From: an endosymbiont of Galathealinum brachiosum
GTDB taxonomy: Bacteria > Pseudomonadota > Gammaproteobacteria > SZUA-229
Reading direction: 5' to 3'
Assembly (NCBI GenBank): GCA_003349885.1
Contig: QFXC01000014.1
Span: forward strand, 124,001 to 188,000
DNA length: 64,000 nucleotides
In this document: positions 1 through 64,000 of the stretch, piece after piece
Layout of the letters: every line of letters starts with the position of its first letter
How positions within the stretch are numbered: the stretch's first letter is position 1
Notes under the pieces: generated by a model
Database searches by the model: none
Seen by the model: the letters and a program-made list of their open reading frames with translations, nothing else
Told to the model about the DNA's origin: nothing
Translations under genes and position numbers: made by a program

Positions 1-315
1 AGCATACTCAACACAAACTCTTAATGTATATTCCAGATATTCTTTCGATATTATAATGTTTCGGGCATCAATAGCTTGTTTAATAAACGCCTCATCATCA
101 CTTAAATTAATCTGAGTTTTTGAAGACACAATAACTGGAACTGATTTTTCTTCTGACGAAGCCTTGCACAATTCAGTAATCTGTTGCGTAGTAAAGTTTT
201 TAGATAGATAAAACTCAACATCATCTCGATTACACTCTGAAAGAGCATTTTGTGAAAATAAAGACAGACCAGTAAGCGCTATAAAACAATAATTAGTCTT
301 AACGATTGAATTCAA
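1..315 (-). CDS. Exported protein of unknown function, C-terminus cut off by the window edge
   Basis: The frame is open from the window edge up to a TTG at 313-315, 105 codons. A strong Shine-Dalgarno GGAGGT (revcomp of 324-329) lies just upstream, which is why I choose this TTG. The product begins with a short polar stretch and then a hydrophobic segment ending in an ALSE-type signal-peptidase site, followed by CNRDDVEFYLSKNF and a second Cys, so it is probably periplasmic with a possible disulfide. I do not recognise the family with certainty. The 3' end is missing. Confidence 0.6.
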   Translation of the reverse strand, partial: MNSIVKTNYCFIALTGLSLFSQNALSECNRDDVEFYLSKNFTTQQITELCKASSEEKSVPVIVSSKTQINLSDDEAFIKQAIDARNIIISKEYLEYTLRVCVEYA

Positions 316-391
316 CTTAAGTTACCTCCTAAAAAACATTCATTAGATGACAATTGTACCATCTAACCCGCATAACTCTCTTGACATATAT

Positions 392-1423
392 TTACACTGA
401 TAATTTTTCTAGCAGGTTAAACACATTATTACTGCTTAAATTAATATAATCCTGTTGATTGAATAACAACATCGCACCACTAAGTTCATACCATGTAAAA
501 CCACTGCTCCAGTTAGGCGTCTCTATATCACCCTGCAGTTTTCTTGGCATGATGTACAGAGCATCAGGAAGGTACAATAAATTAAAAGGCTGCTTTTTAA
601 CATGTAGTTCATTTATCACTTGCCAGGATTTTAGCCTGTCTGTTGATTTTATTACCTGCAGTGGATAAGGATCATTACCGCCATTATGCTGCCAATGTGA
701 ATGACTAACCGGTAACCCCTTATCATCAACAAACATCTGAAAATGTAAATGATTTACAGAAGCATAAGCTCCATAACTATTATAACCGAACCCTGCCCCC
801 GGCAAAGTAGCAGATAACCCAGAACTTAAACCCCAGATATATTCATGCATTTCCTGAAATAAAAACTGAGGCAGACAATCTTCACGCTGCGGTACAATTA
901 AACCATGAAGATCTGCAAATGGATATTTATTATAAAACAGATCAAGTTGCTTCCCCTGATACTCACCTCGCCAGAAACATTCTTTAGCCATAAACGGTTT
1001 ATTAAAATTAAACTGATTTTCAACAAATGGAGTAAACATTTCACCATTATGATTAAAACTGCTCATTCTTCTCGGGCGAAATGAACGTAGTTGATTAAAC
1101 TGATACAACCAGGGAGATTCTTCTTTTAATTGAGTGATGTTAATATTTTCAAACCCCATTGCTACGAGCTTTAAAAAAACAAGAAGATCCTCTTCTACTG
1201 CATTAATCTGATTACCATTTATTAAATCTAATTTATACTGCTTAAGTAAAAATTCAAACTGAGATTTAAGTTGCGATTTTAGCTGGTTAAATAATTCAGG
1301 ATTATTACTTGCATTTGCCAGACATAAAATAAAGGTCCCCAGTTGCTGTTGATCAAGTAATTCACACAGTCCCTGGTTAAACTGCTCTCTAAAATAGGAC
1401 AGTGATGTAAATGGATTATTCAT
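392..1423 (-). CDS. HIT/GalT-superfamily nucleotide phosphorylase-like protein
   Basis: 343 residues. The centre carries NHLHFQ (about residue 225), the HxHxQ-type motif of the HIT/GalT fold in which the middle His attacks a nucleotide phosphate. It is preceded by the HGLIVPQRE strand typical of GDP-hexose phosphorylase and Ap4A phosphorylase relatives. The N-terminal ~100 residues are helical, Leu/Gln/Asn-rich and not recognisable. There is no signal peptide, so it should be cytoplasmic. It lies 32 nt downstream of a small unknown gene on the same strand, so the two may be co-transcribed. The substrate is unknown; a sugar- or dinucleoside-phosphate is the family-level expectation. Confidence 0.6.
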   Translation of the reverse strand: MNNPFTSLSYFREQFNQGLCELLDQQQLGTFILCLANASNNPELFNQLKSQLKSQFEFLLKQYKLDLINGNQINAVEEDLLVFLKLVAMGFENINITQLKEESPWLYQFNQLRSFRPRRMSSFNHNGEMFTPFVENQFNFNKPFMAKECFWRGEYQGKQLDLFYNKYPFADLHGLIVPQREDCLPQFLFQEMHEYIWGLSSGLSATLPGAGFGYNSYGAYASVNHLHFQMFVDDKGLPVSHSHWQHNGGNDPYPLQVIKSTDRLKSWQVINELHVKKQPFNLLYLPDALYIMPRKLQGDIETPNWSSGFTWYELSGAMLLFNQQDYINLSSNNVFNLLEKLSV

Positions 1424-1455
1424 ATATTATCAGAAGTATTTTGTGTTAAAACGGA

Positions 1456-1710
1456 TCAATCATCAATACTGGTATCAATCCAGTCATCAAGATAATAAAT
1501 TCTCTGACCTTCTGATGATTTAGATGGCCCTATCACTTTTGCTGCAAACAGGTGTTTTTCTACGTTAGCCTCTTCAATTGCATCTAACTCGGACTCGCAT
1601 AAAAACACACAGTTTTCTGAAAAACGCCCTCGTGAGCGTTTAGGCGCATAAACTACGGCAAATCTATGCTGAACAACGGTTGAATCTCCGTCTACGGTAA
1701 TTCCTTTCAT
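1456..1710 (-). CDS. Small conserved-looking protein of unknown function
   Basis: 84 residues, soluble, with no signal peptide or membrane segment. It contains a basic patch (PKRSRGRF) followed by an acidic helix with ELDAIEEAN and a C-terminal acidic tail. It sits just upstream of the HIT-like gene on the same strand and diverges from the radical SAM gene. No obvious Shine-Dalgarno precedes the ATG. I see no diagnostic motif; it is called a gene because of position, length and the ordinary amino-acid composition of its frame. Confidence 0.5.
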   Translation of the reverse strand: MKGITVDGDSTVVQHRFAVVYAPKRSRGRFSENCVFLCESELDAIEEANVEKHLFAAKVIGPSKSSEGQRIYYLDDWIDTSIDD

Positions 1711-1787
1711 AATATAATTGATCTGTAAGCTGATTTATTAAGGTTACCTGAGCACACACTAATCAGTATTAGTTTATACTAGGGCAT

Positions 1788-1827
1788 CTCTGAACAAGTC
1801 TATCATGTCTCTGCGGGGCGTTCAGAG
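1788..1827. repeat. Inverted repeat CTCTGAAC / GTTCAGAG upstream of the radical SAM gene
   Basis: CTCTGAAC at 1788-1795 pairs perfectly with GTTCAGAG at 1820-1827. The outer sequence AGGGCATCTCTGAAC resembles the termini of some IS5-group elements. No transposase is nearby, so it may be a remnant, or a transcribed hairpin in the leader of the gene at 1876. Confidence 0.3.
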
Positions 1828-1875
1828 TTACCCTGACGTTTAAGCCATTTTAATTAATCCAGGAAACTATCTTTC

Positions 1876-3393
1876 GTGTCACAAATCACCCTAACAACCC
1901 TGAATGCACGGTATATTCATGCATCTATGGGTTTACGATATTTATATGCCAATATGGGTGACTTACAACCTGTTACCAAACTTGTCGAATTCAATATCAA
2001 TACCCGCGTTATGGATATTGCTGAGTCTCTATTACTGGACGAACCAGAGATCATTGGCATTGGAGTGTATATCTGGAACGCCAACGAATCACTTGAGCTG
2101 GTCAAGTTACTTAAGACTATTTCACCTGAAACCATTATTGTACTTGGTGGCCCTGAAGTTAGTTATGAGTTTGAGCAACAGGAATTAGTAAGTTGTGCAG
2201 ATTATCTAATCACCGGTCAGGCAGATCTGGCATTTAAAGAGTTATGTAGCGATCTAAAAAATAATAAAAAACCAGTTAATAAAATAATCCACCCTCTGCC
2301 TCTTGAATTATCAGAGATTGAGCTTCCCTATGCACATTACAACGATGAAGATGTTGCTAATCGGGTTATCTATGTAGAAGCATCTAGAGGCTGCCCGTTT
2401 AAATGTGAATTTTGCCTCTCCTCTCTAGATAAAACAGTTTACCCTTTTGATCTTGATATTTTTCTAACAGAAATGGAGAAACTGTATCAACGGGGTGTAC
2501 GCCACTTTAAATTTGTCGATAGAACCTTTAATCTAAAAGCCGATACCAGCATTCGTATTATGGAATTCTTTCTGAATAAAATGAACTCGGAAAACAACAA
2601 CCTGTTTTTACATTTTGAGTTAATTCCAGATCATCTTCCTGAAAAATTAAAAAAAACGATCAGTCGTTTTCCTGAAGGTAGCTTACAGTTTGAAATTGGT
2701 ATTCAGAGCCTTAACCCTGAAGTTCAAATGACCATTAGTAGAAAACAGAACACACAAAAAGTTAAAGACAATTTAAGCTGGATAAGAAATCACTCTAATG
2801 CACATATTCATGCAGATTTAATCATAGGTTTACCCGGTGAAAGTATAGATAGTTTTGCCACAGGTTTAAATCAGTTATATGATTTTAACCCCCACGAAAT
2901 TCAGGTCGGAATATTAAAACGCCTAAAGGGCACACCAATCATACGCCATAGCATTGATTACGATATGCGATATAACCCACTACCACCCTTTAATATAGTG
3001 AGTAATAATTTAATCAGTTTTATGGATATGCAGCGCTTGAGTCGTTATGCCAGATACTGGGATTTGATTATTAATTCAGGGCGTTTTAAACATACCAAGA
3101 AAGTTATTCTTGAAGGAAATTCTTTTTATAATTTTCTTAATTTAAGTGACTGGATTTTTGGAACAACGGGTCAAACTCATAAAATCTCATTAGAGCGTTT
3201 ATATTCACTTCTTTATAATGGGTTAATTAATGGACTTGAGTTTGATGAGAAACGGGTGACTGATGCTTTATTAAGTGATTATGATATATCTGGTATAAAG
3301 GGGTATCCTAAGTTTTTGGCTAATTCCAATAATGATGCTGAGGTTAAGAAAATTAAGTCTAGTCAGAGGCAGGTTAGGCATAGTGGGCTTTGA
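1876..3393 (+). CDS. B12-binding radical SAM protein, BchE/P-methylase type with DUF4080-like C-terminus
   Basis: 505 residues. The start is GTG, with AGGA about 12 nt upstream. The N-terminal ~150 residues form a Rossmann-like cobalamin-binding domain without the classical DxHxxG base-on motif. The radical SAM domain begins near residue 165 with GCPFKCEFC, the CxxxCxxC motif that ligates the [4Fe-4S] cluster and AdoMet. LIIGLPGE further on is the usual glycine-rich AdoMet strand. The C-terminal ~120 residues match the DUF4080-type extension. Such proteins are annotated from family resemblance only; the substrate is unknown. It stands alone, followed by a long non-coding region. Confidence 0.75.
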   Translation: MSQITLTTLNARYIHASMGLRYLYANMGDLQPVTKLVEFNINTRVMDIAESLLLDEPEIIGIGVYIWNANESLELVKLLKTISPETIIVLGGPEVSYEFEQQELVSCADYLITGQADLAFKELCSDLKNNKKPVNKIIHPLPLELSEIELPYAHYNDEDVANRVIYVEASRGCPFKCEFCLSSLDKTVYPFDLDIFLTEMEKLYQRGVRHFKFVDRTFNLKADTSIRIMEFFLNKMNSENNNLFLHFELIPDHLPEKLKKTISRFPEGSLQFEIGIQSLNPEVQMTISRKQNTQKVKDNLSWIRNHSNAHIHADLIIGLPGESIDSFATGLNQLYDFNPHEIQVGILKRLKGTPIIRHSIDYDMRYNPLPPFNIVSNNLISFMDMQRLSRYARYWDLIINSGRFKHTKKVILEGNSFYNFLNLSDWIFGTTGQTHKISLERLYSLLYNGLINGLEFDEKRVTDALLSDYDISGIKGYPKFLANSNNDAEVKKIKSSQRQVRHSGL

Positions 3394-3445
3394 TTTATTT
3401 AAATTTAACTAGTAGTTAGGGCTGCTTGAGTTTTCCACGCTAATT

Positions 3446-3535
3446 TCTTCATGGGAATGTGAATTCTGTTTAGTCGCCGCGCTGGCGACTTACTTTTCTT
3501 ACAACAGCTTAAGAAAAGTAAGCAAAAGAACGCCG
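3446..3535 (+). repeat. Module 1 of an inverted, hairpin-forming extragenic repeat
   Basis: It begins CTTCATGGGAAT, continues GTCGCCGCGCTGGCGA, then TTACTTT, a long hairpin loop, AAAGTAAGCAAAAGAACGCC. The reverse complement of 4072-4164 has the same order: CTTCATGGGAAT, GTCGCCGTGCTGGCGA, TTACTTT, hairpin, AAAGTAACCAAAGAAATGCC. The hairpin arms differ by compensating changes, so the stem is preserved. Confidence 0.75.
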
Positions 3536-3794
3536 TCCTTTACTCGCTTGTTCTCATTAAAAAGCTAATGAGAATTCCCAAAAATTGTACCGAAGTCTTC
3601 CAGTAATGCTTAACCTGTCAGTTCATTGCTCTGTTGCCGGGTCGTCACGGTAAGCCGTCCTGGCTTATCGTGACTCAAAATCACATCCCTGTGATTTTGC
3701 CCCTACAGATATACAATTTTCGGCAAGCTCCAGAGGAGAGGTAAATCAAAACCGATATAAACTTCTCTTTCAAAAGAAAAATATTCTATATTGT

Positions 3795-3830
3795 CATTCC
3801 TGCGGAGGCAGGAATCCACTGGCTGTGAAT
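3795..3830. repeat. Short palindromic repeat with ATTCCTGC stem
   Basis: The core is ATTCCTGC, a GGAG loop and GCAGGAAT, followed by CCACTGG. It has the shape of the widespread 'TCATTCC...GGAATCCA' extragenic palindrome of many proteobacteria. It lies inside the hairpin-rich non-coding block. Confidence 0.55.
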
Positions 3831-4071
3831 GCATAGCAATAAATCCAGTCTGTAACTAACAACCAGCCCGCATAATCTGCTTGTGATTCTATTCTTTTGA
3901 CTCATCTCCCCATTACACAAGCTGATGAGGGAGTGATTTATTTGGAGTTTTCCGCGAGGATGTCTGAGCGAATTCGCCTTTTAATTCGTGAGTTCCGCAG
4001 TGGCCAAATAAATCGGGAACGAAGAAGGTACTTTTATTTGTGTTTTTTACAAATAAAAGCTTGAGTTAAGC

Positions 4072-4164
4072 GGGGCGGCATTTCTTTGGTTACTTTCTTT
4101 TTGCTGCTGAAAAGAAAGTAACTCGCCAGCACGGCGACACCTCAGAAACCTAATTCCCATGAAG
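4072..4164 (-). repeat. Module 2 of the inverted extragenic repeat
   Basis: Minus-strand copy of the module at 3446-3535. GTCGCCGTGCTGGCGA, a 13-bp stem of GTTACTTTCTTTT with its complement, and CTTCATGGGAAT all occur in the matching order. The two copies bracket about 540 nt of further non-coding DNA. Confidence 0.75.
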
Positions 4165-4261
4165 CAAGGGGCTTGTAGATAAACTAACAGACTGAAATCA
4201 CAAAATTCACGTTCCCATAAGGAAATGAACGGGTAACACTCCGACAGGCGACACCTCAGAA
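4133..4261 (+). repeat. Direct repeat GGCGACACCTCAGAAA, two copies
   Basis: The 16-nt word occurs at about 4133-4148 and again at about 4247-4261, the second running into the stop codon of the gene that ends at 4263. The outer copy suggests duplication of the module edge, or insertion of the ~100 nt between them. Confidence 0.55.
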
Positions 4262-4262
4262 A

Positions 4263-5117
4263 TTAAATAGAAAAACTACGAATAATCCCCTTCGCACTCT
4301 GAATGAGCAACCACAAAAACAACAAAGGAAAAATAATAGTCTGCACCACAAACACAACAATTAAATTTATAACCTGATGACTCATATCAGATGCCGCCTG
4401 TTTTAAAGACTGTATTTGCTTCTCAACATCCAGGCTTTGCCTGGTTTGATCAAGCCAGACACCCACCTGACCAATTAAATCATTACTAGAATCATCAATA
4501 TTTCCTCGAGTTGTTTCATTAATACTCTTTATCTGATCTGAAGCATTAACTAACTGTTCCTGCGCTTCAGTATATTGAGGCTGTAAATAATGTAGATAAA
4601 GACCTTCATTTATTAATGCAATCGTTGGAACTGAAAAACGGATAAACATCAAAATAACCAGACCTTTCTTCAAAAACGATAACGAAAGTAACTTATATTC
4701 AGCTCTGTTAAATACCCCCCATATTTTAAGTAAAAGTAATATGATAAAAATTGAAAGCATTACACTAATCAATAAAGAAGAGGTTATTTCCAGAAATAAC
4801 CGTTGGACACCTAATGAAGCCCCACTAACCATTACGACCCAGGAAAAACGCTCTATCAGGTCATTAACCGGATCAAGAATCTGACCAGGAGCAAATGTTA
4901 GACCAACACCAGCTGGAGATAACGCGACTTCTGTTCCCTGTGCTACCGAAATAACACCATTTAAGCTCCTTGAAATAGCAAATACAATTAATGATCTTTC
5001 TACACCTGCCTCAGTATAGTCTTCAGCTAGCTCATCAAGCAGATTCGAATAAGACAGAAACACAATCAATATCAGGAATACCGTGAGTAAACTTTTATTT
5101 ATAAAATTTTTATTCAA
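4263..5117 (-). CDS. Membrane protein of unknown function with four predicted TM segments
   Basis: 284 residues. Hydrophobic segments lie at roughly residues 8-26, 107-132, 148-170 and 250-278. Between the third and fourth is a ~75-residue polar, Gln/Ser/Asn-rich stretch that could form a helical hairpin outside the membrane, containing LDQTRQSLDVEKQIQSLKQ. The loop between segments 1 and 2 has SPAGVGLTFAPGQILDPVND. No enzyme motif is visible and I do not recognise the family. It is a single gene, and its 3' end abuts the hairpin-rich repeat region. Confidence 0.6.
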   Translation of the reverse strand: MNKNFINKSLLTVFLILIVFLSYSNLLDELAEDYTEAGVERSLIVFAISRSLNGVISVAQGTEVALSPAGVGLTFAPGQILDPVNDLIERFSWVVMVSGASLGVQRLFLEITSSLLISVMLSIFIILLLLKIWGVFNRAEYKLLSLSFLKKGLVILMFIRFSVPTIALINEGLYLHYLQPQYTEAQEQLVNASDQIKSINETTRGNIDDSSNDLIGQVGVWLDQTRQSLDVEKQIQSLKQAASDMSHQVINLIVVFVVQTIIFPLLFLWLLIQSAKGIIRSFSI

Positions 5118-5469
5118 ATCGATAGCTCTATGACAGAATCATCATCATTAGTTAATTAAAGTTAAATATTATTGCTGATCACACTCTGATCAGTATCATC
5201 GTTATAATAAATAAAACGTCATTTCCTGAGATTTTATTAAAACTGTTAACGCCAATTATGTGACGTTATCAATGTGTATAAACAGAGAAATGATTCATTT
5301 TTGACAAACACGTTACAAACTTAAACGCTACTAATATCGATTTGCCATAATTACCGACTCATATAGTACTATTTCACTTATTATGAAACTAGCCAGATTT
5401 TCTTTTATACATAAAAAAAGCCGCGTCTACTGAGGCGACTTTAAATATAATAACTAAAATATTTCAGTA
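5118..5469. other. Intergenic region between two minus-strand unknown genes
   Basis: 352 nt with no credible ORF. Near the gene that starts at 5117 is the short inverted repeat CTGATC (5175-5180) / GATCAG (5188-5193), a possible operator. The far side holds the terminator-like hairpin of the gene at 5470-5814. I see nothing else. Confidence 0.5.
5413..5443 (-). terminator. Rho-independent terminator after the 114-residue gene
   Basis: Read on the minus strand, AAAGTCGC, a 10-nt loop and GCGGCTTT pair with one G.U, followed by an unbroken T run (the A run at 5413-5419). It lies about 27 nt past the stop codon of the gene at 5470-5814. Confidence 0.75.
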
Positions 5470-5814
5470 TTAATTTATACGATAATTCTGGTACTGGATT
5501 ATTGCCTCTTCAACTTTATTGTTGAGATGCTGCATTGGCATTACCTTAATATAACCTGATTCATTGTGTTCATCGATTGCATCAGGGTGCACTCTGTACG
5601 TACCTTTTCTTATTCTAAACAGATACTTAGTGTGAGTTGGAGTATATTGTCCTGTTTCAATTACCGCTGCTGGTAAGAATGAATTTATATAGTCAGATTT
5701 AACGTCTTTAAAATATGATTTGAATTCTTTTAAGCTCACAATCACACCAAAGTCATCTACTTCACCAAGATCTCCACTGGATACTGCTTCCATAAAACGA
5801 TTTTTTAATGTCAT
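5470..5814 (-). CDS. Small soluble protein of unknown function
   Basis: 114 residues with no signal peptide or membrane segment. The C-terminal half has alternating basic and aromatic residues (TKYLFRIRKGTYRVHPDAI), which could be a nucleic-acid-binding beta unit, but no motif confirms this. It has its own terminator and is separated from the J-domain gene by 114 nt, so it is probably not part of the nitrate operon. Function unknown. Confidence 0.55.
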   Translation of the reverse strand: MTLKNRFMEAVSSGDLGEVDDFGVIVSLKEFKSYFKDVKSDYINSFLPAAVIETGQYTPTHTKYLFRIRKGTYRVHPDAIDEHNESGYIKVMPMQHLNNKVEEAIIQYQNYRIN

Positions 5815-5928
5815 TTGATTACACCGTTAATAGTTGTTTATAAAGTAACTCTAATATTAGAAATAACAGATACACTACTTTGCTGTATTATTTCTTCAAG
5901 AAATAACAAAGCAATAGTTAGGCCAATA

Positions 5929-6558
5929 CTAATGGCTCTTTATTTGCGTGAGTTTGAGAATTAGATACGCTTCTCTGATCTTTATAAACTTTAAACTATC
6001 TCCACCCTTATCTGGGTGATAAACGGTTATAAGCTGTCTATAAGACTGCTGGATATCTTTCCAGCTTGCTGATGATTTTAACCCGAGAGCATGTAACGAG
6101 TCTAACCGTTTATCTTTTGCATCATGCCACTCATGATAGTTTGTATAAGAGTCCCAGAAACTACTCAGTAACTCATCTACACCCTGTTCATCTGTAAGGT
6201 GGTAATTATCCCAGTTAAGAAAATAGTCACTCAGCGCATCATCTGTTGTTGTATTAGAATCTTCAACTGATAAATCCTGAGCATTTATTTTCAATTCTGG
6301 AATGAGCTCAATTTTTAAAGATGATATAAAAAGACTAAAACCTGAACCAGATAAATCTTTTCTCAATTGGTATAAAGCATTCATTACAACAAAATTTTTT
6401 CGAAAAAGCTTCATTTCACTGGTTTCATCAGGCTCTGATTTATTTAGAGCAAAACCAAGTTGTTCTAATATTTGCATTAACTTATATAAGCTTAATACAT
6501 CATCTGACTGCTTTAATTCATTTAAAATTGCTAATATTAATGGGTTTTCAGTCGACAT
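5929..6558 (-). CDS. DnaJ-related protein with C-terminal J domain
   Basis: 209 residues from the ATG at 6558. I prefer this start to the longer frame (to 6630) because MSTENPLIL is where resemblance to the DnaJ-related N-terminal domain begins; that domain also has the KNFVVMNALYQLR signature. The J domain is at the C-terminus (about residues 145-205), with HPDKGG carrying the HPD tripeptide that stimulates DnaK ATPase. There is no Gly/Phe or zinc-finger region, so this is a class III co-chaperone. The start overlaps the viaA stop by 11 nt (ATGTCGACTGA), strong evidence for translational coupling to ravA-viaA. The natural partner is DnaK; the client is unknown. Confidence 0.85.
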   Translation of the reverse strand: MSTENPLILAILNELKQSDDVLSLYKLMQILEQLGFALNKSEPDETSEMKLFRKNFVVMNALYQLRKDLSGSGFSLFISSLKIELIPELKINAQDLSVEDSNTTTDDALSDYFLNWDNYHLTDEQGVDELLSSFWDSYTNYHEWHDAKDKRLDSLHALGLKSSASWKDIQQSYRQLITVYHPDKGGDSLKFIKIREAYLILKLTQIKSH

Positions 6559-7942
6559 CTGAGAGATTAAATACCTGATGACAAATTTCGTTATACGCGC
6601 TCGAGTCCCACTGGCCAAGCTGAATACCAAAAATTCTTGACGGTAATTGAGTATTTAAAGCCTGGTCTATGACTTTTCTGTCAACTTCAAAACGCCCATC
6701 ACTCATTATCAATATATCCGCATTTTTCCATTGACTGCTTTTCCTTCTTTCAAGGGCTTTTACTAGAACATTATTAATATCGGTACCCCCATTAATAGAG
6801 ACGTTAAGAAACTCAAGTATAGACTTCCAGCCATGATCTAAATTTAATTCTAACTGAATAACTTCTTCTGGCCCACTAAAACAGAAAAGATGACAATCTC
6901 TTTTTTCTAAACGTGAAACTCTCATTGCTTCAAGTGCTATAGCTTTAGCTAATATGGCTGGCCTGCCTTTCATAGACGCAGAAGTATCTACACAAAGAAT
7001 CATGGGGCCTGCATGTTTAATCGATGTTTTACCCGGTATATTAATATTTATCGAATTTGTTTCTATATTAGGAATATGCTCTGATAACAAACCTTTTACG
7101 TGATAATTCAATAACTGACGTTCAGCACGTCTTACATGCCATAGCATTTTAAATCGACTATTACCTAACATTGAAAGCTCAGAAGACAGCATTTTAGAAA
7201 TATCATCACCCCGAAAAACACCTGTAATACTATTTACAGCCTGATCATCAGGTAACGCATTATCCATCTTTCTATTCTCATCTGAATATTGATTAAACCC
7301 TCTTAAATCAGTCTCGTCATAATTCCCTGATTTATTCCTGCCTATTAATTTTATGATGGATTGCAATCTTTGTGATTTTTTAATGACACGATGAACATTC
7401 ACAAGTTGTTTTAAATCAGCTTCAGAAGTTATACCTTTAGATAAATCCCAACCGAGACTACGTTGCAATGCAAAATCAACATTAATATCATTCATTGATT
7501 TATATAGTGCATTATTAACAATACCTGACTTTTCATTATTATATATGTCTTGAGTTAGACTTTTATAAGATTCATTCAGCGCACTATTATCACTTGTTAT
7601 TTCATCCTCAACATCATCTAACCAGTTAAGCACACTAATCAGAATATCATTTGTATAAGATTCGTTATCAAGTGAGTGTTTCAACAATGTTTTGTCGGTT
7701 AATTTATTATGAAAAGCATCAACAAGATCAGACTCAATCCATTTCTCTAGAGACTCTTTAGTTACCTGCTTCCCATTAATGAGATTATTTCTTATCTCAA
7801 CTATACCGGTTGCTCTTTTTTGTAAGCTATTAGACGTAGATCCATCTATCGTTGATCTGTATTGGTGTGTAATTAATCTTTTATAGATATACTCAGGTAT
7901 CTGATCAAGAACACTTAAAGATTGAAACTCTACCTTTAACAT
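6548..7942 (-). CDS. viaA: ViaA-like von Willebrand factor A protein
   Basis: 464 residues, close to E. coli ViaA (483). The VWA domain is C-terminal (about residues 308-460). Its metal-ion-dependent adhesion site is complete: DTSASMKG, then GGTD, then MSDG. The N-terminal ~300 residues are helical and family-specific. ViaA pairs with the MoxR ATPase RavA, whose gene ends 7 nt upstream. In E. coli the pair binds respiratory enzymes, including NADH dehydrogenase and fumarate reductase, and influences aminoglycoside sensitivity. The downstream J-domain gene overlaps this one by 11 nt. Here the pair follows nitrate-reduction genes, which suggests a chaperone role for that system. Confidence 0.85.
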   Translation of the reverse strand: MLKVEFQSLSVLDQIPEYIYKRLITHQYRSTIDGSTSNSLQKRATGIVEIRNNLINGKQVTKESLEKWIESDLVDAFHNKLTDKTLLKHSLDNESYTNDILISVLNWLDDVEDEITSDNSALNESYKSLTQDIYNNEKSGIVNNALYKSMNDINVDFALQRSLGWDLSKGITSEADLKQLVNVHRVIKKSQRLQSIIKLIGRNKSGNYDETDLRGFNQYSDENRKMDNALPDDQAVNSITGVFRGDDISKMLSSELSMLGNSRFKMLWHVRRAERQLLNYHVKGLLSEHIPNIETNSININIPGKTSIKHAGPMILCVDTSASMKGRPAILAKAIALEAMRVSRLEKRDCHLFCFSGPEEVIQLELNLDHGWKSILEFLNVSINGGTDINNVLVKALERRKSSQWKNADILIMSDGRFEVDRKVIDQALNTQLPSRIFGIQLGQWDSSAYNEICHQVFNLSDVD

Positions 7943-7949
7943 AGCAGCT

Positions 7950-9494
7950 TTAATTTATAGTTATTTCTTTGTGTTTTTTCTTATTCAAAGATTCATTTAT
8001 GATAAGAAGTGATTGAAGACGCTGATGATAATCAACAAGTTTTGGAACCATTAGATTAATTTCATCACTGGATTTTTTAATAAACCCTCCTGATAACCAT
8101 AAATGATCATTTTCAACCGTGTTAATTTTATTCTGAATCTTGATGAAGTTATCACATTCATATTTAACGTTATTTATAATATCAGTAAGTTCAGACCTCT
8201 GATTAACTATATAATCTTCCGAAAAATAATAAAGCTCTGTTAAGGCTTCAAAATCAATTCTATTCACCAGTCTGTTTTGAGTATTGTTAATATAATTTTG
8301 TACATCTACCCAACGTCCTTCTATATGACTTTGTTTAAAATTATCATCAAAAAACAATTCCTCAAGCTCGTTTAAAGTATATCCGGCCCCATTATTAGTT
8401 CGATCATTTTTATCTGGTGGCGCTAAAAAAAGCACCTCATTATCTCTTTCAGCCAGGCTAACACGCTCATGCTGCGTAGTTATCTTACCTTCAGGTGTTT
8501 TATACAGATTTTCTCCGCTTGAATTTGTTTTTTGCGTATACCTGGATTTGTCTTCATCAAGCTTACTTTCCCAAACTAATACGAGCTTCTCTATTCTTTT
8601 GGTCTGGTTATATATATCTAATTTCAACATTTCTATAAACCAGTTATTTAAATCCTCAATTTGATCAGGATGATTCCACATAAGATGGGTCAACAACACA
8701 CAATCCCATACATCAATAACATCTTTATTATTGGTAAAAGCACAAACCTGTAATATTTTTAGAGCTTTACGCCAACGACGATCTGAAATATAAATGGATT
8801 TATCTGATAAGTGATTGCGTAACTTTCGTAGTAATTCATGTGATTCAGCATTCAGTTTAATGCTGTTTGAATTTGATTGAATTTCATCTACATCTGAAAC
8901 ACTTAATTTTTCAAAATCAAATTGACTACTTTCAGAATCTGATGATATTTCTAACAAATCATTAAATCCGTCATTTGTGACTGGTACAACCTGATAACGA
9001 AACAAAAATCGATCGAATAGAGCATCTAAGCCCTCATCATCAGGCAACTCATTACTCGCTGCGATTACGCTTATCAATGGCACATTAACTCTTACATTGC
9101 CATTATCGAATTCTCGCTCGTTTAAAATCGTTAATAAGGAGTTAAGTATTGCACTATTAGCTTTAAATATTTCATCAATGAATGCCACACTGGCATCAGG
9201 AAGATAACCTGTTGTAAGACGATGATAACGATCATCCTCAAGCGCTTTAATAGATAATGGGCCAAAAAGCTCTTCGGGAACAGAAAAGCGAGTCAATAAT
9301 CGTTCGAAATAGTTTATATCTGTAAAAACATTACATAACTTACGTGCCAATTCACTTTTTGCTGTTCCTGGTGGACCTAGAAGCAGTAAATGCTCTCCAC
9401 TTAATGCGGCCAGTAAAGACAGACGAACAGGAACAGAGCGCTCTATTAATGTCGACTCGATATATGAAAAAATATTTTTTAATTTTGTTTTCAT
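7950..9494 (-). CDS. ravA: RavA-like MoxR-family AAA+ ATPase
   Basis: 514 residues (E. coli RavA has 498). Walker A is GPPGTAKS (about residues 40-47), Walker B FIDEIFK, sensor 1 AASNELP, and sensor 2 lies in SDRRWRKAL. RFSVPEELFGPLSI and LTTGYLPDA are RavA/MoxR hallmarks. The C-terminal ~220 residues correspond to the RavA-specific helical and LARA-type region, here diverged, so binding of lysine decarboxylase is doubtful. It starts 42 nt after rspA with no clear Shine-Dalgarno (ATTTAAAA before the ATG). It acts in the cytoplasm with ViaA as a hexameric remodelling ATPase. Its position after the nitrate genes is the notable point. Confidence 0.85.
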   Translation of the reverse strand: MKTKLKNIFSYIESTLIERSVPVRLSLLAALSGEHLLLLGPPGTAKSELARKLCNVFTDINYFERLLTRFSVPEELFGPLSIKALEDDRYHRLTTGYLPDASVAFIDEIFKANSAILNSLLTILNEREFDNGNVRVNVPLISVIAASNELPDDEGLDALFDRFLFRYQVVPVTNDGFNDLLEISSDSESSQFDFEKLSVSDVDEIQSNSNSIKLNAESHELLRKLRNHLSDKSIYISDRRWRKALKILQVCAFTNNKDVIDVWDCVLLTHLMWNHPDQIEDLNNWFIEMLKLDIYNQTKRIEKLVLVWESKLDEDKSRYTQKTNSSGENLYKTPEGKITTQHERVSLAERDNEVLFLAPPDKNDRTNNGAGYTLNELEELFFDDNFKQSHIEGRWVDVQNYINNTQNRLVNRIDFEALTELYYFSEDYIVNQRSELTDIINNVKYECDNFIKIQNKINTVENDHLWLSGGFIKKSSDEINLMVPKLVDYHQRLQSLLIINESLNKKKHKEITIN

Positions 9495-9536
9495 TTTTAA
9501 ATATACGACGCCGAATTAAAGATAAAAGTATCGCTA

Positions 9537-9908
9537 TTAATGCTCGCCCTTAGGCTTTCTAACACCAGCAAGACGATTACCCTGCTTCTGCGGACCACCT
9601 AATGGGAATATTTTATGTAAATATCGGGTATTTCCTTTTTCTTTTCCCCAAACTTTTTTAAAATGTTTAATCATGTCTCGTACAGGTGCCTGAACATTAT
9701 TCTGTTCATAGTAATCACGTATATAATTTATAATTTCCCAATGCTCGTCAGTTAACTGAAGCTCTTCAAAATCTGCACGTACCTGCACAAATTCCTCAGA
9801 CCACTGATCAAGATCTAACAGGTAACCCTCACCATCTAACAATATTTCTATCCCGTCAACCACGGTTGTCTGGGTTTGCATATTTGGGTAATAAATCTTT
9901 CCGGCCAT
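9537..9908 (-). CDS. DsrC/TusE-family protein lacking both C-terminal cysteines (RspA type)
   Basis: 123 residues. The fold signature is clear: VDGIEILLDGEGYLLDLDQWSEE at the N-terminus, LTDEHWEIINYIRDYY, then LHKIFPLGGPQKQ. In DsrC the C-terminal arm carries two redox cysteines and in TusE one. Here the arm reads QGNRLAGVRKPKGEH, and the protein contains no cysteine at all, so it cannot carry persulfide. Cysteine-free members have been called RspA and are thought regulatory. It has a good RBS (AGGAATTGTT-ATG) and lies 31 nt after the DmsBC-like gene and 42 nt before ravA. A role as a protein-protein docking or regulatory subunit of the nitrate system is inference. Confidence 0.85.
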   Translation of the reverse strand: MAGKIYYPNMQTQTTVVDGIEILLDGEGYLLDLDQWSEEFVQVRADFEELQLTDEHWEIINYIRDYYEQNNVQAPVRDMIKHFKKVWGKEKGNTRYLHKIFPLGGPQKQGNRLAGVRKPKGEH

Positions 9909-9939
9909 AACAATTCCTATTTAAATTCTAAATAATATT

Positions 9940-11772
9940 TTAATGCGCATCGGCAATAATGCCGGCCTGCACGGTATTCGCTAAACCTGTTTCACGAGCA
10001 TGCTCTTCAAAACCTTTATTTTTCCAGAAGAAGGCTCCTGGCATCGTTGTTGGTACTACCATCACATAAAACATTGCTCTACTAATTAAAGATGATGCCA
10101 GTACGCTTAATACCAGTAGCACCCAGAGCGCCATTATGATGGGTGATGGACTGGTTACAAACATTAAAGACGCAACCACTAATATGTTTGTAAATAACAT
10201 AGCCAGCCTTAACAAATTCGTCTTACCAAATGTTGTAACCTGCTCGTAATAAGAAACAGCCCCTTCACGTCCCTTCACATTTAAATGTTTAGCGTGAAAA
10301 TAATGACCTACAGCTTCTATCATCAAACCAATAAACATAAGGCCGGCTACTAACTGCAACAAACCAGATACTGACTGATTGCCATACAGTAAAACCGGTA
10401 CAAAGAACAAACCTGTAATCAAAGAACCGAGTGAAATCATATTTCCATAAAAAGCAGTAAGAACCTGCCAGTGATTCCAGAAAGGGCGTGCCTCTATTCG
10501 ATATATTTTATGCATAAAATATATCGCTATCGGACCGGAAACTGCTGCTGCATATGCAAAAAACACTGAAGCCTGCCCGACTATTTCATAACCACCCATT
10601 TCTGTATATACAAGCGAAGCCAGAAAGTGAGCACCCAGACTATTAAAGAAAACAGCTATGCCCGCTACTTCACGACTCACCGGAGAATATTTAAGATTAT
10701 TAAATGCTCTATAAAAACGCAATGGTTTACCTAAATGCATTGTTGATAAGAATAAAGCAATCGCCTCTAAACCAAGCATGACAAATAACATTGGTAAATA
10801 AGCAGAAGAATTGACAATTTTCTGAATAGATTCAATCCCAGCAAGATTGCCAATAAACATCAGTAAAAATGCACCTATCACAGCTTGTGATACGAGTGTA
10901 AATATAACTAGAGGATCTTCACGTGAGCGTAATTTATCCAGATTCCAACTACGCTTAATACCTTTCTTTTTATCAACAACCGGTTCAAATACACCCGTAT
11001 CTATATCTTTATGATACTTAACGGCCATACTATCAGTGCGGGTCATTTCATTAGGCATATCACGTGTCTGTTGAAATCGTATATTCGGATTTGTTATATC
11101 TGTACGAGGAAAGCCAGGTATTTCAACTTTTGCCTGCTCTCTCTTTTCAGGTGTATTTTCAATAACACCAAAATTCAATGCATTACCTAAGCATGCTGAT
11201 ACACAAGCCGGCTTCAAGCCAACTTCAAGACGATCAACACACATATTACATTTACTAACCTGTCCTTTTACCGGATCGAGCTGAGGTGCGTTGTAAGGAC
11301 AAACCCAGGTACAATAACCACAACCAAAACAGATATCTGAATCCTGTAATACCGCACCATACTCAGCAAATTTTGTATACGCACGTGTTGGGCAACCTTT
11401 TAAACAAACCGGGTCATCACAATGATTACAGGCCATTGAAATATTCAGGCGTTTAAAATCAGGATAAGTTCCACCTTCAACATAACCTACAGACCTGAAT
11501 GCAATATGCGCCGGGTTATCATTCTTTTCACTACAGGCTGCTTCACATGCATGGCAACCTATACAGTTATCTGCCGTAAAATGAAAGCCATGCTGTTTAT
11601 AACGATTTGGATTTTCACCCACAGCCGAATTTAAATTAATATTCAGTGATTTTCCATGAAGCTCACTAGTATGATCAACCGTTTGAATAGGTTTACCATA
11701 ACAGTTGGTTTCTTTCATGGTTTCGTCATTCAGAAATGCGTATTGGGGTTCGTCGTTTCTTACCTGGAACAT
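9940..11772 (-). CDS. Fused DmsB-like ferredoxin and DmsC-like membrane anchor
   Basis: 610 residues. Residues ~60-205 hold four cysteine groups for four [4Fe-4S] clusters: CIGCHACEAAC, CNHCDDPVCLKGC, CFGCGYCTWVC and CNMC...CVSAC. Residues ~285-590 form about eight membrane helices of the DmsC family, which takes electrons from quinol. Separate DmsB and DmsC are the usual arrangement, so this is a fusion. It follows the NarB-like catalytic gene by 70 nt and has no Tat signal, so the electron-transfer domain should face the cytoplasm. The likely role is to pass electrons from menaquinol or ubiquinol to the cytoplasmic nitrate reductase, replacing the NADH- or ferredoxin-dependent partners normal in assimilation. 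Confidence 0.85.
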   Translation of the reverse strand: MFQVRNDEPQYAFLNDETMKETNCYGKPIQTVDHTSELHGKSLNINLNSAVGENPNRYKQHGFHFTADNCIGCHACEAACSEKNDNPAHIAFRSVGYVEGGTYPDFKRLNISMACNHCDDPVCLKGCPTRAYTKFAEYGAVLQDSDICFGCGYCTWVCPYNAPQLDPVKGQVSKCNMCVDRLEVGLKPACVSACLGNALNFGVIENTPEKREQAKVEIPGFPRTDITNPNIRFQQTRDMPNEMTRTDSMAVKYHKDIDTGVFEPVVDKKKGIKRSWNLDKLRSREDPLVIFTLVSQAVIGAFLLMFIGNLAGIESIQKIVNSSAYLPMLFVMLGLEAIALFLSTMHLGKPLRFYRAFNNLKYSPVSREVAGIAVFFNSLGAHFLASLVYTEMGGYEIVGQASVFFAYAAAVSGPIAIYFMHKIYRIEARPFWNHWQVLTAFYGNMISLGSLITGLFFVPVLLYGNQSVSGLLQLVAGLMFIGLMIEAVGHYFHAKHLNVKGREGAVSYYEQVTTFGKTNLLRLAMLFTNILVVASLMFVTSPSPIIMALWVLLVLSVLASSLISRAMFYVMVVPTTMPGAFFWKNKGFEEHARETGLANTVQAGIIADAH

Positions 11773-11842
11773 AATTTTTCTTCAGTCTTTTTAATTCACA
11801 TTGTCATTGCCGAAAGCATGTGTCGGAAATAACGTATTTTAG

Positions 11843-14026
11843 TTAATATTCTCGTGCTTCAACATTACGTTTAGCTGCTTCTACCTGATCAACCAGTTCA
11901 ATACGAACTGCATTTTGTTTAAATGCAGGCTGACGTGAATGTGGATCCAATAAGCCAAGTGTTAAACGATTTACGCAATCATGAAAATGAAAGGGTATAA
12001 ACACCATGTCCCTGGGAATTCTCTGCGTTAACTGAACCATTACAACCGCATCACCACGGCGTGAAACACAACGTACATATGACTGATGCTCGATACCCAG
12101 TTCAGCTGCTGAATCAGGATTCATCTCCATGTATGGAGTTGGTGAAAATTTATTCTGATTGCCTATCTTTCCTGTACGAGTACGCGTATGAAAATGCTCT
12201 ACTACACGACCTGAATTTAACCAGAACGGATATTCTGTATCAGGACGCTCATTATTATCTACAAACGGCAACGGAATAATTTTGGCCTTACCATCGGGAT
12301 ACGGAAACTTTCCATCACTGTACAGTCGCTGAGCACCTTTCTCATCACCTTCACGACAGGGCCACTGTAACCCACGATTTTTTTCAATTTTTTCGTAACT
12401 CATTCCTGAAATATCTAAATTACGATCTTTACCTTTAGATAGCTCTTTCATTTCTTCAAACATGTCTTCCGCATTATCAGAAAACTTCATTTTTAATCCA
12501 TTTTCAAAACGTTTGGCTAAATTACTGAATATCCATAAATCAGGTTTTGAGTCTGCATAAGGTTTAGAGACATTTGATACTCTGTTCACTCGACGCTCTG
12601 TATTGGTAAAGCATCCTTCTTTTTCTGCCCAGATTGCAGCTGGTAAATACATATGCGCATATTGAACAGTTTCAACATCTTCATAAGCGTCCTGAATAAC
12701 AAGAAAATCAAGTTTCTCCAGTGTCTTACGAATACGTGCTGTATTAGGCATAGATGTCATGGGGTTAGTTGCAACCAGCCACAGACCTTTAATTTGACCT
12801 GTTTCAATTGCAGGAAAAATATCTGTTTGTGCCAGACCTCTTTGCTTGGGTAAAAACTCAGGATCAATTCCCCAGTAATCTGCAATTTCCTGACGGTGAT
12901 CTGAGTTTTCTAATGCACGATAACCGGGTAAACCTGAACATGAAGACCACTCACGTGTCCCCATTGCATTACTTTGTCCGGTAATAGATAAACTTGTTCC
13001 ACCCTCTTTACCGATGTTTCCAGTAATCAGGTTTAAATTATTAATACCCACTACGCCATCTGAACCATGTGTACTCTGGTTAATGCCCATCGTCCAGATA
13101 GACATCGCCTGACCTGCTTTTGCATAAAGACGAGCAACATGACGAATTGTATCTTCATCAATGCCACAAACTTTTGAAGCTGAAACCGGATCATATTCTT
13201 CTACAATGGCAGTAAACTCCTCCATACCATTTGTATTTTTTTCTATGTAATCCATATCAGCAAGATTTTCATTGATAATGACGTGCGCTAGAGAGTTTAA
13301 CAACACAACATCTGTTCCGGGGTTAATTGCCAGATGCATATCCGCAAATTGAGCCAGCATGGTCACGCGCGGGTCAACTACAATTAGAGGAAACTTTCGC
13401 TTCTCCATTGCTTCTTTTAAACGCCAGTAAATAATCGGATGTTGTTCTGGAAGGTTAGAACCAAATGCAATTAAACAATCTGTTTTTTCAAAGTCTTCAT
13501 AACAACCGGGAGGACCATCAGAACCGAAAGATCGTTTATAACCGGAAACAGCTGATGCCATACAAAGCGTTGTATTGCCATCATAGTTATTAGTGCCAAT
13601 AGCACCACGTGTTAATTTCCCTAAGGTATAAAATTCTTCTGTAAGAATCTGACCAGTAGACACGACAGCAAATGCGTCACGACCATATTTTTCCTGAATT
13701 GTTTTAATTTTATCTGCCATGGTATCCAGAGCTGGATCCCATTCTGTTTCTCGATACTCATCAATCGTTGAATTACGCACAATTGGTTTTTTGCCACGAC
13801 CTTCTGTTTTAAATAATTCGTGTTCAAAAATTCCTTTAATACAAAGCTTGCCACGATTTACATCCGCACCACCAACACCACGCGAAGAAACCGCCTGGCC
13901 ATCACCATTAATTCCTACTTCAATAGAACAACCGGTTGAACAATATCCACAGGTTGTATACTTCCATTCAACTACACCTTTATCTGCAATTTTAATGGGA
14001 TTTTTTTTGTTACGGCCGAATAACAT
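11843..14026 (-). CDS. Assimilatory nitrate reductase catalytic subunit, NarB/NasA type
   Basis: 727 residues, the length of cyanobacterial NarB (about 715-730) rather than the longer enterobacterial NasA with its extra C-terminal Fe-S domain. The N-terminus binds one [4Fe-4S] cluster through CGYCSTGC...GKLC. NTTLCMASAVSGYK contains the expected molybdenum-ligand Cys of the Nas/Nap branch. GTNNYDGN, DPRVTMLAQFAD and GINQSTHGSDGV are molybdopterin-binding blocks. The C-terminal dinucleotide-binding barrel ends with FHFHDCVNRLTLG. There is no Tat signal, so it is cytoplasmic. It sits between nirD and the DmsBC fusion. Formate dehydrogenase-type activity is possible in this superfamily, but the nirBD-narK context favours nitrate. 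Confidence 0.87.
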   Translation of the reverse strand: MLFGRNKKNPIKIADKGVVEWKYTTCGYCSTGCSIEVGINGDGQAVSSRGVGGADVNRGKLCIKGIFEHELFKTEGRGKKPIVRNSTIDEYRETEWDPALDTMADKIKTIQEKYGRDAFAVVSTGQILTEEFYTLGKLTRGAIGTNNYDGNTTLCMASAVSGYKRSFGSDGPPGCYEDFEKTDCLIAFGSNLPEQHPIIYWRLKEAMEKRKFPLIVVDPRVTMLAQFADMHLAINPGTDVVLLNSLAHVIINENLADMDYIEKNTNGMEEFTAIVEEYDPVSASKVCGIDEDTIRHVARLYAKAGQAMSIWTMGINQSTHGSDGVVGINNLNLITGNIGKEGGTSLSITGQSNAMGTREWSSCSGLPGYRALENSDHRQEIADYWGIDPEFLPKQRGLAQTDIFPAIETGQIKGLWLVATNPMTSMPNTARIRKTLEKLDFLVIQDAYEDVETVQYAHMYLPAAIWAEKEGCFTNTERRVNRVSNVSKPYADSKPDLWIFSNLAKRFENGLKMKFSDNAEDMFEEMKELSKGKDRNLDISGMSYEKIEKNRGLQWPCREGDEKGAQRLYSDGKFPYPDGKAKIIPLPFVDNNERPDTEYPFWLNSGRVVEHFHTRTRTGKIGNQNKFSPTPYMEMNPDSAAELGIEHQSYVRCVSRRGDAVVMVQLTQRIPRDMVFIPFHFHDCVNRLTLGLLDPHSRQPAFKQNAVRIELVDQVEAAKRNVEAREY

Positions 14027-14067
14027 GGGTGGGAGGCTCCGAATTTAAATGAACAATACCGTTAAAT

Positions 14068-14126
14068 CGTTAGCCCATGCTATTAACAGGGCTAACTCCT
14101 ATAAAATTTATATATTTTATGTAGGA
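14068..14126 (-). other. Two intercistronic hairpins between nirD and the nitrate reductase gene
   Basis: GTTAGCCC pairs with GGGCTAAC (about 14070-14097). Next to it CTCCTA and TAAAAT pair with ATTTTA and TAGGAG, with a 2-nt bulge (about 14096-14126). Neither is followed by a T run in the operon direction, so they are better seen as mRNA processing or stability elements than terminators. Confidence 0.45.
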
Positions 14127-14159
14127 GCAATCTTTAGATCACGATCGGCGTACAAATAC

Positions 14160-14471
14160 TTATTTTACTTCAACGAAAATACTTCCGTTTTCAATTTTAG
14201 TAGCAAAATGTCCTGTACAACCTTCATCAGGACCTAATGCTTCACCATTAGTTAAATCAATTTTCCAGTTATGTAACGGACAAGTTACAGATTGACCGTG
14301 CACAATACCCTGAGATAACTTGCCCTGCTTATGAGGGCAGGAATCTGTTACAGCAAAAACTTCATCGTTGTTATTACGGAAAACAGCAATATCTACATCA
14401 CCATTTTTAACAACACGGGCACCCAATACAGGTATATCTTCTACTGATCCTACTTCTATCCAATTTGACAT
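14160..14471 (-). CDS. nirD: Nitrite reductase small subunit, Rieske-type
   Basis: 103 residues, the usual NirD length. It is a single Rieske-like domain with CPHKQG and CPLHNW, which supply the Cys and His ligands of a [2Fe-2S] cluster; some NirD proteins lack these ligands, this one keeps them. It partners NirB in NADH-dependent reduction of nitrite to ammonium in the cytoplasm. It lies 61 nt after nirB. The next gene in the operon is the nitrate reductase, after a gap holding two hairpins. Confidence 0.92.
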   Translation of the reverse strand: MSNWIEVGSVEDIPVLGARVVKNGDVDIAVFRNNNDEVFAVTDSCPHKQGKLSQGIVHGQSVTCPLHNWKIDLTNGEALGPDEGCTGHFATKIENGSIFVEVK

Positions 14472-14532
14472 AATTTTTACCTTTACTCTTTCAAGTAGTG
14501 TCGAATTAGAAAACTAATTCGACCTGTTTTTA

Positions 14533-16971
14533 TTAACCGATTACTTTTAATGGAGTGAACTCATGCGCATCAACGCCTTTAGTTGAACGTTCAGTCCATG
14601 GATCTTCCTGAGATCGAGTAATTTCCTGTGAGAACTTAAATCTTTCAGCAAGTTCTTTACGTTTTTCAGCATCATCAACGATGCTTTCTTTAACGTAAGT
14701 AAAACCAACTCGTTCAATCCAGGGAGCAGTACGTTCCAGATAACGTGCTTCTTCACGATATATCTGACAGAAAGCTGCTGCGTACTCTAATACTTCTTCT
14801 TCAGTATCAACCCTGGTTAATAAATCAGTTACGCGTACATGAATACCGCCATTACCACCGATATGTAATTCGTAACCTGAATCAACACAAACCACACCGA
14901 AATCTTTAATCGTTGCTTCTGCACAGTTACGAGGACAACCAGATGCTGCCATCTTAAATTTATGAGGCATCCAGGAACCCCAGCTTAATTGCTCAAGCTT
15001 GATACCAATACCAGTTGAATCCTGCGTACCAAAACGACACCAGTCTTTACCAACACAGGTTTTAACTGTACGTAAAGCTTTACCATATGCATGACCTGAA
15101 ACCAGGCCTTCATCATTTAAATCTTTCCAGATTAAAGGCAGCTCTTCTTTCTTAACACCGTATAAACCAATACGTTGACCACCGGTTACGTGAACCGTAT
15201 CTAAATCAAATTTTTCAGCAACATTTGCAATCGCACGTAACTCTTTAGGTGTAGTCATACCACCCCACATACGTGGAATAACTGAGTAGGTACCATCTTT
15301 CTGAATGTTTGCGTGAGCACGCTCATTAATGAAGCGTGACTGGTAATCATCTTTCGATTCTTCAGGCCATGAACTTATTACATAATAGTTAACCGACATA
15401 CGACAGGCCGCACAGCCATCATCATTTTTCCAGTTAAGCTTTTTGTAAACATCACTAATTGAAGTTAGTTTCTGTTTGCGAATCTGTTCACGCACATAAT
15501 CATGAGTATGATCAGTACAACCACAAATTGGTTTAGCCTCAGGTGCTGCATAATCACCACCTAAGGTTGTTTCTAATATTTGTTCAACTAAACCGGTACA
15601 TGAACCACAAGAAGAAGATGCTTTTGTATGAGCACGAACATCATCTAATGTGAATAAACCTTTAACCGTAATTGCGTTAACAACATCACCTTTAGTAACA
15701 CCATTACAACCACAAATTTCAGCATCATCAGACATGTTAGCAACAACGTTACCACCGTGACCTGAATCTCCCAGGTGACCCTGCCCAAACATTAATGCAT
15801 CACGAATATCAGTGATATTTGTACCTTCACGCATTAACTGGAAGTACCATGAACCATCAATCGTATCGCCATATAAAACTGCACCAAGAATTTTTTCATC
15901 TTTGATTACAATCTTTTTATAAACACCACGACTTGCATCACGTACTACTATATCTTCTGTTGTTTCATCACCGATGAAATCACCCGCAGAAAACAAATCA
16001 ATACCCGTAACTTTTAATTTTGTAGAAGTGACTGTACCGGTGTAAATACCAATACCGTATTCAGCAAGATGGTTTGCACAAACCTTAGCCATTTCGAACA
16101 ATGGAGCAACTAAACCATAAACCATGCCACGGTGCTCAATACACTCACCAATCGCATAAATTTTTGGGTCATAAGTTTGTAATGTATCGTTAACAACAAT
16201 ACCGCGTTCACAATGCAAACCAATTTGTTTAGCCAGTTCTATGTTAGGGCGAATACCCACTGCCATTACAATTAAATCTGTTTCAATTTCAGTGCCATCA
16301 GCAAAAACTATTTTCTCTACTTTGCCATCACCCTGAATTTCAGAAGTAGAAGTTTTCATTCTAAACTTCATACCCTGCTCTTCTAATGAGTTCTTTAACA
16401 TCTCACCAGAAATATCATCCATCTGGCGTTCCATTAACCAGTCCATTAAATGAATAACAGTTACATCCATACCCTGCTTCATTAAACCGTTTGCCGCTTC
16501 TAAACCTAAAAGACCACCACCAATGACAACAGCACGTTTTTTAGATTTAGACACATCAATCATCGTGTCTACATCTTTTATGTCACGGAAGCCGATAACA
16601 CCGGGAAGATCATGACCGGGAACAGGAATAATAAATGGATCTGAACCGGTTGAAATCAATAAACGATCATACTCAACCGTTGTGCCATCATCAGCAGTAA
16701 CCGTACAGGCTTTACGGTCTACATCAGTAACCTTCACACCTTTATGTAAAGTGATGTTGTTTTCTTCATACCATGGCAAATCATTCAACATGATTTCATC
16801 AATTTCTTTTTCCCCACATAAAACAGGAGATAAAAGGATACGGTTATAATTTCCGTAAGGCTCCGCACCAAATACAGTTATCTCATATTTGTCTGGTGCA
16901 ATTTCCAGCAGTTCTTCAACGGTACGCATACCCGCCATACCATTACCAATAACGACTAGTTTTTCTTTCAT
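14533..16971 (-). CDS. nirB: NADH-dependent assimilatory nitrite reductase large subunit
   Basis: 812 residues from the ATG at 16971. The longer frame begins with a TTG at 16995, but GGAG lies 7 nt before the ATG at 16971, which decides the start. Order of parts: FAD/NAD(P) oxidoreductase domain (1-~300, VVIGNGMAGMRTVEE and VVIGGGLLGLEAAN), two BFD-like [2Fe-2S] regions (CGCNGVTKGDV...CGSC), then the sulfite/nitrite reductase half-domain and the sirohaem/[4Fe-4S] site with TCVGKDWCRFG and SGCPRNC. It makes ammonium from nitrite with NirD. First gene of a minus-strand operon with a sigma54-type promoter about 45 nt upstream, implying nitrogen control. Confidence 0.93.
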   Translation of the reverse strand: MKEKLVVIGNGMAGMRTVEELLEIAPDKYEITVFGAEPYGNYNRILLSPVLCGEKEIDEIMLNDLPWYEENNITLHKGVKVTDVDRKACTVTADDGTTVEYDRLLISTGSDPFIIPVPGHDLPGVIGFRDIKDVDTMIDVSKSKKRAVVIGGGLLGLEAANGLMKQGMDVTVIHLMDWLMERQMDDISGEMLKNSLEEQGMKFRMKTSTSEIQGDGKVEKIVFADGTEIETDLIVMAVGIRPNIELAKQIGLHCERGIVVNDTLQTYDPKIYAIGECIEHRGMVYGLVAPLFEMAKVCANHLAEYGIGIYTGTVTSTKLKVTGIDLFSAGDFIGDETTEDIVVRDASRGVYKKIVIKDEKILGAVLYGDTIDGSWYFQLMREGTNITDIRDALMFGQGHLGDSGHGGNVVANMSDDAEICGCNGVTKGDVVNAITVKGLFTLDDVRAHTKASSSCGSCTGLVEQILETTLGGDYAAPEAKPICGCTDHTHDYVREQIRKQKLTSISDVYKKLNWKNDDGCAACRMSVNYYVISSWPEESKDDYQSRFINERAHANIQKDGTYSVIPRMWGGMTTPKELRAIANVAEKFDLDTVHVTGGQRIGLYGVKKEELPLIWKDLNDEGLVSGHAYGKALRTVKTCVGKDWCRFGTQDSTGIGIKLEQLSWGSWMPHKFKMAASGCPRNCAEATIKDFGVVCVDSGYELHIGGNGGIHVRVTDLLTRVDTEEEVLEYAAAFCQIYREEARYLERTAPWIERVGFTYVKESIVDDAEKRKELAERFKFSQEITRSQEDPWTERSTKGVDAHEFTPLKVIG

Positions 16972-17016
16972 GTGCTGACTCCATAGATGGGGCAAATTTG
17001 TAATTGCTTGTGATAA

Positions 17017-17032
17017 TGCACATTACATGCCA
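17017..17032 (-). promoter_or_regulatory. Sigma54-type promoter of nirB
   Basis: Minus-strand TGGCATGTAATGTGCA has GG, exactly ten bases, then GC, and fits TGGCACG-N4-TTGCW except for the T at the fifth position and the G starting the -12 element. It predicts a transcript starting near 17006 and a leader of about 35 nt before the nirB ATG. Confidence 0.7.
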
Positions 17033-17118
17033 AATTCACCATTAGACGTTTAACCTATTGTTTTATATAGATTATGTATAATTTACTTCATTAACATTAA
17101 CATTCAATAGGCCATATG

Positions 17119-17135
17119 CGCACCAAGTTAGTGCG
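17119..17135. promoter_or_regulatory. NtrC-like enhancer site
   Basis: CGCACCAAGTTAGTGCG is a 17-bp dyad matching the NtrC consensus TGCACCAWNWTGGTGCA at 14 of 17 positions, with mismatches at the two ends and one inner base. It is about 120 bp upstream of the predicted nirB start. A weaker half-site, GCACCTGCATGTG, follows at 17138-17150. Confidence 0.65.
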
Positions 17136-17231
17136 TCGCACCTGCATGTGACATATAATTAAGCACTAATATTGTACTCGGTATTAAAAACATAAGCTCT
17201 AAAGCGCTTAACATATGAACAATAAAAGACT

Positions 17232-17248
17232 TGCACCAAAAAAATGCC
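17232..17248. promoter_or_regulatory. Weak NtrC-like site
   Basis: TGCACCAAAAAAATGCC keeps a perfect left half (TGCACCA) and a TGC in the right half. It lies midway between the divergent sigma54-type promoters. Confidence 0.35.
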
Positions 17249-17283
17249 AAACGATTAAGGCGTAAAATAAAACCCTTATATTT

Positions 17284-17300
17284 TGCACCTTTAATGTGCA
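17284..17300. promoter_or_regulatory. NtrC-like enhancer site near narK
   Basis: TGCACCTTTAATGTGCA is a 17-bp dyad with both outer arms (TGCAC, GTGCA) intact, matching the NtrC consensus at 14 of 17 positions. Its centre is about 98 bp upstream of the predicted narK start. Confidence 0.65.
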
Positions 17301-17363
17301 AATCTCAGCTTATAATATCCTTTAAATTCACTATCTATTTGAATTTATTAGCAAAATTATAAC

Positions 17364-17379
17364 TGGTATTAACATTGCT
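17364..17379 (+). promoter_or_regulatory. Sigma54-type promoter of narK
   Basis: TGGTATTAACATTGCT has GG, ten bases, GC, and an intact TTGCT -12 element; the -24 element is TGGTA instead of TGGCA. The predicted start is near 17390, about 29 nt before the narK ATG. Confidence 0.65.
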
Positions 17380-17418
17380 TAAACAACAACAAATTAAAAC
17401 TTTCAGGACAATTTGCAA

Positions 17419-18888
17419 ATGAGCGCTTCTAACGGCATCAAGATATTATCATTCAGCGGCAATACACGGATATTACACTTATCATGGATTGCATTTTTTA
17501 TTACGTTTGTAATCTGGTTCAACCACGCCCCACTACTGGCTGCAATGCGAGAAACAATGGGACTGACCGACCAGCAGATTAAAACCCTGTTAATACTAAA
17601 CGTCGCATTAACCATACCCGCACGAATAATTATTGGAATGCTTGTCGACAGCTTTGGGCCGAAACGTATTTATTCCTTCCTGTTAATGGTATCCGCCCTG
17701 CTCTGTTTTGGTTTTGCTGCAGCTCAAAATTTTGAACAACTGGCTATTATGCGTTTCTTACTCGGTTTTTCCGGTGCGGGTTTTGTAATTGGTATTCGTA
17801 TGATTTCTGAATGGTACCCGGCTCGTCAGGCTGGTATTGCTCAGGGCATATATGGTGGCTGGGGCAACTTTGGCTCGGCCGGTGCAGCTATAAGCCTTCC
17901 AACCATTGCATTATTATTCGGCGGTGATGATGGATGGCGTTATGCTGTTGCCAGCACAGGCGTTCTGGCGTTTGTATATTCATTTATCTACTACTTCAGT
18001 ACACACGATACACCCAAAGGCTCCACCTACTTTAAACCGAAAAAAAGTGGTGCACTGGAGATTTCAAGTAAAAAAGATTTCGTTTTATATCTGATAATGA
18101 ATATCCCCATGTATGCAGCACTTGCTGTTCTTACCTGGAAATTAAGCCCATCTAATATCAATATGCTGGAAGCCGGTGTAACAAATACTATTTACATCAT
18201 ATTAGCCTCTCTATACCTGTTTCAGGCATTTCGTATGTATCAGGTAAACGCACATGTATTTAAAACCGAAGTACCAGAAATTGAGCGTTATGAGTTTAGT
18301 CAGGTAGCCGTGCTTAACCTTGCTTATATGGTTACCTTTGGTTCCGAACTCGCTATTATTTCAATGTTGCCTTTGTTCTTTATGGATACATTTAATCTAT
18401 CACCAGCAGGTGCCGGTCTGGTTGCTTCCATATTTGCAGGTCTTAATCTAATTATGCGTCCTGCAGGCGGCTGGATTTCAGACAAGTTTGGCCGTAAACG
18501 CAGTCTGGTTGTCATTATGTTTGGCCTGATACTCGGTTATGCAATGATGAGCCAGATAGATGCAAGCTGGTCTTTACCAATGGCTATTGTCGTCACTATT
18601 TTCTGCTCACTATTCGTTAATGCAGGTAATGGTGCTGTATTTGCAGTTGTTCCATTAATCAAACGTCGCCTTACCGGGCAAATAGCCGGTATGACAGGTG
18701 CTTACGGTAATGTAGGTGGTGTAACCTTTCTGACTGTACTGTCATTTGTATCTTCCGAAATATTCTTTCTAGTTATTGGAGGAGCAGCTATCTTTGTTTT
18801 CCTTGCAACTGTATTAATACTGAAAGAGCCCTCTAACAAAATGACAGAAGTACTACCGGATGGAACAGTTCAGGTAATTGAGACTTAA
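17419..18888 (+). CDS. narK: Nitrate/nitrite transporter of the MFS NNP family
   Basis: 489 residues from the ATG at 17419, which has AGGA about 10 nt upstream; a TTG six bases earlier is too close to it. About twelve membrane helices. The nitrate signature GGWGNFGSAGAA lies in helix 5, and its counterpart TGAYGNVGGVTF in helix 11. Arg residues in helices 2 and 8 regions (IPARIIIG, MRPAGGW) match the nitrate-binding arginines of the family. It imports nitrate for the divergent reductase operon and shares its regulatory region. It is NasA-like in role, NarK-like in sequence. Confidence 0.9.
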   Translation: MSASNGIKILSFSGNTRILHLSWIAFFITFVIWFNHAPLLAAMRETMGLTDQQIKTLLILNVALTIPARIIIGMLVDSFGPKRIYSFLLMVSALLCFGFAAAQNFEQLAIMRFLLGFSGAGFVIGIRMISEWYPARQAGIAQGIYGGWGNFGSAGAAISLPTIALLFGGDDGWRYAVASTGVLAFVYSFIYYFSTHDTPKGSTYFKPKKSGALEISSKKDFVLYLIMNIPMYAALAVLTWKLSPSNINMLEAGVTNTIYIILASLYLFQAFRMYQVNAHVFKTEVPEIERYEFSQVAVLNLAYMVTFGSELAIISMLPLFFMDTFNLSPAGAGLVASIFAGLNLIMRPAGGWISDKFGRKRSLVVIMFGLILGYAMMSQIDASWSLPMAIVVTIFCSLFVNAGNGAVFAVVPLIKRRLTGQIAGMTGAYGNVGGVTFLTVLSFVSSEIFFLVIGGAAIFVFLATVLILKEPSNKMTEVLPDGTVQVIET

Positions 18889-19018
18889 AGGCATGCTGTT
18901 TACGGGGCATCTCCATCGGGGATAGTCCGCTGCTTTTTAGCGCTCTGTCTCCTTATTGATTCCATAGAAATCATACGGTGCCGTTTATCACACTGCCAGG
19001 CTGAGCGAAATCATCACA

Positions 19019-19051
19019 GGGATCAGAGCCGTAAAAACCGGCTCTGATCCC
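19019..19051. other. Perfect 13-bp stem-loop between narK and the kinase gene
   Basis: GGGATCAGAGCCG pairs with CGGCTCTGATCCC around a 7-nt loop TAAAAAC. No T run follows, so it is not a standard terminator. It may shield the narK transcript end or separate expression of narK and the kinase gene. Confidence 0.6.
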
Positions 19052-19123
19052 GAGCAAATGAACCTGCATAAACAATAAAATCCCAGTAATATACAATCTT
19101 AACGAGACAACAAAAATAACAGC

Positions 19124-20833
19124 ATGACCAACCAACTAAAAATAAATGTAGCCCAAAGCTCGGATGCAGGCATAAAAGACCATAATGAAGACTCTTATGG
19201 CATTGTCACTCCTGAGGGCCAACTGCTTGAAAACAAGGGCATTAGTGCAATTGTTGCAGATGGCATGGGTAGCTGCGCCTTTCCCAAAGAAGCGTCTGAA
19301 TATGTTGTAAAAGGTTTTTTTAGTGATTACTACAGCACACCCGAGAGCTGGACGGTTAAAACATCAGGCGCAAAAGTGCTTACTGCTTTAAATAGCTGGC
19401 TCTATGGCAAAAGCACCGATGAACATGCAAAAGCCTATGTATCTACGTTTTCTGCTTTGGTCATCAAATCAACTACTGCACATATCTTACATATTGGCGA
19501 TAGCCGTATTTACCGTCTTCGTGATGGCAATATCGAACAACTCACAAATGATCATCGAATCTGGATTACCAAAGAAAAAAATTACCTGAGCCGCGCAATG
19601 GGTGTAGACCTACACCTTGATATCGACTACAAAACGGTTGATCTTGAAGTTGATGATGTATTTGTAATGACAACAGATGGTATTCACGACTACATGCAGG
19701 ACCAGCAAATTAAAGACGTTGTTAGCCAGTCTGCAAATATGAATGTATTAGCCGATAAAGTAATTAGCACAGCTCTTTCCCAGGGCAGCCATGACAATGT
19801 CACCTGTCAGATCATCCATATTGAACAGCTACCAAATCAGCAGGCCAACGAAGTTATAAATGACCTGATACGCCTGCCGTTTCCACCCGACCTGTCACCC
19901 GGTATGATCATAGATGGCTATAAAGTCATTAAAGACTTTCATTCCAGCTCAACTTCCCAACTTTATCTGGTAGAAGATACGGAAACAGAGAAAACAATGC
20001 TGATGAAAACACCATCAGTTAACTATGATGACGACCCATCTTATATTGATCGTTTTCACATGGAAGAATGGGCGGGTAAGCGGGTTTATAACCCGAATGT
20101 AATGATCACTTACGAACAGAAACGCAAACGAAGTTGTCAGTATTTTTTAATAGAGCATGTTGAAGGCATTACATTAGCCGAATGGATTACGCAAAACCCG
20201 AACCCGGATATTAAACAGGTTACAAAAATCATTGACCAGTTAATTCATGGGTTACGTGGACTGCATCGCCTTGAAATGTTACATCGCGATCTCAAACCAG
20301 ATAATATAATGATCAAGGAAGATGGAAGCATAAAGATAATAGATCTGGGCGCTGTTAAAGTCGCTGGTATTCAGGAGATTTCTTCACCTGTTGAGCGCCT
20401 TGAACTACTCGGCACAAAAAACTACACCGCACCAGAATACCTGATGGGCGTAGCCGGGTCTAACAAATCAGACCTGTTTTCACTGGGTGTTATCGCATAC
20501 GAAATACTCACGGGAAAACTTCCCTATGGAGATCAGTCAGATAAAAACATCGACTGGCGATCTATAAGCAAAATCAGATATACCTCCTCCCTGAAACACA
20601 ATCCCATGATTCCATTATGGCTTGATGGCGCCATTGAGAAAGCAGTACGTATTGACCACAGATTACGCTATGACAGCTTCTCAGAATTTTATCACGACCT
20701 GACACACCCTAATGAGTCATTTATGAAACACAGCCTTCCTCTGGCTGAAAAAGACCCGTTAATATTCTGGCGTTCTATTTCTGTTATTCTATTAATTAGC
20801 AATTTGATTCTGCTTTACTTATTTATAAAATAA
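19124..20833 (+). CDS. Fused PP2C-type phosphatase and Ser/Thr protein kinase
   Basis: 569 residues. Residues 5-245 are a PP2C domain with NEDSYG, VADGMGS, ILHIGDSRIYR and HDNVTC, which bind the two metal ions. Residues 265-525 are a eukaryotic-like kinase: MLMKT (ATP-anchoring Lys), HRDLKPDN (catalytic loop) and DLG in place of DFG. A single membrane helix closes the protein (about 548-567), so both domains are cytoplasmic. It lies 235 nt after narK. The same fused protein sits beside nitrate-assimilation genes in Pseudomonas, so a role in post-translational control of nitrate uptake or reduction is likely, but its target is unknown. Confidence 0.88.
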   Translation: MTNQLKINVAQSSDAGIKDHNEDSYGIVTPEGQLLENKGISAIVADGMGSCAFPKEASEYVVKGFFSDYYSTPESWTVKTSGAKVLTALNSWLYGKSTDEHAKAYVSTFSALVIKSTTAHILHIGDSRIYRLRDGNIEQLTNDHRIWITKEKNYLSRAMGVDLHLDIDYKTVDLEVDDVFVMTTDGIHDYMQDQQIKDVVSQSANMNVLADKVISTALSQGSHDNVTCQIIHIEQLPNQQANEVINDLIRLPFPPDLSPGMIIDGYKVIKDFHSSSTSQLYLVEDTETEKTMLMKTPSVNYDDDPSYIDRFHMEEWAGKRVYNPNVMITYEQKRKRSCQYFLIEHVEGITLAEWITQNPNPDIKQVTKIIDQLIHGLRGLHRLEMLHRDLKPDNIMIKEDGSIKIIDLGAVKVAGIQEISSPVERLELLGTKNYTAPEYLMGVAGSNKSDLFSLGVIAYEILTGKLPYGDQSDKNIDWRSISKIRYTSSLKHNPMIPLWLDGAIEKAVRIDHRLRYDSFSEFYHDLTHPNESFMKHSLPLAEKDPLIFWRSISVILLISNLILLYLFIK

Positions 20834-20901
20834 AAAAACACATAAATTCAAGCACATATAGAATATTGTACTAAACTAAAATATAACTTTATGATTACTG
20901 T

Positions 20902-22830
20902 GTGTTTAATGTGCCTCAAGAAAACAGAACCGCTACAAACGTAATCGATTTTAGAAGAGAACTTAAGGACAGAGAATCTGAAATTGAATTACTACAGGAT
21001 ACTTTTCGACTTGTAGCAAGCGAACTTAATCTCGAAAAAGTATTTGATACTGTCGCAAAACGTGCAATCCACCTGGTTCGCGCTGAGACATTATTAATCC
21101 CCATTCTCGACAATAACAATGAAACTTACACCTATCGTGCTGGTGCAGGAAAAAATACCGAAGAAATAGTGGGCGAAGCACTGCCTCTTGATTTTGGCGT
21201 ATGTGGCTGGGTATGGAAAAATAAAAAACCCTGGTGGCGCGGCATGCTTGATGAACTTGATGAAAAAGAAAGAAACCAGTGGGAAAAGGAAGCAGGCACG
21301 TTAATACTTGTGCCTTTACAGGGTAGAAGACATTTTCTTGGTGGTATTGCAGCCATCAATAAACAGGACGGGCTTGAATTTACACAACGTGACCTGAACA
21401 TGTTATCCATGTTTGCAGGAATTGTAAGCATAGCAATCGAAAATGCACTAGCTGTAAAAGAGCTTGAAGAAACACACCAGGCATTAATCACACATCAACA
21501 CAGACTGGAAAGACTCAATAAACAATATTCTGAATCGAATAAAAAAGTAGAGCAGTTATCACTGTACGACCCATTAACCGGCTTGCCAAATCGCACACTT
21601 TTAAGAGACCGGATAAACAGGCAGTTATCTCTGTCCACTAGTGAAAATGATGTTACAAGTGTGTTATTAATAGACATTAACAACTTTAAATCCATTAATG
21701 ATGCATTAGGCCATGATAAAGGTGACCAGATACTCATTGAATTTTGCAAACGTATAAAAAAACACCTTAGACTTAATGAAACGCTAGGCCGTCTGGGCAG
21801 TGATGAATTCATTCTCCTGCTACCCTATACTTCACATAAAAAAACAGTAAATCGCACCAATAAAATATTAAAGGAAATGGAATCTCCTTATATTATTGAC
21901 AATAAAGACTTCAACGTAGATGCCAGTATTGGAATAAGTTCTTTTCCTGAACATGGTGAAGACAGAAAAACTTTATTAAGGCATGCCGATATTGCTTTAA
22001 ATATCGCAAAAGAAAGACATAGTAAATATCATATTTTTAATGATCAGGAAGATGAAGCAGATGAAAGCCAGATAAACCTCTCTGTTGATCTAAACAACGC
22101 CTTTAAAGAAAAACAGTTTGAACTATATTATCAACCAAAAATTGATATTAAATCTAACACAATAATGTCCGCTGAAGCCCTTGGCAGATGGACACACCCT
22201 GAAAGAGGTTTCATATCTCCAGTTGTATTCATTGAAGCACTGGAACAATATAATTTAATTGATAAATACACCTATGACGCAATTGAGTGCGCTGCTGAAA
22301 GCATTAACCAGTGGAGCAAAGATGGGCATAATTTAAAAATTGCTATTAATATTTCAACTCAGACATTAATGGATCCGGACTTTGTTAATCAGGTCAGGAA
22401 TAGAATTAGCGATTTTTCCATTAGCCGACGATTAATATTTGAAATAACAGAAAGTCTTTTCTTATCTGATCACGATTATATATTTGACACCCTCACCCGT
22501 TTACGCTCAATGGGAATAGAATTATCAATTGATGACTTTGGAACAGGTTACTCTTCACTAAGCCGTTTAAAACGATTACCCGTAAATGAATTAAAAATCG
22601 ATCAGTCTTTTATCAGAGATATGATTGATAATTTTGATGATCAGATAATCGTAAAATCAATTATAGATCTAGCACACAACCTTGGCTTGTCGGTTGTTGC
22701 AGAAGGCGTAGAAACTCAGGAAATATTAGATCACCTGAATAAACTTGGCTGCGATATTGCGCAGGGTTATTTAATTGCTAAACCTATGCCAGCTAAAGAA
22801 TTTGAAAAATTCATTAAAAACTATAAATAA
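20902..22830 (+). CDS. GAF-GGDEF-EAL cyclic-di-GMP signalling protein
   Basis: 642 residues, soluble. The start is GTG (20902); another GTG follows three codons later. An N-terminal coiled coil and a GAF domain (about 30-185, with WVWKNKKPWW) sense an unknown ligand, followed by a second short coiled coil. The GGDEF domain (about 215-385) has PLTGLPNR and a GSDEF active site, a variant still competent in some proteins; no RxxD inhibitory site is visible. The EAL domain (about 395-640) keeps EALGRW, DDFGTGYSSL, KIDQSFI and the QGY segment, so phosphodiesterase activity is expected. Single gene; no link to its neighbours is apparent. Confidence 0.88.
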   Translation: MFNVPQENRTATNVIDFRRELKDRESEIELLQDTFRLVASELNLEKVFDTVAKRAIHLVRAETLLIPILDNNNETYTYRAGAGKNTEEIVGEALPLDFGVCGWVWKNKKPWWRGMLDELDEKERNQWEKEAGTLILVPLQGRRHFLGGIAAINKQDGLEFTQRDLNMLSMFAGIVSIAIENALAVKELEETHQALITHQHRLERLNKQYSESNKKVEQLSLYDPLTGLPNRTLLRDRINRQLSLSTSENDVTSVLLIDINNFKSINDALGHDKGDQILIEFCKRIKKHLRLNETLGRLGSDEFILLLPYTSHKKTVNRTNKILKEMESPYIIDNKDFNVDASIGISSFPEHGEDRKTLLRHADIALNIAKERHSKYHIFNDQEDEADESQINLSVDLNNAFKEKQFELYYQPKIDIKSNTIMSAEALGRWTHPERGFISPVVFIEALEQYNLIDKYTYDAIECAAESINQWSKDGHNLKIAINISTQTLMDPDFVNQVRNRISDFSISRRLIFEITESLFLSDHDYIFDTLTRLRSMGIELSIDDFGTGYSSLSRLKRLPVNELKIDQSFIRDMIDNFDDQIIVKSIIDLAHNLGLSVVAEGVETQEILDHLNKLGCDIAQGYLIAKPMPAKEFEKFIKNYK

Positions 22831-23030
22831 TAATTTTATTTTATAAAATAACTTATAACCCATATGAATGATTTAAATATTACAGTTTCTCTGTATTATA
22901 GGAGAGCTTTGAAATGTGCGAATAAAACAAATTCTTTACGTACTTTCACTATACGGAACTAATCAGATTCCGAACAGATGACAAAATTCACTAAAAATAC
23001 TTTATTAATCTAACAGGATTATTTATTACT

Positions 23031-26000
23031 ATGCATTATTTTTTTAACCTGAACAAATACATAACACTATTTATTTTAAGTATTCTGTTTACCTCCCCCG
23101 CTCATGCAGTTATAGACCTCCAGTCATCAAGTGATACCTGGGCTGAAGTTCTAGTTGGTAATAATTTTGATCCTGGCCAGGATACGCAGGCAGTTGCCGC
23201 GGTAGATTTAACCGGTTTTGGTACCACTCCCCTGTTTTACATGAAGTATGACGATAGTGGAACTCCAGCAGACACATCTGATGATGAAGTCGCCTTTCGT
23301 TTTCGCGCAGATCATGCCGTTGATAATAAGGGTGAGTTTGACGGTTATATCTGGATTGGTCTGGATGTAGACAGTGATAATGACATAGATGCTTTTATGA
23401 TGTTAGTAGGTAAAAGCGGGGTTTATAATGTCGATGTATATGATGCAGGAAATGGCACAAACACGTCACCCAGCACAACCGATATTAATTCTGCTTCTAT
23501 TACGCCTGTCACAGCAGGCTTTACTTTTGACCATAACCTAATCACAACAATCGATGCGACAGGCACTGCAGATCTTGATGGCGATACAGAACTGGACTAC
23601 CTGATAAGTTATAAAGTGAATTTCGATGCACTTGCTACCGCTCTTAACGCATTAACATTAACTGGCTCTAACCCTTCAGCTACAATCTCTACACTCAATT
23701 CAAATGCAGGCATGACAGTCGACACTGCGTTTCAACTTGTTGTTGCAAGCGCACAAAACGCAAACACACTTAATGGAGATATCGGCGGTTACGATGATAA
23801 AGCCGATGATCTAACCGTTTCTTTTGCAAGCAAAGGCGCTTTCTCCAGTGGTTTAAGTTTCTCAAATCCGGAACCCGCTATTGCCGATTTAACTACCAGC
23901 CTGATCACAGCAAGTATTTTATCAATAGAAGCCAATGGCTCTTCAACATCCACTATTACGGTACAGTTAAAAGATGAAAATGGTATTAATCTGACATTAG
24001 GTGGCGATACAGTTACATTAAGCACAACACTCGGTTCACTTGACACCGTTAGTGATAATAATAATGGAACATATAGCGCGATATTAACAAGCTCTACAAC
24101 AAGTGGCTTAGCTACAATTACCGGAACGATAAATACCAACAATCTTACCGATACTGCATCTGTTACATATACACCAGGTGCGGCAACTACCACTACAAGT
24201 ACAGTTTCTGCCAGTAGTGCATCCATTACAGCCGATGGTACATCTACATCAACAATCACTGTTCAACTTATAGATACAAACGGAAACAACCTTAATAACG
24301 GTGGTGACGCAGTAACGCTTTCAACAACATTAGGCTCACTAGGTTTAGTTACTGATTTAAATAATGGTACATATCGCGCTGTACTTACAAGTGGTACAAC
24401 AACCGGAACAGCGATTATTACCGGCACATTAAACACTCAGGATATTGATGATAATGCCTCTGTTATCTTTAACGCTGATATTGTCTCGCAAAATACCAGT
24501 ATAATTTCTGTTAGTAATAACACTATAGCTGCAAATGGTATTTCAACTTCTATCGTAACCGTACAACTTAAAGATAGTAACGGCAATAATCTCAGCACTG
24601 GTGGTGACACTGTAGAATTAAATACAACGCTAGGCACATTAAGTTCAGTAACAGATGAGCTAGATGGTAGCTATACAGCAACATTAACCAGCTCTATCAT
24701 TGCAGGTACAGCAACGATTACCGGATTAGTAAATAGTAATTCTATTACAGATAATGCCACCGTATCTTTTTTTGTTAGTGCTGCATCAGCAACAACTAGC
24801 CTGATTACTGCTAGCATTTTATCTATTAATGCTGATGGAACATCAACATCATTAATAACCGTTCAGCTTAAGGACATTAACGGAAACAACCTAAGCAGTG
24901 GCGGCGATACAGTCGTACTTGATACAACTCTCGGTAATCTTAGCGCTGTAACTGATAAATTAAATGGCACCTATGAAGTAACGTTAACCAGCGCCACTAC
25001 GGTAGGAACTGCGACGATTACAGGTACTTTAAATGGCGCCTCAATTACAGATGATGCAACGGTTGCTTTTACAGTTGGTTCAGCCGTAATAACAACCAGT
25101 GTAATTTCTGCTAGCATTAATTCAATATCGGCAGATGGAACAAGCACTTCAATCATTACCGTACAGTTAAAAGATGCTAACGGCAATGTACTTAGCAGCG
25201 GTGGTGATTCTGTTTTACTAAATACCACATTGGGCAGCTTAGGGTTAGTAACAGACCAATTAGATGGTACATATCGCGCCACTTTAACCAGTGGTACTAC
25301 AGCTGGAAGCGCAACAATTACAGGCACATTAAATGGAAATGCCATTAGTAATAATGCCAGTGTAGTTTTCATTTCAATACTGGATACAGACGGTGACGGA
25401 ATTATTGATGACATAGATATTGATGATGACAACGATGGCATACCAGACTCGCTCGAAGGTGATGGAATAACCGACAGTGATGGTGACGGTATAGTTGATA
25501 GCCTTGATCTTGATAGTGACAACGATGGTATAACTGATTTAATGGAGTCAGGTATAACAAACCCTGAGTCACTCGATACAGATAACAATGGTCAAATCGA
25601 TACTGACAACCCTGTCGGCACTAACGGATTAGCTGATATTATTGAAACCACAATAGACTCAGGCATTGTTAATTACAATAATGGTAACACCATAGATACT
25701 GATGGGGATGGTGTTGAAGATTTCCGCGACCTTGATAGTGATAACGATGGCATACCTGATGTTACGGAAGCAGGTGGAAACGATTCTGATAACAATGGAA
25801 TTATTGGCACAGGCACACCTGTTGTAGACAGTAATGGACTTCCATCAGCTTTAATTACCTCACCTACAGATACTGATGGTGATGGCATTCCTGATCACCT
25901 GCAACTCGATTCTGATGGCGATGGCATCTCTGACCTGATCGAAGGCGGTGGCACCGACAGCAATGATGATGGAAAGGTCGACGGTTTTACTGACAATAAC

Positions 26001-28130
26001 GGTGATGGTTTTGATGATGGAACGTTAAATACCCCTCTCCCACTTACCGATACTGATGGAGATGGAACCCCGGACTATCAGGACAATGATGACGTTGATA
26101 ACGATGGCATAACTGATAGCATTGATCTTGATGATGATAACGACGGTATTCCAGACAGCCTTGAAGGCAACGGCCTAGTTGATACAGATGGAGACGGAGT
26201 TGTTGATAGCCGTGATTTAGACAGTGATAATGATGGCTTATTTGATCTTGTTGAGTCAGGAATTACAGACCCGTCATCACTGGATAGTGATAACAATGGC
26301 CAGATCGATAGCTCAAATGATGTGGGTAGTAACGGAATTGCAGATGTAATTGAAACATCCCCGGATAGCGGAACCATTAATTACAATAACGGCTCAATCA
26401 TTGATACCGATAACGATGGTATTGAAGATTTCCGTGATCTTGATAGTGATAATGATGGTATTACAGATGTTATTGAAAGCGGTGGTAGTGATGATGACAA
26501 TGATGGAATTATTGGTACGGGAACACCAACTGTTAATAACAACGGCCTTGCGACTGGTAGTGGTTTAACTGAGAAAGATACAGATAAAGATGGCATACCT
26601 GACCAACTGGATCTGGATTCTGACGCTGATGGAAAATTTGACCTGCTTGAATCAGGTAATAATGACATCGATTCAGATGGTCTGGTAGATAACTTCACTG
26701 ACCTTGATGGAAATGGTTTCGATGACTCACTGACATTGCAGGCAACAGTTCTAACCGATACAGATAATGATGGCACGCCTGATTATCTTGATACAACAGA
26801 CGACGCGAGCGGCACAATTCGTACAGGTGTAGATGGAATTGGTCCACTTAATCCAGTATTAATTTTGTTATTAATGCCTGTCGTTTTAATCAGCCGGTAT
26901 TTTTCTAAAACTATATTATTATCGCTATTAATCACGCTACCTTTAACAGGCAATGCTGAAAGCAATAATGAAAGTGATAAAGATAAATATCAACGAGGTG
27001 TTTATATTGGCGCAGGTATTGGTCAGTCTTTAATGGCTCCAGAAACTGATGGCACTATTTACTCTATAGATGATGATGAAGATTTTTCATATAAAATTTA
27101 TGCCGGTATGGATCTGACAGAACACTTTAGTGCCGAGATTAGTTTTGCCGATTTAGGCACAACCACCCTTCAACCAACGGGTGAGATTGATTATGAAACC
27201 ATCTCATTCAGTGCTCTATATTATTTTTATGATCAGGATGAAAATGATCATCTAGGCTGGGCCGGTTACATTAAAGCAGGTCTGGGTACAATTAATAACA
27301 GTGCCAACGTACCCTATGATAAAGAAAATTCCGTACAGATATCAATGGGTGCCGGTATAGAATACGGTTGGGATAATGGTCTGGCTGCTCGTCTTGATCT
27401 TGAAAGCTTTGATGATGACGCATCCTTATTAACTGTAGGTCTGCTATATCGTTTTGGTAAGAAACAGAAGAAGCCACAACCAGAACCCAAACCCGAACAA
27501 ATCAAAGAACCAGTGGACACAGACAAAGACGGCATCATTGATGAGCAGGACGAATGCCCGAACACAATTGCCGATAGAAAGGTAGATTCTAAAGGCTGCG
27601 AACTTGATACAGATAAAGATGGCGTATTAGACAGTCAGGATCAATGCCCGGAATCACCAGAAGGCGTGAAGATCGATGAAAAAGGCTGCAATAATGACAA
27701 AGATAATGACGGTGTACTAAATGAAACAGATGCCTGCCCTGACACTGTAAAAGACGCTTCTGTTAATACACAGGGTTGCGCTATTTTTGAGACAAAAATA
27801 GATGGCATCAATTTCAAAGTACGCTCTTCCGACTTAACTGATGACTCTAAATCAATATTAGATGTTGCCGCTGAAGCTTTACTAAAAGCAGCCAGTGTTC
27901 GCATAGAAATTCAGGCGCATACGGATAGCCGTGGTAAAGAATCTGCTAACCAGAAACTGTCGGATGCACGGGCAAAAAGTGTAGCTGATTATTTAGAATC
28001 AAAAGGTATTAATAGCGAACGAATGGAGTCGAAAGGTTATGGTGAAACACAACCTACAGCAAGCAATGACACTGAAGAAGGTCGCGCCGAAAACAGAAGA
28101 GTTGAATTTCGTGTACTGGATAGCGAATAA
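23031..28130 (+). CDS. Giant surface protein: Ig-like repeats, calcium-binding TSP3 repeats, OmpA barrel and OmpA peptidoglycan domain
   Basis: 1699 residues. Signal peptide 1-26 (ending HAV). Residues 27-285 form a globular N-terminal domain. Five Ig-like (invasin BIG1-type) domains run from 290 to ~785, each exactly 100 residues. Then two ~236-residue copies of Asp-rich, DxDxDG-type thrombospondin-3/calcium repeats (~785-1260). A hydrophobic segment GPLNPVLILLLMPVVLISR (~1270-1288) and a second signal-peptide-like segment ending GNA-ES (~1291-1308) follow. Residues ~1315-1480 form an OmpA-like beta-barrel, then more TSP3 repeats, and a C-terminal OmpA domain (~1590-1699). It looks like an adhesin fused in frame to an OmpA porin. 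Confidence 0.85.
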   Translation: MHYFFNLNKYITLFILSILFTSPAHAVIDLQSSSDTWAEVLVGNNFDPGQDTQAVAAVDLTGFGTTPLFYMKYDDSGTPADTSDDEVAFRFRADHAVDNKGEFDGYIWIGLDVDSDNDIDAFMMLVGKSGVYNVDVYDAGNGTNTSPSTTDINSASITPVTAGFTFDHNLITTIDATGTADLDGDTELDYLISYKVNFDALATALNALTLTGSNPSATISTLNSNAGMTVDTAFQLVVASAQNANTLNGDIGGYDDKADDLTVSFASKGAFSSGLSFSNPEPAIADLTTSLITASILSIEANGSSTSTITVQLKDENGINLTLGGDTVTLSTTLGSLDTVSDNNNGTYSAILTSSTTSGLATITGTINTNNLTDTASVTYTPGAATTTTSTVSASSASITADGTSTSTITVQLIDTNGNNLNNGGDAVTLSTTLGSLGLVTDLNNGTYRAVLTSGTTTGTAIITGTLNTQDIDDNASVIFNADIVSQNTSIISVSNNTIAANGISTSIVTVQLKDSNGNNLSTGGDTVELNTTLGTLSSVTDELDGSYTATLTSSIIAGTATITGLVNSNSITDNATVSFFVSAASATTSLITASILSINADGTSTSLITVQLKDINGNNLSSGGDTVVLDTTLGNLSAVTDKLNGTYEVTLTSATTVGTATITGTLNGASITDDATVAFTVGSAVITTSVISASINSISADGTSTSIITVQLKDANGNVLSSGGDSVLLNTTLGSLGLVTDQLDGTYRATLTSGTTAGSATITGTLNGNAISNNASVVFISILDTDGDGIIDDIDIDDDNDGIPDSLEGDGITDSDGDGIVDSLDLDSDNDGITDLMESGITNPESLDTDNNGQIDTDNPVGTNGLADIIETTIDSGIVNYNNGNTIDTDGDGVEDFRDLDSDNDGIPDVTEAGGNDSDNNGIIGTGTPVVDSNGLPSALITSPTDTDGDGIPDHLQLDSDGDGISDLIEGGGTDSNDDGKVDGFTDNNGDGFDDGTLNTPLPLTDTDGDGTPDYQDNDDVDNDGITDSIDLDDDNDGIPDSLEGNGLVDTDGDGVVDSRDLDSDNDGLFDLVESGITDPSSLDSDNNGQIDSSNDVGSNGIADVIETSPDSGTINYNNGSIIDTDNDGIEDFRDLDSDNDGITDVIESGGSDDDNDGIIGTGTPTVNNNGLATGSGLTEKDTDKDGIPDQLDLDSDADGKFDLLESGNNDIDSDGLVDNFTDLDGNGFDDSLTLQATVLTDTDNDGTPDYLDTTDDASGTIRTGVDGIGPLNPVLILLLMPVVLISRYFSKTILLSLLITLPLTGNAESNNESDKDKYQRGVYIGAGIGQSLMAPETDGTIYSIDDDEDFSYKIYAGMDLTEHFSAEISFADLGTTTLQPTGEIDYETISFSALYYFYDQDENDHLGWAGYIKAGLGTINNSANVPYDKENSVQISMGAGIEYGWDNGLAARLDLESFDDDASLLTVGLLYRFGKKQKKPQPEPKPEQIKEPVDTDKDGIIDEQDECPNTIADRKVDSKGCELDTDKDGVLDSQDQCPESPEGVKIDEKGCNNDKDNDGVLNETDACPDTVKDASVNTQGCAIFETKIDGINFKVRSSDLTDDSKSILDVAAEALLKAASVRIEIQAHTDSRGKESANQKLSDARAKSVADYLESKGINSERMESKGYGETQPTASNDTEEGRAENRRVEFRVLDSE
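23898..25397 (+). repeat. Five Ig-domain coding repeats with an exact 300-nt period
   Basis: The equivalent Ser codon of each unit falls at 23898, 24198, 24498, 24798 and 25098. Units share TxTxxLGxL, SxxSxxADGTSTSxITVQLKD and TSTTxGTATITGT-like blocks. They differ at many synonymous and replacement sites but not in length. Confidence 0.85.
25381..26810 (+). repeat. Two tandem copies of a ~708-nt calcium-repeat block
   Basis: The codons for DDDNDGIPDSLEG recur at 25422 and 26130, a 708-nt (236-codon) offset, and ESG, NYNNG and EDFRDLDSDNDGI blocks follow the same spacing. They code for Asp-rich thrombospondin type 3 repeats. Confidence 0.75.
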
Positions 28131-28151
28131 CGAACTGCGTTAGATATAATC

Positions 28152-28177
28152 TGTTCTCACACATCTGTGTGGGAACA
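28152..28177. terminator. Hairpin after the giant surface protein gene
   Basis: GTTCTCACACA and TGTGTGGGAAC pair with one mismatch around a short loop. The following sequence is A/T-rich, but A-rich rather than T-rich on the plus strand. It lies between the convergent surface-protein and relA genes and may serve either. Confidence 0.35.
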
Positions 28178-28248
28178 AATCTAAAATAAAATATTTTATT
28201 AAAACTATCAGATAAAACTTAAGTAAATATACCTTTAATTACACCTAC

Positions 28249-30414
28249 TTAACTATGCTCCCGACTGACATTAATAACATTCTGTAACTGATTAATTTTA
28301 TCCATTACCCTTCCCAGTTGGTCTAAGTCACAAATCTCAGCAGTAATTGTCATATCAGCCGTTTGCTCATCTTTATTCGAGAACGTATTAACACCGACAA
28401 CATCTACTTTTTCATCTGTTAATACCTTGCTTACATCACTTAACAAACCCTGGCGATCAAACGCTTCGACATGTATGGAAACGGTATAGGTTTTATTTAT
28501 ATCATCCCCCCAGTCGGCCTCAATCAGGCGATCACGTTTATCATTTTCCAGATTAATAATATTAACGCAATCTTTTCTATGAACAGCGACTCCTTTGCCA
28601 CGGGTAATAAAACCAATTATCTGATCACCCGGCACAGGTTTACAACAATTTGATATTGTTGTTAATAGATTATCCACTCCACGAATACGAACTTCATCAC
28701 TATTTAATGGTTTTTTCGATGTTTTCGTTTGTTTGGCTAATAACGGTATACTCTTTTCTTTATCAGAAAATACATCATGCAAAGCATTAGCTAATTGCCC
28801 GGGAGTGATATCTCCTCGACCAATCGCAGCATAAAAATCTTCTGCAGAATCCTGTTTGTAATGGTCTAGTATTTTTTGCAATGATGATTTAACTAAACCC
28901 AGACGATTTAATTCACGTTCATAACAGACTTTTCCGTCAATTATATTGAGTTCATAATCCTGATGTTTAAACCAGCTTTTAACTTTTGCACGGGCACGTT
29001 TAGTTTTTAAATACCCCAGAGTCGGATTCATCCAGTCACGACTTGGAGCGGCTTTATTACTGGTTAATACTTCTACCTGCTCACCATTCTTTAATTCATA
29101 AGTTAACTGAACAATACGCCCGTTGACTTTCGCCCCACGACAACGGTGACCAATTTCTGTATGAACTATATAGGCAAAATCTAAAGGCGTTGCACCATGT
29201 GGCAAATCCAGAACTTTTCCTCTGGGGGTTAAAATAAAAACACGATCAGGAAATAATTCCGTATGAAAACTATCAATTAATTCTTCATCTTTTGTTTCGT
29301 TCGGGTCGAGTAATTTCCTTAATGATGCTATGCCTTTTTCAAGACTATCATCACTCTCACTTCCTTCCTTATACCGCCAGTGCGCAGCAACACCGAACTC
29401 TGCAAATTCGTGCATTTCACGTGTACGAATCTGTATTTCTAACGGTTTACCATCAGGACCAAAAACGGCAGTATGAAGCGAGCGGTAACCATTTTCTTTT
29501 GGGTTAGCAATATAATCATCGAACTCCTGAGCTATATGGTGCCAGCGCCCATGAACTAGACCAAGTACCGCATAACAATCTGCAACCGCCTCTACAGTAA
29601 TTCTTACCGCTCGAACATCAAATAGTTCTGTAAACTCTTTCTGTTTGGCGGTCATTTTTTTCCAGATACTATAAATGTGTTTGGGGCGACCGTAAATTTC
29701 AGCCTTAACATCATTCGCATCCAGCATACTGGTTATATCGTTTACAGCATCCTTAATATAATTTTCACGCTCATCTCTACGATCTTCTAGCAATCTTGCA
29801 ATACGTTTATATGTGAACGGCTCAAGAAAGCGAAACGAAAGATCTTCCATTTCCCATTTAAGCTGCCCCAGCCCAAGACGATTTGCAAGTGGCGTAAAAA
29901 TATCCAGTGTTTCTCTGGCAATTACCTGACGTTGAGCTGTGTCCTGACCTGCCAACATTCTTAACCGTTGAACACGATAAGCGATTTTTATTAACATAAC
30001 CCGAACATCATCAACCATCGATAATAACATTCGCCTTAAACGCTCTATCTGTTCAGGTGAATTATCACCCATGTTTTCTATATGAAACTCATGCAACCAA
30101 CGAACTTTTTTTACCAGATGATAAATCTCTTCACCATACTCTTTAATTACACTCTCAATAAATTCGTCCTGATTTAAACGGAAATCACCCAGCAGAGTAA
30201 CGAGTAAAGTCGTACTATCGACACTTAAATCAGCCAGAATTAAAGCAACTTCAAGACCATTGGGCAGTATTTGTTCAGAGGGCGGCAGGTTCCAGACAAG
30301 TTTACAGGCACGAGTCAGTTTCTGATCACTGCCACAGTGGGCAGTTAATTTATGAAGATACTCATCAAATGTATACTGACGAGTAATATCCTGTCTTGAA
30401 TGGGTAGTTTGCAT
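28249..30414 (-). CDS. relA: (p)ppGpp synthetase RelA
   Basis: 721 residues (E. coli RelA 744). The N-terminal pseudo-hydrolase domain lacks the HDxxED motif (the equivalent position reads LVTLLGDFRLN), which separates RelA from SpoT. The synthetase domain has IYGRPKHIYSIWKKM, FDDYIANPKENGYRSLHTAVFG and EFGVAAHWRYKEG. A TGS domain (TPRGKVLDLPHGATPLDFAY), a helical/CC region and a C-terminal ACT domain (SIHVEAFDRQGLLSDVS) follow. It makes ppGpp on ribosomes carrying uncharged tRNA. It lies 72 nt after the fur reading frame on the same strand. Confidence 0.93.
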   Translation of the reverse strand: MQTTHSRQDITRQYTFDEYLHKLTAHCGSDQKLTRACKLVWNLPPSEQILPNGLEVALILADLSVDSTTLLVTLLGDFRLNQDEFIESVIKEYGEEIYHLVKKVRWLHEFHIENMGDNSPEQIERLRRMLLSMVDDVRVMLIKIAYRVQRLRMLAGQDTAQRQVIARETLDIFTPLANRLGLGQLKWEMEDLSFRFLEPFTYKRIARLLEDRRDERENYIKDAVNDITSMLDANDVKAEIYGRPKHIYSIWKKMTAKQKEFTELFDVRAVRITVEAVADCYAVLGLVHGRWHHIAQEFDDYIANPKENGYRSLHTAVFGPDGKPLEIQIRTREMHEFAEFGVAAHWRYKEGSESDDSLEKGIASLRKLLDPNETKDEELIDSFHTELFPDRVFILTPRGKVLDLPHGATPLDFAYIVHTEIGHRCRGAKVNGRIVQLTYELKNGEQVEVLTSNKAAPSRDWMNPTLGYLKTKRARAKVKSWFKHQDYELNIIDGKVCYERELNRLGLVKSSLQKILDHYKQDSAEDFYAAIGRGDITPGQLANALHDVFSDKEKSIPLLAKQTKTSKKPLNSDEVRIRGVDNLLTTISNCCKPVPGDQIIGFITRGKGVAVHRKDCVNIINLENDKRDRLIEADWGDDINKTYTVSIHVEAFDRQGLLSDVSKVLTDEKVDVVGVNTFSNKDEQTADMTITAEICDLDQLGRVMDKINQLQNVINVSREHS

Positions 30415-30486
30415 AGACTATTTATATGAAATACTTTCATCCATGAAAAGAGATTTAATCCTTTGTAAGATTAATGTGACGTAAAA

Positions 30487-30894
30487 TTACTGACAGTTCT
30501 CACAGTATCCATAAATAATTAAGCTGTGTTCTGATATTTGAAAATTATTATCTTTGGCTATCTGGTTCTGATGCTGTTCAATTACATCATCCATAAACTC
30601 AACAACTTTACCGCAACTGGTACAAACCAGATGGTCATGATGCTCACCATGATTTAACTCAAATACCGCTTGACCACCCTCAAAGTGATGACGCGTAACA
30701 AGACCTGCACCTTCAAATTGAGTTAAAACACGATAGACCGTTGCCAGCCCAATTTCTTCATCCTGCTTGAGTAATGATTTGTAAATATCTTCAGCACTTT
30801 GGTGACGCAGATTTCCCGACTCCAGCAATTCAAGTATTTTCATTCGTGGCAGGGTAATTTTAAGCCCTGCTTTTTTTAAATCAGCTGTTTCCAA
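30487..30894 (-). CDS. fur: Ferric uptake regulator Fur
   Basis: 135 residues from a TTG at 30894. The longer frame to the ATG at 30948 is unlikely, because that ATG overlaps a TATAAT box (revcomp of 30947-30952), while AGGAG (revcomp of 30901-30905) sits exactly 6 nt before the TTG. From the TTG the product reads LETADLKKAGLKITLPRMKIL, aligning with Fur N-termini. DNA-binding winged helix 1-85; HHDHLVCTSCG gives the structural/regulatory metal ligands and the first CxxC, and YCENC the second. It represses iron-uptake genes with Fe2+. Divergent from bamE, the classical arrangement. Confidence 0.93.
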   Translation of the reverse strand: METADLKKAGLKITLPRMKILELLESGNLRHQSAEDIYKSLLKQDEEIGLATVYRVLTQFEGAGLVTRHHFEGGQAVFELNHGEHHDHLVCTSCGKVVEFMDDVIEQHQNQIAKDNNFQISEHSLIIYGYCENCQ

Positions 30895-30946
30895 ATCAAA
30901 CTCCTGCTGTTTTTTGAGTGGGATATAGTTTAAGATTCTACGCTTC

Positions 30947-30952
30947 ATTATA
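30947..30952 (-). promoter_or_regulatory. -10 box of the fur promoter
   Basis: TATAAT on the minus strand, 53 nt before the TTG start and within the apparent upstream ATG. The -35 region is poor. The perfect palindrome GATACGTATC (30963-30972) lies just upstream and could bind a regulator. Confidence 0.45.
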
Positions 30953-30980
30953 CGCGAATCTAGATACGTATCATTAATAT

Positions 30981-31367
30981 ATGCAAAAGAAACTCATTAT
31001 TATTAGCATTATAAGTGCCGCTCTGTTTTTTACATCGGCTTGCGACCCCCACCGAATAGACATACAACAGGGAAATAAGGTCACGCCTGAGAACTTTGCC
31101 AAACTGAAAAATGGTATGAGTCGGAACCAGGTTGTCTTTGTACTAGGTTCCCCACTACTAAAAGACCCGTTCCATCAGGATCGCTGGGATTACATCTTTT
31201 ATCTCAAACCAGGGAATAAAGACGTAAAACAATCACGTTTAACCTTACATTTTGATGGTGATACGTTGATTCGAATTGACGATAGTGCGTATACACCGGG
31301 AGTTCATGGAGATAAGGTAAAAGTAGAATCCCTGAATCCAGATGATTTACCACCCGAAGTAAATTAA
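30981..31367 (+). CDS. bamE: Outer membrane assembly lipoprotein BamE
   Basis: 128 residues. A lipoprotein signal ends with FTSAC, the Cys at about residue 21 being lipidated. The SmpA/OmlA domain follows: KLKNGMSRNQVVFVLGSPLLKDPFHQDRWDYIFYL, with the conserved GMSxxQVxxxLGxP and RWDYxF segments. It is a periplasm-facing subunit of the BAM complex that folds outer-membrane proteins such as the OmpA-like protein encoded nearby. Divergent from fur and convergent with rnfH-ratA, the usual gammaproteobacterial order. Confidence 0.93.
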   Translation: MQKKLIIISIISAALFFTSACDPHRIDIQQGNKVTPENFAKLKNGMSRNQVVFVLGSPLLKDPFHQDRWDYIFYLKPGNKDVKQSRLTLHFDGDTLIRIDDSAYTPGVHGDKVKVESLNPDDLPPEVN

Positions 31368-31441
31368 GCCTGCTAAATAAGTTCGATGAGATTTACTGGC
31401 GATAGTGACTGATTGCTCTTTGCCACTATAAATGAAAGGGT

Positions 31442-31777
31442 TTATTTATCACCACCGCCTTTCTTCATTTTCTTTCCATCTGCTTCTCGTTTACGCCGAA
31501 CCTCTTTAGGGTCAGCAATTAACGGACGATATATTTCAACTCGGTCACCGGCTCTCAATGCTGCAGTTTTCTTACCCAGCTTGCCAAAAACACCTATTTT
31601 ATTAACTTTAAGATCAATCTCGGGATATATCATTAGAATTCCGGACTGATCAACTGCCTGTTCCAGTGTCGTACCCTCATCAACCATCAATTCTAAAATT
31701 TGTTGATTGTTTTCCAGAGCATAAGCAACTTCTACTTTAATTTGAGTTATCTGGTTAATTGTTTCAGATTCGCTCAC
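31442..31777 (-). CDS. rnfH: RnfH-family ubiquitin-like protein
   Basis: 111 residues. IKVEVAYALENNQQILELMVDEGTT and VGVFGKLGKK-like (KIGVFGKLGKKTAALRAGDRVEIYRPL) segments are diagnostic of the RnfH/UPF0125 beta-grasp family. The C-terminal tail is very basic, including KKMKKGGGDK. The start overlaps the ratA 3' end by 14 nt, so the two are co-translated. The biochemical role is not settled; the name comes from association with Rnf genes elsewhere. Confidence 0.88.
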   Translation of the reverse strand: MSESETINQITQIKVEVAYALENNQQILELMVDEGTTLEQAVDQSGILMIYPEIDLKVNKIGVFGKLGKKTAALRAGDRVEIYRPLIADPKEVRRKREADGKKMKKGGGDK

Positions 31778-32207
31778 CGTACACCTCTACTGCTCGTTTA
31801 CAAAAAGCATCAACCATTGAATTACCTATCTGATTAAACACCGGGCCTACCGCAAACGCGATAAGTTTGCTCTCAAATTCAAATTCCAGGTCCAAAGAAA
31901 TTTTACTAGCACTTTTATCCTTAAGTGCATCAAATCGCCAGTATCCCTGCAAGTGCTTGAATGGACCTTTTAAAAGTCGCATTTCAATTATCTTGTCTTT
32001 TTGCAGGCGATTTAATGTAGTAAATGATTTATTAAGTGCACCACGGGCAATTTCTATACTCGCCTGAACTTCATTATCATCTCTGGATAAAACATCTGTT
32101 GAACGACACCAGGGCAAAAACTCTGCATAAGATTCAATGTCATCAACCAGTGCAAACATTTCTTCTACAGAATACGGAACTAGCGCATTACGGGATATTA
32201 ACGTCAC
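31764..32207 (-). CDS. ratA: RatA/COQ10-type START-domain protein
   Basis: 147 residues of a polyketide cyclase/START fold: LVPYSVEEMFALVDDIESYAEFLPWC at the start and a long C-terminal amphipathic helix (MVDAFCKRAVEVYGE). Homologues bind ubiquinone (COQ10) and have been reported as a ribosome-association inhibitor in E. coli; which applies here cannot be seen. It shares a reading unit with rnfH. The usual neighbour smpB is about 1.7 kb away, separated by a Na+ symporter gene. Confidence 0.9.
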   Translation of the reverse strand: MTLISRNALVPYSVEEMFALVDDIESYAEFLPWCRSTDVLSRDDNEVQASIEIARGALNKSFTTLNRLQKDKIIEMRLLKGPFKHLQGYWRFDALKDKSASKISLDLEFEFESKLIAFAVGPVFNQIGNSMVDAFCKRAVEVYGERI

Positions 32208-32219
32208 TCTTAAACCTGT

Positions 32220-33614
32220 TTATTTAATCACACCGACTACATTTAAAAACACAACCATAACCGCTATGGGTGCTACAACCCGAACCAGGTTAATCCAGAC
32301 AGTATAACCTTTTTCCGTTGTATTTAACTCTTTCTTACTAGACTGAGGTTTCATTAACCAGCCAGCAAATATTGCGATAAATAGCCCTCCGACAGGCAGC
32401 ATAATATTTGCAGTCAGGCCATCGAGCGTATCGAAGAAGGTTTTATTTTCAAATAAGGTTTCCCCAAATACAACCAGAGACCAGGTTTTATCCGCCCACA
32501 GGTTAAAGGATAATAAACTACCAATACCTGTAAACCAGACGGCCAGGCCACACCAGACAGAGGCAGAAACCCGTGTCATACCTCTATTTTCAACCAGCCA
32601 TGCAACCGCTGGCTCTATCAGAGAAATAGAAGAACTCCAGGCAGCAAAAACCAGTAAAACAAAGAATAATGTACCAATTAAAACCCCTGCCTCCATCTGA
32701 CCAAAAGCAATAGGCAGGGTCTGAAAAATCAAACCGGGACCAGCACCTGGCTCAAGATTATTAGCAAACACTATCGGAAATATAATCATGCCAGCAACCA
32801 GGGCAACTGCTGTATCTGCAACGGCTATCATGAAGGTAGCTTTAGCTATCGACGTCTCTTTAGGCAGATATGACCCATAAACCATGATCGCCCCCATACC
32901 AAGACTCAGGGTAAAAAAAGCATGCCCCATCGCAACAAGTACAGAGCCAGGGGTAAGTTTGCTAAAATCAGGAGAGAACATAAATTCCAGCCCCTGCGAA
33001 AAATAACCCGTAGACATGGAATAGAATAAAAGAATAATCAACAGTACAAACAGGGCTGGCATTAAATAAGTAACCGCTTTCTCAATACCGTGCTTAACAC
33101 CTCTTGAGACGATGACCATAGTAGCGACCATAAATATGGTATGCCATGCCAATAGACTTTCAGGATTAGATACTAAATTTGTAAAGATACTGCTAACACC
33201 ATCGGCAGTTGCACCTGAAAACAATCCTGAAGCAGTACGAAAAACATAAGACAAAGCCCAGCCTGCAATTACACTGTAATAAGACAGAATTAGAAAACCT
33301 GCAACAACACCAAGCCAGCCTAGCAAGGCCCAGGATGCAGGGCGCCCCTCTTCCGCTGCCAGAGCAGCCATGGTATTTACAGGGCTTTGACGACCTCGTC
33401 GACCCAACATAACCTCGGCCATCATAATAGGAATACCGATAGCAGCTATACAGATGAGATAGACCAGAACAAAAGCACCACCACCATTTTCACCGGTAAT
33501 ATATGGGAATTTCCAGATATTACCTAAACCTACTGCAGAGCCGGTGGCTGCAAGAATAAATGCGGTTCGACTTGACCACTGACCATGAATTGAGGTTCTG
33601 CTTTCTTCAGACAT
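32220..33614 (-). CDS. Sodium-dependent transporter, NSS/SNF family
   Basis: 464 residues with about 12 membrane helices. The N-terminus WSSRTAFILAATGSAVGLGNIWKFPYITGENGGGAF is the canonical helix-1 Na+ and substrate site of bacterial NSS proteins (LeuT, TnaT, MhsT). Helix 6 and helix 8 carry the FFTLSLGMGAI and FAAWSSSISLIEP sodium-site motifs. It imports an amino acid or related solute with Na+; the substrate is not predictable. It is inserted between ratA and smpB, which are adjacent in many relatives, and its stop is only 12 nt before the ratA start region. Confidence 0.88.
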   Translation of the reverse strand: MSEESRTSIHGQWSSRTAFILAATGSAVGLGNIWKFPYITGENGGGAFVLVYLICIAAIGIPIMMAEVMLGRRGRQSPVNTMAALAAEEGRPASWALLGWLGVVAGFLILSYYSVIAGWALSYVFRTASGLFSGATADGVSSIFTNLVSNPESLLAWHTIFMVATMVIVSRGVKHGIEKAVTYLMPALFVLLIILLFYSMSTGYFSQGLEFMFSPDFSKLTPGSVLVAMGHAFFTLSLGMGAIMVYGSYLPKETSIAKATFMIAVADTAVALVAGMIIFPIVFANNLEPGAGPGLIFQTLPIAFGQMEAGVLIGTLFFVLLVFAAWSSSISLIEPAVAWLVENRGMTRVSASVWCGLAVWFTGIGSLLSFNLWADKTWSLVVFGETLFENKTFFDTLDGLTANIMLPVGGLFIAIFAGWLMKPQSSKKELNTTEKGYTVWINLVRVVAPIAVMVVFLNVVGVIK

Positions 33615-33877
33615 TTATTCTCCAGAAAAGAAAATACTTTAATTAAATTATATAACTTATTGTTTTATAAGGATTGTATTCTTAATGTTTCACTTTAAAC
33701 AATGATAAAACACAACTCTTTTTTTATGCATAGTGTAAACGACTATTGCCTTTCGATAAACGACTTAAGCTGACAAATCATTCTCACGAGCAATAATATT
33801 AAATTCAAAACCAGCTTCATATTTAACGTATAATCACGCATCTTTAATGGACCACAACCAGATCTGTATTTATAAGA

Positions 33878-34366
33878 ATGGCAAAGAAAAACAAAAAAAC
33901 CAAGAAAAACTCAGGCAGCAGCATTGCTTTAAATAAAAAAGCTAGACATGACTACAGCATAGAAAAAACATTTGAAGCAGGCATAGTGCTCGAGGGCTGG
34001 GAAGTAAAAAGCATACGTGATGGTCGCGTTCAAATGACAGATACCTATGTCATGGTTAAAAATAATGAGATATTCTGGTTAGGCGGCCAGATCACAGCCC
34101 TGCTCACCGCATCAACTCATATCCATCCAGAACCCACCCGCCCACGTAAGTTACTACTGCATAGACATGAGATAGACAGACTAGTAGGCGCAGTTGAGAG
34201 AAAAGGATATACCTTAGTTCCTTTAAAAATGTACTGGAGCAAAGGCCATGTAAAAATGGAAATCGGACTGGCGAAAGGAAAGCAATTACACGATAAACGA
34301 GCAGATGAAAAAGATCGCGACTGGAACAGAGATAAAGCCCGAATTCTGAAAGGCACTCATCATTAA
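33878..34366 (+). CDS. smpB: tmRNA-binding protein SmpB
   Basis: 162 residues. [40 protein letters not shown] opens the OB-fold; RPRKLLLHR and [23 protein letters not shown] follow. The basic C-terminal tail ([24 protein letters not shown]) is the part that enters the ribosomal A site. A lysine-rich N-terminal extension precedes it. It delivers tmRNA to stalled ribosomes; its RNA partner ssrA is encoded at 58476-58839 in the same window. Confidence 0.95.
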
Positions 34367-34375
34367 CGTGGATAA

Positions 34376-35023
34376 TCAGGGAATAACATAAAACAGGATA
34401 GAAAAGAAATGCAATACACTGCCCGCAAGCACAAACATGTGCCAGATCGCGTGATTGTATTTAATGCTATCCCATACATAAAAAACAACACCTAAAGAAT
34501 AAAATAAACCTCCAGCAAGCAACAATATCAGGCCTCCAGTTGCCACCTGCTCCAGCATAGGATTAATGGCGACAATAACAATCCAGCCCATTCCCAGATA
34601 AAGCGCCAGAGATACTTTTTTAAACGGTTTCCAGTTTACAAACTCAAGCACCACACCAATAAGAGCCAAAGACCAGATCACACCAAATAATGACCACCCC
34701 CATGAACCCCGTAAACTGATAAGTAGAAAAGGCGTATATGTTCCTGCAATAAGCAAATATATTGCTGCATGATCAATACGTTGTAATAAAACTTTAGCAA
34801 CAGGATGAGGAATGCCATGATATAAAGCTGAAGCACCATATAATATAATTAGACTGGCTCCATAAATACTGCTACTTACCACATGCCATGCATCACCATT
34901 AAGGCTGGAAAAACCCACTAGAATCGCCAGTCCCGCAATGCTAAGCAACATACCCAATGCATGCGTAGCGGTATGAGCAACCTCTTCAGCCGACGTATAG
35001 GCAGTTTCTTGCGATTGAGACAT
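34376..35023 (-). CDS. Hemolysin III (YqfA/PAQR) family membrane protein
   Basis: 215 residues with seven predicted membrane helices. EEVAHTATHALGMLLSIAG, SSIYGASLIILYGASALYHG, and HDI-like HAAIYLLIAGTYTPF are the family signature, together with the C-terminal HAIWHMFVLAGSVLHF; the conserved His, Asp and Ser residues form a buried metal site in PAQR proteins. Function in bacteria is poorly known, and most members are not haemolysins. It converges with smpB, with 9 nt between their stops. Confidence 0.88.
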   Translation of the reverse strand: MSQSQETAYTSAEEVAHTATHALGMLLSIAGLAILVGFSSLNGDAWHVVSSSIYGASLIILYGASALYHGIPHPVAKVLLQRIDHAAIYLLIAGTYTPFLLISLRGSWGWSLFGVIWSLALIGVVLEFVNWKPFKKVSLALYLGMGWIVIVAINPMLEQVATGGLILLLAGGLFYSLGVVFYVWDSIKYNHAIWHMFVLAGSVLHFFSILFYVIP

Positions 35024-35097
35024 GATGGAACCTCTGGCATTCTAACGACTCCGACTATACTGAAACACTAAACAAACGAAGTAAAGAACATAAATAC

Positions 35098-35511
35098 ATG
35101 ACTCGTAAGCATCAGCTAATTCAGGCCTTAAGCTTTGAAATAGGCGCTCTGACACTCTTTATCCTGATTTTTTCTCCTTTATTGGGGTATAACGAAATAG
35201 ACCTGGGAATCCTTGGACTCATTTTCTCATTACTGGCTATTATCGTTCTCTATTTCTACAATCAGGCATTTAACAGATCACTAGTAAAAATTAACGGCAG
35301 TACAGACAAATCTACCCTGGCAAGATTTGTACACGCCATTATGTTTGAGTTTATTTTATTACTAATAAGTCTGCCAATCGTGATCTGGTGGTTAAGTATT
35401 AACTTATTAGAAACTCTCACTCTGGAAGCAGCAGCAATCACATTTATGGTGATATACACTTTTTTATTCCACCTGATAGTAGAGAAATATATTATTAAAC
35501 CTTCTACTTAG
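35098..35511 (+). CDS. PACE-family (AceI-like) multidrug/biocide efflux protein
   Basis: 137 residues with four membrane helices arranged as two tandem bacterial transmembrane pair repeats. LSFEIGALTL carries the conserved Glu of helix 1, and YNQAFNR and RFVHAIMFEFILLL correspond to the two intracellular signature motifs. Characterised members export chlorhexidine or short diamines with protons. It is divergent from the HlyIII gene. Substrate inferred at family level only. Confidence 0.8.
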   Translation: MTRKHQLIQALSFEIGALTLFILIFSPLLGYNEIDLGILGLIFSLLAIIVLYFYNQAFNRSLVKINGSTDKSTLARFVHAIMFEFILLLISLPIVIWWLSINLLETLTLEAAAITFMVIYTFLFHLIVEKYIIKPST

Positions 35512-35603
35512 TGTTATTAAGAATGCATTCTGGCCAATATGATATTGTATTTATATACACAATATAAAAAGCTCTTACATGAGATTTACAGGCAATTAAA
35601 AAT

Positions 35604-35909
35604 ATGGAAGATAAAAAGTATGCAGTAATTTTCACTGCACAAATGACTAACCCTGATAAAGAGTATTATGCGACTGCAAAAAAAATGCGCGAACTGGCAA
35701 TCAATCAATACGGTTGTACAGACTTCACATCTGTATTTGAAGATTCAAATGAAATCACGGTATCATACTGGGAAAACCTGGAACAAATAAATGCATGGAA
35801 ACAGGATATAGAACATTTAAAAGCCCAGAACATGGGAAAGAGCAAATGGTATAAAACATACAGAGTACAGGTTGTAGAAGTTTTACGTGAATACTCTAGC
35901 CATTTATAA
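35604..35909 (+). CDS. ABM-domain (antibiotic biosynthesis monooxygenase-like) protein
   Basis: 101 residues, a single ferredoxin-like alpha/beta domain. VIFTAQM, QYGCTDFTSVFEDSNEITVSYWENLEQINAWKQDIEHLKAQ and the YRVQVVEV strand fit the ABM/YgiN fold; the WxxxExxxAWKxxxEH-like segment is typical. Members act on quinones or haem, or have no known substrate. No active-site assignment is possible here. Single gene. Confidence 0.75.
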   Translation: MEDKKYAVIFTAQMTNPDKEYYATAKKMRELAINQYGCTDFTSVFEDSNEITVSYWENLEQINAWKQDIEHLKAQNMGKSKWYKTYRVQVVEVLREYSSHL

Positions 35910-35991
35910 ACAGGTATAAATACCTTAAACATACATCACGTTTTTATATACTAACCACTATCAATATTTAAAAGGTAAACCAGAGGCTAAA

Positions 35992-36396
35992 ATGTCTTAT
36001 ATAGAATCCTCCCTGCTAGATGGCGAGAAAATCAGAGAACTATTCAATTTTCACTGGTCATCCAAAGTTCTGGCTATTGTTATGATCCCACTTATCATTC
36101 CAAGTTTTGGTATTGCTTTAATTATCATTATTAGAGAATACATAAAATTAGTTAGCACAGACCAGTGCCTGACAGACCAGCGCATTATACTAAAAACCGG
36201 CATTCTAACCTATACAACAGATATTATTGAGTTACCCTCAATTAAAACTGTAACTATCGATCAGAACTTTTTTGGCTCTATCTTTAATTTTGGCTCAGTG
36301 ATAATTAGCGACAACAAATCTAAAGACATAACCTTTAAATACGTAGATAACCCAATAAACGTCAAAAACACAATAGATAACGCCAGAACAGAATGA
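35992..36396 (+). CDS. Bacterial PH-domain membrane protein
   Basis: 134 residues. One hydrophobic hairpin (about 27-50), then a bacterial PH (bPH2/YdbS-like) domain containing YLTD-like CLTDQRIILKTGILTYTTDIIELPSIKTVTIDQNFFGSIFNFGSVII. No catalytic residues are expected. It probably tethers to the inner membrane. Function unknown; the neighbours give no hint. Confidence 0.75.
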   Translation: MSYIESSLLDGEKIRELFNFHWSSKVLAIVMIPLIIPSFGIALIIIIREYIKLVSTDQCLTDQRIILKTGILTYTTDIIELPSIKTVTIDQNFFGSIFNFGSVIISDNKSKDITFKYVDNPINVKNTIDNARTE

Positions 36397-36502
36397 AATA
36401 CACACTAATCACCTGATTTAATTCAATTTAAGGCATTATTGATTTTTTAAGCTAAAATTGGATAACGAATTAAAGATAACCATTATAAAAGGCATACCAG
36501 AC

Positions 36503-36964
36503 ATGAATACTAATAATGAAACAGATCGTCGACAATTTCTACTGGCTGCAGGCTCTCTGGCTGTTGCGGCTGCTGCAACCTCATCTAATGTATTAGCTTC
36601 CAATTCTAAACACCATCATCATGCTCCATCAAATGAAGAGCTTGTTAAAACAGCATCTCATTGCCGTTCTACAGGCAATGCCTGTATTGCACATTGCCTG
36701 ACTTTACTTGGTGAGGGTGATACTGAGATGGCTGAATGCGCGAAAAGCGTACAGTTAATGATGCCTACGTGTGATGCCACAGGATATCATGCGGCCGCCA
36801 ATTCCAAATATCTAAAAGATTTGGTTAAGACCTGCCAGGAGGTTTGTGAAGATTGTGAAAAGGCCTGCCGTAAACACGAAGACAAGCATGTTGAATGTAA
36901 AGATTGTGCGGAGAGCTGTTCTGATATGATTGATGCCTGCAAAGCTTATTTAAAAGCTGCATAA
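36503..36964 (+). CDS. Tat-exported four-helix-bundle copper-storage protein, Csp1-like
   Basis: 153 residues from the ATG at 36503; a TTG at 36458 gives a longer frame, but the twin-arginine signal TDRRQFLLAAGSLAVAAAA starts a few residues after the ATG. After the signal come a His cluster (HHHH) and a Cys-rich helical bundle: HCRSTGNACIAHC, ECAKS, PTCDATGYH, TCQEVCEDCEKACRKH, ECKDCAESCSDMIDAC. This Cys spacing is that of Csp copper-storage proteins, which bind many Cu(I) ions inside the bundle. Tat export implies it folds or loads metal before crossing into the periplasm. Methanotroph Csp1 supplies methane monooxygenase; the client here is unknown. Confidence 0.85.
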   Translation: MNTNNETDRRQFLLAAGSLAVAAAATSSNVLASNSKHHHHAPSNEELVKTASHCRSTGNACIAHCLTLLGEGDTEMAECAKSVQLMMPTCDATGYHAAANSKYLKDLVKTCQEVCEDCEKACRKHEDKHVECKDCAESCSDMIDACKAYLKAA

Positions 36965-37051
36965 TCATTTAAATTACCCCCCTTCAAAGCCTTGCTTAGG
37001 TTCAGATTATCTGAATTCTAAGTAGGGTTTTAAGTACTCAACAACTATAAC

Positions 37052-37435
37052 TTAATCATCATCTCTCAGTTTCTGCCCGGACCACGCACGAACAATCGCC
37101 CAGACTGCAACTAATATAAACACAGTATGCACGAAGGTAAAATAAGTAATAACGTAAACCCATGTCAATGGTGACTCAAAACCTCCAAGTAAAATCATAA
37201 GCGCACTAACCACAAACAAACTTACCCCTGCTATCAGGTTTAACTTAATCCCCAGTAAAGCATGATAATGATCGATAGTATTTTTTTCTGATTTACTAAA
37301 ATTAATCAGGAGATATATAAAAGCCAGACCTGGGAGAAAAGTAAGATTTAAAAAAGAGGCTAAAGCATAATTAGATGCGTGCTTTACCTGAGTATCTGTA
37401 AAACCATTATTACTGCTAACTTCTGATGCCTGCAT
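37052..37435 (-). CDS. Small membrane protein of unknown function
   Basis: 127 residues, three or four hydrophobic segments (about 30-47, 62-82, 90-115), a polar N-terminus and a short acidic C-terminus. NYALASFLNLTFLPGLAFIYLL and the DHYHALLGIKLNLIAGVSLF segment suggest a DUF4870-like topology, but I am not sure. Single gene. Confidence 0.55.
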   Translation of the reverse strand: MQASEVSSNNGFTDTQVKHASNYALASFLNLTFLPGLAFIYLLINFSKSEKNTIDHYHALLGIKLNLIAGVSLFVVSALMILLGGFESPLTWVYVITYFTFVHTVFILVAVWAIVRAWSGQKLRDDD

Positions 37436-37760
37436 TATCAGTACCTGATTATATTAGGAAAACGAGTATTCGACGCCTATACAACATTCACAACACCTCT
37501 GGCATCCCGTAACAACACTATCATAAGGATAGCAGAAATAGTAATAGAGTTTACTGCTTCCTCTGCTTTTTTTATAACACAACAAAACTTAGCGGCTAGT
37601 TAAAAAGTCCGTTAACTTTCCCTTATTCAATAACTTTGCTTTACCCCATGAAGAAACACAAACCTATACCAGAGATTTTAACCTTTATTACTTTACACAC
37701 ACAGATCATTTAATGGTAACTTACCCCGAATTATAATTTTCATTATAAACAGGATAAAAC
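37436..37760. other. Intergenic region between divergent small membrane-protein genes
   Basis: 325 nt without a credible ORF, repeat or strong hairpin. An AT-rich stretch just before 37761 holds ACAGGATAAAAC, a plausible ribosome-binding site for the RDD gene. I see nothing else. Confidence 0.5.
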
Positions 37761-38264
37761 ATGAGTGATAACATTTATGCTGCACCACAAGCCGATTTAA
37801 CACAGACTTCTGATAACGATAATGAAGCTGAGCTGGCAACTCGTTGGAGCAGGCTCTGGTCTTCATTAATTGATAGTTTAACGATTATGGCTGTTTCCAT
37901 TCCTACCATGTACTTTACTGGCGGTTTTGACATGATAAGTGAAGGAATACAACCCTCCTTTGCTTACAATATAGCGATTGCTGCATTATCCATTTCCGTA
38001 TTCTTTATCATTAATTTTAAATCACTGAAAACTCAGGGGCAGACGATAGGTAAAAAAACACTAAAAATAAAAATCGTTGATCTTGAAGGGAACCTGCCTG
38101 ACTTTAATACACAAATCCTGAAACGATATGCCACATACTTTTTACCTGGACAAATCCCGGTTGCTGGACAGTTTTTTTCACTTATAAATATACTTTTCAT
38201 ATTTGGTAAGAAAAAACGCTGCATACATGATTTTGTGGCCGGCACAAACGTCATTAAATCTTAA
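37761..38264 (+). CDS. RDD-family membrane protein
   Basis: 167 residues. The domain starts ATRWSRLWSSLIDSLTIMAVSIP, with the R...D pattern that names the family, and has three hydrophobic segments. KTQGQTIGKKTLKIKIVDLEGN is the diagnostic loop, and KKRCIHDFVAGTNVI the conserved end. A short acidic N-terminal extension precedes it. Some RDD proteins are Na+/H+ antiporters; role unknown here. It is followed 25 nt later by a second membrane-anchored protein. Confidence 0.85.
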   Translation: MSDNIYAAPQADLTQTSDNDNEAELATRWSRLWSSLIDSLTIMAVSIPTMYFTGGFDMISEGIQPSFAYNIAIAALSISVFFIINFKSLKTQGQTIGKKTLKIKIVDLEGNLPDFNTQILKRYATYFLPGQIPVAGQFFSLINILFIFGKKKRCIHDFVAGTNVIKS

Positions 38265-38289
38265 CAAAGAATCACCTACGGAAATTTTT

Positions 38290-38754
38290 ATGGATTTACT
38301 TTCTCAATACCTTGAAATCGCAACTTTTATAATTACAATTTTTGGTTTACCTGTTGCTATTTATATTTATTTACAGGAACAGAAACTTCAAAGAGAAGAA
38401 AGAGAATACGGCACATACGATGCACTTGATGACAAATATATAGAACTACAGCAACTATGTCTTGATTACCCGAACCTTGACGTTTTTGACACGCCGTTTA
38501 ATAAAAAACCAGACCTCACCGAAGGCGAGTTAAAACAGGAAGAAGCCATACTGCTTATTCGAATTTCCATTTTCGAACGAGCCTATTTAATGTATCAACG
38601 TGAAGTAGCAAAGGCCAAACAAAATCAGTGGGAAGGATGGGATATTGAAATACAGGAATGGTTAGAACGACAGAATTTTAAAGAAATATGGGATATTCAT
38701 AAACAATATTATGACAGAAGATTTGTCACATATTTCGAAAATAAAAGGTCATAA
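38290..38754 (+). CDS. N-terminally membrane-anchored protein of unknown function
   Basis: 154 residues from the ATG at 38290; a longer frame runs back into the RDD gene but has no support. One membrane helix (about 10-30) is followed by a charged, mostly helical cytoplasmic part with a Gln/Glu-rich coiled coil and repeated Trp residues (WEGWDIEIQEWLERQNFKEIWDIH). I do not recognise a named family, though similar single-TM proteins occur widely in proteobacteria. Probably co-transcribed with the RDD gene. Confidence 0.65.
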   Translation: MDLLSQYLEIATFIITIFGLPVAIYIYLQEQKLQREEREYGTYDALDDKYIELQQLCLDYPNLDVFDTPFNKKPDLTEGELKQEEAILLIRISIFERAYLMYQREVAKAKQNQWEGWDIEIQEWLERQNFKEIWDIHKQYYDRRFVTYFENKRS

Positions 38755-38788
38755 AAAGATGATTAAAAACATGTATTCAGAGTAACTA

Positions 38789-39502
38789 GTGAGCATATTA
38801 CTAACTGTAATTACATCAACCCTGCTAGCAGGACTTGCTATGCCCTTAGGAGCCGCACTTGCCTGCTTCGATAATATTAGAACAGACTGGTTAGAACAGG
38901 AGTTCAGACACAGTGTAATGGCTTTTGGTGGCGGCGCATTATTATCGGCTGTTGCTCTTGTTCTGGTTCCAGAAGGCATAACAAATCTCACCCCACTGTC
39001 AGCCAGTATTTATTTTATAGCTGGTGGTTTTGCATTTATGCTGCTGGATATATACCTCAACAAGATAAATACACCCGCAAGCCAACTTGCTGCGATGTTA
39101 TCGGATTTCATACCTGAATCCATCGCACTAGGCGCAGCATTTGCAACAGATAGTAAAATCGCTTTTTTACTGGCTGCAATGATTGGCTTACAAAACTTAC
39201 CCGAAGGCTTTAATGCATATCGGGAACTAAATAAATCTTCATCATACAGCCGAAAAAAAATTATAACTGTATTTACACTAATGGCTTTACTCGGCCCAGT
39301 TGCAGGAATATCCGGTTTTCTCTGGTTGCTTGATTATCCGCATTTTATAGGTGCAATTATGTTGTTTGCATCCGGTGCTATACTTTATTCTATATTTCAG
39401 GACATCGCTCCTCAGGTAAAACTTGAAAAACATTACGCTCCACCAATGGGCGCTATCTCAGGTTTTGTTTTAGGGCTGATTGGCTATATGGCAATGTCAT
39501 AA
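38789..39502 (+). CDS. ZIP-family metal transporter
   Basis: 237 residues with seven or eight helices, GTG start. The metal path signatures are present in altered form: SDFIPESIALGAAF (helix 4; the usual His is Phe-Ile-Pro-Glu) and GLQNLPEGFNAYREL (helix 5; the usual HNIPEG). The substitutions of the first His residues suggest changed metal preference or a regulatory role. It overlaps the next gene by one base (TAATG), so both are probably made together. Confidence 0.75.
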   Translation: MSILLTVITSTLLAGLAMPLGAALACFDNIRTDWLEQEFRHSVMAFGGGALLSAVALVLVPEGITNLTPLSASIYFIAGGFAFMLLDIYLNKINTPASQLAAMLSDFIPESIALGAAFATDSKIAFLLAAMIGLQNLPEGFNAYRELNKSSSYSRKKIITVFTLMALLGPVAGISGFLWLLDYPHFIGAIMLFASGAILYSIFQDIAPQVKLEKHYAPPMGAISGFVLGLIGYMAMS

Positions 39503-39816
39503 TGGATTTTCTTACCTTTAAAAAATTTATTAGCACAGAAGCATTAATTCTGTTTTATTACACGGGGGCATTACTAATGCCCGTCGGTATATGGGTTTCT
39601 CTTTTATGGTTAACAAAAAAGTACAAACTTATACATGATGCCTATCAAAATACAAAAGACATATTATGGAAATCATTAACGTTAAAACAACAAATAAAAT
39701 TTATTTCATTCTTTATTTTGTGTATCCTCTTTGCTGAACTATTCTGGAGAATGTTATTCGAATTTCTTATTGCCTATATGCAAATTCGCGATGCATTATT
39801 AAACACACAATTTTAA
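39502..39816 (+). CDS. Small membrane protein, DUF4282-like
   Basis: 104 residues with two hydrophobic segments (about 14-36 and 65-95). LTFKKFISTEALILFYYTGALLMPVGIW and LLFEF-like LFWRMLFEFLIAYMQIRDAL fit the DUF4282 pattern. Translationally coupled to the ZIP gene by a TAATG overlap, so it may be an accessory subunit. Function unknown. Confidence 0.65.
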   Translation: MDFLTFKKFISTEALILFYYTGALLMPVGIWVSLLWLTKKYKLIHDAYQNTKDILWKSLTLKQQIKFISFFILCILFAELFWRMLFEFLIAYMQIRDALLNTQF

Positions 39817-39828
39817 GTAACCTTTAAT

Positions 39829-40233
39829 ATGACATTTATAAAAACTGACAAACCTGTCGCAATCTGGGTCATATCAATAATAGCCGTAGTCTTTGGCTTA
39901 CTTACAATAAAATCAGGTGGATCCGTCATTTTTATTGATGGTATTGACCGAAAGAATGCAGGTAACTATATTCCTTTCGTAGTCTGGTTTAACTTTCTGG
40001 CCGGTTTTGCTTATGTTATCGCTGGTACAGGACTCTTTATGAAAAAAAGCTGGGCGGCCCGCTTATCTTTTCTTATAACAATCTCTACGCTGATAATATT
40101 CATACTTCTTGGCTTACATATACTTAATAATCAGGCATACGAGACGCGCACCGTTATTGCTATGAGTTTACGAACAACTATATGGACACTGATCTCTATA
40201 TTTTCATATATAAAATTAATCAAACCTGCTTAA
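39829..40233 (+). CDS. Four-helix membrane protein of unknown function
   Basis: 134 residues with four hydrophobic segments (about 9-28, 46-66, 76-96, 107-128). There are few charged residues and no catalytic motif. It is 12 nt after the DUF4282-like gene, so it may form a three-gene unit with the ZIP transporter. Confidence 0.6.
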   Translation: MTFIKTDKPVAIWVISIIAVVFGLLTIKSGGSVIFIDGIDRKNAGNYIPFVVWFNFLAGFAYVIAGTGLFMKKSWAARLSFLITISTLIIFILLGLHILNNQAYETRTVIAMSLRTTIWTLISIFSYIKLIKPA

Positions 40234-40446
40234 TAAAACTCTAAACATCATAAATAATCTTTACTGATATAACCCGGCCCGGTTTACGGCCAAGCATCCT
40301 GCCATCTAACGGTGATTGTAATTCCTGCCTGTTTCAGGTGATTGTTTTTGTATATATTAGTATAATTTAATATACTGAGACATAACTCACTGTTTTGTAA
40401 CATCAAGCCTATATAATTCATAAAAATCAAACTATCGAGAAAGCTA

Positions 40447-41091
40447 ATGACTGATAAAGAGCCGACTAAAAAGCCCACCGCCCCAAAGAAAGCCGCTAAA
40501 AAGAAAGCCGCAGCACAACCTGCTGCAGTAACCGTAGAAGCACTGGAGAGCATAAAGTCCGTACTGGCTGAGATGAAAACTGAACGACAAAGCCGTGATG
40601 AGCAGTTATCTCAGTTGTTTGATGGCCTGAATGGTGCTTTTGCCCGTGCAGATTCTATTAATAACGATCGTGAAGACCACAGCAATAAATCTATCAAGGA
40701 CCTTACAGAATCAATCATGCGTGACCATGAGGCCACCTTGAAAGAAGTACATGAGCAGGAAGCTCTGGCTGATAAAAAATTAGGTTATTTGCAACAAATT
40801 CAACAGCAGCAATCAAAACGTAATAAATGGATCGCCATACCCGGCGCTACCATGGCTGTTGTGGCCGTTATTTATATGTTTTATGTAGTCACTATTATGG
40901 AAGAAGCCATGAGCAGCATGTCTAACGATATGCAGCATATAACAAGCTCAGTTAATAATATGTCTACTCGAATGAACACGATCAGTGAAGATACTCGAGC
41001 CCTGAACGTTCACACGGGGCAGATGAATCACGTGATGAACCAGAATGTAGCGCCCGCCATGAATGGTATGAACAGTATGATGCCGTGGTAA
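40447..41091 (+). CDS. Lys/Ala-rich coiled-coil protein with one membrane helix
   Basis: 214 residues. The N-terminus is a KKPTAPKKAAKKK-type basic, PHA-granule-associated-like or histone-like tail (1-30), followed by a coiled coil (35-130), one membrane helix (about 133-157, PGATMAVVAVIYMFYVV) and a Met/Asn/Ser-rich exterior stretch. No catalytic residues. It may organise something at the inner membrane; function unknown. A 13-bp hairpin follows the stop. Confidence 0.6.
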   Translation: MTDKEPTKKPTAPKKAAKKKAAAQPAAVTVEALESIKSVLAEMKTERQSRDEQLSQLFDGLNGAFARADSINNDREDHSNKSIKDLTESIMRDHEATLKEVHEQEALADKKLGYLQQIQQQQSKRNKWIAIPGATMAVVAVIYMFYVVTIMEEAMSSMSNDMQHITSSVNNMSTRMNTISEDTRALNVHTGQMNHVMNQNVAPAMNGMNSMMPW

Positions 41092-41101
41092 TTATAAAAT
41101 A

Positions 41102-41140
41102 CTGAAAGACCGGTCACCTTATGAGTAACTGGTCTTTCAG
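41102..41140. terminator. Hairpin between convergent genes
   Basis: CTGAAAGACCGGT pairs with ACTGGTCTTTCAG (one G.U) around a 13-nt loop. The following AT-rich stretch is only weakly T-rich. It lies between the stops of the coiled-coil gene (41091) and the SCP2-like gene (41157), and could end both transcripts. Confidence 0.5.
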
Positions 41141-41156
41141 ATTATTTAATCGTTAC

Positions 41157-41552
41157 CTAAGCTCTGGCCATAACACTAAAACTATGAATAAAAGATGAGC
41201 CCACTCTGCTATCTTTCAAAATCGCTTTATAATCACCTACTTTCAGTTTTACCTTTCCAGCAGTAAACGCCATTCCCATTGATACCATACCAGGTGGCTT
41301 TTTAATCCATTTTCTCCACTGTGATTTACCACATCGGACATCTAGGTCCAGTTTCTGATCGGTATATATACCTGCTGAAACAATTTTACCATTTTCAATA
41401 GAAACATAAGCCTCCGGTTTATCCTGCTTATCAAAACCATAACCAATCACCTGAGTAAATCGCGCTTTTTCCAGTGGTTTTATTAACTCGGGCTCTTCAT
41501 TCCAGAATGCCATAAAATTATCAGTCCATTCTTTAGAAAATAATTCTGCCAT
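41157..41552 (-). CDS. SCP2-like lipid-carrier-domain protein
   Basis: 131 residues, no signal peptide. VSIENGKIVSAGIYTDQKLDLDVRCGKSQWRKWI and MVSMGMAFTAGKVKLKVGDYKAILKD fit the sterol-carrier-protein-2 fold, including the G.L.I.GD pattern. Such small proteins carry acyl-CoA or lipids. It is divergent from the MerR/acyl-CoA degradation operon, which makes a link to acyl-CoA metabolism attractive but unproven. Confidence 0.65.
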   Translation of the reverse strand: MAELFSKEWTDNFMAFWNEEPELIKPLEKARFTQVIGYGFDKQDKPEAYVSIENGKIVSAGIYTDQKLDLDVRCGKSQWRKWIKKPPGMVSMGMAFTAGKVKLKVGDYKAILKDSRVGSSFIHSFSVMARA

Positions 41553-41673
41553 TTGCTGACCTCAATTTATTATCAGAGAGTTTTTAAATTAACTTTAAAA
41601 ACACACTATATTCATAAGACCCCTCTAGATATATTTGCTTTGAAAGCCTCATACTTCCTATTAGGTTATTTAA

Positions 41674-41702
41674 TTGACGTTAACGTCAACCTGATCTATA
41701 TT
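41674..41702 (+). promoter_or_regulatory. merR promoter with perfect palindromic operator
   Basis: TTGACGTTAACGTCAA (41674-41689) is a perfect 16-bp palindrome. Its first six bases also serve as the -35 box (TTGACG), with a -10 TATATT at 41697-41702, 17 bp away. TTAGGAG lies just before the merR ATG. A MerR-family repressor or activator of acyl-CoA degradation would bind such a palindrome. Confidence 0.75.
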
Positions 41703-41721
41703 ATGTCATATAGGAGATGTA

Positions 41722-42096
41722 ATGGACAAGTTATTAAGCATTACTGAAGTCGCAGAAGAATTCGGTGTTACAGCAAGAACAATACGGTTTTATGAGAGCA
41801 AAGGCCTGATTTCTCCACAAAGAGTAGGCTCTACCCGCGCTTATTCATATAAGGACCGGGGGCGATTAAAGCTTATTTTCAGAGCTAAAAGGCTTGGTTT
41901 TTCGCTTACTGACATTAATGAGTACCTGGAACTCTATATCGTAGATCAGACTCAAAAAGAACAGGTACATCTCCTGTTAGACAAGGTAAATGGTCGAATT
42001 TCTGAGCTAGAGCAGCAACAGGAAGACTTAATCGATACTTTAGAAGAGCTAAGAGAAATACAGAAACAATGTTCGGAATCTATAGACACAGCCTGA
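41722..42096 (+). CDS. MerR-family regulator of acyl-CoA degradation, LiuR-like
   Basis: 124 residues. N-terminal winged helix: LSITEVAEEFGVTARTIRFYESKGLISPQRVGSTRAYSYKDRGRLKLIFRAKRLGFSLTDI, typical MerR. A C-terminal antiparallel coiled coil (about 85-120) serves dimerisation, with no metal-binding Cys pattern, so a small-molecule or no effector is likely. Its own promoter overlaps a palindromic operator. LiuR proteins control branched-chain amino acid and fatty-acid degradation in gammaproteobacteria, fitting the genes that follow 61 nt later. Confidence 0.85.
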   Translation: MDKLLSITEVAEEFGVTARTIRFYESKGLISPQRVGSTRAYSYKDRGRLKLIFRAKRLGFSLTDINEYLELYIVDQTQKEQVHLLLDKVNGRISELEQQQEDLIDTLEELREIQKQCSESIDTA

Positions 42097-42157
42097 CAAC
42101 ACATCTGCAGATTCATTAGTAACGAACTTAACTTTATTATTTATACCGGAGAACACC

Positions 42158-43282
42158 ATGAAAACTGTCGTAATAGCTGGATATGCCAGGTCCCCATTTA
42201 CCCTGTCCAATAAAGGCGAGTTATCAAAAGTTCGCCCGGATGATCTTGCAGCTACGGTAGTTAGGGGACTGGTTGAGAAAACCGGTGTTAATGTAGATGA
42301 CATTGAGGATTTAATTCTAGGTTGCGCCTTTCCAGAAGGTGAACAGGGATTTAATGTTGCGCGTCTGGTTGTGTTCCTGGCCGGCCTTCCCCAGTCAGTT
42401 GCCGGTACAACCGTAAATCGTTTTTGTGGCTCATCGATGCAAAGCATACATAATGCTGCAGGTGCAATTTTGATGGGTGCTGGTGATGTCTATATCTGTG
42501 CCGGCGTTGAATCAATGACACGGGTTCCAATGATGGGCTTTAATCCAATGCCCAATCCTGAATTAGCTCAAAGCCTGCCAGGTGCATATATGGGTATGGG
42601 TGAAACCGCAGAGAACCTTGCAACTAAATATGAAATCAGTCGTCTGGCTCAGGAAGAATTTGCAGTAACCAGTCACCAACGTGCTGTCGCGGCTCTTCAA
42701 GCGGGTAAGCTGAAAGATGAAATTATCGCTATTGGTGATGTAGATAAAGATGGCTGCATTAGACCAGACACATCACTTGAAGGTCTGGCCGGTTTACGGC
42801 TCGCATTTGATGAAAACGGTTCAGTAACTGCAGGCACATCATCCCCGTTAACCGATGGTGCATCAGCCACTCTCGTGTGTAGTGAAGAATACGCAAAAGC
42901 TAACGGCCTGGAAATTATGGCGCGAATTAAAAGTATTGCTGTCTCAGGTTGTGCACCTGAAATTATGGGCATTGGCCCCGTTGCTTCCAGTAATAAAGCA
43001 CTTGAACGTGCAGGTCTTAGTGTTGCCGATCTGGATATTATCGAACTTAATGAAGCTTTCGCATCACAGTCCCTTGCCTGCATACATGACCTGAATCTGG
43101 ATATGAATAAAATCAATCTTGATGGCGGCGCAATTGCCCTCGGCCACCCTCTTGGAGCTACCGGTGCTCGCATCACCGGCAAAGCTGCAGCTTTATTAAA
43201 ACGAGAAGGTAAACAGTTTGCGCTGGCGACCCAGTGCATAGGCGGAGGTCAGGGTATCGCCACTATACTGGAGGCAGTGTAA
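42158..43282 (+). CDS. Thiolase (3-ketoacyl-CoA / acetyl-CoA acyltransferase)
   Basis: 374 residues, a little shorter than typical (~390). NRFCGSSMQ holds the nucleophilic Cys near residue 90; GGAIALGHPLGATGAR and QCIGGGQG carry the catalytic His and second Cys. It releases acetyl-CoA in beta-oxidation. Upstream ATG has GGAG. Its TAA overlaps the next ATG (TAATG), tying it to the dehydrogenase/hydratase. Confidence 0.9.
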   Translation: MKTVVIAGYARSPFTLSNKGELSKVRPDDLAATVVRGLVEKTGVNVDDIEDLILGCAFPEGEQGFNVARLVVFLAGLPQSVAGTTVNRFCGSSMQSIHNAAGAILMGAGDVYICAGVESMTRVPMMGFNPMPNPELAQSLPGAYMGMGETAENLATKYEISRLAQEEFAVTSHQRAVAALQAGKLKDEIIAIGDVDKDGCIRPDTSLEGLAGLRLAFDENGSVTAGTSSPLTDGASATLVCSEEYAKANGLEIMARIKSIAVSGCAPEIMGIGPVASSNKALERAGLSVADLDIIELNEAFASQSLACIHDLNLDMNKINLDGGAIALGHPLGATGARITGKAAALLKREGKQFALATQCIGGGQGIATILEAV

Positions 43283-45621
43283 TGGATATTAATAAAGTTG
43301 CCGTTATCGGTGCAGGTGTTATGGGAGCCGGCATTGCCGCTCACATTAGTAATGCAGGTATTTCTGTTGTACTACTCGATATAGTGCCCGAAGGTGCTGA
43401 GAATAGAAACATCATCGCTGATACCGCTGTAAGTAAAATGATGAAAGCTCAACCCGCAGCTTTTATGCATAAAAGAAATTCAAAATTAATTACCACCGGC
43501 AACATAGAAGACCACCTTGATTTACTCGCTGATTGCGACTGGATCGTTGAAGCTGTTATTGAACGTCTGGATATAAAACAGGATCTGTATAAAAAAATTG
43601 ATTCTGTGCGTAAAACCGGTGCCATTATTTCATCAAACACATCGTCTATTCCGTTACATGATTTATTAAACGGATTACCCGACACTTTCGCAGCTGATTT
43701 CTTAATAACACACTTTTTCAACCCTCCCCGTTATATGCGTTTACTGGAAATCACTCGCGGCGAAAAAACACGTGAAGAAGTTGTTAATGCAATCGATTTA
43801 TTTTCTGATAAAGCATTAGGTAAAGGTGTTGTTAACTGTAAAGACACACCGGGCTTTATTGCTAATCGTATTGGTATTTACTGGATTCAGGTTGCCATAC
43901 TTGAAGCGATGGAACTTGGCTTAACGGTTGAAGAAGCCGATGCAGTTGTGGGTCGCCCCATGGGTATTCCTAAAACCGGTGTATTTGGTTTATCCGATTT
44001 AGTGGGGCTGGATTTAATGCCACACTTAATGGAAAGCATGACGAGCACATTACCTGAAGATGATGTTTTTCATTCTAAAGCAACGATACCCGAACTTATT
44101 ACCAGACTTATTGAAACCGGTTATACAGGGCGTAAAGGTAAAGGTGGTTTTTATCGCTTAAACAAAGAAGGCGGTAAAAAAGTTAAAGAAGCCATAGATT
44201 TAAAATCAGGTGAATATCACCCGGTTAAAAAAGCGCATTTAAAAAGCATTTCTGCCTCACGTAAAGGTGGTTTACAGGCCTTGATAAGCCACGAAGATAA
44301 GGGCGGCGTTTATGCCTGGAAGGTACTCTCACAGGTTCTATCTTATGCGGTAAGTTTACTACCTGAAATTGCTGATGACATTCTTTCAGTTGATGAGGCA
44401 ATGAAACTGGGATACGCATGGAAATATGGTCCATTTGAATTAATAGATCAAATGGGTGCCGAGTTTTTTGCTAAACGCCTTGAAGAAGACGGTTTAGAAA
44501 TTCCCTCTTTATTAAAGACCGCTCTAAAACAGACCGAAACGGGTTGCAAATTTTACAATATAGACAATGGACAATTACAAAGGCTTACATTAGACGGAAA
44601 GTATAAAAATGTAGAGCGCAATGAAGGTGTTCTACTGTTATCAGATATAAAACTGGCCAGTAAACCGATTGAAAAAAATGGCTCTGCTTCACTATGGGAT
44701 ATTGGTGATGGTGTCATCTGTTTAGAATTTACCAGCAAGATGAATGCAATTGATCCGGAAATTTTAAAAATGATCAATATTGCTATTGAACGCATAGAAG
44801 ATGATTTTAAAGCACTGGTAATTTACAACGAAGGATCAAATTTCTCTGTAGGTGCAAATGTTGGTTTATTATTATTCGCTGCAAATATTGCCGCCTGGGA
44901 AGAAATTGAAGACATGATTGAGTCCGGACAGGAAACGTATAAAGCACTTAAGTATGCCCCTTTCCCTGTTGTTGGCGCTTCTTCAGGTATGGCACTGGGT
45001 GGTGGCTGTGAAGTTTTATTACATTGCGATCGTATTCAAGCCCATGCTGAAACATACATGGGACTGGTTGAAGTGGGTGTAGGTTTAATACCTGGCTGGG
45101 GTGGTTGTAAAGAAATGTTACAACGCTGGGTTGTTAATAAAAAACGTGCAGCCGGTCCTATGCCTCCTGCTATAAAAGTATTTGAAATGATCAGCACTGC
45201 AGCAGTTGCAAAATCAGCTGCTGAAGCAAAATCAATGTTGTTATTACGCGAAGAAGATAATATCACTATGAATCGCGATCGTTTACTTGCTGATGCAAAA
45301 GCACAGGCGCTTTCTATGGTTGAAAATTATCAACCACCAGAAGAAATTGAAATTAGTCTGGCCGGCCCTACCGCAAAAACAGCCATGAGCATGGCCGTAA
45401 GTGGATTTAGAAAGAATGGCATGGCAACTCAACATGACGAAGTTGTTTCACTTGCTCTGGCAGATGTAATTAGTGGCGGAGATACCGACATTACCGAAAC
45501 ACTCAGTGAAGATGATTTACTGGAACTTGAACGGGAAACTTTCATGACCCTTGCACACCATCCTGACTCTCTGGACAGGATGGAGCACATGTTAGAAACC
45601 GGCAAACCACTGCGCAACTAA
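43282..45621 (+). CDS. Bifunctional 3-hydroxyacyl-CoA dehydrogenase/enoyl-CoA hydratase, FadN type
   Basis: 779 residues from the ATG at 43282, not from the earlier in-frame codon inside the thiolase gene. The NAD-binding domain comes first (VAVIGAGVMGAGIAAHISNAG), then the HAD C-terminal domain (FFNPPRYMRLLEITRGEKT, AWKYGPFELIDQMG). The crotonase domain follows (GMALGGGCEVLLHCD, MGLVEVGVGLIPGWGG with the catalytic Glu). This order is the reverse of FadB and matches Bacillus-like FadN. It interconverts enoyl-, hydroxyacyl- and ketoacyl-CoA. Confidence 0.9.
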   Translation: MDINKVAVIGAGVMGAGIAAHISNAGISVVLLDIVPEGAENRNIIADTAVSKMMKAQPAAFMHKRNSKLITTGNIEDHLDLLADCDWIVEAVIERLDIKQDLYKKIDSVRKTGAIISSNTSSIPLHDLLNGLPDTFAADFLITHFFNPPRYMRLLEITRGEKTREEVVNAIDLFSDKALGKGVVNCKDTPGFIANRIGIYWIQVAILEAMELGLTVEEADAVVGRPMGIPKTGVFGLSDLVGLDLMPHLMESMTSTLPEDDVFHSKATIPELITRLIETGYTGRKGKGGFYRLNKEGGKKVKEAIDLKSGEYHPVKKAHLKSISASRKGGLQALISHEDKGGVYAWKVLSQVLSYAVSLLPEIADDILSVDEAMKLGYAWKYGPFELIDQMGAEFFAKRLEEDGLEIPSLLKTALKQTETGCKFYNIDNGQLQRLTLDGKYKNVERNEGVLLLSDIKLASKPIEKNGSASLWDIGDGVICLEFTSKMNAIDPEILKMINIAIERIEDDFKALVIYNEGSNFSVGANVGLLLFAANIAAWEEIEDMIESGQETYKALKYAPFPVVGASSGMALGGGCEVLLHCDRIQAHAETYMGLVEVGVGLIPGWGGCKEMLQRWVVNKKRAAGPMPPAIKVFEMISTAAVAKSAAEAKSMLLLREEDNITMNRDRLLADAKAQALSMVENYQPPEEIEISLAGPTAKTAMSMAVSGFRKNGMATQHDEVVSLALADVISGGDTDITETLSEDDLLELERETFMTLAHHPDSLDRMEHMLETGKPLRN

Positions 45622-45635
45622 AGGATGATTGAATA

Positions 45636-47420
45636 ATGGCAAATTATATAACTCCACTGCGCGATATGCGTTTTGTATATAACGAACTTCTTGATCCGGA
45701 AGCGATTCAGGCTTTACCCGGTTTTGAAGAAATAAGTCCTGATTTAGTTGATGCACTTTTAGAAGAATCGGGTAAGTTTTGTGAAGAACAATTACAGCCG
45801 TTAAATCGAAGCGGTGACGAAGAAGGCTGCCATTTTGAAAATGGCAATGTAACGACACCAGAAGGATTCAAAGAAGCCTATAAAGGTTTTTGTGAAATGG
45901 GTTTAAACAGTCTCACATCAGATCCACAATACGGTGGGCAAGGTCTACCAAAAACAGTCGCTATGCTTGCCGAAGAAACCATGTGTGGTGCAAATTTCTC
46001 ATTCAGCCTTTACCCGGGTCTGACTGCAGGTGCAATTAATTCAATTGAGTTATACGGCAGTGAAGAATTAAAAAACACCTACCTGCCTAATATGGTTGAA
46101 GGCACCTGGAGTGGTTCTATGTGTTTGACTGAACCTCACTGCGGAACTGATTTAGGTTTATGTCGCACTAAAGCCATCGTTCAGGATGATAATAGTTACC
46201 TTGTAACCGGTACTAAAATGTTTATCACTGCGGGTGAACATGATCTTACAGAAAATATTATTCATTTAGTTCTAGCAAGAACGCCCGATGCACCTGAAGG
46301 CATAAAAGGTATTAGTTTATTTATCGTACCTAAATTATCCATCAATGAAGATGGTACATCTGGCGATGCAAATGGCGTTACCTGTGGATCAATAGAACAT
46401 AAAATGGGCATTAATGCGTCAGCAACCTGTGTTATGAATTTTGATGATGCAAAAGGTTACCTTGTTGGAAAACTCAATAAAGGCATGGAAGCCATGTTTG
46501 TCATGATGAATAATGAACGCTTAGGTGTTGGTATACAGGGCCTGGGCGTTGCAGAAGCCTCATATCAAGGTGCAGTAGAATATGCTCGTGATCGTATACA
46601 GGGCCGGGCTTTAACCGGTGCAAAAAAACCTGCTGATAAAGCCGATCCTATTCTGGTACATCCTGATGTCAGGCGTATGTTATTAACACAACGCGCCTTA
46701 ATCGAAGGCAATCGAGCTTTAGCTGCATGGGTCGCCTTTGAACTTGATATCTCACACAATCATCCGGATGAAAAACGACGTAAACAGGCTGATGATTTTA
46801 TCGCATTAATGACACCTGTTGTTAAAGCCTTTATGACAGATTGTGGTTCAGAAGTATCCAATATTGGTATGCAGGTACTCGGTGGTCATGGTTATATTCG
46901 TGAAAACGGTATGGAACAATATGTACGTGATGCACGTATTGCTCAAATTTACGAAGGCACAAATGGTATTCAGGCATTAGATCTTTTAGGGCGTAAAATG
47001 CCCGCTCATTTTGGTCGTAATATGCGCCCTTTCTTCCATGCTGTGCGTAATTATATTTACGAGAAAGAAATGAACTATGAATTAAAAGAATTTTTAATTC
47101 CTCTCGCTAAAGCATTTGGTCGGTTACAGAAGATCACGGCCGTATTAGCACAACGTGGAATGAAGAATCCTGACGAAATTGGTATGGCTTCTACAGATTA
47201 TTTACGTATGTTAGCGTTAGTCGCTCTAGCCCATCAATGGATGCGTATGGCTGAAATTGGACTGCAGAAAAACAATGGTGATGATGCGATGTTTTATCAG
47301 GCGAAAATTGATACAGCAAAATTTTATTTTGAACGTATATTGCCACAGACCGGTGCATTGTTTGCAACAATGATGTCAGGTTCAAAAAGCACGATGTCAT
47401 TTAATGATGATGCGTTCTAA
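45636..47420 (+). CDS. Acyl-CoA dehydrogenase with C-terminal extension
   Basis: 594 residues. FAD-dependent fold with MCLTEPHCGTDLGLCRTKA in the middle domain, HKMGINASATC, and the C-terminal QVLGGHGYIRENGMEQYVRDARIAQIYEGTNGIQALDLLGRK, whose Glu in YEGTNGIQ is the catalytic base. A further ~140 residues form the extra helical domain of the long-chain FadE12-type enzymes. It passes electrons to ETF, encoded immediately after. Starts 14 nt after the FadN-type gene. Confidence 0.92.
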   Translation: MANYITPLRDMRFVYNELLDPEAIQALPGFEEISPDLVDALLEESGKFCEEQLQPLNRSGDEEGCHFENGNVTTPEGFKEAYKGFCEMGLNSLTSDPQYGGQGLPKTVAMLAEETMCGANFSFSLYPGLTAGAINSIELYGSEELKNTYLPNMVEGTWSGSMCLTEPHCGTDLGLCRTKAIVQDDNSYLVTGTKMFITAGEHDLTENIIHLVLARTPDAPEGIKGISLFIVPKLSINEDGTSGDANGVTCGSIEHKMGINASATCVMNFDDAKGYLVGKLNKGMEAMFVMMNNERLGVGIQGLGVAEASYQGAVEYARDRIQGRALTGAKKPADKADPILVHPDVRRMLLTQRALIEGNRALAAWVAFELDISHNHPDEKRRKQADDFIALMTPVVKAFMTDCGSEVSNIGMQVLGGHGYIRENGMEQYVRDARIAQIYEGTNGIQALDLLGRKMPAHFGRNMRPFFHAVRNYIYEKEMNYELKEFLIPLAKAFGRLQKITAVLAQRGMKNPDEIGMASTDYLRMLALVALAHQWMRMAEIGLQKNNGDDAMFYQAKIDTAKFYFERILPQTGALFATMMSGSKSTMSFNDDAF

Positions 47421-47486
47421 ATGCTTAATTATAACTACATCATTCCCGAACACTTATTTCGAGAATGATAGAACATAGGAGCTAAC

Positions 47487-48236
47487 ATGAAAATTCTGGT
47501 TGCTGTTAAACGAGTCGTTGATTACAACGTAAAAATTCGTGTCAACGCAGACAATACTGCTGTTGAGCTAGCCAATGTAAAAATGTCGATCAATCCTTTT
47601 GATGAAATTGCCGTTGAAGAAGCTATTCGAATAAAAGAGGCTAAAAAGGCTGATGAAATCATTGTTGTTTCTATCGGTCCAAAAGAAAATCAGGAAACTA
47701 TTCGCAGTGCATTAGCTCTGGGAGCTGATCGTGGTTTATTAATGCAAACTGACGAAGACATCCAGCCTTTAGCTGTAGCTAAAATTTTAAAACATGTTGT
47801 TGAAACCGAAAATCCTGATCTGGTTATTCTGGGTAAACAGGCCATTGATGATGACAGTAATCAAACTGGACAAATGTTATCTGCTTTAATGAACTGGCCT
47901 CAGGGTACCTTTGCCTCAAAAGTTGATATAAATGGTAACGAATTGAATGTTACACGTGAAATTGATGGGGGCCTGGAGACACTTAAACTTCAGTTACCTG
48001 CAGTTATTACAACAGATCTGCGACTCAATGAACCTCGTTACGCAAAATTGCCCAACATCATGAAAGCTAAAAAGAAACCTCTGGATATTCAGGATGTTTC
48101 TGAAATGGGTATTGATATAAAACCACGGCTATCCACCCTAAAGGTAACAGAACCATCACAACGTAGTGCAGGCATTAAAGTCACCTCCGTAACAGAGCTG
48201 GTTGAAAAACTACGTAACGAAGCAAAGGTGATTTAA
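47487..48236 (+). CDS. etfB: Electron transfer flavoprotein beta subunit
   Basis: 249 residues. [41 protein letters not shown] and [30 protein letters not shown] are canonical; [31 protein letters not shown] binds AMP. It pairs with EtfA to carry electrons from acyl-CoA dehydrogenase to ETF-QO. The etfA start is 1 nt past its stop. Confidence 0.95.
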
Positions 48237-49166
48237 ATGAGCATTTTAATTATTGCTGAACATGATAATACACAACTTAAAGCAGCCACCTTAAACACTG
48301 TTTCTGCTGCAAAAAAATTAGATGATGAATTACATATTTTAGTTGCAGGTGAAAACTGTAATGAGGTTGTTAAAGCAGCGTCTAAAATTGAGGGCATAAA
48401 CAAAGTACTCAATGCAGATAACGCTAACTATGCTCATGCCCTTGCAGAAAACCTTGCATTATTAGTTACAAAACTTGCTGAAGATTACACACATATATTC
48501 ACCCCTGCTACAACCACGGGCAAAAACTTTATGCCTCGAGTTGCGGCGTTATTAGATGTAGCGCAAATCTCTGACATAGTAGCAGTTGAATCAACAGATA
48601 CTTTTGTTCGCCCAATCTATGCGGGTAACGCAATGGCAACCGTTCAAAGCAGTGACACAATTAAACTAATTACAGTTAGAGGAACCGCTTTCGATCCGGT
48701 GAATTCAGAAAGTGGTACCGCTGAAGTTCAAACAATAGAAAGTGCCGACAACTTTGCGCGGTCACATTTTGATAATCATCAACTCACAGTTTCTGAACGT
48801 CCTGAGTTAACCAGTGCTCAAGTGGTTATTTCCGGTGGACGAGGAATGGGCAATGGTGAAAATTTTGCATTACTTGAAAACATTGCGGATAAACTAAATG
48901 GTGCTATTGGCGCATCTCGCGCAGCAGTTGATGCCGGTTATGTTCCTAATGATTATCAGGTTGGACAAACGGGTAAAATTGTTGCGCCTGATCTCTATAT
49001 TGCGGTTGGTATAAGTGGTGCAATACAACACCTTGCAGGAATGAAAGAAAGCAAAGTGATTGTAGCCATTAATAAAGACGAAGATGCTCCTATATTTCAA
49101 ATTGCTGATTATGGTCTGGTTGCAGACTTATTTGAGGTATTACCAGAGTTAACTGATTTACTATAA
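48237..49166 (+). CDS. etfA: Electron transfer flavoprotein alpha subunit
   Basis: 309 residues. The C-terminal FAD-binding part has [86 protein letters not shown]. Cytoplasmic heterodimer with EtfB. A short hairpin GTCACT/AGTGAC (49167-49182) immediately follows. Confidence 0.95.
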
Positions 49167-49182
49167 GTCACTTTGCAGTGAC
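49167..49182. other. Intercistronic hairpin between etfA and the ETF-QO gene
   Basis: GTCACT and AGTGAC pair around TTGC with no T run, so transcription should continue into the ETF-QO gene. It may serve mRNA processing. Confidence 0.4.
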
Positions 49183-49222
49183 AAACTGTTTAGCTGTTAC
49201 ATTATTATAAAAGGATTACAAA

Positions 49223-50866
49223 ATGGAACGTGAATCCATGAATTATGACGTTTTAATCGTTGGTGGTGGCCCTTCCGGCTTATCAGCTGCCATTCGTTTG
49301 AAACAGTTATCTGCAGAAAAAAACAAAGACATCAGTGTGTGTATCGTTGAGAAAGGATCTGAGATAGGCGCACATATTCTTTCTGGAGCAATTGTAGAAC
49401 CTCGCGCATTAAACGAGCTACTGCCTGACTGGAAAAAATCAAATGCGCCATTAAAAACACCCGTAACAAAAGAAAAAATGTTTATTATGACCGAAAAATC
49501 GTCTATACCAATTCCGGGCTGGACACTACCACCGCAGATGCATAATAGCGGAAACTATATAACCAGTTTAGGAAATATGTGTCGCTGGCTGGGTGAAAAA
49601 GCAGAAGAACTTGAGGTTGAAATTTATCCGGGTTTTGCTGCAGCTGAAATACTGTATACCGACGATGCTCAGGTCAAAGGTATTGCTACGGGTGATATGG
49701 GTTTAAATTCAAAAGGTGAAGAAAAAACCGGTTTCGAACCTGGCATTGAGCTACACGCTAAATACACACTATTTTCTGAAGGTTGCCGTGGTTCATTATC
49801 TCAACAATTAATGGCAAAATTTAATCTTCGTAATAGCTGTGACCCACAAACTTATGGTTTAGGCATAAAAGAATTATGGAAAGTAAAACCTGAAAACCAT
49901 CAACCAGGCTTAATTATTCATACAGCCGGATGGCCACTAAAAAGTGATACCTATGGCGGTTCTTTTGTTTATCACCTGGAAGACAATCAGGTTGCTGTAG
50001 GTTTTGTAATCGGACTGGATTACAGTAACCCACATATTTCACCTTATGAAGAATTCCAGCGTTTTAAAACTCATCCGGATATTATAAAAACATTTAAAGG
50101 TGGCGAACGTATTTCTTATGGCGCAAGAGCATTAAATGAAGGTGGTCTACAATCACTACCTGATTTAATTTTCCCCGGTGGTGCATTAATCGGTTGTAGT
50201 GCGGGCTTTCTAAATGTATCAAAAATTAAAGGCACGCATACTGCTATGAAAAGTGGAATGATAGCAGCTGAATCTGTATTCGATGCTTTAAATGAAGATC
50301 GCCATCATGACCTGTTAAGCGACTACCCTCTAGCTCTAAAAAAGTCCTGGTTATTTAACGAGCTTAAACAGGCAAGAAACTTTAGACCCGCATTCTCAAA
50401 GTGGGGACTCTGGGGCGGCACATTATATACCGGGCTTGACCTTAAATTACTACGAGGAAAAGCACCCTGGACATTGCACCATCAATCTGAAGACAGAAAG
50501 CAGTTTAAAACCGCTTCTGAATCACAGGCCATTAATTATCCAAAACCGGATGGCGTAATTAACTTCGATCGTTTAAGTTCTGTATTTATTTCTAATACTA
50601 ACCATGAAGAAGACCAACCCGTTCACCTTAAACTAAAAGACAAAAACATACCTCTAGATATTAATCTGAAAAAATACGATATGCCTGAAATACGATACTG
50701 CCCTGCAGGCGTTTATGAATTGGTTGAAGAAGATGGAGCTCAAAAATTACAGATCAACGCTCAAAACTGTTTACATTGTAAAACCTGTGATATAAAAGAC
50801 CCAACAGACAACATTACCTGGGTAACACCTGAAGGCAGTGGCGGACCAAACTATCCAAACATGTAG
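49223..50866 (+). CDS. Electron-transfer flavoprotein-ubiquinone oxidoreductase
   Basis: 547 residues. N-terminal FAD site VLIVGGGPSGLSAAIRLK; quinone/membrane-surface region GGFVY-like (YGGSFVYHLEDNQVAVGFVIGLDYSN); C-terminal ferredoxin domain with CPAGVYEL and CLHCKTCDIKDPTDNITW binding one [4Fe-4S] cluster. It feeds electrons from ETF into the quinone pool, completing the acyl-CoA degradation operon. AAAGGA sits 8 nt before the ATG. Confidence 0.94.
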   Translation: MERESMNYDVLIVGGGPSGLSAAIRLKQLSAEKNKDISVCIVEKGSEIGAHILSGAIVEPRALNELLPDWKKSNAPLKTPVTKEKMFIMTEKSSIPIPGWTLPPQMHNSGNYITSLGNMCRWLGEKAEELEVEIYPGFAAAEILYTDDAQVKGIATGDMGLNSKGEEKTGFEPGIELHAKYTLFSEGCRGSLSQQLMAKFNLRNSCDPQTYGLGIKELWKVKPENHQPGLIIHTAGWPLKSDTYGGSFVYHLEDNQVAVGFVIGLDYSNPHISPYEEFQRFKTHPDIIKTFKGGERISYGARALNEGGLQSLPDLIFPGGALIGCSAGFLNVSKIKGTHTAMKSGMIAAESVFDALNEDRHHDLLSDYPLALKKSWLFNELKQARNFRPAFSKWGLWGGTLYTGLDLKLLRGKAPWTLHHQSEDRKQFKTASESQAINYPKPDGVINFDRLSSVFISNTNHEEDQPVHLKLKDKNIPLDINLKKYDMPEIRYCPAGVYELVEEDGAQKLQINAQNCLHCKTCDIKDPTDNITWVTPEGSGGPNYPNM

Positions 50867-50889
50867 ATAAATACTGCAAAACTATTTAA

Positions 50890-51873
50890 ATGGACATCTT
50901 AATGGAATCAAAACGTGAGCAAATATTACATTGGGCAAATCAGGGATTAATTGATAAACAAAAAATATTTCAAGTACTTACAGATTTACACATAATCCCA
51001 AACAAGCATTCCTGGTCACTTTTCATCGGGCAATTACTTTTATGGTTAGGAGGGCTTGCTTTAAGTTTATCCATGATGTTTTTCATCGCTTATAATTGGG
51101 ATGATCTGGGAAAATTTTCTAAATTTGCATTAGTTGAAAGCATGATAATCAGCTGTCTCGTTTTTTACTGGAAATTCTCGACTAATAAAATAGCATCACA
51201 ACTTAGCCTGATGTTTTCCAGTATATCTTTAGGTGTTCTTCTCGCCCTCTTCGGACAAACCTATCAAACCGGTGCTGACACCTGGCAGTTGTTTGCCTAC
51301 TGGGCCTTGCTCATTACTCCCTGGGTTTTTGTAGCAAGATTTCCAGCCATAGTAGTTTTATGGATTTTCCTGATTAATATATCGATGTTACTCTACTTTC
51401 ATACCATGGGGCGTTTCTTTACATTGTTTTTCAGTTCTGATGAAAACCTTTTATGGACGGCTTTTATATTTAACAGTTTAATCTGGTTTTTCTGGGAACT
51501 CAGTTGCAAATCGATTAACTGGTTAAATGAACGCTGGGCTATAAGACTTATTTCAACTGCTGCTGGCATGCCTGTCACGGCATTATTAGTAGTATCGATT
51601 ATAGACAGTATCAATCATAATGAATTAGCCATTATAAGTTACCTAACACTTATAATGATCAGTTATATTGTATATCGAAAAAAGGTTAAGGACCTTTTTA
51701 TGTTAGCTGGCATGTCACTTTCACTAATCATTGTATTAACTTTCTTTTTTGCGAAAATTCTATTCGATAAAGGCTCTGAGTTAAGTGGATTTTTAATCAT
51801 GACTATTTTAATTATTGGTATGGCATCTAGCGCCGCTATCTGGCTTAGAAACATATACAGGGAACAGCAATGA
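50890..51873 (+). CDS. DUF2157 membrane protein
   Basis: 327 residues. An N-terminal soluble segment (REQILHWANQGLIDKQKIFQVL) is followed by about nine or ten helices, as in DUF2157 proteins. The first in-frame ATG is used; another four codons on has a GGA closer to it. Its end overlaps the DUF4401 gene by 4 nt (ATGA). This trio is conserved in many bacteria; function unknown. Confidence 0.8.
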   Translation: MDILMESKREQILHWANQGLIDKQKIFQVLTDLHIIPNKHSWSLFIGQLLLWLGGLALSLSMMFFIAYNWDDLGKFSKFALVESMIISCLVFYWKFSTNKIASQLSLMFSSISLGVLLALFGQTYQTGADTWQLFAYWALLITPWVFVARFPAIVVLWIFLINISMLLYFHTMGRFFTLFFSSDENLLWTAFIFNSLIWFFWELSCKSINWLNERWAIRLISTAAGMPVTALLVVSIIDSINHNELAIISYLTLIMISYIVYRKKVKDLFMLAGMSLSLIIVLTFFFAKILFDKGSELSGFLIMTILIIGMASSAAIWLRNIYREQQ

Positions 51874-52955
51874 GCTCAGATAATTCTGAATTATGGTTAA
51901 AGCTAAAAACACTTAATTATGTCACCGGTGATAGCCCTGACTCATTAGATATCGAATCGCCCTGGTATGTCAGATTAATGACCGGCTTTGCCGCCTGGAT
52001 AGCTGCACTTTTTATGCTCGGTTTTTTAGGCATGTTATTTGAATCCATTTTGGACAATGGTGAAGCAGCCATTAGTATCGGCTGTATAATGATGCTTACC
52101 TCATATCTGATTTTTAAAAATAAAAAAAACAATGATTTTATAAATCAATTTTCACTTGTCTTTAGTTTTTCTGGTCAGATATTATTTATAATAGGTGTCA
52201 TAGAAATAGAAGATACATTTGGTAGCAATACCTGGTTTTATATTTTCATACTACAGGCATGTCTCGCCCTGTTCATGCCAAATTATGTACACAGAGTCTC
52301 CTCTTCATTTTTTTCTGCTATTGCTCTTAGCATGGCAATGACGCACAACAATATAGTTTTTTTACAGTCAGCCATCCTGATATCAATTAGCAGTTATATA
52401 TGGATTAATGAATTTAAATGGTTTGATAAACACAGCACATTAATACCTATATCATATGGACTGACATTAGCTTTAATTTATCAGGAATCAACAAACGTAT
52501 TCTTTGACGACTTCAACGAGCTATTCAGGAACTTACATTCAATAGAGGAAACCTTATTATTTCCATGGGCTGGCGAGTTATTAATTGGCCTAAGTCTTCT
52601 GTTTGTTGTTTGGCAGTTACTTATAAGACACAATATTAGGATATCTAATCGGATATCTATAGCATCATTTATTGGTGCTATATTACTTATATTAATATCA
52701 TTAAAAGCAACCGGCATTACGGTTGGCATTACTATCTTAATACTGGGCTACGCTAATGGAAACAGGATATTAATGGCATTAGGAATCAGCGCCTTGTTAT
52801 TCTATATGTCTTCCTATTATTACTTGCTCGACAACACACTTTATGAAAAATCTCAGTTACTTGCTATTTTAGGCATTTTTCTTTTAACAGCTCGTTGGTT
52901 AATGACATATCTATCATCAACTAAAACTTTAAAGGGTAGCGAAAATGAGAACTAA
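51870..52955 (+). CDS. DUF4401 membrane protein
   Basis: 361 residues, a polytopic membrane protein of about ten helices with a polar N-terminus. Overlaps the DUF2157 gene by 4 nt upstream and the GDYXXLXY gene by 11 nt downstream, so all three are translationally coupled. No catalytic motif seen. Function unknown. Confidence 0.8.
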   Translation: MSSDNSELWLKLKTLNYVTGDSPDSLDIESPWYVRLMTGFAAWIAALFMLGFLGMLFESILDNGEAAISIGCIMMLTSYLIFKNKKNNDFINQFSLVFSFSGQILFIIGVIEIEDTFGSNTWFYIFILQACLALFMPNYVHRVSSSFFSAIALSMAMTHNNIVFLQSAILISISSYIWINEFKWFDKHSTLIPISYGLTLALIYQESTNVFFDDFNELFRNLHSIEETLLFPWAGELLIGLSLLFVVWQLLIRHNIRISNRISIASFIGAILLILISLKATGITVGITILILGYANGNRILMALGISALLFYMSSYYYLLDNTLYEKSQLLAILGIFLLTARWLMTYLSSTKTLKGSENEN

Positions 52956-53445
52956 AATAGCTCTACTCTCCGGTGTAATTATTCTAATATTAATAAACTG
53001 GTCAATCTACAGTAAAGAGAAGCACCTGTCTGAAGGAAAAGTAGCATATCTGGAGTTAGCACCTGTAGACCCCCGCTCACTGATGCAAGGTGATTACATG
53101 GCTTTAAGATTTTCCTTAGCTAATAAAATTAGTGCAAAGCATAATATAAAGCAAAGTAAAGAAATTGATGGATTTGTTGTTGTCACACTAGATGATAAAA
53201 ATATTGCCAGCTTTTCACGATTAGATAACAACTCTAACCTTGAAGATAACGAGTTATTAATGCATTACAGAATTAGAGATTCGAGAATAAAATTTGCAAC
53301 AAACGCTTTTTTCTTTCAGGAAGGAAATGCCAGTGAATTTGAAAAGGCAAAATACGGCCAGTTTAGAGTGAATAATAAAGGCGACTTATTATTAGTCAGT
53401 ATGCATGATAAAGACTTAATAATACTTGGCAATAACCAGAGGTAA
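52945..53445 (+). CDS. GDYXXLXY-motif protein
   Basis: 166 residues with an N-terminal signal anchor (about 5-22). PVDPRSLMQGDYMALRFSLAN is the GDYxxLxY box that names the family; the rest is mostly beta and probably periplasmic. Third gene of the DUF2157-DUF4401-GDYXXLXY set. Function unknown. Confidence 0.8.
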   Translation: MRTKIALLSGVIILILINWSIYSKEKHLSEGKVAYLELAPVDPRSLMQGDYMALRFSLANKISAKHNIKQSKEIDGFVVVTLDDKNIASFSRLDNNSNLEDNELLMHYRIRDSRIKFATNAFFFQEGNASEFEKAKYGQFRVNNKGDLLLVSMHDKDLIILGNNQR

Positions 53446-53465
53446 CTACTATCGTCACCTCTGGT
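53435..53465. terminator. Hairpin between convergent operons
   Basis: ACCAGAGGT pairs perfectly with ACCTCTGGT. It overlaps the stop of the GDYXXLXY gene and lies just past the epimerase stop on the other strand. The T tract is poor. Confidence 0.5.
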
Positions 53466-53472
53466 ATGATCA

Positions 53473-54393
53473 TTAAGAAACAGAATCAAGCAACTTGCCC
53501 AGTCCTTCTTTCAACTCTGTTTCAGCAACCACTTTCAACTCATTATTCATTCTTGACGGATCTGCAAGTGAATGAACAATATCTCCTTCTCTTGGTTCGC
53601 CGTGTGTAAACTCTGCATCATTACCAGAAACATCTGACAACACATCAATCAGGTCTAGTAGTGATGTTTTCTTACCCGTCGCCACATTAACAGCACCATG
53701 ATAAGTTAATTCAAGTGCAGCAACATTTGTTCTAGCCACATCACGCACATAAATAAAATCACGTGTATGTTCGCCATCGCCATTAACAACAAACGGCTGT
53801 TTATCTTTAATTCGATCCATAAACAATGCGATTACACCTGCATAAGGTGATTTGGGGTCCTGCCTTGGTCCATATACATTAAAGAAACGCATACCCACTG
53901 AATTGAAATCATATAAACGATAATATAAATCTGCATAGTCTTCGTTAAATTTCTTTTCCAGACCATAAGGTGAAAGCTGCTTCATTGGAACATCTTCGGT
54001 TAGAGGCAAACTATGAGGCTCTCCATAAATGGCCGCTGAAGATGCATAAACCATCTTTTTAACCCCTTCATTTTTCGCCGCATCTAATACATTAAGAAAA
54101 CCTATAATGTTCTGTTGTGCTGAAAACTCAGGATCTTCGAGAGAAGCAACCACAGAAACCTGCGCCGCAAGATGCACTACATGAGTAATGCCCTTCATAA
54201 CTTCTTTTACAGTATCAGCATCACGAATATCGCCTTCTACAAACTCCATTAAAGGATGCTCGTCAGGTAGATTACTACGGTGACCTGATGTTAAGTTATC
54301 AAGTATGCGAACTTTAATACCTTTTTCCATTAACAGGTCTGCTGTATGTGATCCGATAAAACCGGCTCCACCTGCGATTAAAACTTTATTCAT
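53473..54393 (-). CDS. NAD-dependent nucleotide-sugar epimerase (GalE/WbpP-like SDR)
   Basis: 306 residues. ILIAGGAGFIGSHTADLL is the extended-SDR NAD-binding motif, SPYGLEKKF the YxxxK catalytic pair with SSAAIYGEP supplying the Ser. MRFFNVYGPRQDP and FIYVRDVA are typical. Likely converts a UDP-sugar (glucose/galactose or N-acetyl form) for surface polysaccharide. No polysaccharide genes are adjacent, so the substrate stays open. It starts 44 nt after purL. Confidence 0.87.
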   Translation of the reverse strand: MNKVLIAGGAGFIGSHTADLLMEKGIKVRILDNLTSGHRSNLPDEHPLMEFVEGDIRDADTVKEVMKGITHVVHLAAQVSVVASLEDPEFSAQQNIIGFLNVLDAAKNEGVKKMVYASSAAIYGEPHSLPLTEDVPMKQLSPYGLEKKFNEDYADLYYRLYDFNSVGMRFFNVYGPRQDPKSPYAGVIALFMDRIKDKQPFVVNGDGEHTRDFIYVRDVARTNVAALELTYHGAVNVATGKKTSLLDLIDVLSDVSGNDAEFTHGEPREGDIVHSLADPSRMNNELKVVAETELKEGLGKLLDSVS

Positions 54394-54437
54394 AATGTTC
54401 CTTTATATTTTAACTTATGCCACTTGGCAATATAAAT

Positions 54438-57400
54438 CTATCCAGCCCAAACACGGGCATTTCTAAACATTCTCATCCATGGGCTATCTTCATCCCAGTC
54501 AGATGGATGCCATGAATGCTGCACACTTCTGAACACGCGTTCAGGGTGTGGCATCATTATTGTCACACGACCATCGTCTGTTGTGAAACCTGTTAAACCA
54601 TCTGCTGATCCATTAGGATTTAACGGATAAGTTTCAGTCGCTTCACCATAATGATTTACAAAACGCATTGCCTGATGACTTGCGTTAACATCAGCACCCG
54701 CTTTAAATTCTGCACGGCCTTCACCATGCGCGACCGCGATTGGCATTTTAGAACCCGCCATACCCTGTAAAAACAGAGATGGAGATTCCAGAATTTCTAC
54801 AGTGCTAAAACGTGCCTCAAACTGTTCAGACAAGTTTCGCACAAAATGTGGCCAGTGATCTGCACCCGGAATTAATTCCTTAATATTTGCCATCATCTGA
54901 CAACCATTACATACACCTAATGCAAAACTGTCATCACGCTGGAAAAATGCACCAAATTCATCACGCGCTTTTTCATTAAACAGAATCGTTTTGGCCCAGC
55001 CTTCACCCGCACCTAGAACATCACCGTATGAAAATCCGCCACAGGCAACAAGACCTTTAAAATCACTTAAAGAAACTCGCCCAGAAATCACATCACTCAT
55101 GTGAACATCAACACTTTCAAAACCGGCATGATCAAATGCTGCAGCCATTTCAATCTGACCGTTGACACCCTGCTCTCTCAATATCGCCATTTTTGGTTTT
55201 ACATTCGTAGCGATAAAGGGTGCCGAAACATTTTCATTAATATCAAAACTTAATGATGGAGAGATACCCGGATCTTTTTCATCCAGTATTAAATCAAATT
55301 CCTGTTTTGCACAAACCGGATTATCACGAAGACTTTGCATCTGATAAGTTGTTTCAGACCAGGTACGCTGTAAATTAATACGTGACTCTTCAAAGATGGG
55401 TTCTACATCATTAAAGATTTTAATTGTGTCACTCTGGTTGATCGTACCAATAACATAACTATGGTCGCCTAAACCATTCGCTTTCAGATCATTAATAATA
55501 AACTCAACATCATTAGCTTCAATCTGAATAACTGCACCCAGTTCTTCACTGAATAATGCGGCTGTTTTATCAGCTGACATTCCAGCAACATCGATACTGA
55601 CACCACAATGCCCGGCAAAAGACATTTCACAAAGCGTAGTAAATAAACCACCATCAGAACGGTCATGATATGCCAGTAATTTACCCTGATGATTAAAATC
55701 CTGAATCACTGAGAAAAAGTTTTTCAATAATTCCGGTTTTTCTAAATCAGCAGGTTTATCTCCAATCTGCTTGTAAACCTGTGCGAGCGCTGAACCACCT
55801 AAACGATTTTTACCCTCACCAAGATCTATTAATACCAGTAAAGTACCCGCTTTATTCTGTAACTGTGGCGTCATTGTGTTACGCACATCTGTTACCGGTG
55901 CAAAAGCAGTTATAACTAATGACAAAGGCGCTGTAACAGAACGCTCTTCTCCGTCCTGCTCCCACACTGTTTTCATAGACATGGAGTCTTTGCCAACAGG
56001 AATCGCAATTCCAAGTTCAGGGCATAATTCCATACCAATCGCTTTTACCGTATCGTATAAAATGGCATCTTCACCCGGATGCCCCGCTGGGGCCATCCAG
56101 TTTGCAGACAGTTTTATATCACCCATTTTATTAATTGCACTGGCTGCAATATTGGTAATGGCTTCACCTACCGCCATTCGACCAGACGCTGCGCCATCTA
56201 ATAACGCAATAGGAGTTCGCTCCCCCATCGCCATCGCTTCACCACTGTGTACATTAAATGAAGTTGTTGTAACAGCCACATCAGAAACAGGTACCTGCCA
56301 TGGACCCACCATTTGATCACGTGAAATTTGCCCGGTAACACTACGATCACCGATGCTAATTAAAAATGTTTTATTCGCAACAGACGGCAAAGATAAAACA
56401 CGATTTGCTGCTTCTTTAAAATCTATATCTTTAGTTTCGAAAGCTTTGTGTTCTACACTTTCATGTTTAACATCACGTAACATTTTAGGAGGTTTACCAA
56501 GTAGAACATCTAATGGCATATCAACCGGGTAATCATCAAAATGTTTATCGTGAACTTTTAATTCTTTCTCTTCTGTCGTTAAACCTAAAACCGCATAAGG
56601 GCAACGCTCACGTTCACAGAATGCTTTGAATTCCTCTAAACGATCATCAGCAATCGCTAACACATAACGTTCCTGTGATTCGTTACTCCAGATCTCCATT
56701 GGAGACATGCCCGGCTCATCTATATGTACTTCGCGTATTTCAAACTCTGCACCACGACCTCCATCATTGACTAACTCGGGCAAAGCATTTGATATACCAC
56801 CCGCACCTACATCATGAATCCAGATAATCGGGTTATCACTCTGTGCCCAGCAACGATCAATCACTTCCTGACAACGACGTTCCATCTCAGGATTACCACG
56901 TTGAACTGAAGCGAAGTCCAGATTCTCTGCACTTTCACCAGATGCCATGGACGATGCAGCACCACCGCCCAGACCAATTAACATTGCCGGGCCACCTAGC
57001 AAGACAATCGGAGTACCAACAGGCATATCGATCATATCGATATGCTCTTTACGCATATTACCGAAACCACCCGCTAACATAATCGGTTTATGATAACCCC
57101 GTATTTCATCACCATTAGTGCCGGGTGTTTTTTCTTCAAAGGTACGGAAATATCCATTTATATTTGGACGACCAAACTCATTATTAAACGCTGCTGCACC
57201 TAATGGGCCTTCGATCATAATATCCAGAGCAGATACAATTCGATCCGGTTTACCATTATCCGTTTCCCAGGGCTGTGTTAAACCGGGAATTTGCAGGTTT
57301 GAAACAGAAAAACCACTTAAACCCGCTTTAGGTTTAGAGCCACGACCGGTTGCACCTTCATCTCGAATTTCACCACCTGAACCCGTAGCGGCACCCGGAA

Positions 57401-58316
57401 AAGGTGATATAGCTGTTGGGTGATTATGCGTTTCTACTTTCATCAATATGGGCATAGACTCCTGATGCCAGGTATATTCCCCATTTGGTCCATCAGCAAA
57501 AAAACGGCTTGCCGTATTGCCCTCAATAACCGATGAATTATCATGGTAAGCACTGAGAATATTTTCAGGAGACTTGTTATAGGTATTACGAATCATGCCA
57601 AACAGAGAAATATCCTGTTCTTCACCATCAATAATCCAGTCTGCATTGAAAATTTTATGACGACAGTGCTCTGAGTTCGCCTGAGCAAACATCATCAACT
57701 CCGCATCCCCGGGATTACGCTCAATAGATTTAAAATAATCAACCAGATAATCAATTTCATCCGCTGACAACGCCAGACCTAACTCGGTATTTGCACTTAC
57801 CAGAGCCTCACGCCCACCACTTAATATATCTACATGAGCACCTTCTGTAGGTTCTGCTTTATCAAACAACGCAGCAGCTGATTCAAAATCGACCAGCACC
57901 ATTTCAATCATTCGATCATGGATCTGTGAATGTATAAATTGAGTATCGGATTTATTAAGGCTGCCAGAATCAAGCTCTATATAATAAGCAATGCCCCGCT
58001 CAAGACGCTGTATTGACTCCAGACCGCAATGATTTGCAATATCCGTGGCTTTTGATGCCCAGGGAGAAATTGTTCCAAAACGTGGGATAACCAGAAATAG
58101 CTGCCCTTTATGCTCCTGTGCACTAAAAGCAGGCCCATAGGTAAGTAGCTTATTTAAAACCGTGGTTTGATCTTCTGTTAAATCACCCTGAATATCCGCG
58201 AAATGCACGTATTCTGCCTGTATATTACTAATGGCTGGAATTTTAGACTTAAGCTGAGAAAGTAACTTTTCAATACGAAAAGCTGATAACGCGGGGGATC
58301 CACGGAAATAATGCAT
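54438..58316 (-). CDS. purL: Phosphoribosylformylglycinamidine synthase, large form
   Basis: 1292 residues, the single-chain proteobacterial enzyme. An N-terminal PurS-like region and linker, two AIR-synthase-related halves ([28 protein letters not shown]), and a C-terminal class I glutaminase: [26 protein letters not shown] with the nucleophilic Cys, and [10 protein letters not shown] with the catalytic His and Glu. It converts FGAR to FGAM in purine synthesis. Transcribed away from ssrA. Confidence 0.96.
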
Positions 58317-58419
58317 TTATGGCCTCAATAAGAAATTAAGTAAGCCGACCTGTTGAAAAACACAAATCAGAATAAGCCGTGAATTTTAAAGCAATGCACG
58401 AATGATCGCTACCAATCCA

Positions 58420-58428
58420 TGCTATAAT
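58420..58428 (+). promoter_or_regulatory. Extended -10 promoter of ssrA
   Basis: TGCTATAAT is an extended -10 (TGN before TATAAT) with only a weak -35 around 58400. It lies 47 nt before the mature tmRNA 5' end, consistent with a precursor leader trimmed by RNase P. Confidence 0.6.
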
Positions 58429-58475
58429 AAGCAAATACTTAAGGACGCTCATTAAATAAGCGGTCTTAGTGTATT

Positions 58476-58839
58476 GGGGGTGACATGGCTTCGACGTGGG
58501 TAGTGAACCCACTGGTGCATGTCGAGGGGCAGAGGACCTCGTAAATCTAACTGCAAACTTTTAGTTGCCAACGACGACAACTACGCAATCGCTGCCTAAA
58601 CACCAGTAGATTGCCTTCCGGCCAGTGCTTGCTTGTAGGCGTTGGATTTCGGGAGTCATCCTATACAAGATCGTGATCTGTTCAGCCTGAGTTCAGAACA
58701 CTAAAACTTAAACGGGCTCGTTGATCAAAATCCTGTATCGCCGGAGTTTGTGATATTAAATTAAAAGGCGGAAACTAAACATGTAGACCCAATGGCAGAT
58801 CGCTTGCGGACGGGAGTTCGATTCTCCCCACCTCCACCA
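58476..58839 (+). ncRNA. ssrA: tmRNA (transfer-messenger RNA)
   Basis: 364 nt (E. coli 363). The 5' GGGGGTG pairs with CACCTCC before the encoded 3' ACCA to form the acceptor stem. GGAGTTCGATTCTCC is the T-arm, and GACATGGCTTCGACG the D-like region. The reading frame at 58567-58599 encodes the tag ANDDNYAIAA and a TAA. Together with SmpB (33878-34366) it rescues stalled ribosomes and marks peptides for proteolysis. The 3' end is also the integration site for the island that follows. Confidence 0.95.
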
Positions 58840-58851
58840 ACCACGTATTTT

Positions 58852-58876
58852 AAGCTGTCCTAGGACGGCTTTTTTT
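58852..58876 (+). terminator. Rho-independent terminator of ssrA
   Basis: AGCTGTCC, TA, GGACGGCT (one G.U) then seven Ts. It lies 12 nt after the mature tmRNA end, before the integrase. Confidence 0.85.
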
Positions 58877-58948
58877 ACACCTAAAAACAATGACTTAGCC
58901 TATAATCACCGTCCATAGAGTACTATTCCTTCCTATAATACCCCACTT

Positions 58949-59006
58949 TTTTAGTAGTACTGATTGTAGTACCATGGCAGTATCACTAAAACTGGTACTA
59001 CTAAAA
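58949..59006. repeat. 12-bp perfect inverted repeat upstream of and touching the integrase start
   Basis: TTTTAGTAGTAC (58949-58960) and GTACTACTAAAA (58995-59006) are perfectly complementary. A third GTAGTAC lies between. The right arm ends on the first base of the integrase ATG. It could be an operator for self-repression or integrase/excisionase arm sites. Confidence 0.6.
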
Positions 59007-60250
59007 TGGCTAGAACGACAAAACCTCTGACGAATACTGAGGTTAAGCAGGCAAAACCAAAGGATAAGGTTTACACACTGTCTGACGGTGGTGGGCTTCA
59101 ATTAAGAGTTAAACCCAATGGTTCCAAATTCTGGCTATTTGATTACCACAGGCCATACACAAAACAACGCACTTGTTTAAGTTTTGGTTCATTCCCTGAT
59201 ATTTCACTTGCTGATGCTAGGCACAACCGAGATACCTCAAGGGAGTTGCTTGCAAAGAACATTGACCCCAAAGAATACCGCGATGAAGAAAATCGTATAA
59301 ATGAGGCCGCTCACAGCAACACACTTGAACACATTGCCGAAAAATGGCTGGAAGTGAAAAAAGCCAACGTCTCAGCTGATCATGCCACCGATACGTGGCG
59401 TTCATTAGAGCTGCACATATTCCCTAGCCTTGGCAAAGTCCCTATTCATAAAATTACTGCCATTAAAACTATCGACATAATCAACCCCATAGCCGCTAAA
59501 GGCAACTTAGAAACGGTTAAACGCCTATGCCAACGCCTGAATGAAATCATGGTTTATGCAGTAAATACCGGCCTAATAGCTAGCAACCCATTAGCTGGCA
59601 TCGGCAAAGCCAACCAAAACCCTATTAAGAAACACTTACCGACTCTTAAACCAGAACAACTACCAGCCCTACTAAAAACATTAGCCTTTGCCAGCATCAA
59701 AACCACAACCCGATGCGTAATTGAATGGCAACTACACACAATGGTCAGACCGAGTGAAGCCGCAGGTGCTCAATGGAATGAAATAGATTTTGAGAATAAC
59801 GTCTGGGATATACCTGCCGAACGCATGAAAAGCAAAAAGCCGCATAAAGTGCCCTTATCAGATCAAGCCCTGAACTTGCTTGAATTAATGAAACCCATAA
59901 GTTCACACAGCAAATACATCTTTCCATCAAATAGTGACATAAAAAAACACACTAACTCCAGCACAGCCAATATGGCACTGAAGCGCATGGGCTTTGAAAA
60001 TAAGCTGGTTGCACACGGCTTACGATCTATCGCTAGTACCACCCTTAATGAAGAAGGTTTTGACCCTGATGTTATAGAAGCCGCCCTAGCCCACACCGGC
60101 AAAAATGAAGTAAGAAATGCATATAATCGAGCACTTTATTTAGAGCGCCGTAAACCGATGATGCAATGGTGGAGCGATCATATTGAAAAAGCAGCCACCG
60201 GCAATATGAGTCTTGCAGGACAAAAAGGCTTAAAAGTAGTAAGCCAGTAA
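59006..60250 (+). CDS. P4-type tyrosine recombinase (island integrase)
   Basis: 414 residues. N-terminal DUF4102-like arm-binding domain (LTNTEVKQAKPKDKVYTLSDGGGLQLRVKPNGSKFWLFDY), a core-binding SAM-like domain, and a catalytic domain with Arg in HTMVRPSEA, HGLR in VAHGLRSIAS, and the tyrosine in NAYNRALY. It starts 167 nt past ssrA, a well-known integration site for this subfamily. The stop abuts that of the opposing recombinase. It marks the left boundary of a genomic island. Confidence 0.93.
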   Translation: MARTTKPLTNTEVKQAKPKDKVYTLSDGGGLQLRVKPNGSKFWLFDYHRPYTKQRTCLSFGSFPDISLADARHNRDTSRELLAKNIDPKEYRDEENRINEAAHSNTLEHIAEKWLEVKKANVSADHATDTWRSLELHIFPSLGKVPIHKITAIKTIDIINPIAAKGNLETVKRLCQRLNEIMVYAVNTGLIASNPLAGIGKANQNPIKKHLPTLKPEQLPALLKTLAFASIKTTTRCVIEWQLHTMVRPSEAAGAQWNEIDFENNVWDIPAERMKSKKPHKVPLSDQALNLLELMKPISSHSKYIFPSNSDIKKHTNSSTANMALKRMGFENKLVAHGLRSIASTTLNEEGFDPDVIEAALAHTGKNEVRNAYNRALYLERRKPMMQWWSDHIEKAATGNMSLAGQKGLKVVSQ

Positions 60251-61360
60251 TCACAAATTTTGACCCGCATTTAAAGCACTCATTTTTTTAAAAAGAGCTT
60301 CCGCTACCTTATTTACATTCGATTCATCCTTATCAATAGGTGAATTTAAATGCTTAATAATTTCAGCCTGCCTGTCTAGCTGCACATCACCATAACTATA
60401 CAAAGTTGTAAGCACCCCTTCATGCCCTAAATTCTGACTCCATGCTTTGAACTCTTCAGGACTTCTACATAATTTTTGACCCATTTTACCCAAGGTTTTT
60501 CTAAAACTATGCGGATTAAAGTAAGGTAAATCAGCAGCAGTGAACGCCTGTTTAAATATTTTTCGTATTGGGGCTGCCGTTTTCCAATTTTCTTTTTTAA
60601 AACCTGATGGCTCAAACGTTTTAGAACGGCCTTGAATTACATTGGTTTTAGGAAATAGCGGGTCATCATTACCAAAAAGTAATTCACTTTTAAGATAATT
60701 AATCCATTCAATAACAATTTCTTTTACATCTTCACCCACAGGAAAAAAGTAACTAGTAAACGTCTTGCTGAATTTTGTCTTTACTTCCCTAGCATCTTGA
60801 AACACGCTATGACTGATTAAATCAATATGCTTTATCTTGAGTGAAGCAATAGCACTATCCCTAACACCAGTTAGCAGCGTAAATGCCATTAAGGCACGAT
60901 TACGCCTTTCAATATTCGTTGTTAAGGGCATACATTCAATTGTATGCTTTATTTGTTCTACTGTCGGCACAGGCTTTTCATGGCGTGCCATTGCAATACG
61001 CGTGTCTTTTTCAGATAAGTTAAAATACTCTGTATCTGTATAGTTAATACGAGACTTATAACCCGACTGCATTGCCAACCATTGAAAGAATATTTTAAGA
61101 TGCCTTGTTATTGAATGAAGCGTAGCCTTGCTTAATTTATTACCTGTCTGCTTATTATCTTGTTTAGCTAAATACTCTTTAAACCCAATTGCTTGCTGAA
61201 AATGAAAGGCCTTAAAGTTCTTATAATTGGTATAATACTCAAACCGACTTATTGCCATTGCAACAGAATCTAAACTAGATTCATCTTGCCGCTTAGCTTG
61301 CTTCATAAAAATTAGATAACTGCGTTTTACTCGTTCATTTTCTGGGTTGTGCTTCATCAT
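60251..61360 (-). CDS. Second tyrosine recombinase, opposite strand
   Basis: 369 residues. N-terminal phage-type core-binding domain, then a catalytic domain with Arg in TGVRDSAIASL, HSFR in NPHSFRKTLG, His in NLGHEGVLTTL, and a nearby Tyr in YSYGDVQLD. All catalytic residues can be placed, so it may be active. It is tail-to-tail with the integrase: their stop codons are directly adjacent (60248-60253). Not closely similar to the first one. Possibly works on a different site or in excision. Confidence 0.8.
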   Translation of the reverse strand: MMKHNPENERVKRSYLIFMKQAKRQDESSLDSVAMAISRFEYYTNYKNFKAFHFQQAIGFKEYLAKQDNKQTGNKLSKATLHSITRHLKIFFQWLAMQSGYKSRINYTDTEYFNLSEKDTRIAMARHEKPVPTVEQIKHTIECMPLTTNIERRNRALMAFTLLTGVRDSAIASLKIKHIDLISHSVFQDAREVKTKFSKTFTSYFFPVGEDVKEIVIEWINYLKSELLFGNDDPLFPKTNVIQGRSKTFEPSGFKKENWKTAAPIRKIFKQAFTAADLPYFNPHSFRKTLGKMGQKLCRSPEEFKAWSQNLGHEGVLTTLYSYGDVQLDRQAEIIKHLNSPIDKDESNVNKVAEALFKKMSALNAGQNL

Positions 61361-61400
61361 TGTTTTACCTTAGTTATTCAAGTCACTGTTTAAGAGAGGT

Positions 61401-61829
61401 TTAAGCCTCTTGTTTATATGCTTTTCCATCCTCGGTAAAATAATGCTTAACTTCCGCATAACCGGACAAACTAATGTATTTATTCATCACACCTTCACAG
61501 CATGAACAAAGCGCAATTAGTCGCCCAGTCACATGATTAATTGGCTCGTATTCCACCATGTTTTCAGCCGGTATCTGTGGTGCTTTACAACGCAAGCAAT
61601 ACATCTCATTAGCCTTACACTTTCGTTTATTCTTCTTGTTTTTAGTTTGAATAAATAAACGTAAATCACATCCTAATATCAGCATGGGCTTGTGATTATC
61701 GCAAACAGGCAAGCCAGCTTTCACCCATTCACGAACCGTATTTTTATGAACAGAATATAAACTGGCTATTTCTTCAACCGTATAATTACGGTGAATTTTC
61801 GCCTTGTTTGGATTGCAGCGTTTAGACAT
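61401..61829 (-). CDS. HTH and zinc-ribbon protein of the island
   Basis: 142 residues. An N-terminal helix-turn-helix (YTVEEIASLYSVHKNTVREWVKAGLPV) resembles MerR/excisionase helices. The C-terminal half has CLRC and CSCC, one zinc-ribbon. Its ATG overlaps the stop of the AlpA gene (TAATG), so the two are co-translated. Probably a DNA-binding regulator or excisionase helper. Confidence 0.7.
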   Translation of the reverse strand: MSKRCNPNKAKIHRNYTVEEIASLYSVHKNTVREWVKAGLPVCDNHKPMLILGCDLRLFIQTKNKKNKRKCKANEMYCLRCKAPQIPAENMVEYEPINHVTGRLIALCSCCEGVMNKYISLSGYAEVKHYFTEDGKAYKQEA

Positions 61830-62023
61830 TATTTAACTGTCCTGCTATTACCAATTCTCTGCTCAATCCAGTGATTAATATCTTCTTCTAACCATCCAAC
61901 AGCCCTATCACCTAAAGATATGGGTAATGGAAATTGTTTTTTAGACATCATTAAATAAATCGTACTTCTGGATAAACCGGTACGTTCTTTAACAGCAGGT
62001 AGTCTTAGTATTATGTGTGTCAT
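61829..62023 (-). CDS. AlpA-like excisionase/regulator
   Basis: 64 residues. ILRLPAVKERTGLSRSTIYLMMSKKQFPLPISLGDRAVGWLEEDINHWIEQRI is the full AlpA helix-turn-helix signature. AlpA proteins activate excision of P4-like elements, matching the integrase type. The start is an ATG with only a weak upstream purine tract. Confidence 0.9.
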   Translation of the reverse strand: MTHIILRLPAVKERTGLSRSTIYLMMSKKQFPLPISLGDRAVGWLEEDINHWIEQRIGNSRTVK

Positions 62024-62248
62024 ATTTAAATCTCTTTAACGTTTGCAGGAAACTATGAAAGAAGCTTAATTGTGCATTTTGGGGAGTAACACACGAGAAC
62101 ACCGCACATAAAAATAAAGTGATTAGAATAAAATCAACGAGTTAGTTTTTCTATCGTGTTGAATTACTATTCGGATAATTTATGAAGTTGCGAGAAAACG
62201 CTTTAAAAACAATGATTTATTTGGGCGCAAAATTTCCGCCCAACTTTC

Positions 62249-63043
62249 TTACTTTAAGTGCTTACGAATTGTTTCTGGACTAGCACCTTGAGCAAGGGGC
62301 AACTTTGCAATTTGAAGTGAATACCATGTTTTATTTTTTGTAGGATTCTTTCTTTGCAATAATGCATATTCATCCTGCCAATCCTGATGCTTAACCTGAG
62401 TTGCAAGCTTCCCAGCCTCACGCTTATCAATTGATGGATCATAAGCTTTAGCCACACTCAAAGGCTTAGTATTAACCAGTTCATCAATACGCAAACGATC
62501 AATAACCAGCTCACCATCATCAATAAACAAAAACTCAGTAAGCGGAGTTTTAAATTTATTTATTTCAAGCTCTAATGGCTGATGAGATAAAGAAACCACG
62601 CGCCGCCCACCCTTGCTTTTTAACATACCTAAATAGATAGAACTCTGTTCAGGCTTATACTCAATACTACCATCAAAACCCAACAAGCCAGCAATCACCC
62701 CCGCTAATTGTTTAAAGCCTGTTTTCCATTGCTGCAAACGCTCTAAAGGAATTTGCACCCTGCCCATTTGGCTTTGCATATCTGGTTCACTGCAAACGAT
62801 AAAAGCTCGATTGATAGATTCACCCTCACCCACCTTCATTAACACATCCATATAACAATGATGCTCACAGGCATTACATTCAATAGATTGGGCGGATGAA
62901 GCAGGCGCAAGAATACCAGACTGAACTAAACATTCTAACGCCCCTGAAGGCCATTGCTGGGCACTATCCCAATCAACCACCACAGGCTCACTGATTGAGC
63001 TTATATGATCTAACAATTCCACCAGTACAAAGTTATAGGCCAT
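62249..63043 (-). CDS. Unknown island protein with Cys/His cluster and C-terminal HTH-like segment
   Basis: 264 residues from the ATG at 63043; a TTG at 63052 is a possible alternative, 4 nt after the upstream stop. ECNACEHHCY (about residues 55-64) could bind zinc. The final ~55 residues (YALLQRKNPTKNKTWYSLQIAKLPLAQGASPETIRKHLK) look like a helix-turn-helix found at the C-termini of several mobile-element proteins. It follows the partial gene at 63056 by 12 nt, forming a pair. I do not recognise either. No homology claim is made. Confidence 0.65.
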   Translation of the reverse strand: MAYNFVLVELLDHISSISEPVVVDWDSAQQWPSGALECLVQSGILAPASSAQSIECNACEHHCYMDVLMKVGEGESINRAFIVCSEPDMQSQMGRVQIPLERLQQWKTGFKQLAGVIAGLLGFDGSIEYKPEQSSIYLGMLKSKGGRRVVSLSHQPLELEINKFKTPLTEFLFIDDGELVIDRLRIDELVNTKPLSVAKAYDPSIDKREAGKLATQVKHQDWQDEYALLQRKNPTKNKTWYSLQIAKLPLAQGASPETIRKHLK

Positions 63044-63055
63044 AAGTGACAACTA

Positions 63056-64000
63056 TCACTCTGCTTTAGGTTCAATACCAGATTCAGCTAGCATTTTACG
63101 AATTTTCAAATCACTTCCATCATAATTAAGCGCACATGAATTTGGGTAAGTAATATTAAAAGTTCGCGTTTTAGTACGTTTACCTTCCAATGCATCAAAG
63201 GTCACTTTCACTCCCACTTGAGTAATATGATATTTAGGCAATGTAAGCTCACCTAATAAATCATAAACGGCCTTCGAGTTATTTTTCGTATCTGCCTCCA
63301 ACATAATACGCCGTCTTGAACCCTGTTTAAGGGTGAGCCGCATTCGAGTAACCACCACACTGGAGATACCTTCTACAGCCTCAAGCTTAAACTCAAAATC
63401 ATTATCATTCAGCGGTGCAAGGTCATACACACGCTGGTCAATAGATCCATCTTTTAAAGCTTCTAATTTAAGTATCGTTTTAGCAAAGTGTCTTTGTAAC
63501 TCAGGCACGACTTTGGTATTTTTGGGCGCATATATATCCAACGAACCCTCACTTTCACTGTATACAAAAATTATTTCAAAGGCAGGATGATGAGCTAGAG
63601 TTTTCAGAGTATTACTAACCCACTCTACCCCAGACTGTGCGAAGTCTTCAGGATAGGCAAAAAAGTACTCTTTATCATTACGCCTGTATGGCTCAACTTT
63701 GCAATTTTTACCACGCCCTTGTTGAGAATAAAAGTACTGACTAATAGCCTGAGCAAACGCATCTATGTCCTCATCATCAACATGTGGAGGCAAATTAGGC
63801 AAGTCATTGCGCTTTTTCCAGAACGATGGGCTCACATTATCCGCATGAAGAAACATAGAAGCCCCTCGCCAATATGTTGGTTTTTCAAGAAATGCCCACA
63901 TAACCTTGGAATGGAAGCCATCTATAGCGGCTACAGCCTCCACAAAGCCATCATCATCGTGAAACCTCGACTCATCTATCAAAGCCGCTATGCCTCCCTC
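63056..64000 (-). CDS. Unknown island protein, N-terminus beyond the window
   Basis: The frame is open to the window edge, about 314 codons. The in-frame TTG at 63982 is not chosen as the start because coding-like sequence continues upstream. It contains SRRRIMLEADTKNNSKAVYDLL and an acidic, beta-rich C-terminal half; no membrane segment. It lies 12 nt before the preceding unknown gene, so the pair is likely one unit. Could be part of a defence or maintenance module, but nothing in the sequence proves it. Confidence 0.6.
   Translation of the reverse strand, partial: EGGIAALIDESRFHDDDGFVEAVAAIDGFHSKVMWAFLEKPTYWRGASMFLHADNVSPSFWKKRNDLPNLPPHVDDEDIDAFAQAISQYFYSQQGRGKNCKVEPYRRNDKEYFFAYPEDFAQSGVEWVSNTLKTLAHHPAFEIIFVYSESEGSLDIYAPKNTKVVPELQRHFAKTILKLEALKDGSIDQRVYDLAPLNDNDFEFKLEAVEGISSVVVTRMRLTLKQGSRRRIMLEADTKNNSKAVYDLLGELTLPKYHITQVGVKVTFDALEGKRTKTRTFNITYPNSCALNYDGSDLKIRKMLAESGIEPKAE

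Follow-up and report, generated by a model that had tools for sequence, protein, structure and literature searches.

The window, the whole stretch of 64,000 nt that was analysed, contains an open reading frame for a short NasA and, just downstream of it on the same minus strand, one for a DmsBC-type fusion protein. These two genes lie beside nirD, nirB, and a divergent narK, with a nirB-narK intergenic region that holds the candidate control sites (Table 1). The ATG at codon 9 of nirB is a likely alternative start. No leader RNA was found by an Rfam search.

Table 1. Genes and predicted control sites of the NasA-DmsBC locus, given as positions within the 64,000 nt window
Feature	Positions	Strand	Basis
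DnaJ-related protein, end of the gene run holding the MoxR/VWA genes	5929-6630	-	PF12339, PF00226
ViaA/CoxE-like VWA partner of the MoxR ATPase	6548-7942	-	PF05762; PRK10997 below cut-off
RavA-like MoxR AAA+ ATPase, possible activase	7950-9494	-	PF20030
DsrC/TusE-like protein without any cysteine	9537-9908	-	PF04358/TIGR03342
DmsBC-type fusion, 610 aa	9940-11772	-	Pfam, alignment, DmsC H65/E87 equivalents, topology, AF2 TM part, Foldseek
Short NasA, 727 aa, predicted cytoplasmic Mo-bisPGD nitrate reductase catalytic subunit	11843-14026	-	Pfam/NCBIfam, motif, tree, homologue identity
NirD, Rieske-type small subunit of NADH nitrite reductase	14160-14471	-	TIGR02378, 94 bits, above cut-off
NirB, large subunit of NADH nitrite reductase	14533-16995	-	TIGR02374, 944 bits, above cut-off
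Weak sigma-54 promoter candidate TGGCATGTAATGTGCA, 2 mismatches, towards nirB-nirD-nasA-dmsBC	17017-17032	-	Family-wide enrichment
Predicted NtrC site TGCACCTTTAATGTGCA, 1 mismatch, nirB-narK intergenic	17284-17300		
Weak sigma-54 promoter candidate TGGTATTAACATTGCT, 2 mismatches, towards narK	17364-17379	+	Family-wide enrichment
NarK-family nitrate/nitrite transporter, divergent from nirB	17413-18888	+	TIGR00886, 335 bits, above cut-off
PP2C phosphatase - Ser/Thr kinase fusion	19124-20833	+	Pfam, gene context

The short NasA has the Mo-bisPGD domains by Pfam, FS0 cysteines at C26, C29, C33, and C62, and the Mo-site motif LCMASAVSG, which is of the Cys-Met, nitrate reductase type. C155 is invariant in the homologues, and identity across 31 of them is 69-91%. 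The cytoplasmic location, Cys-Met motif, N-terminal FS0, and linkage to NirBD and NarK are as in the classical NasA, NasC, and NarB enzymes, however identity to these is about 35-40% and the short NasA forms a separate clade with support of 100/100. The proteobacterial BFD-type NasA are also longer, at about 870-900 aa, and end in a BFD [2Fe-2S] domain, whereas PF04324 has no match in the 727 aa protein. The preliminary description of this DNA had noted a NarB layout and no Tat signal. No twin-arginine motif is present at the N-terminus, MLFGRNKKNPIKIADK, and the resemblance to the ferredoxin-type cyanobacterial NarB (about 710-730 aa, FS0, no BFD, no Tat) holds for length and domains only. 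The protein is of its own clade in a tree that contained no cyanobacterial NarB. NapA differs in being Tat-exported to the periplasm with NapB and NapC partners; the short NasA is separate from it in the tree and has no Nap partners in its operon.

The fusion protein has a conserved N-terminal extension, a four-[4Fe-4S] ferredoxin domain at approximately aa 60-235, an 8-TM DmsC-like anchor, and a conserved C-terminal tail. The ferredoxin domain matches PF13247 (dicluster ferredoxin; aa 112-203) and the anchor matches PF04976 (DmsC; aa 285-569) at 88 bits against a cut-off of 22.3. All 16 cluster cysteines (70/73/76/80, 115/118/123/127, 148/151/154/158, and 175/178/190/194) are invariant in 37 homologues, bearing out the earlier claim that a four-cluster ferredoxin and a DmsC-like membrane anchor are joined in a single polypeptide. 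Anchor residues H346 and E368 align with H65 and E87 of E. coli DmsC and are likewise invariant in 37 sequences. E. coli DmsABC is similarly composed of a Mo-bisPGD A subunit, a four-cluster B subunit, and an 8-TM C anchor carrying H65/E87, with 37% identity between the B parts. It differs in being a Tat-exported, periplasm-facing S/N-oxide reductase with separate B and C subunits. The TM part of the AF2 model has a PsrC/ActC-like fold by Foldseek. As the alignments are shallow and highly conserved, with pLDDT below 50 for aa 1-238 of the fusion, including its Fe-S domain, and a NasA model of moderate quality, the structural claim is restricted to the TM fold.

The distribution of charged residues in the anchor is the opposite of that in E. 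coli DmsC. There are 24 K/R in the loops on the Fe-S side and 1 in the opposite loops of the fusion, compared with 17 and 0 in SoeC and 2 and 7 in E. coli DmsC. This SoeC-like bias places the Fe-S domain and the catalytic subunit in the cytoplasm by topology prediction, in support of the cytoplasmic-side placement proposed previously. For SoeABC, the prediction is likewise of an inverted anchor with an N-side-facing quinone site (PMC8076601), and the charge bias of the fusion agrees with such an arrangement. SoeABC of Allochromatium vinosum and Aquifex aeolicus also has no Tat signal, a four-cluster B subunit, and a DmsC/NrfD-like anchor, but it has separate B and C genes and a catalytic SoeA rather than NasA, and it passes electrons from sulfite oxidation to quinone. 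A distinct gene in the source genome encodes SoeA, which is about 25% identical to NasA over part of its length.

The fusion is found in 46 of 274 sampled Gammaproteobacteria genomes, and 45 of these 46 also have the short NasA (Fisher p of about 5e-48, not corrected for kinship). The three mismatches in co-occurrence (G067, G273, and G187) are contig-end truncations. NasA lies directly upstream of the fusion in 72 of 80 named contigs, with a contig edge cutting another 6. Co-occurrence and adjacency to this degree exclude a chance pairing. In G015 both genes are retained even though they are unlinked. Genomes with NasA and no fusion were considered and rejected, every such case ending at a contig edge. 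No full-length fusion was found in plasmid collections. Across the loci the pair tightly adjoins the NirBD, NarK, and PP2C-kinase genes, and the fusion is the sole redox partner encoded beside NasA, as had been described.

These features support the mechanism put forward in the preliminary description and suggest that NasA-DmsBC is probably a cytoplasm-facing quinol:nitrate oxidoreductase that feeds NirBD assimilation under NtrC/sigma-54 control. NasA and the fusion would form a two-protein complex at the cytoplasmic surface of the membrane, with quinol being oxidized by the DmsC-like domain close to that surface. From there, electrons would pass by way of the four [4Fe-4S] clusters in the DmsB-like domain to the NasA FS0 and on to the Mo centre, where nitrate would be reduced to nitrite. 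Nitrate would be imported by NarK, and the nitrite reduced to ammonium for assimilation by the NADH-dependent NirBD, with NtrC and sigma-54 turning on the operon under low nitrogen. The quinol step would be electroneutral and may save one of the four NADH otherwise required per nitrate.

The same complex could instead act in dissimilatory nitrate respiration with quinol as donor, the nitrite being removed by NirBD. A quinol-linked cytoplasmic nitrate reductase adjoining narK and nirBD does recall the anaerobic set of E. coli, in which the quinol-linked, cytoplasm-facing NarGHI works with NirBD, and certain of the hosts are sulfur oxidizers of low-oxygen sites. However, predicted NtrC sites are present in 16 of 24 unique nirB-narK intergenic regions, at about 28 times their rate elsewhere in these loci, and predicted sigma-54 sites in 18 of the 24, at about 55 times their own rate elsewhere. 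FNR and NarL/P control were rejected, as FNR sites in these regions are at background (0.18 per kb, against 0.22 per kb elsewhere) and NarL/P sites are at chance level. Strong enrichment of NtrC and sigma-54 sites, together with the lack of any FNR signal, supports nitrogen control of the system and therefore an assimilatory role, as predicted from this locus before. In addition, the hosts, which also include Burkholderiales, number among them methanotrophs, Methylophaga, Spongiibacter, and Zhongshania, all of which are aerobes, and the source genome has a separate NapA. A dissimilatory function is thus unlikely.

It is less likely again that the anchor is purely structural, the DmsC part holding NasA near the membrane while a soluble ferredoxin or an NADH:ferredoxin system feeds the four-cluster domain. 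To our knowledge, the donors of characterized Nas are all NAD(P)H or ferredoxin/flavodoxin, and soluble ferredoxins are possible donors here. The donor types in PMC7331816 may be compared. Against this, the quinol-site residues of the anchor are invariant, whereas loss of quinone function should relax H346 and E368. The NasA-DmsBC operon has no NAD(P)H flavoprotein partner. A separate NADH- or ferredoxin-dependent subunit elsewhere, which the preliminary description had named as a possible refutation, was tested for in part: when a NasB-type flavoprotein (PF18267) was sought in the source genome, NirB was the sole match. The fusion system is not the sole nitrate reductase of that genome, which also encodes a classical BFD-type NasA (L003, 900 aa), a Tat-exported relative, and a NapA. 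Because of the classical NasA, deletion of the fusion gene might leave growth on nitrate, which would weaken the proposed growth test in this organism rather than the mechanism.

That the catalytic subunit is a formate dehydrogenase passing electrons to the quinone pool, prompted by its highest NCBIfam score (formate dehydrogenase alpha, 590 bits, below the cut-off of 666; NasC gives 531 bits, below 1100) and by a position near FDH in the tree with modest support (94/88) and long branches, is very improbable and was rejected on the Cys-Met motif, in contrast to Cys/Sec-His in FdhF, and on the gene's location in nirBD-narK operons. In one genus (G157 and G268), moreover, the single PF00384 protein and only molybdopterin oxidoreductase is the short NasA, and an 844 aa frame for a NirB-size sirohaem reductase is also present.

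In textbook nitrate assimilation, the first two electrons come from NADH or ferredoxin. The quinol:nitrate oxidoreductase proposed here, with its distinct NasA clade and one-piece, inverted DmsBC, probably adds a third class, by electron donor, to the assimilatory nitrate reductases, beside the NAD(P)H and ferredoxin types of classical NasA, NasC, and NarB (PMC7331816). It would be NtrC-controlled and cytoplasm-facing. About one-sixth of the sampled Gammaproteobacteria genomes would carry it, among them those of Burkholderiales, methanotrophs, and sulfur oxidizers, and at least one genus would have no other nitrate reductase. Its gene content has the CISM architecture of a Mo-bisPGD subunit, a four-[4Fe-4S] subunit, and a quinone-binding integral anchor, in contradiction to the survey that describes Nas, Nap, and cytoplasmic FDH enzymes as without canonical four-cluster and anchor subunits (PMC7331816). 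The combination of NasA and DmsBC is absent from the 2020 and 2021 family surveys, and no prior description was found in the open-access literature. We rate it as a widespread new variant of a kind already known. NarGHI of Mycobacterium tuberculosis, as cited in PMC11636981 from Malm et al. 2009, is likewise a quinol-linked, cytoplasm-facing nitrate reductase used with NirBD for assimilation, but its NarG is of another family, its NarI anchor is a di-haem cytochrome b, and it is a dual-use respiratory enzyme.

Nitrate assimilation in many aerobic, sulfur-oxidizing, or methane-oxidizing bacteria appears to begin with an enzyme wired directly to the membrane respiratory electron pool. If quinol is the donor, nitrogen assimilation would be tied to the respiratory chain, and NADH would be spared in bacteria whose electron input is at or close to the level of quinone, such as methanotrophs and sulfur oxidizers. 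Surveys of metagenomes in which nasA is taken to be NAD(P)H- or ferredoxin-dependent would then assign the wrong electron source in many Gammaproteobacteria. NasA and DmsBC are a simple gene pair for genetic testing.

Other neighbours of the pair recur. The PP2C-kinase fusion gene adjoining narK is kept in many of the loci, and the cysteine-free DsrC/TusE-like gene directly downstream of the fusion is a recurrent neighbour. Of 80 loci, 14 have the RavA-like MoxR ATPase close to the fusion and 11 the ViaA/CoxE-like VWA gene.

The full-length DmsBC-type fusion is present in 46 of 274 evenly drawn Gammaproteobacteria genomes and the short NasA in 47 (68–94% identity, with the next relatives at ~40%), both occurring together in 45. 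In the three mismatch genomes (G067, G273, and G187) a gene is cut by a contig end, and G015 retains both genes, though on different contigs. Across 80 named fusion contigs, NasA is immediately upstream in 72, lost to a contig-edge cut in 6, and separated by a larger gap in 2 (L118 and L166). Named hosts include Methylobacter, Methylomonas, Crenothrix, Methylophaga, Cycloclasticus, Spongiibacter, Zhongshania, Oleiphilus, Moritella, Polaromonas, and Ramlibacter. Only 6 of 398 genomes in a phylum-wide sample have the fusion, which is therefore concentrated in the Gammaproteobacteria in the GTDB sense. A non-fused B-C pair taken from the class-wide matches (G127, L190) is, by gene context, part of a SoeABC operon.

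Both reading frames lie where the preliminary description placed them, and ferredoxin and anchor are indeed a single polypeptide. Upstream of the short NasA gene are nirD and nirB on the same strand, with narK and a PP2C-kinase fusion gene divergent from them.

Features of the window discussed in the text
Feature	Position	Strand	Basis or remark
RavA-like MoxR ATPase, ViaA-like VWA protein, DnaJ-related protein	5929-9494	-	downstream of fusion
DsrC/TusE-like protein	9537-9908	-	zero cysteines; adjoins fusion on downstream side
DmsBC-type fusion, 610 aa: DmsB-like four-cluster ferredoxin and DmsC-like anchor	9940-11772	-	PF13247, PF04976
Short NasA, 727 aa, Mo-bisPGD oxidoreductase	11843-14026	-	domain matches
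Predicted NtrC site	17284		one mismatch; nirB-narK region
PP2C phosphatase - Ser/Thr kinase fusion	19124-20833	+	beside narK; conserved in many such loci
1699-aa protein	23031-28130	+	invasin/Big_1 repeats, C-terminal OmpA domain
Phage-type tyrosine integrase	59006-60250	+	near right end

In a tree of 34 sequences, taking in no cyanobacterial NarB, the short NasA forms its own clade (support 100/100) separate from BFD-type NasA, NapA, and FdhF; long branches leave its deep position uncertain. At the Mo site the protein has the motif LCMASAVSG, as expected of Nas/Nap enzymes; FdhF has Cys/Sec-His there. The first Foldseek match of a moderate-quality model is D. desulfuricans NapA. The best NCBIfam score is to Fdh-alpha, under that model's cut-off, and annotation pipelines may therefore misname the protein. 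The window's genome also encodes a classical 900-aa NasA (L003), NapA (L002), and SoeABC (L006/L071). A further relative in this genome, a Tat-exported 826-aa molybdoenzyme (L004, G000:C13:100049-102307), has 40% identity to the short NasA and groups with Deinococcus and Staphylococcus proteins, not NapA.

All 16 cluster cysteines of the fusion are invariant in an alignment of 37 sequences, as are H346 and E368, which align with H65 and E87 of E. coli DmsC. The latter residues reportedly matter for menaquinol or HOQNO binding, according to the Weiner laboratory. Eight TM helices are well predicted in the structure model, with a fold matching NrfD/PsrC/ActC. The loops facing the Fe-S side contain 24 K/R and those opposite contain 1, a bias in the same direction as in SoeC of the window's genome (17 versus 0). 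By the positive-inside rule, this points to a cytoplasmic Fe-S domain, in agreement with the missing Tat signal; the placement proposed in the preliminary description thus holds at the sequence level. In contrast, E. coli DmsC (2 versus 7) has the opposite orientation to that predicted for the fusion.

Predicted NtrC sites are present in 16 of 24 unique nirB-narK intergenic regions and predicted sigma-54 sites in 18, usually one per direction. Compared with the rest of the same loci as background, and with a shuffle control also run, NtrC sites occur at 4.62 versus 0.166 per kb and sigma-54 sites at 2.93 versus 0.053 per kb. FNR sites in the 24 regions are at background level, with no enrichment. 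The window has, besides its NtrC site, two weak sigma-54 candidates, one towards narK and one towards nirB. G157 and G268 are two genomes of one genus, with completeness of about 97% each; their sole PF00384 protein is the short NasA, and an 844-aa, NirB-sized sirohaem reductase frame is also encoded. Together, the site enrichments, the FNR background level, and this gene content argue for nitrogen assimilation as the logic of the operon.

The short NasA operon encodes no redox partner other than the fusion, as had been proposed. A separate NADH- or ferredoxin-dependent subunit, the alternative raised beforehand, was sought as a NasB-type flavoprotein; the profile search of the window's genome found none apart from NirB. 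A DmsC-type anchor naturally takes its electrons from quinol, which is the putative donor here. Electron transfer to nitrate (+0.43 V) runs downhill from either ubiquinol or menaquinol, and the step should be electroneutral because the quinol site would share one side with nitrate reduction. One NADH of four would be spared per nitrate, and hosts oxidizing sulfide, methane or hydrocarbons would be supplied with reductant without reverse electron flow. Classical BFD-type NasA is found in the same operon or neighbourhood at nine loci (L073, L076, L077, L078, L098, L116, L127, L132, and L136), alongside the short NasA and, where the contig reaches that far, DmsBC. Such loci would appear to combine two nitrate reductases that draw on different donors.

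The function has a precedent, since Malm et al. in 2009 reportedly described quinol-linked nitrate assimilation by NarGHI and NirBD in M. tuberculosis (as cited in PMC11636981). The apparent novelty lies in how the system is put together, with an enzyme of the Nas clade paired with a DmsBC module that is inverted and in one piece, under predicted NtrC control; no earlier description of such a pairing was found in the open-access literature. The architecture would be of the CISM type, its catalytic subunit a Nas enzyme, and the putative complex would work like SoeABC in reverse. A 2020 survey has the Nas/Nap/cytoplasmic-FDH clade without four-cluster and anchor subunits of this kind (PMC7331816). 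The consulted passages of a 2021 review give SoeC as the one inverted representative of the NrfD-like family and name no nitrate reductase among the NrfD-like complexes (PMC8076601).

Several neighbouring genes recur. DsrC-like genes, of two recurrent types, are on 13 of the 80 fusion contigs, and none of the proteins adjoining the fusion keeps the penultimate cysteine; the cysteine-free protein is possibly an Rsp-type regulator tied to nitrate assimilation. RavA-like (14 of 80 contigs), ViaA-like (11 of 80), and DnaJ-related proteins also recur downstream and, by analogy with NorQD, CoxDE, and CbbQO, may act in activation or assembly of the putative NasA-DmsBC complex. In 8 loci a conserved protein of ~130 aa is directly downstream of the fusion (e.g. 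L104:11006-11407, L112:11031-11414, and L116:10931-11317), the L104 copy having no Pfam match. Elsewhere in the window, the 1699-aa protein is a predicted inverse-autotransporter-like or cell-wall-linked surface protein, and the integrase possibly marks an integrated element.
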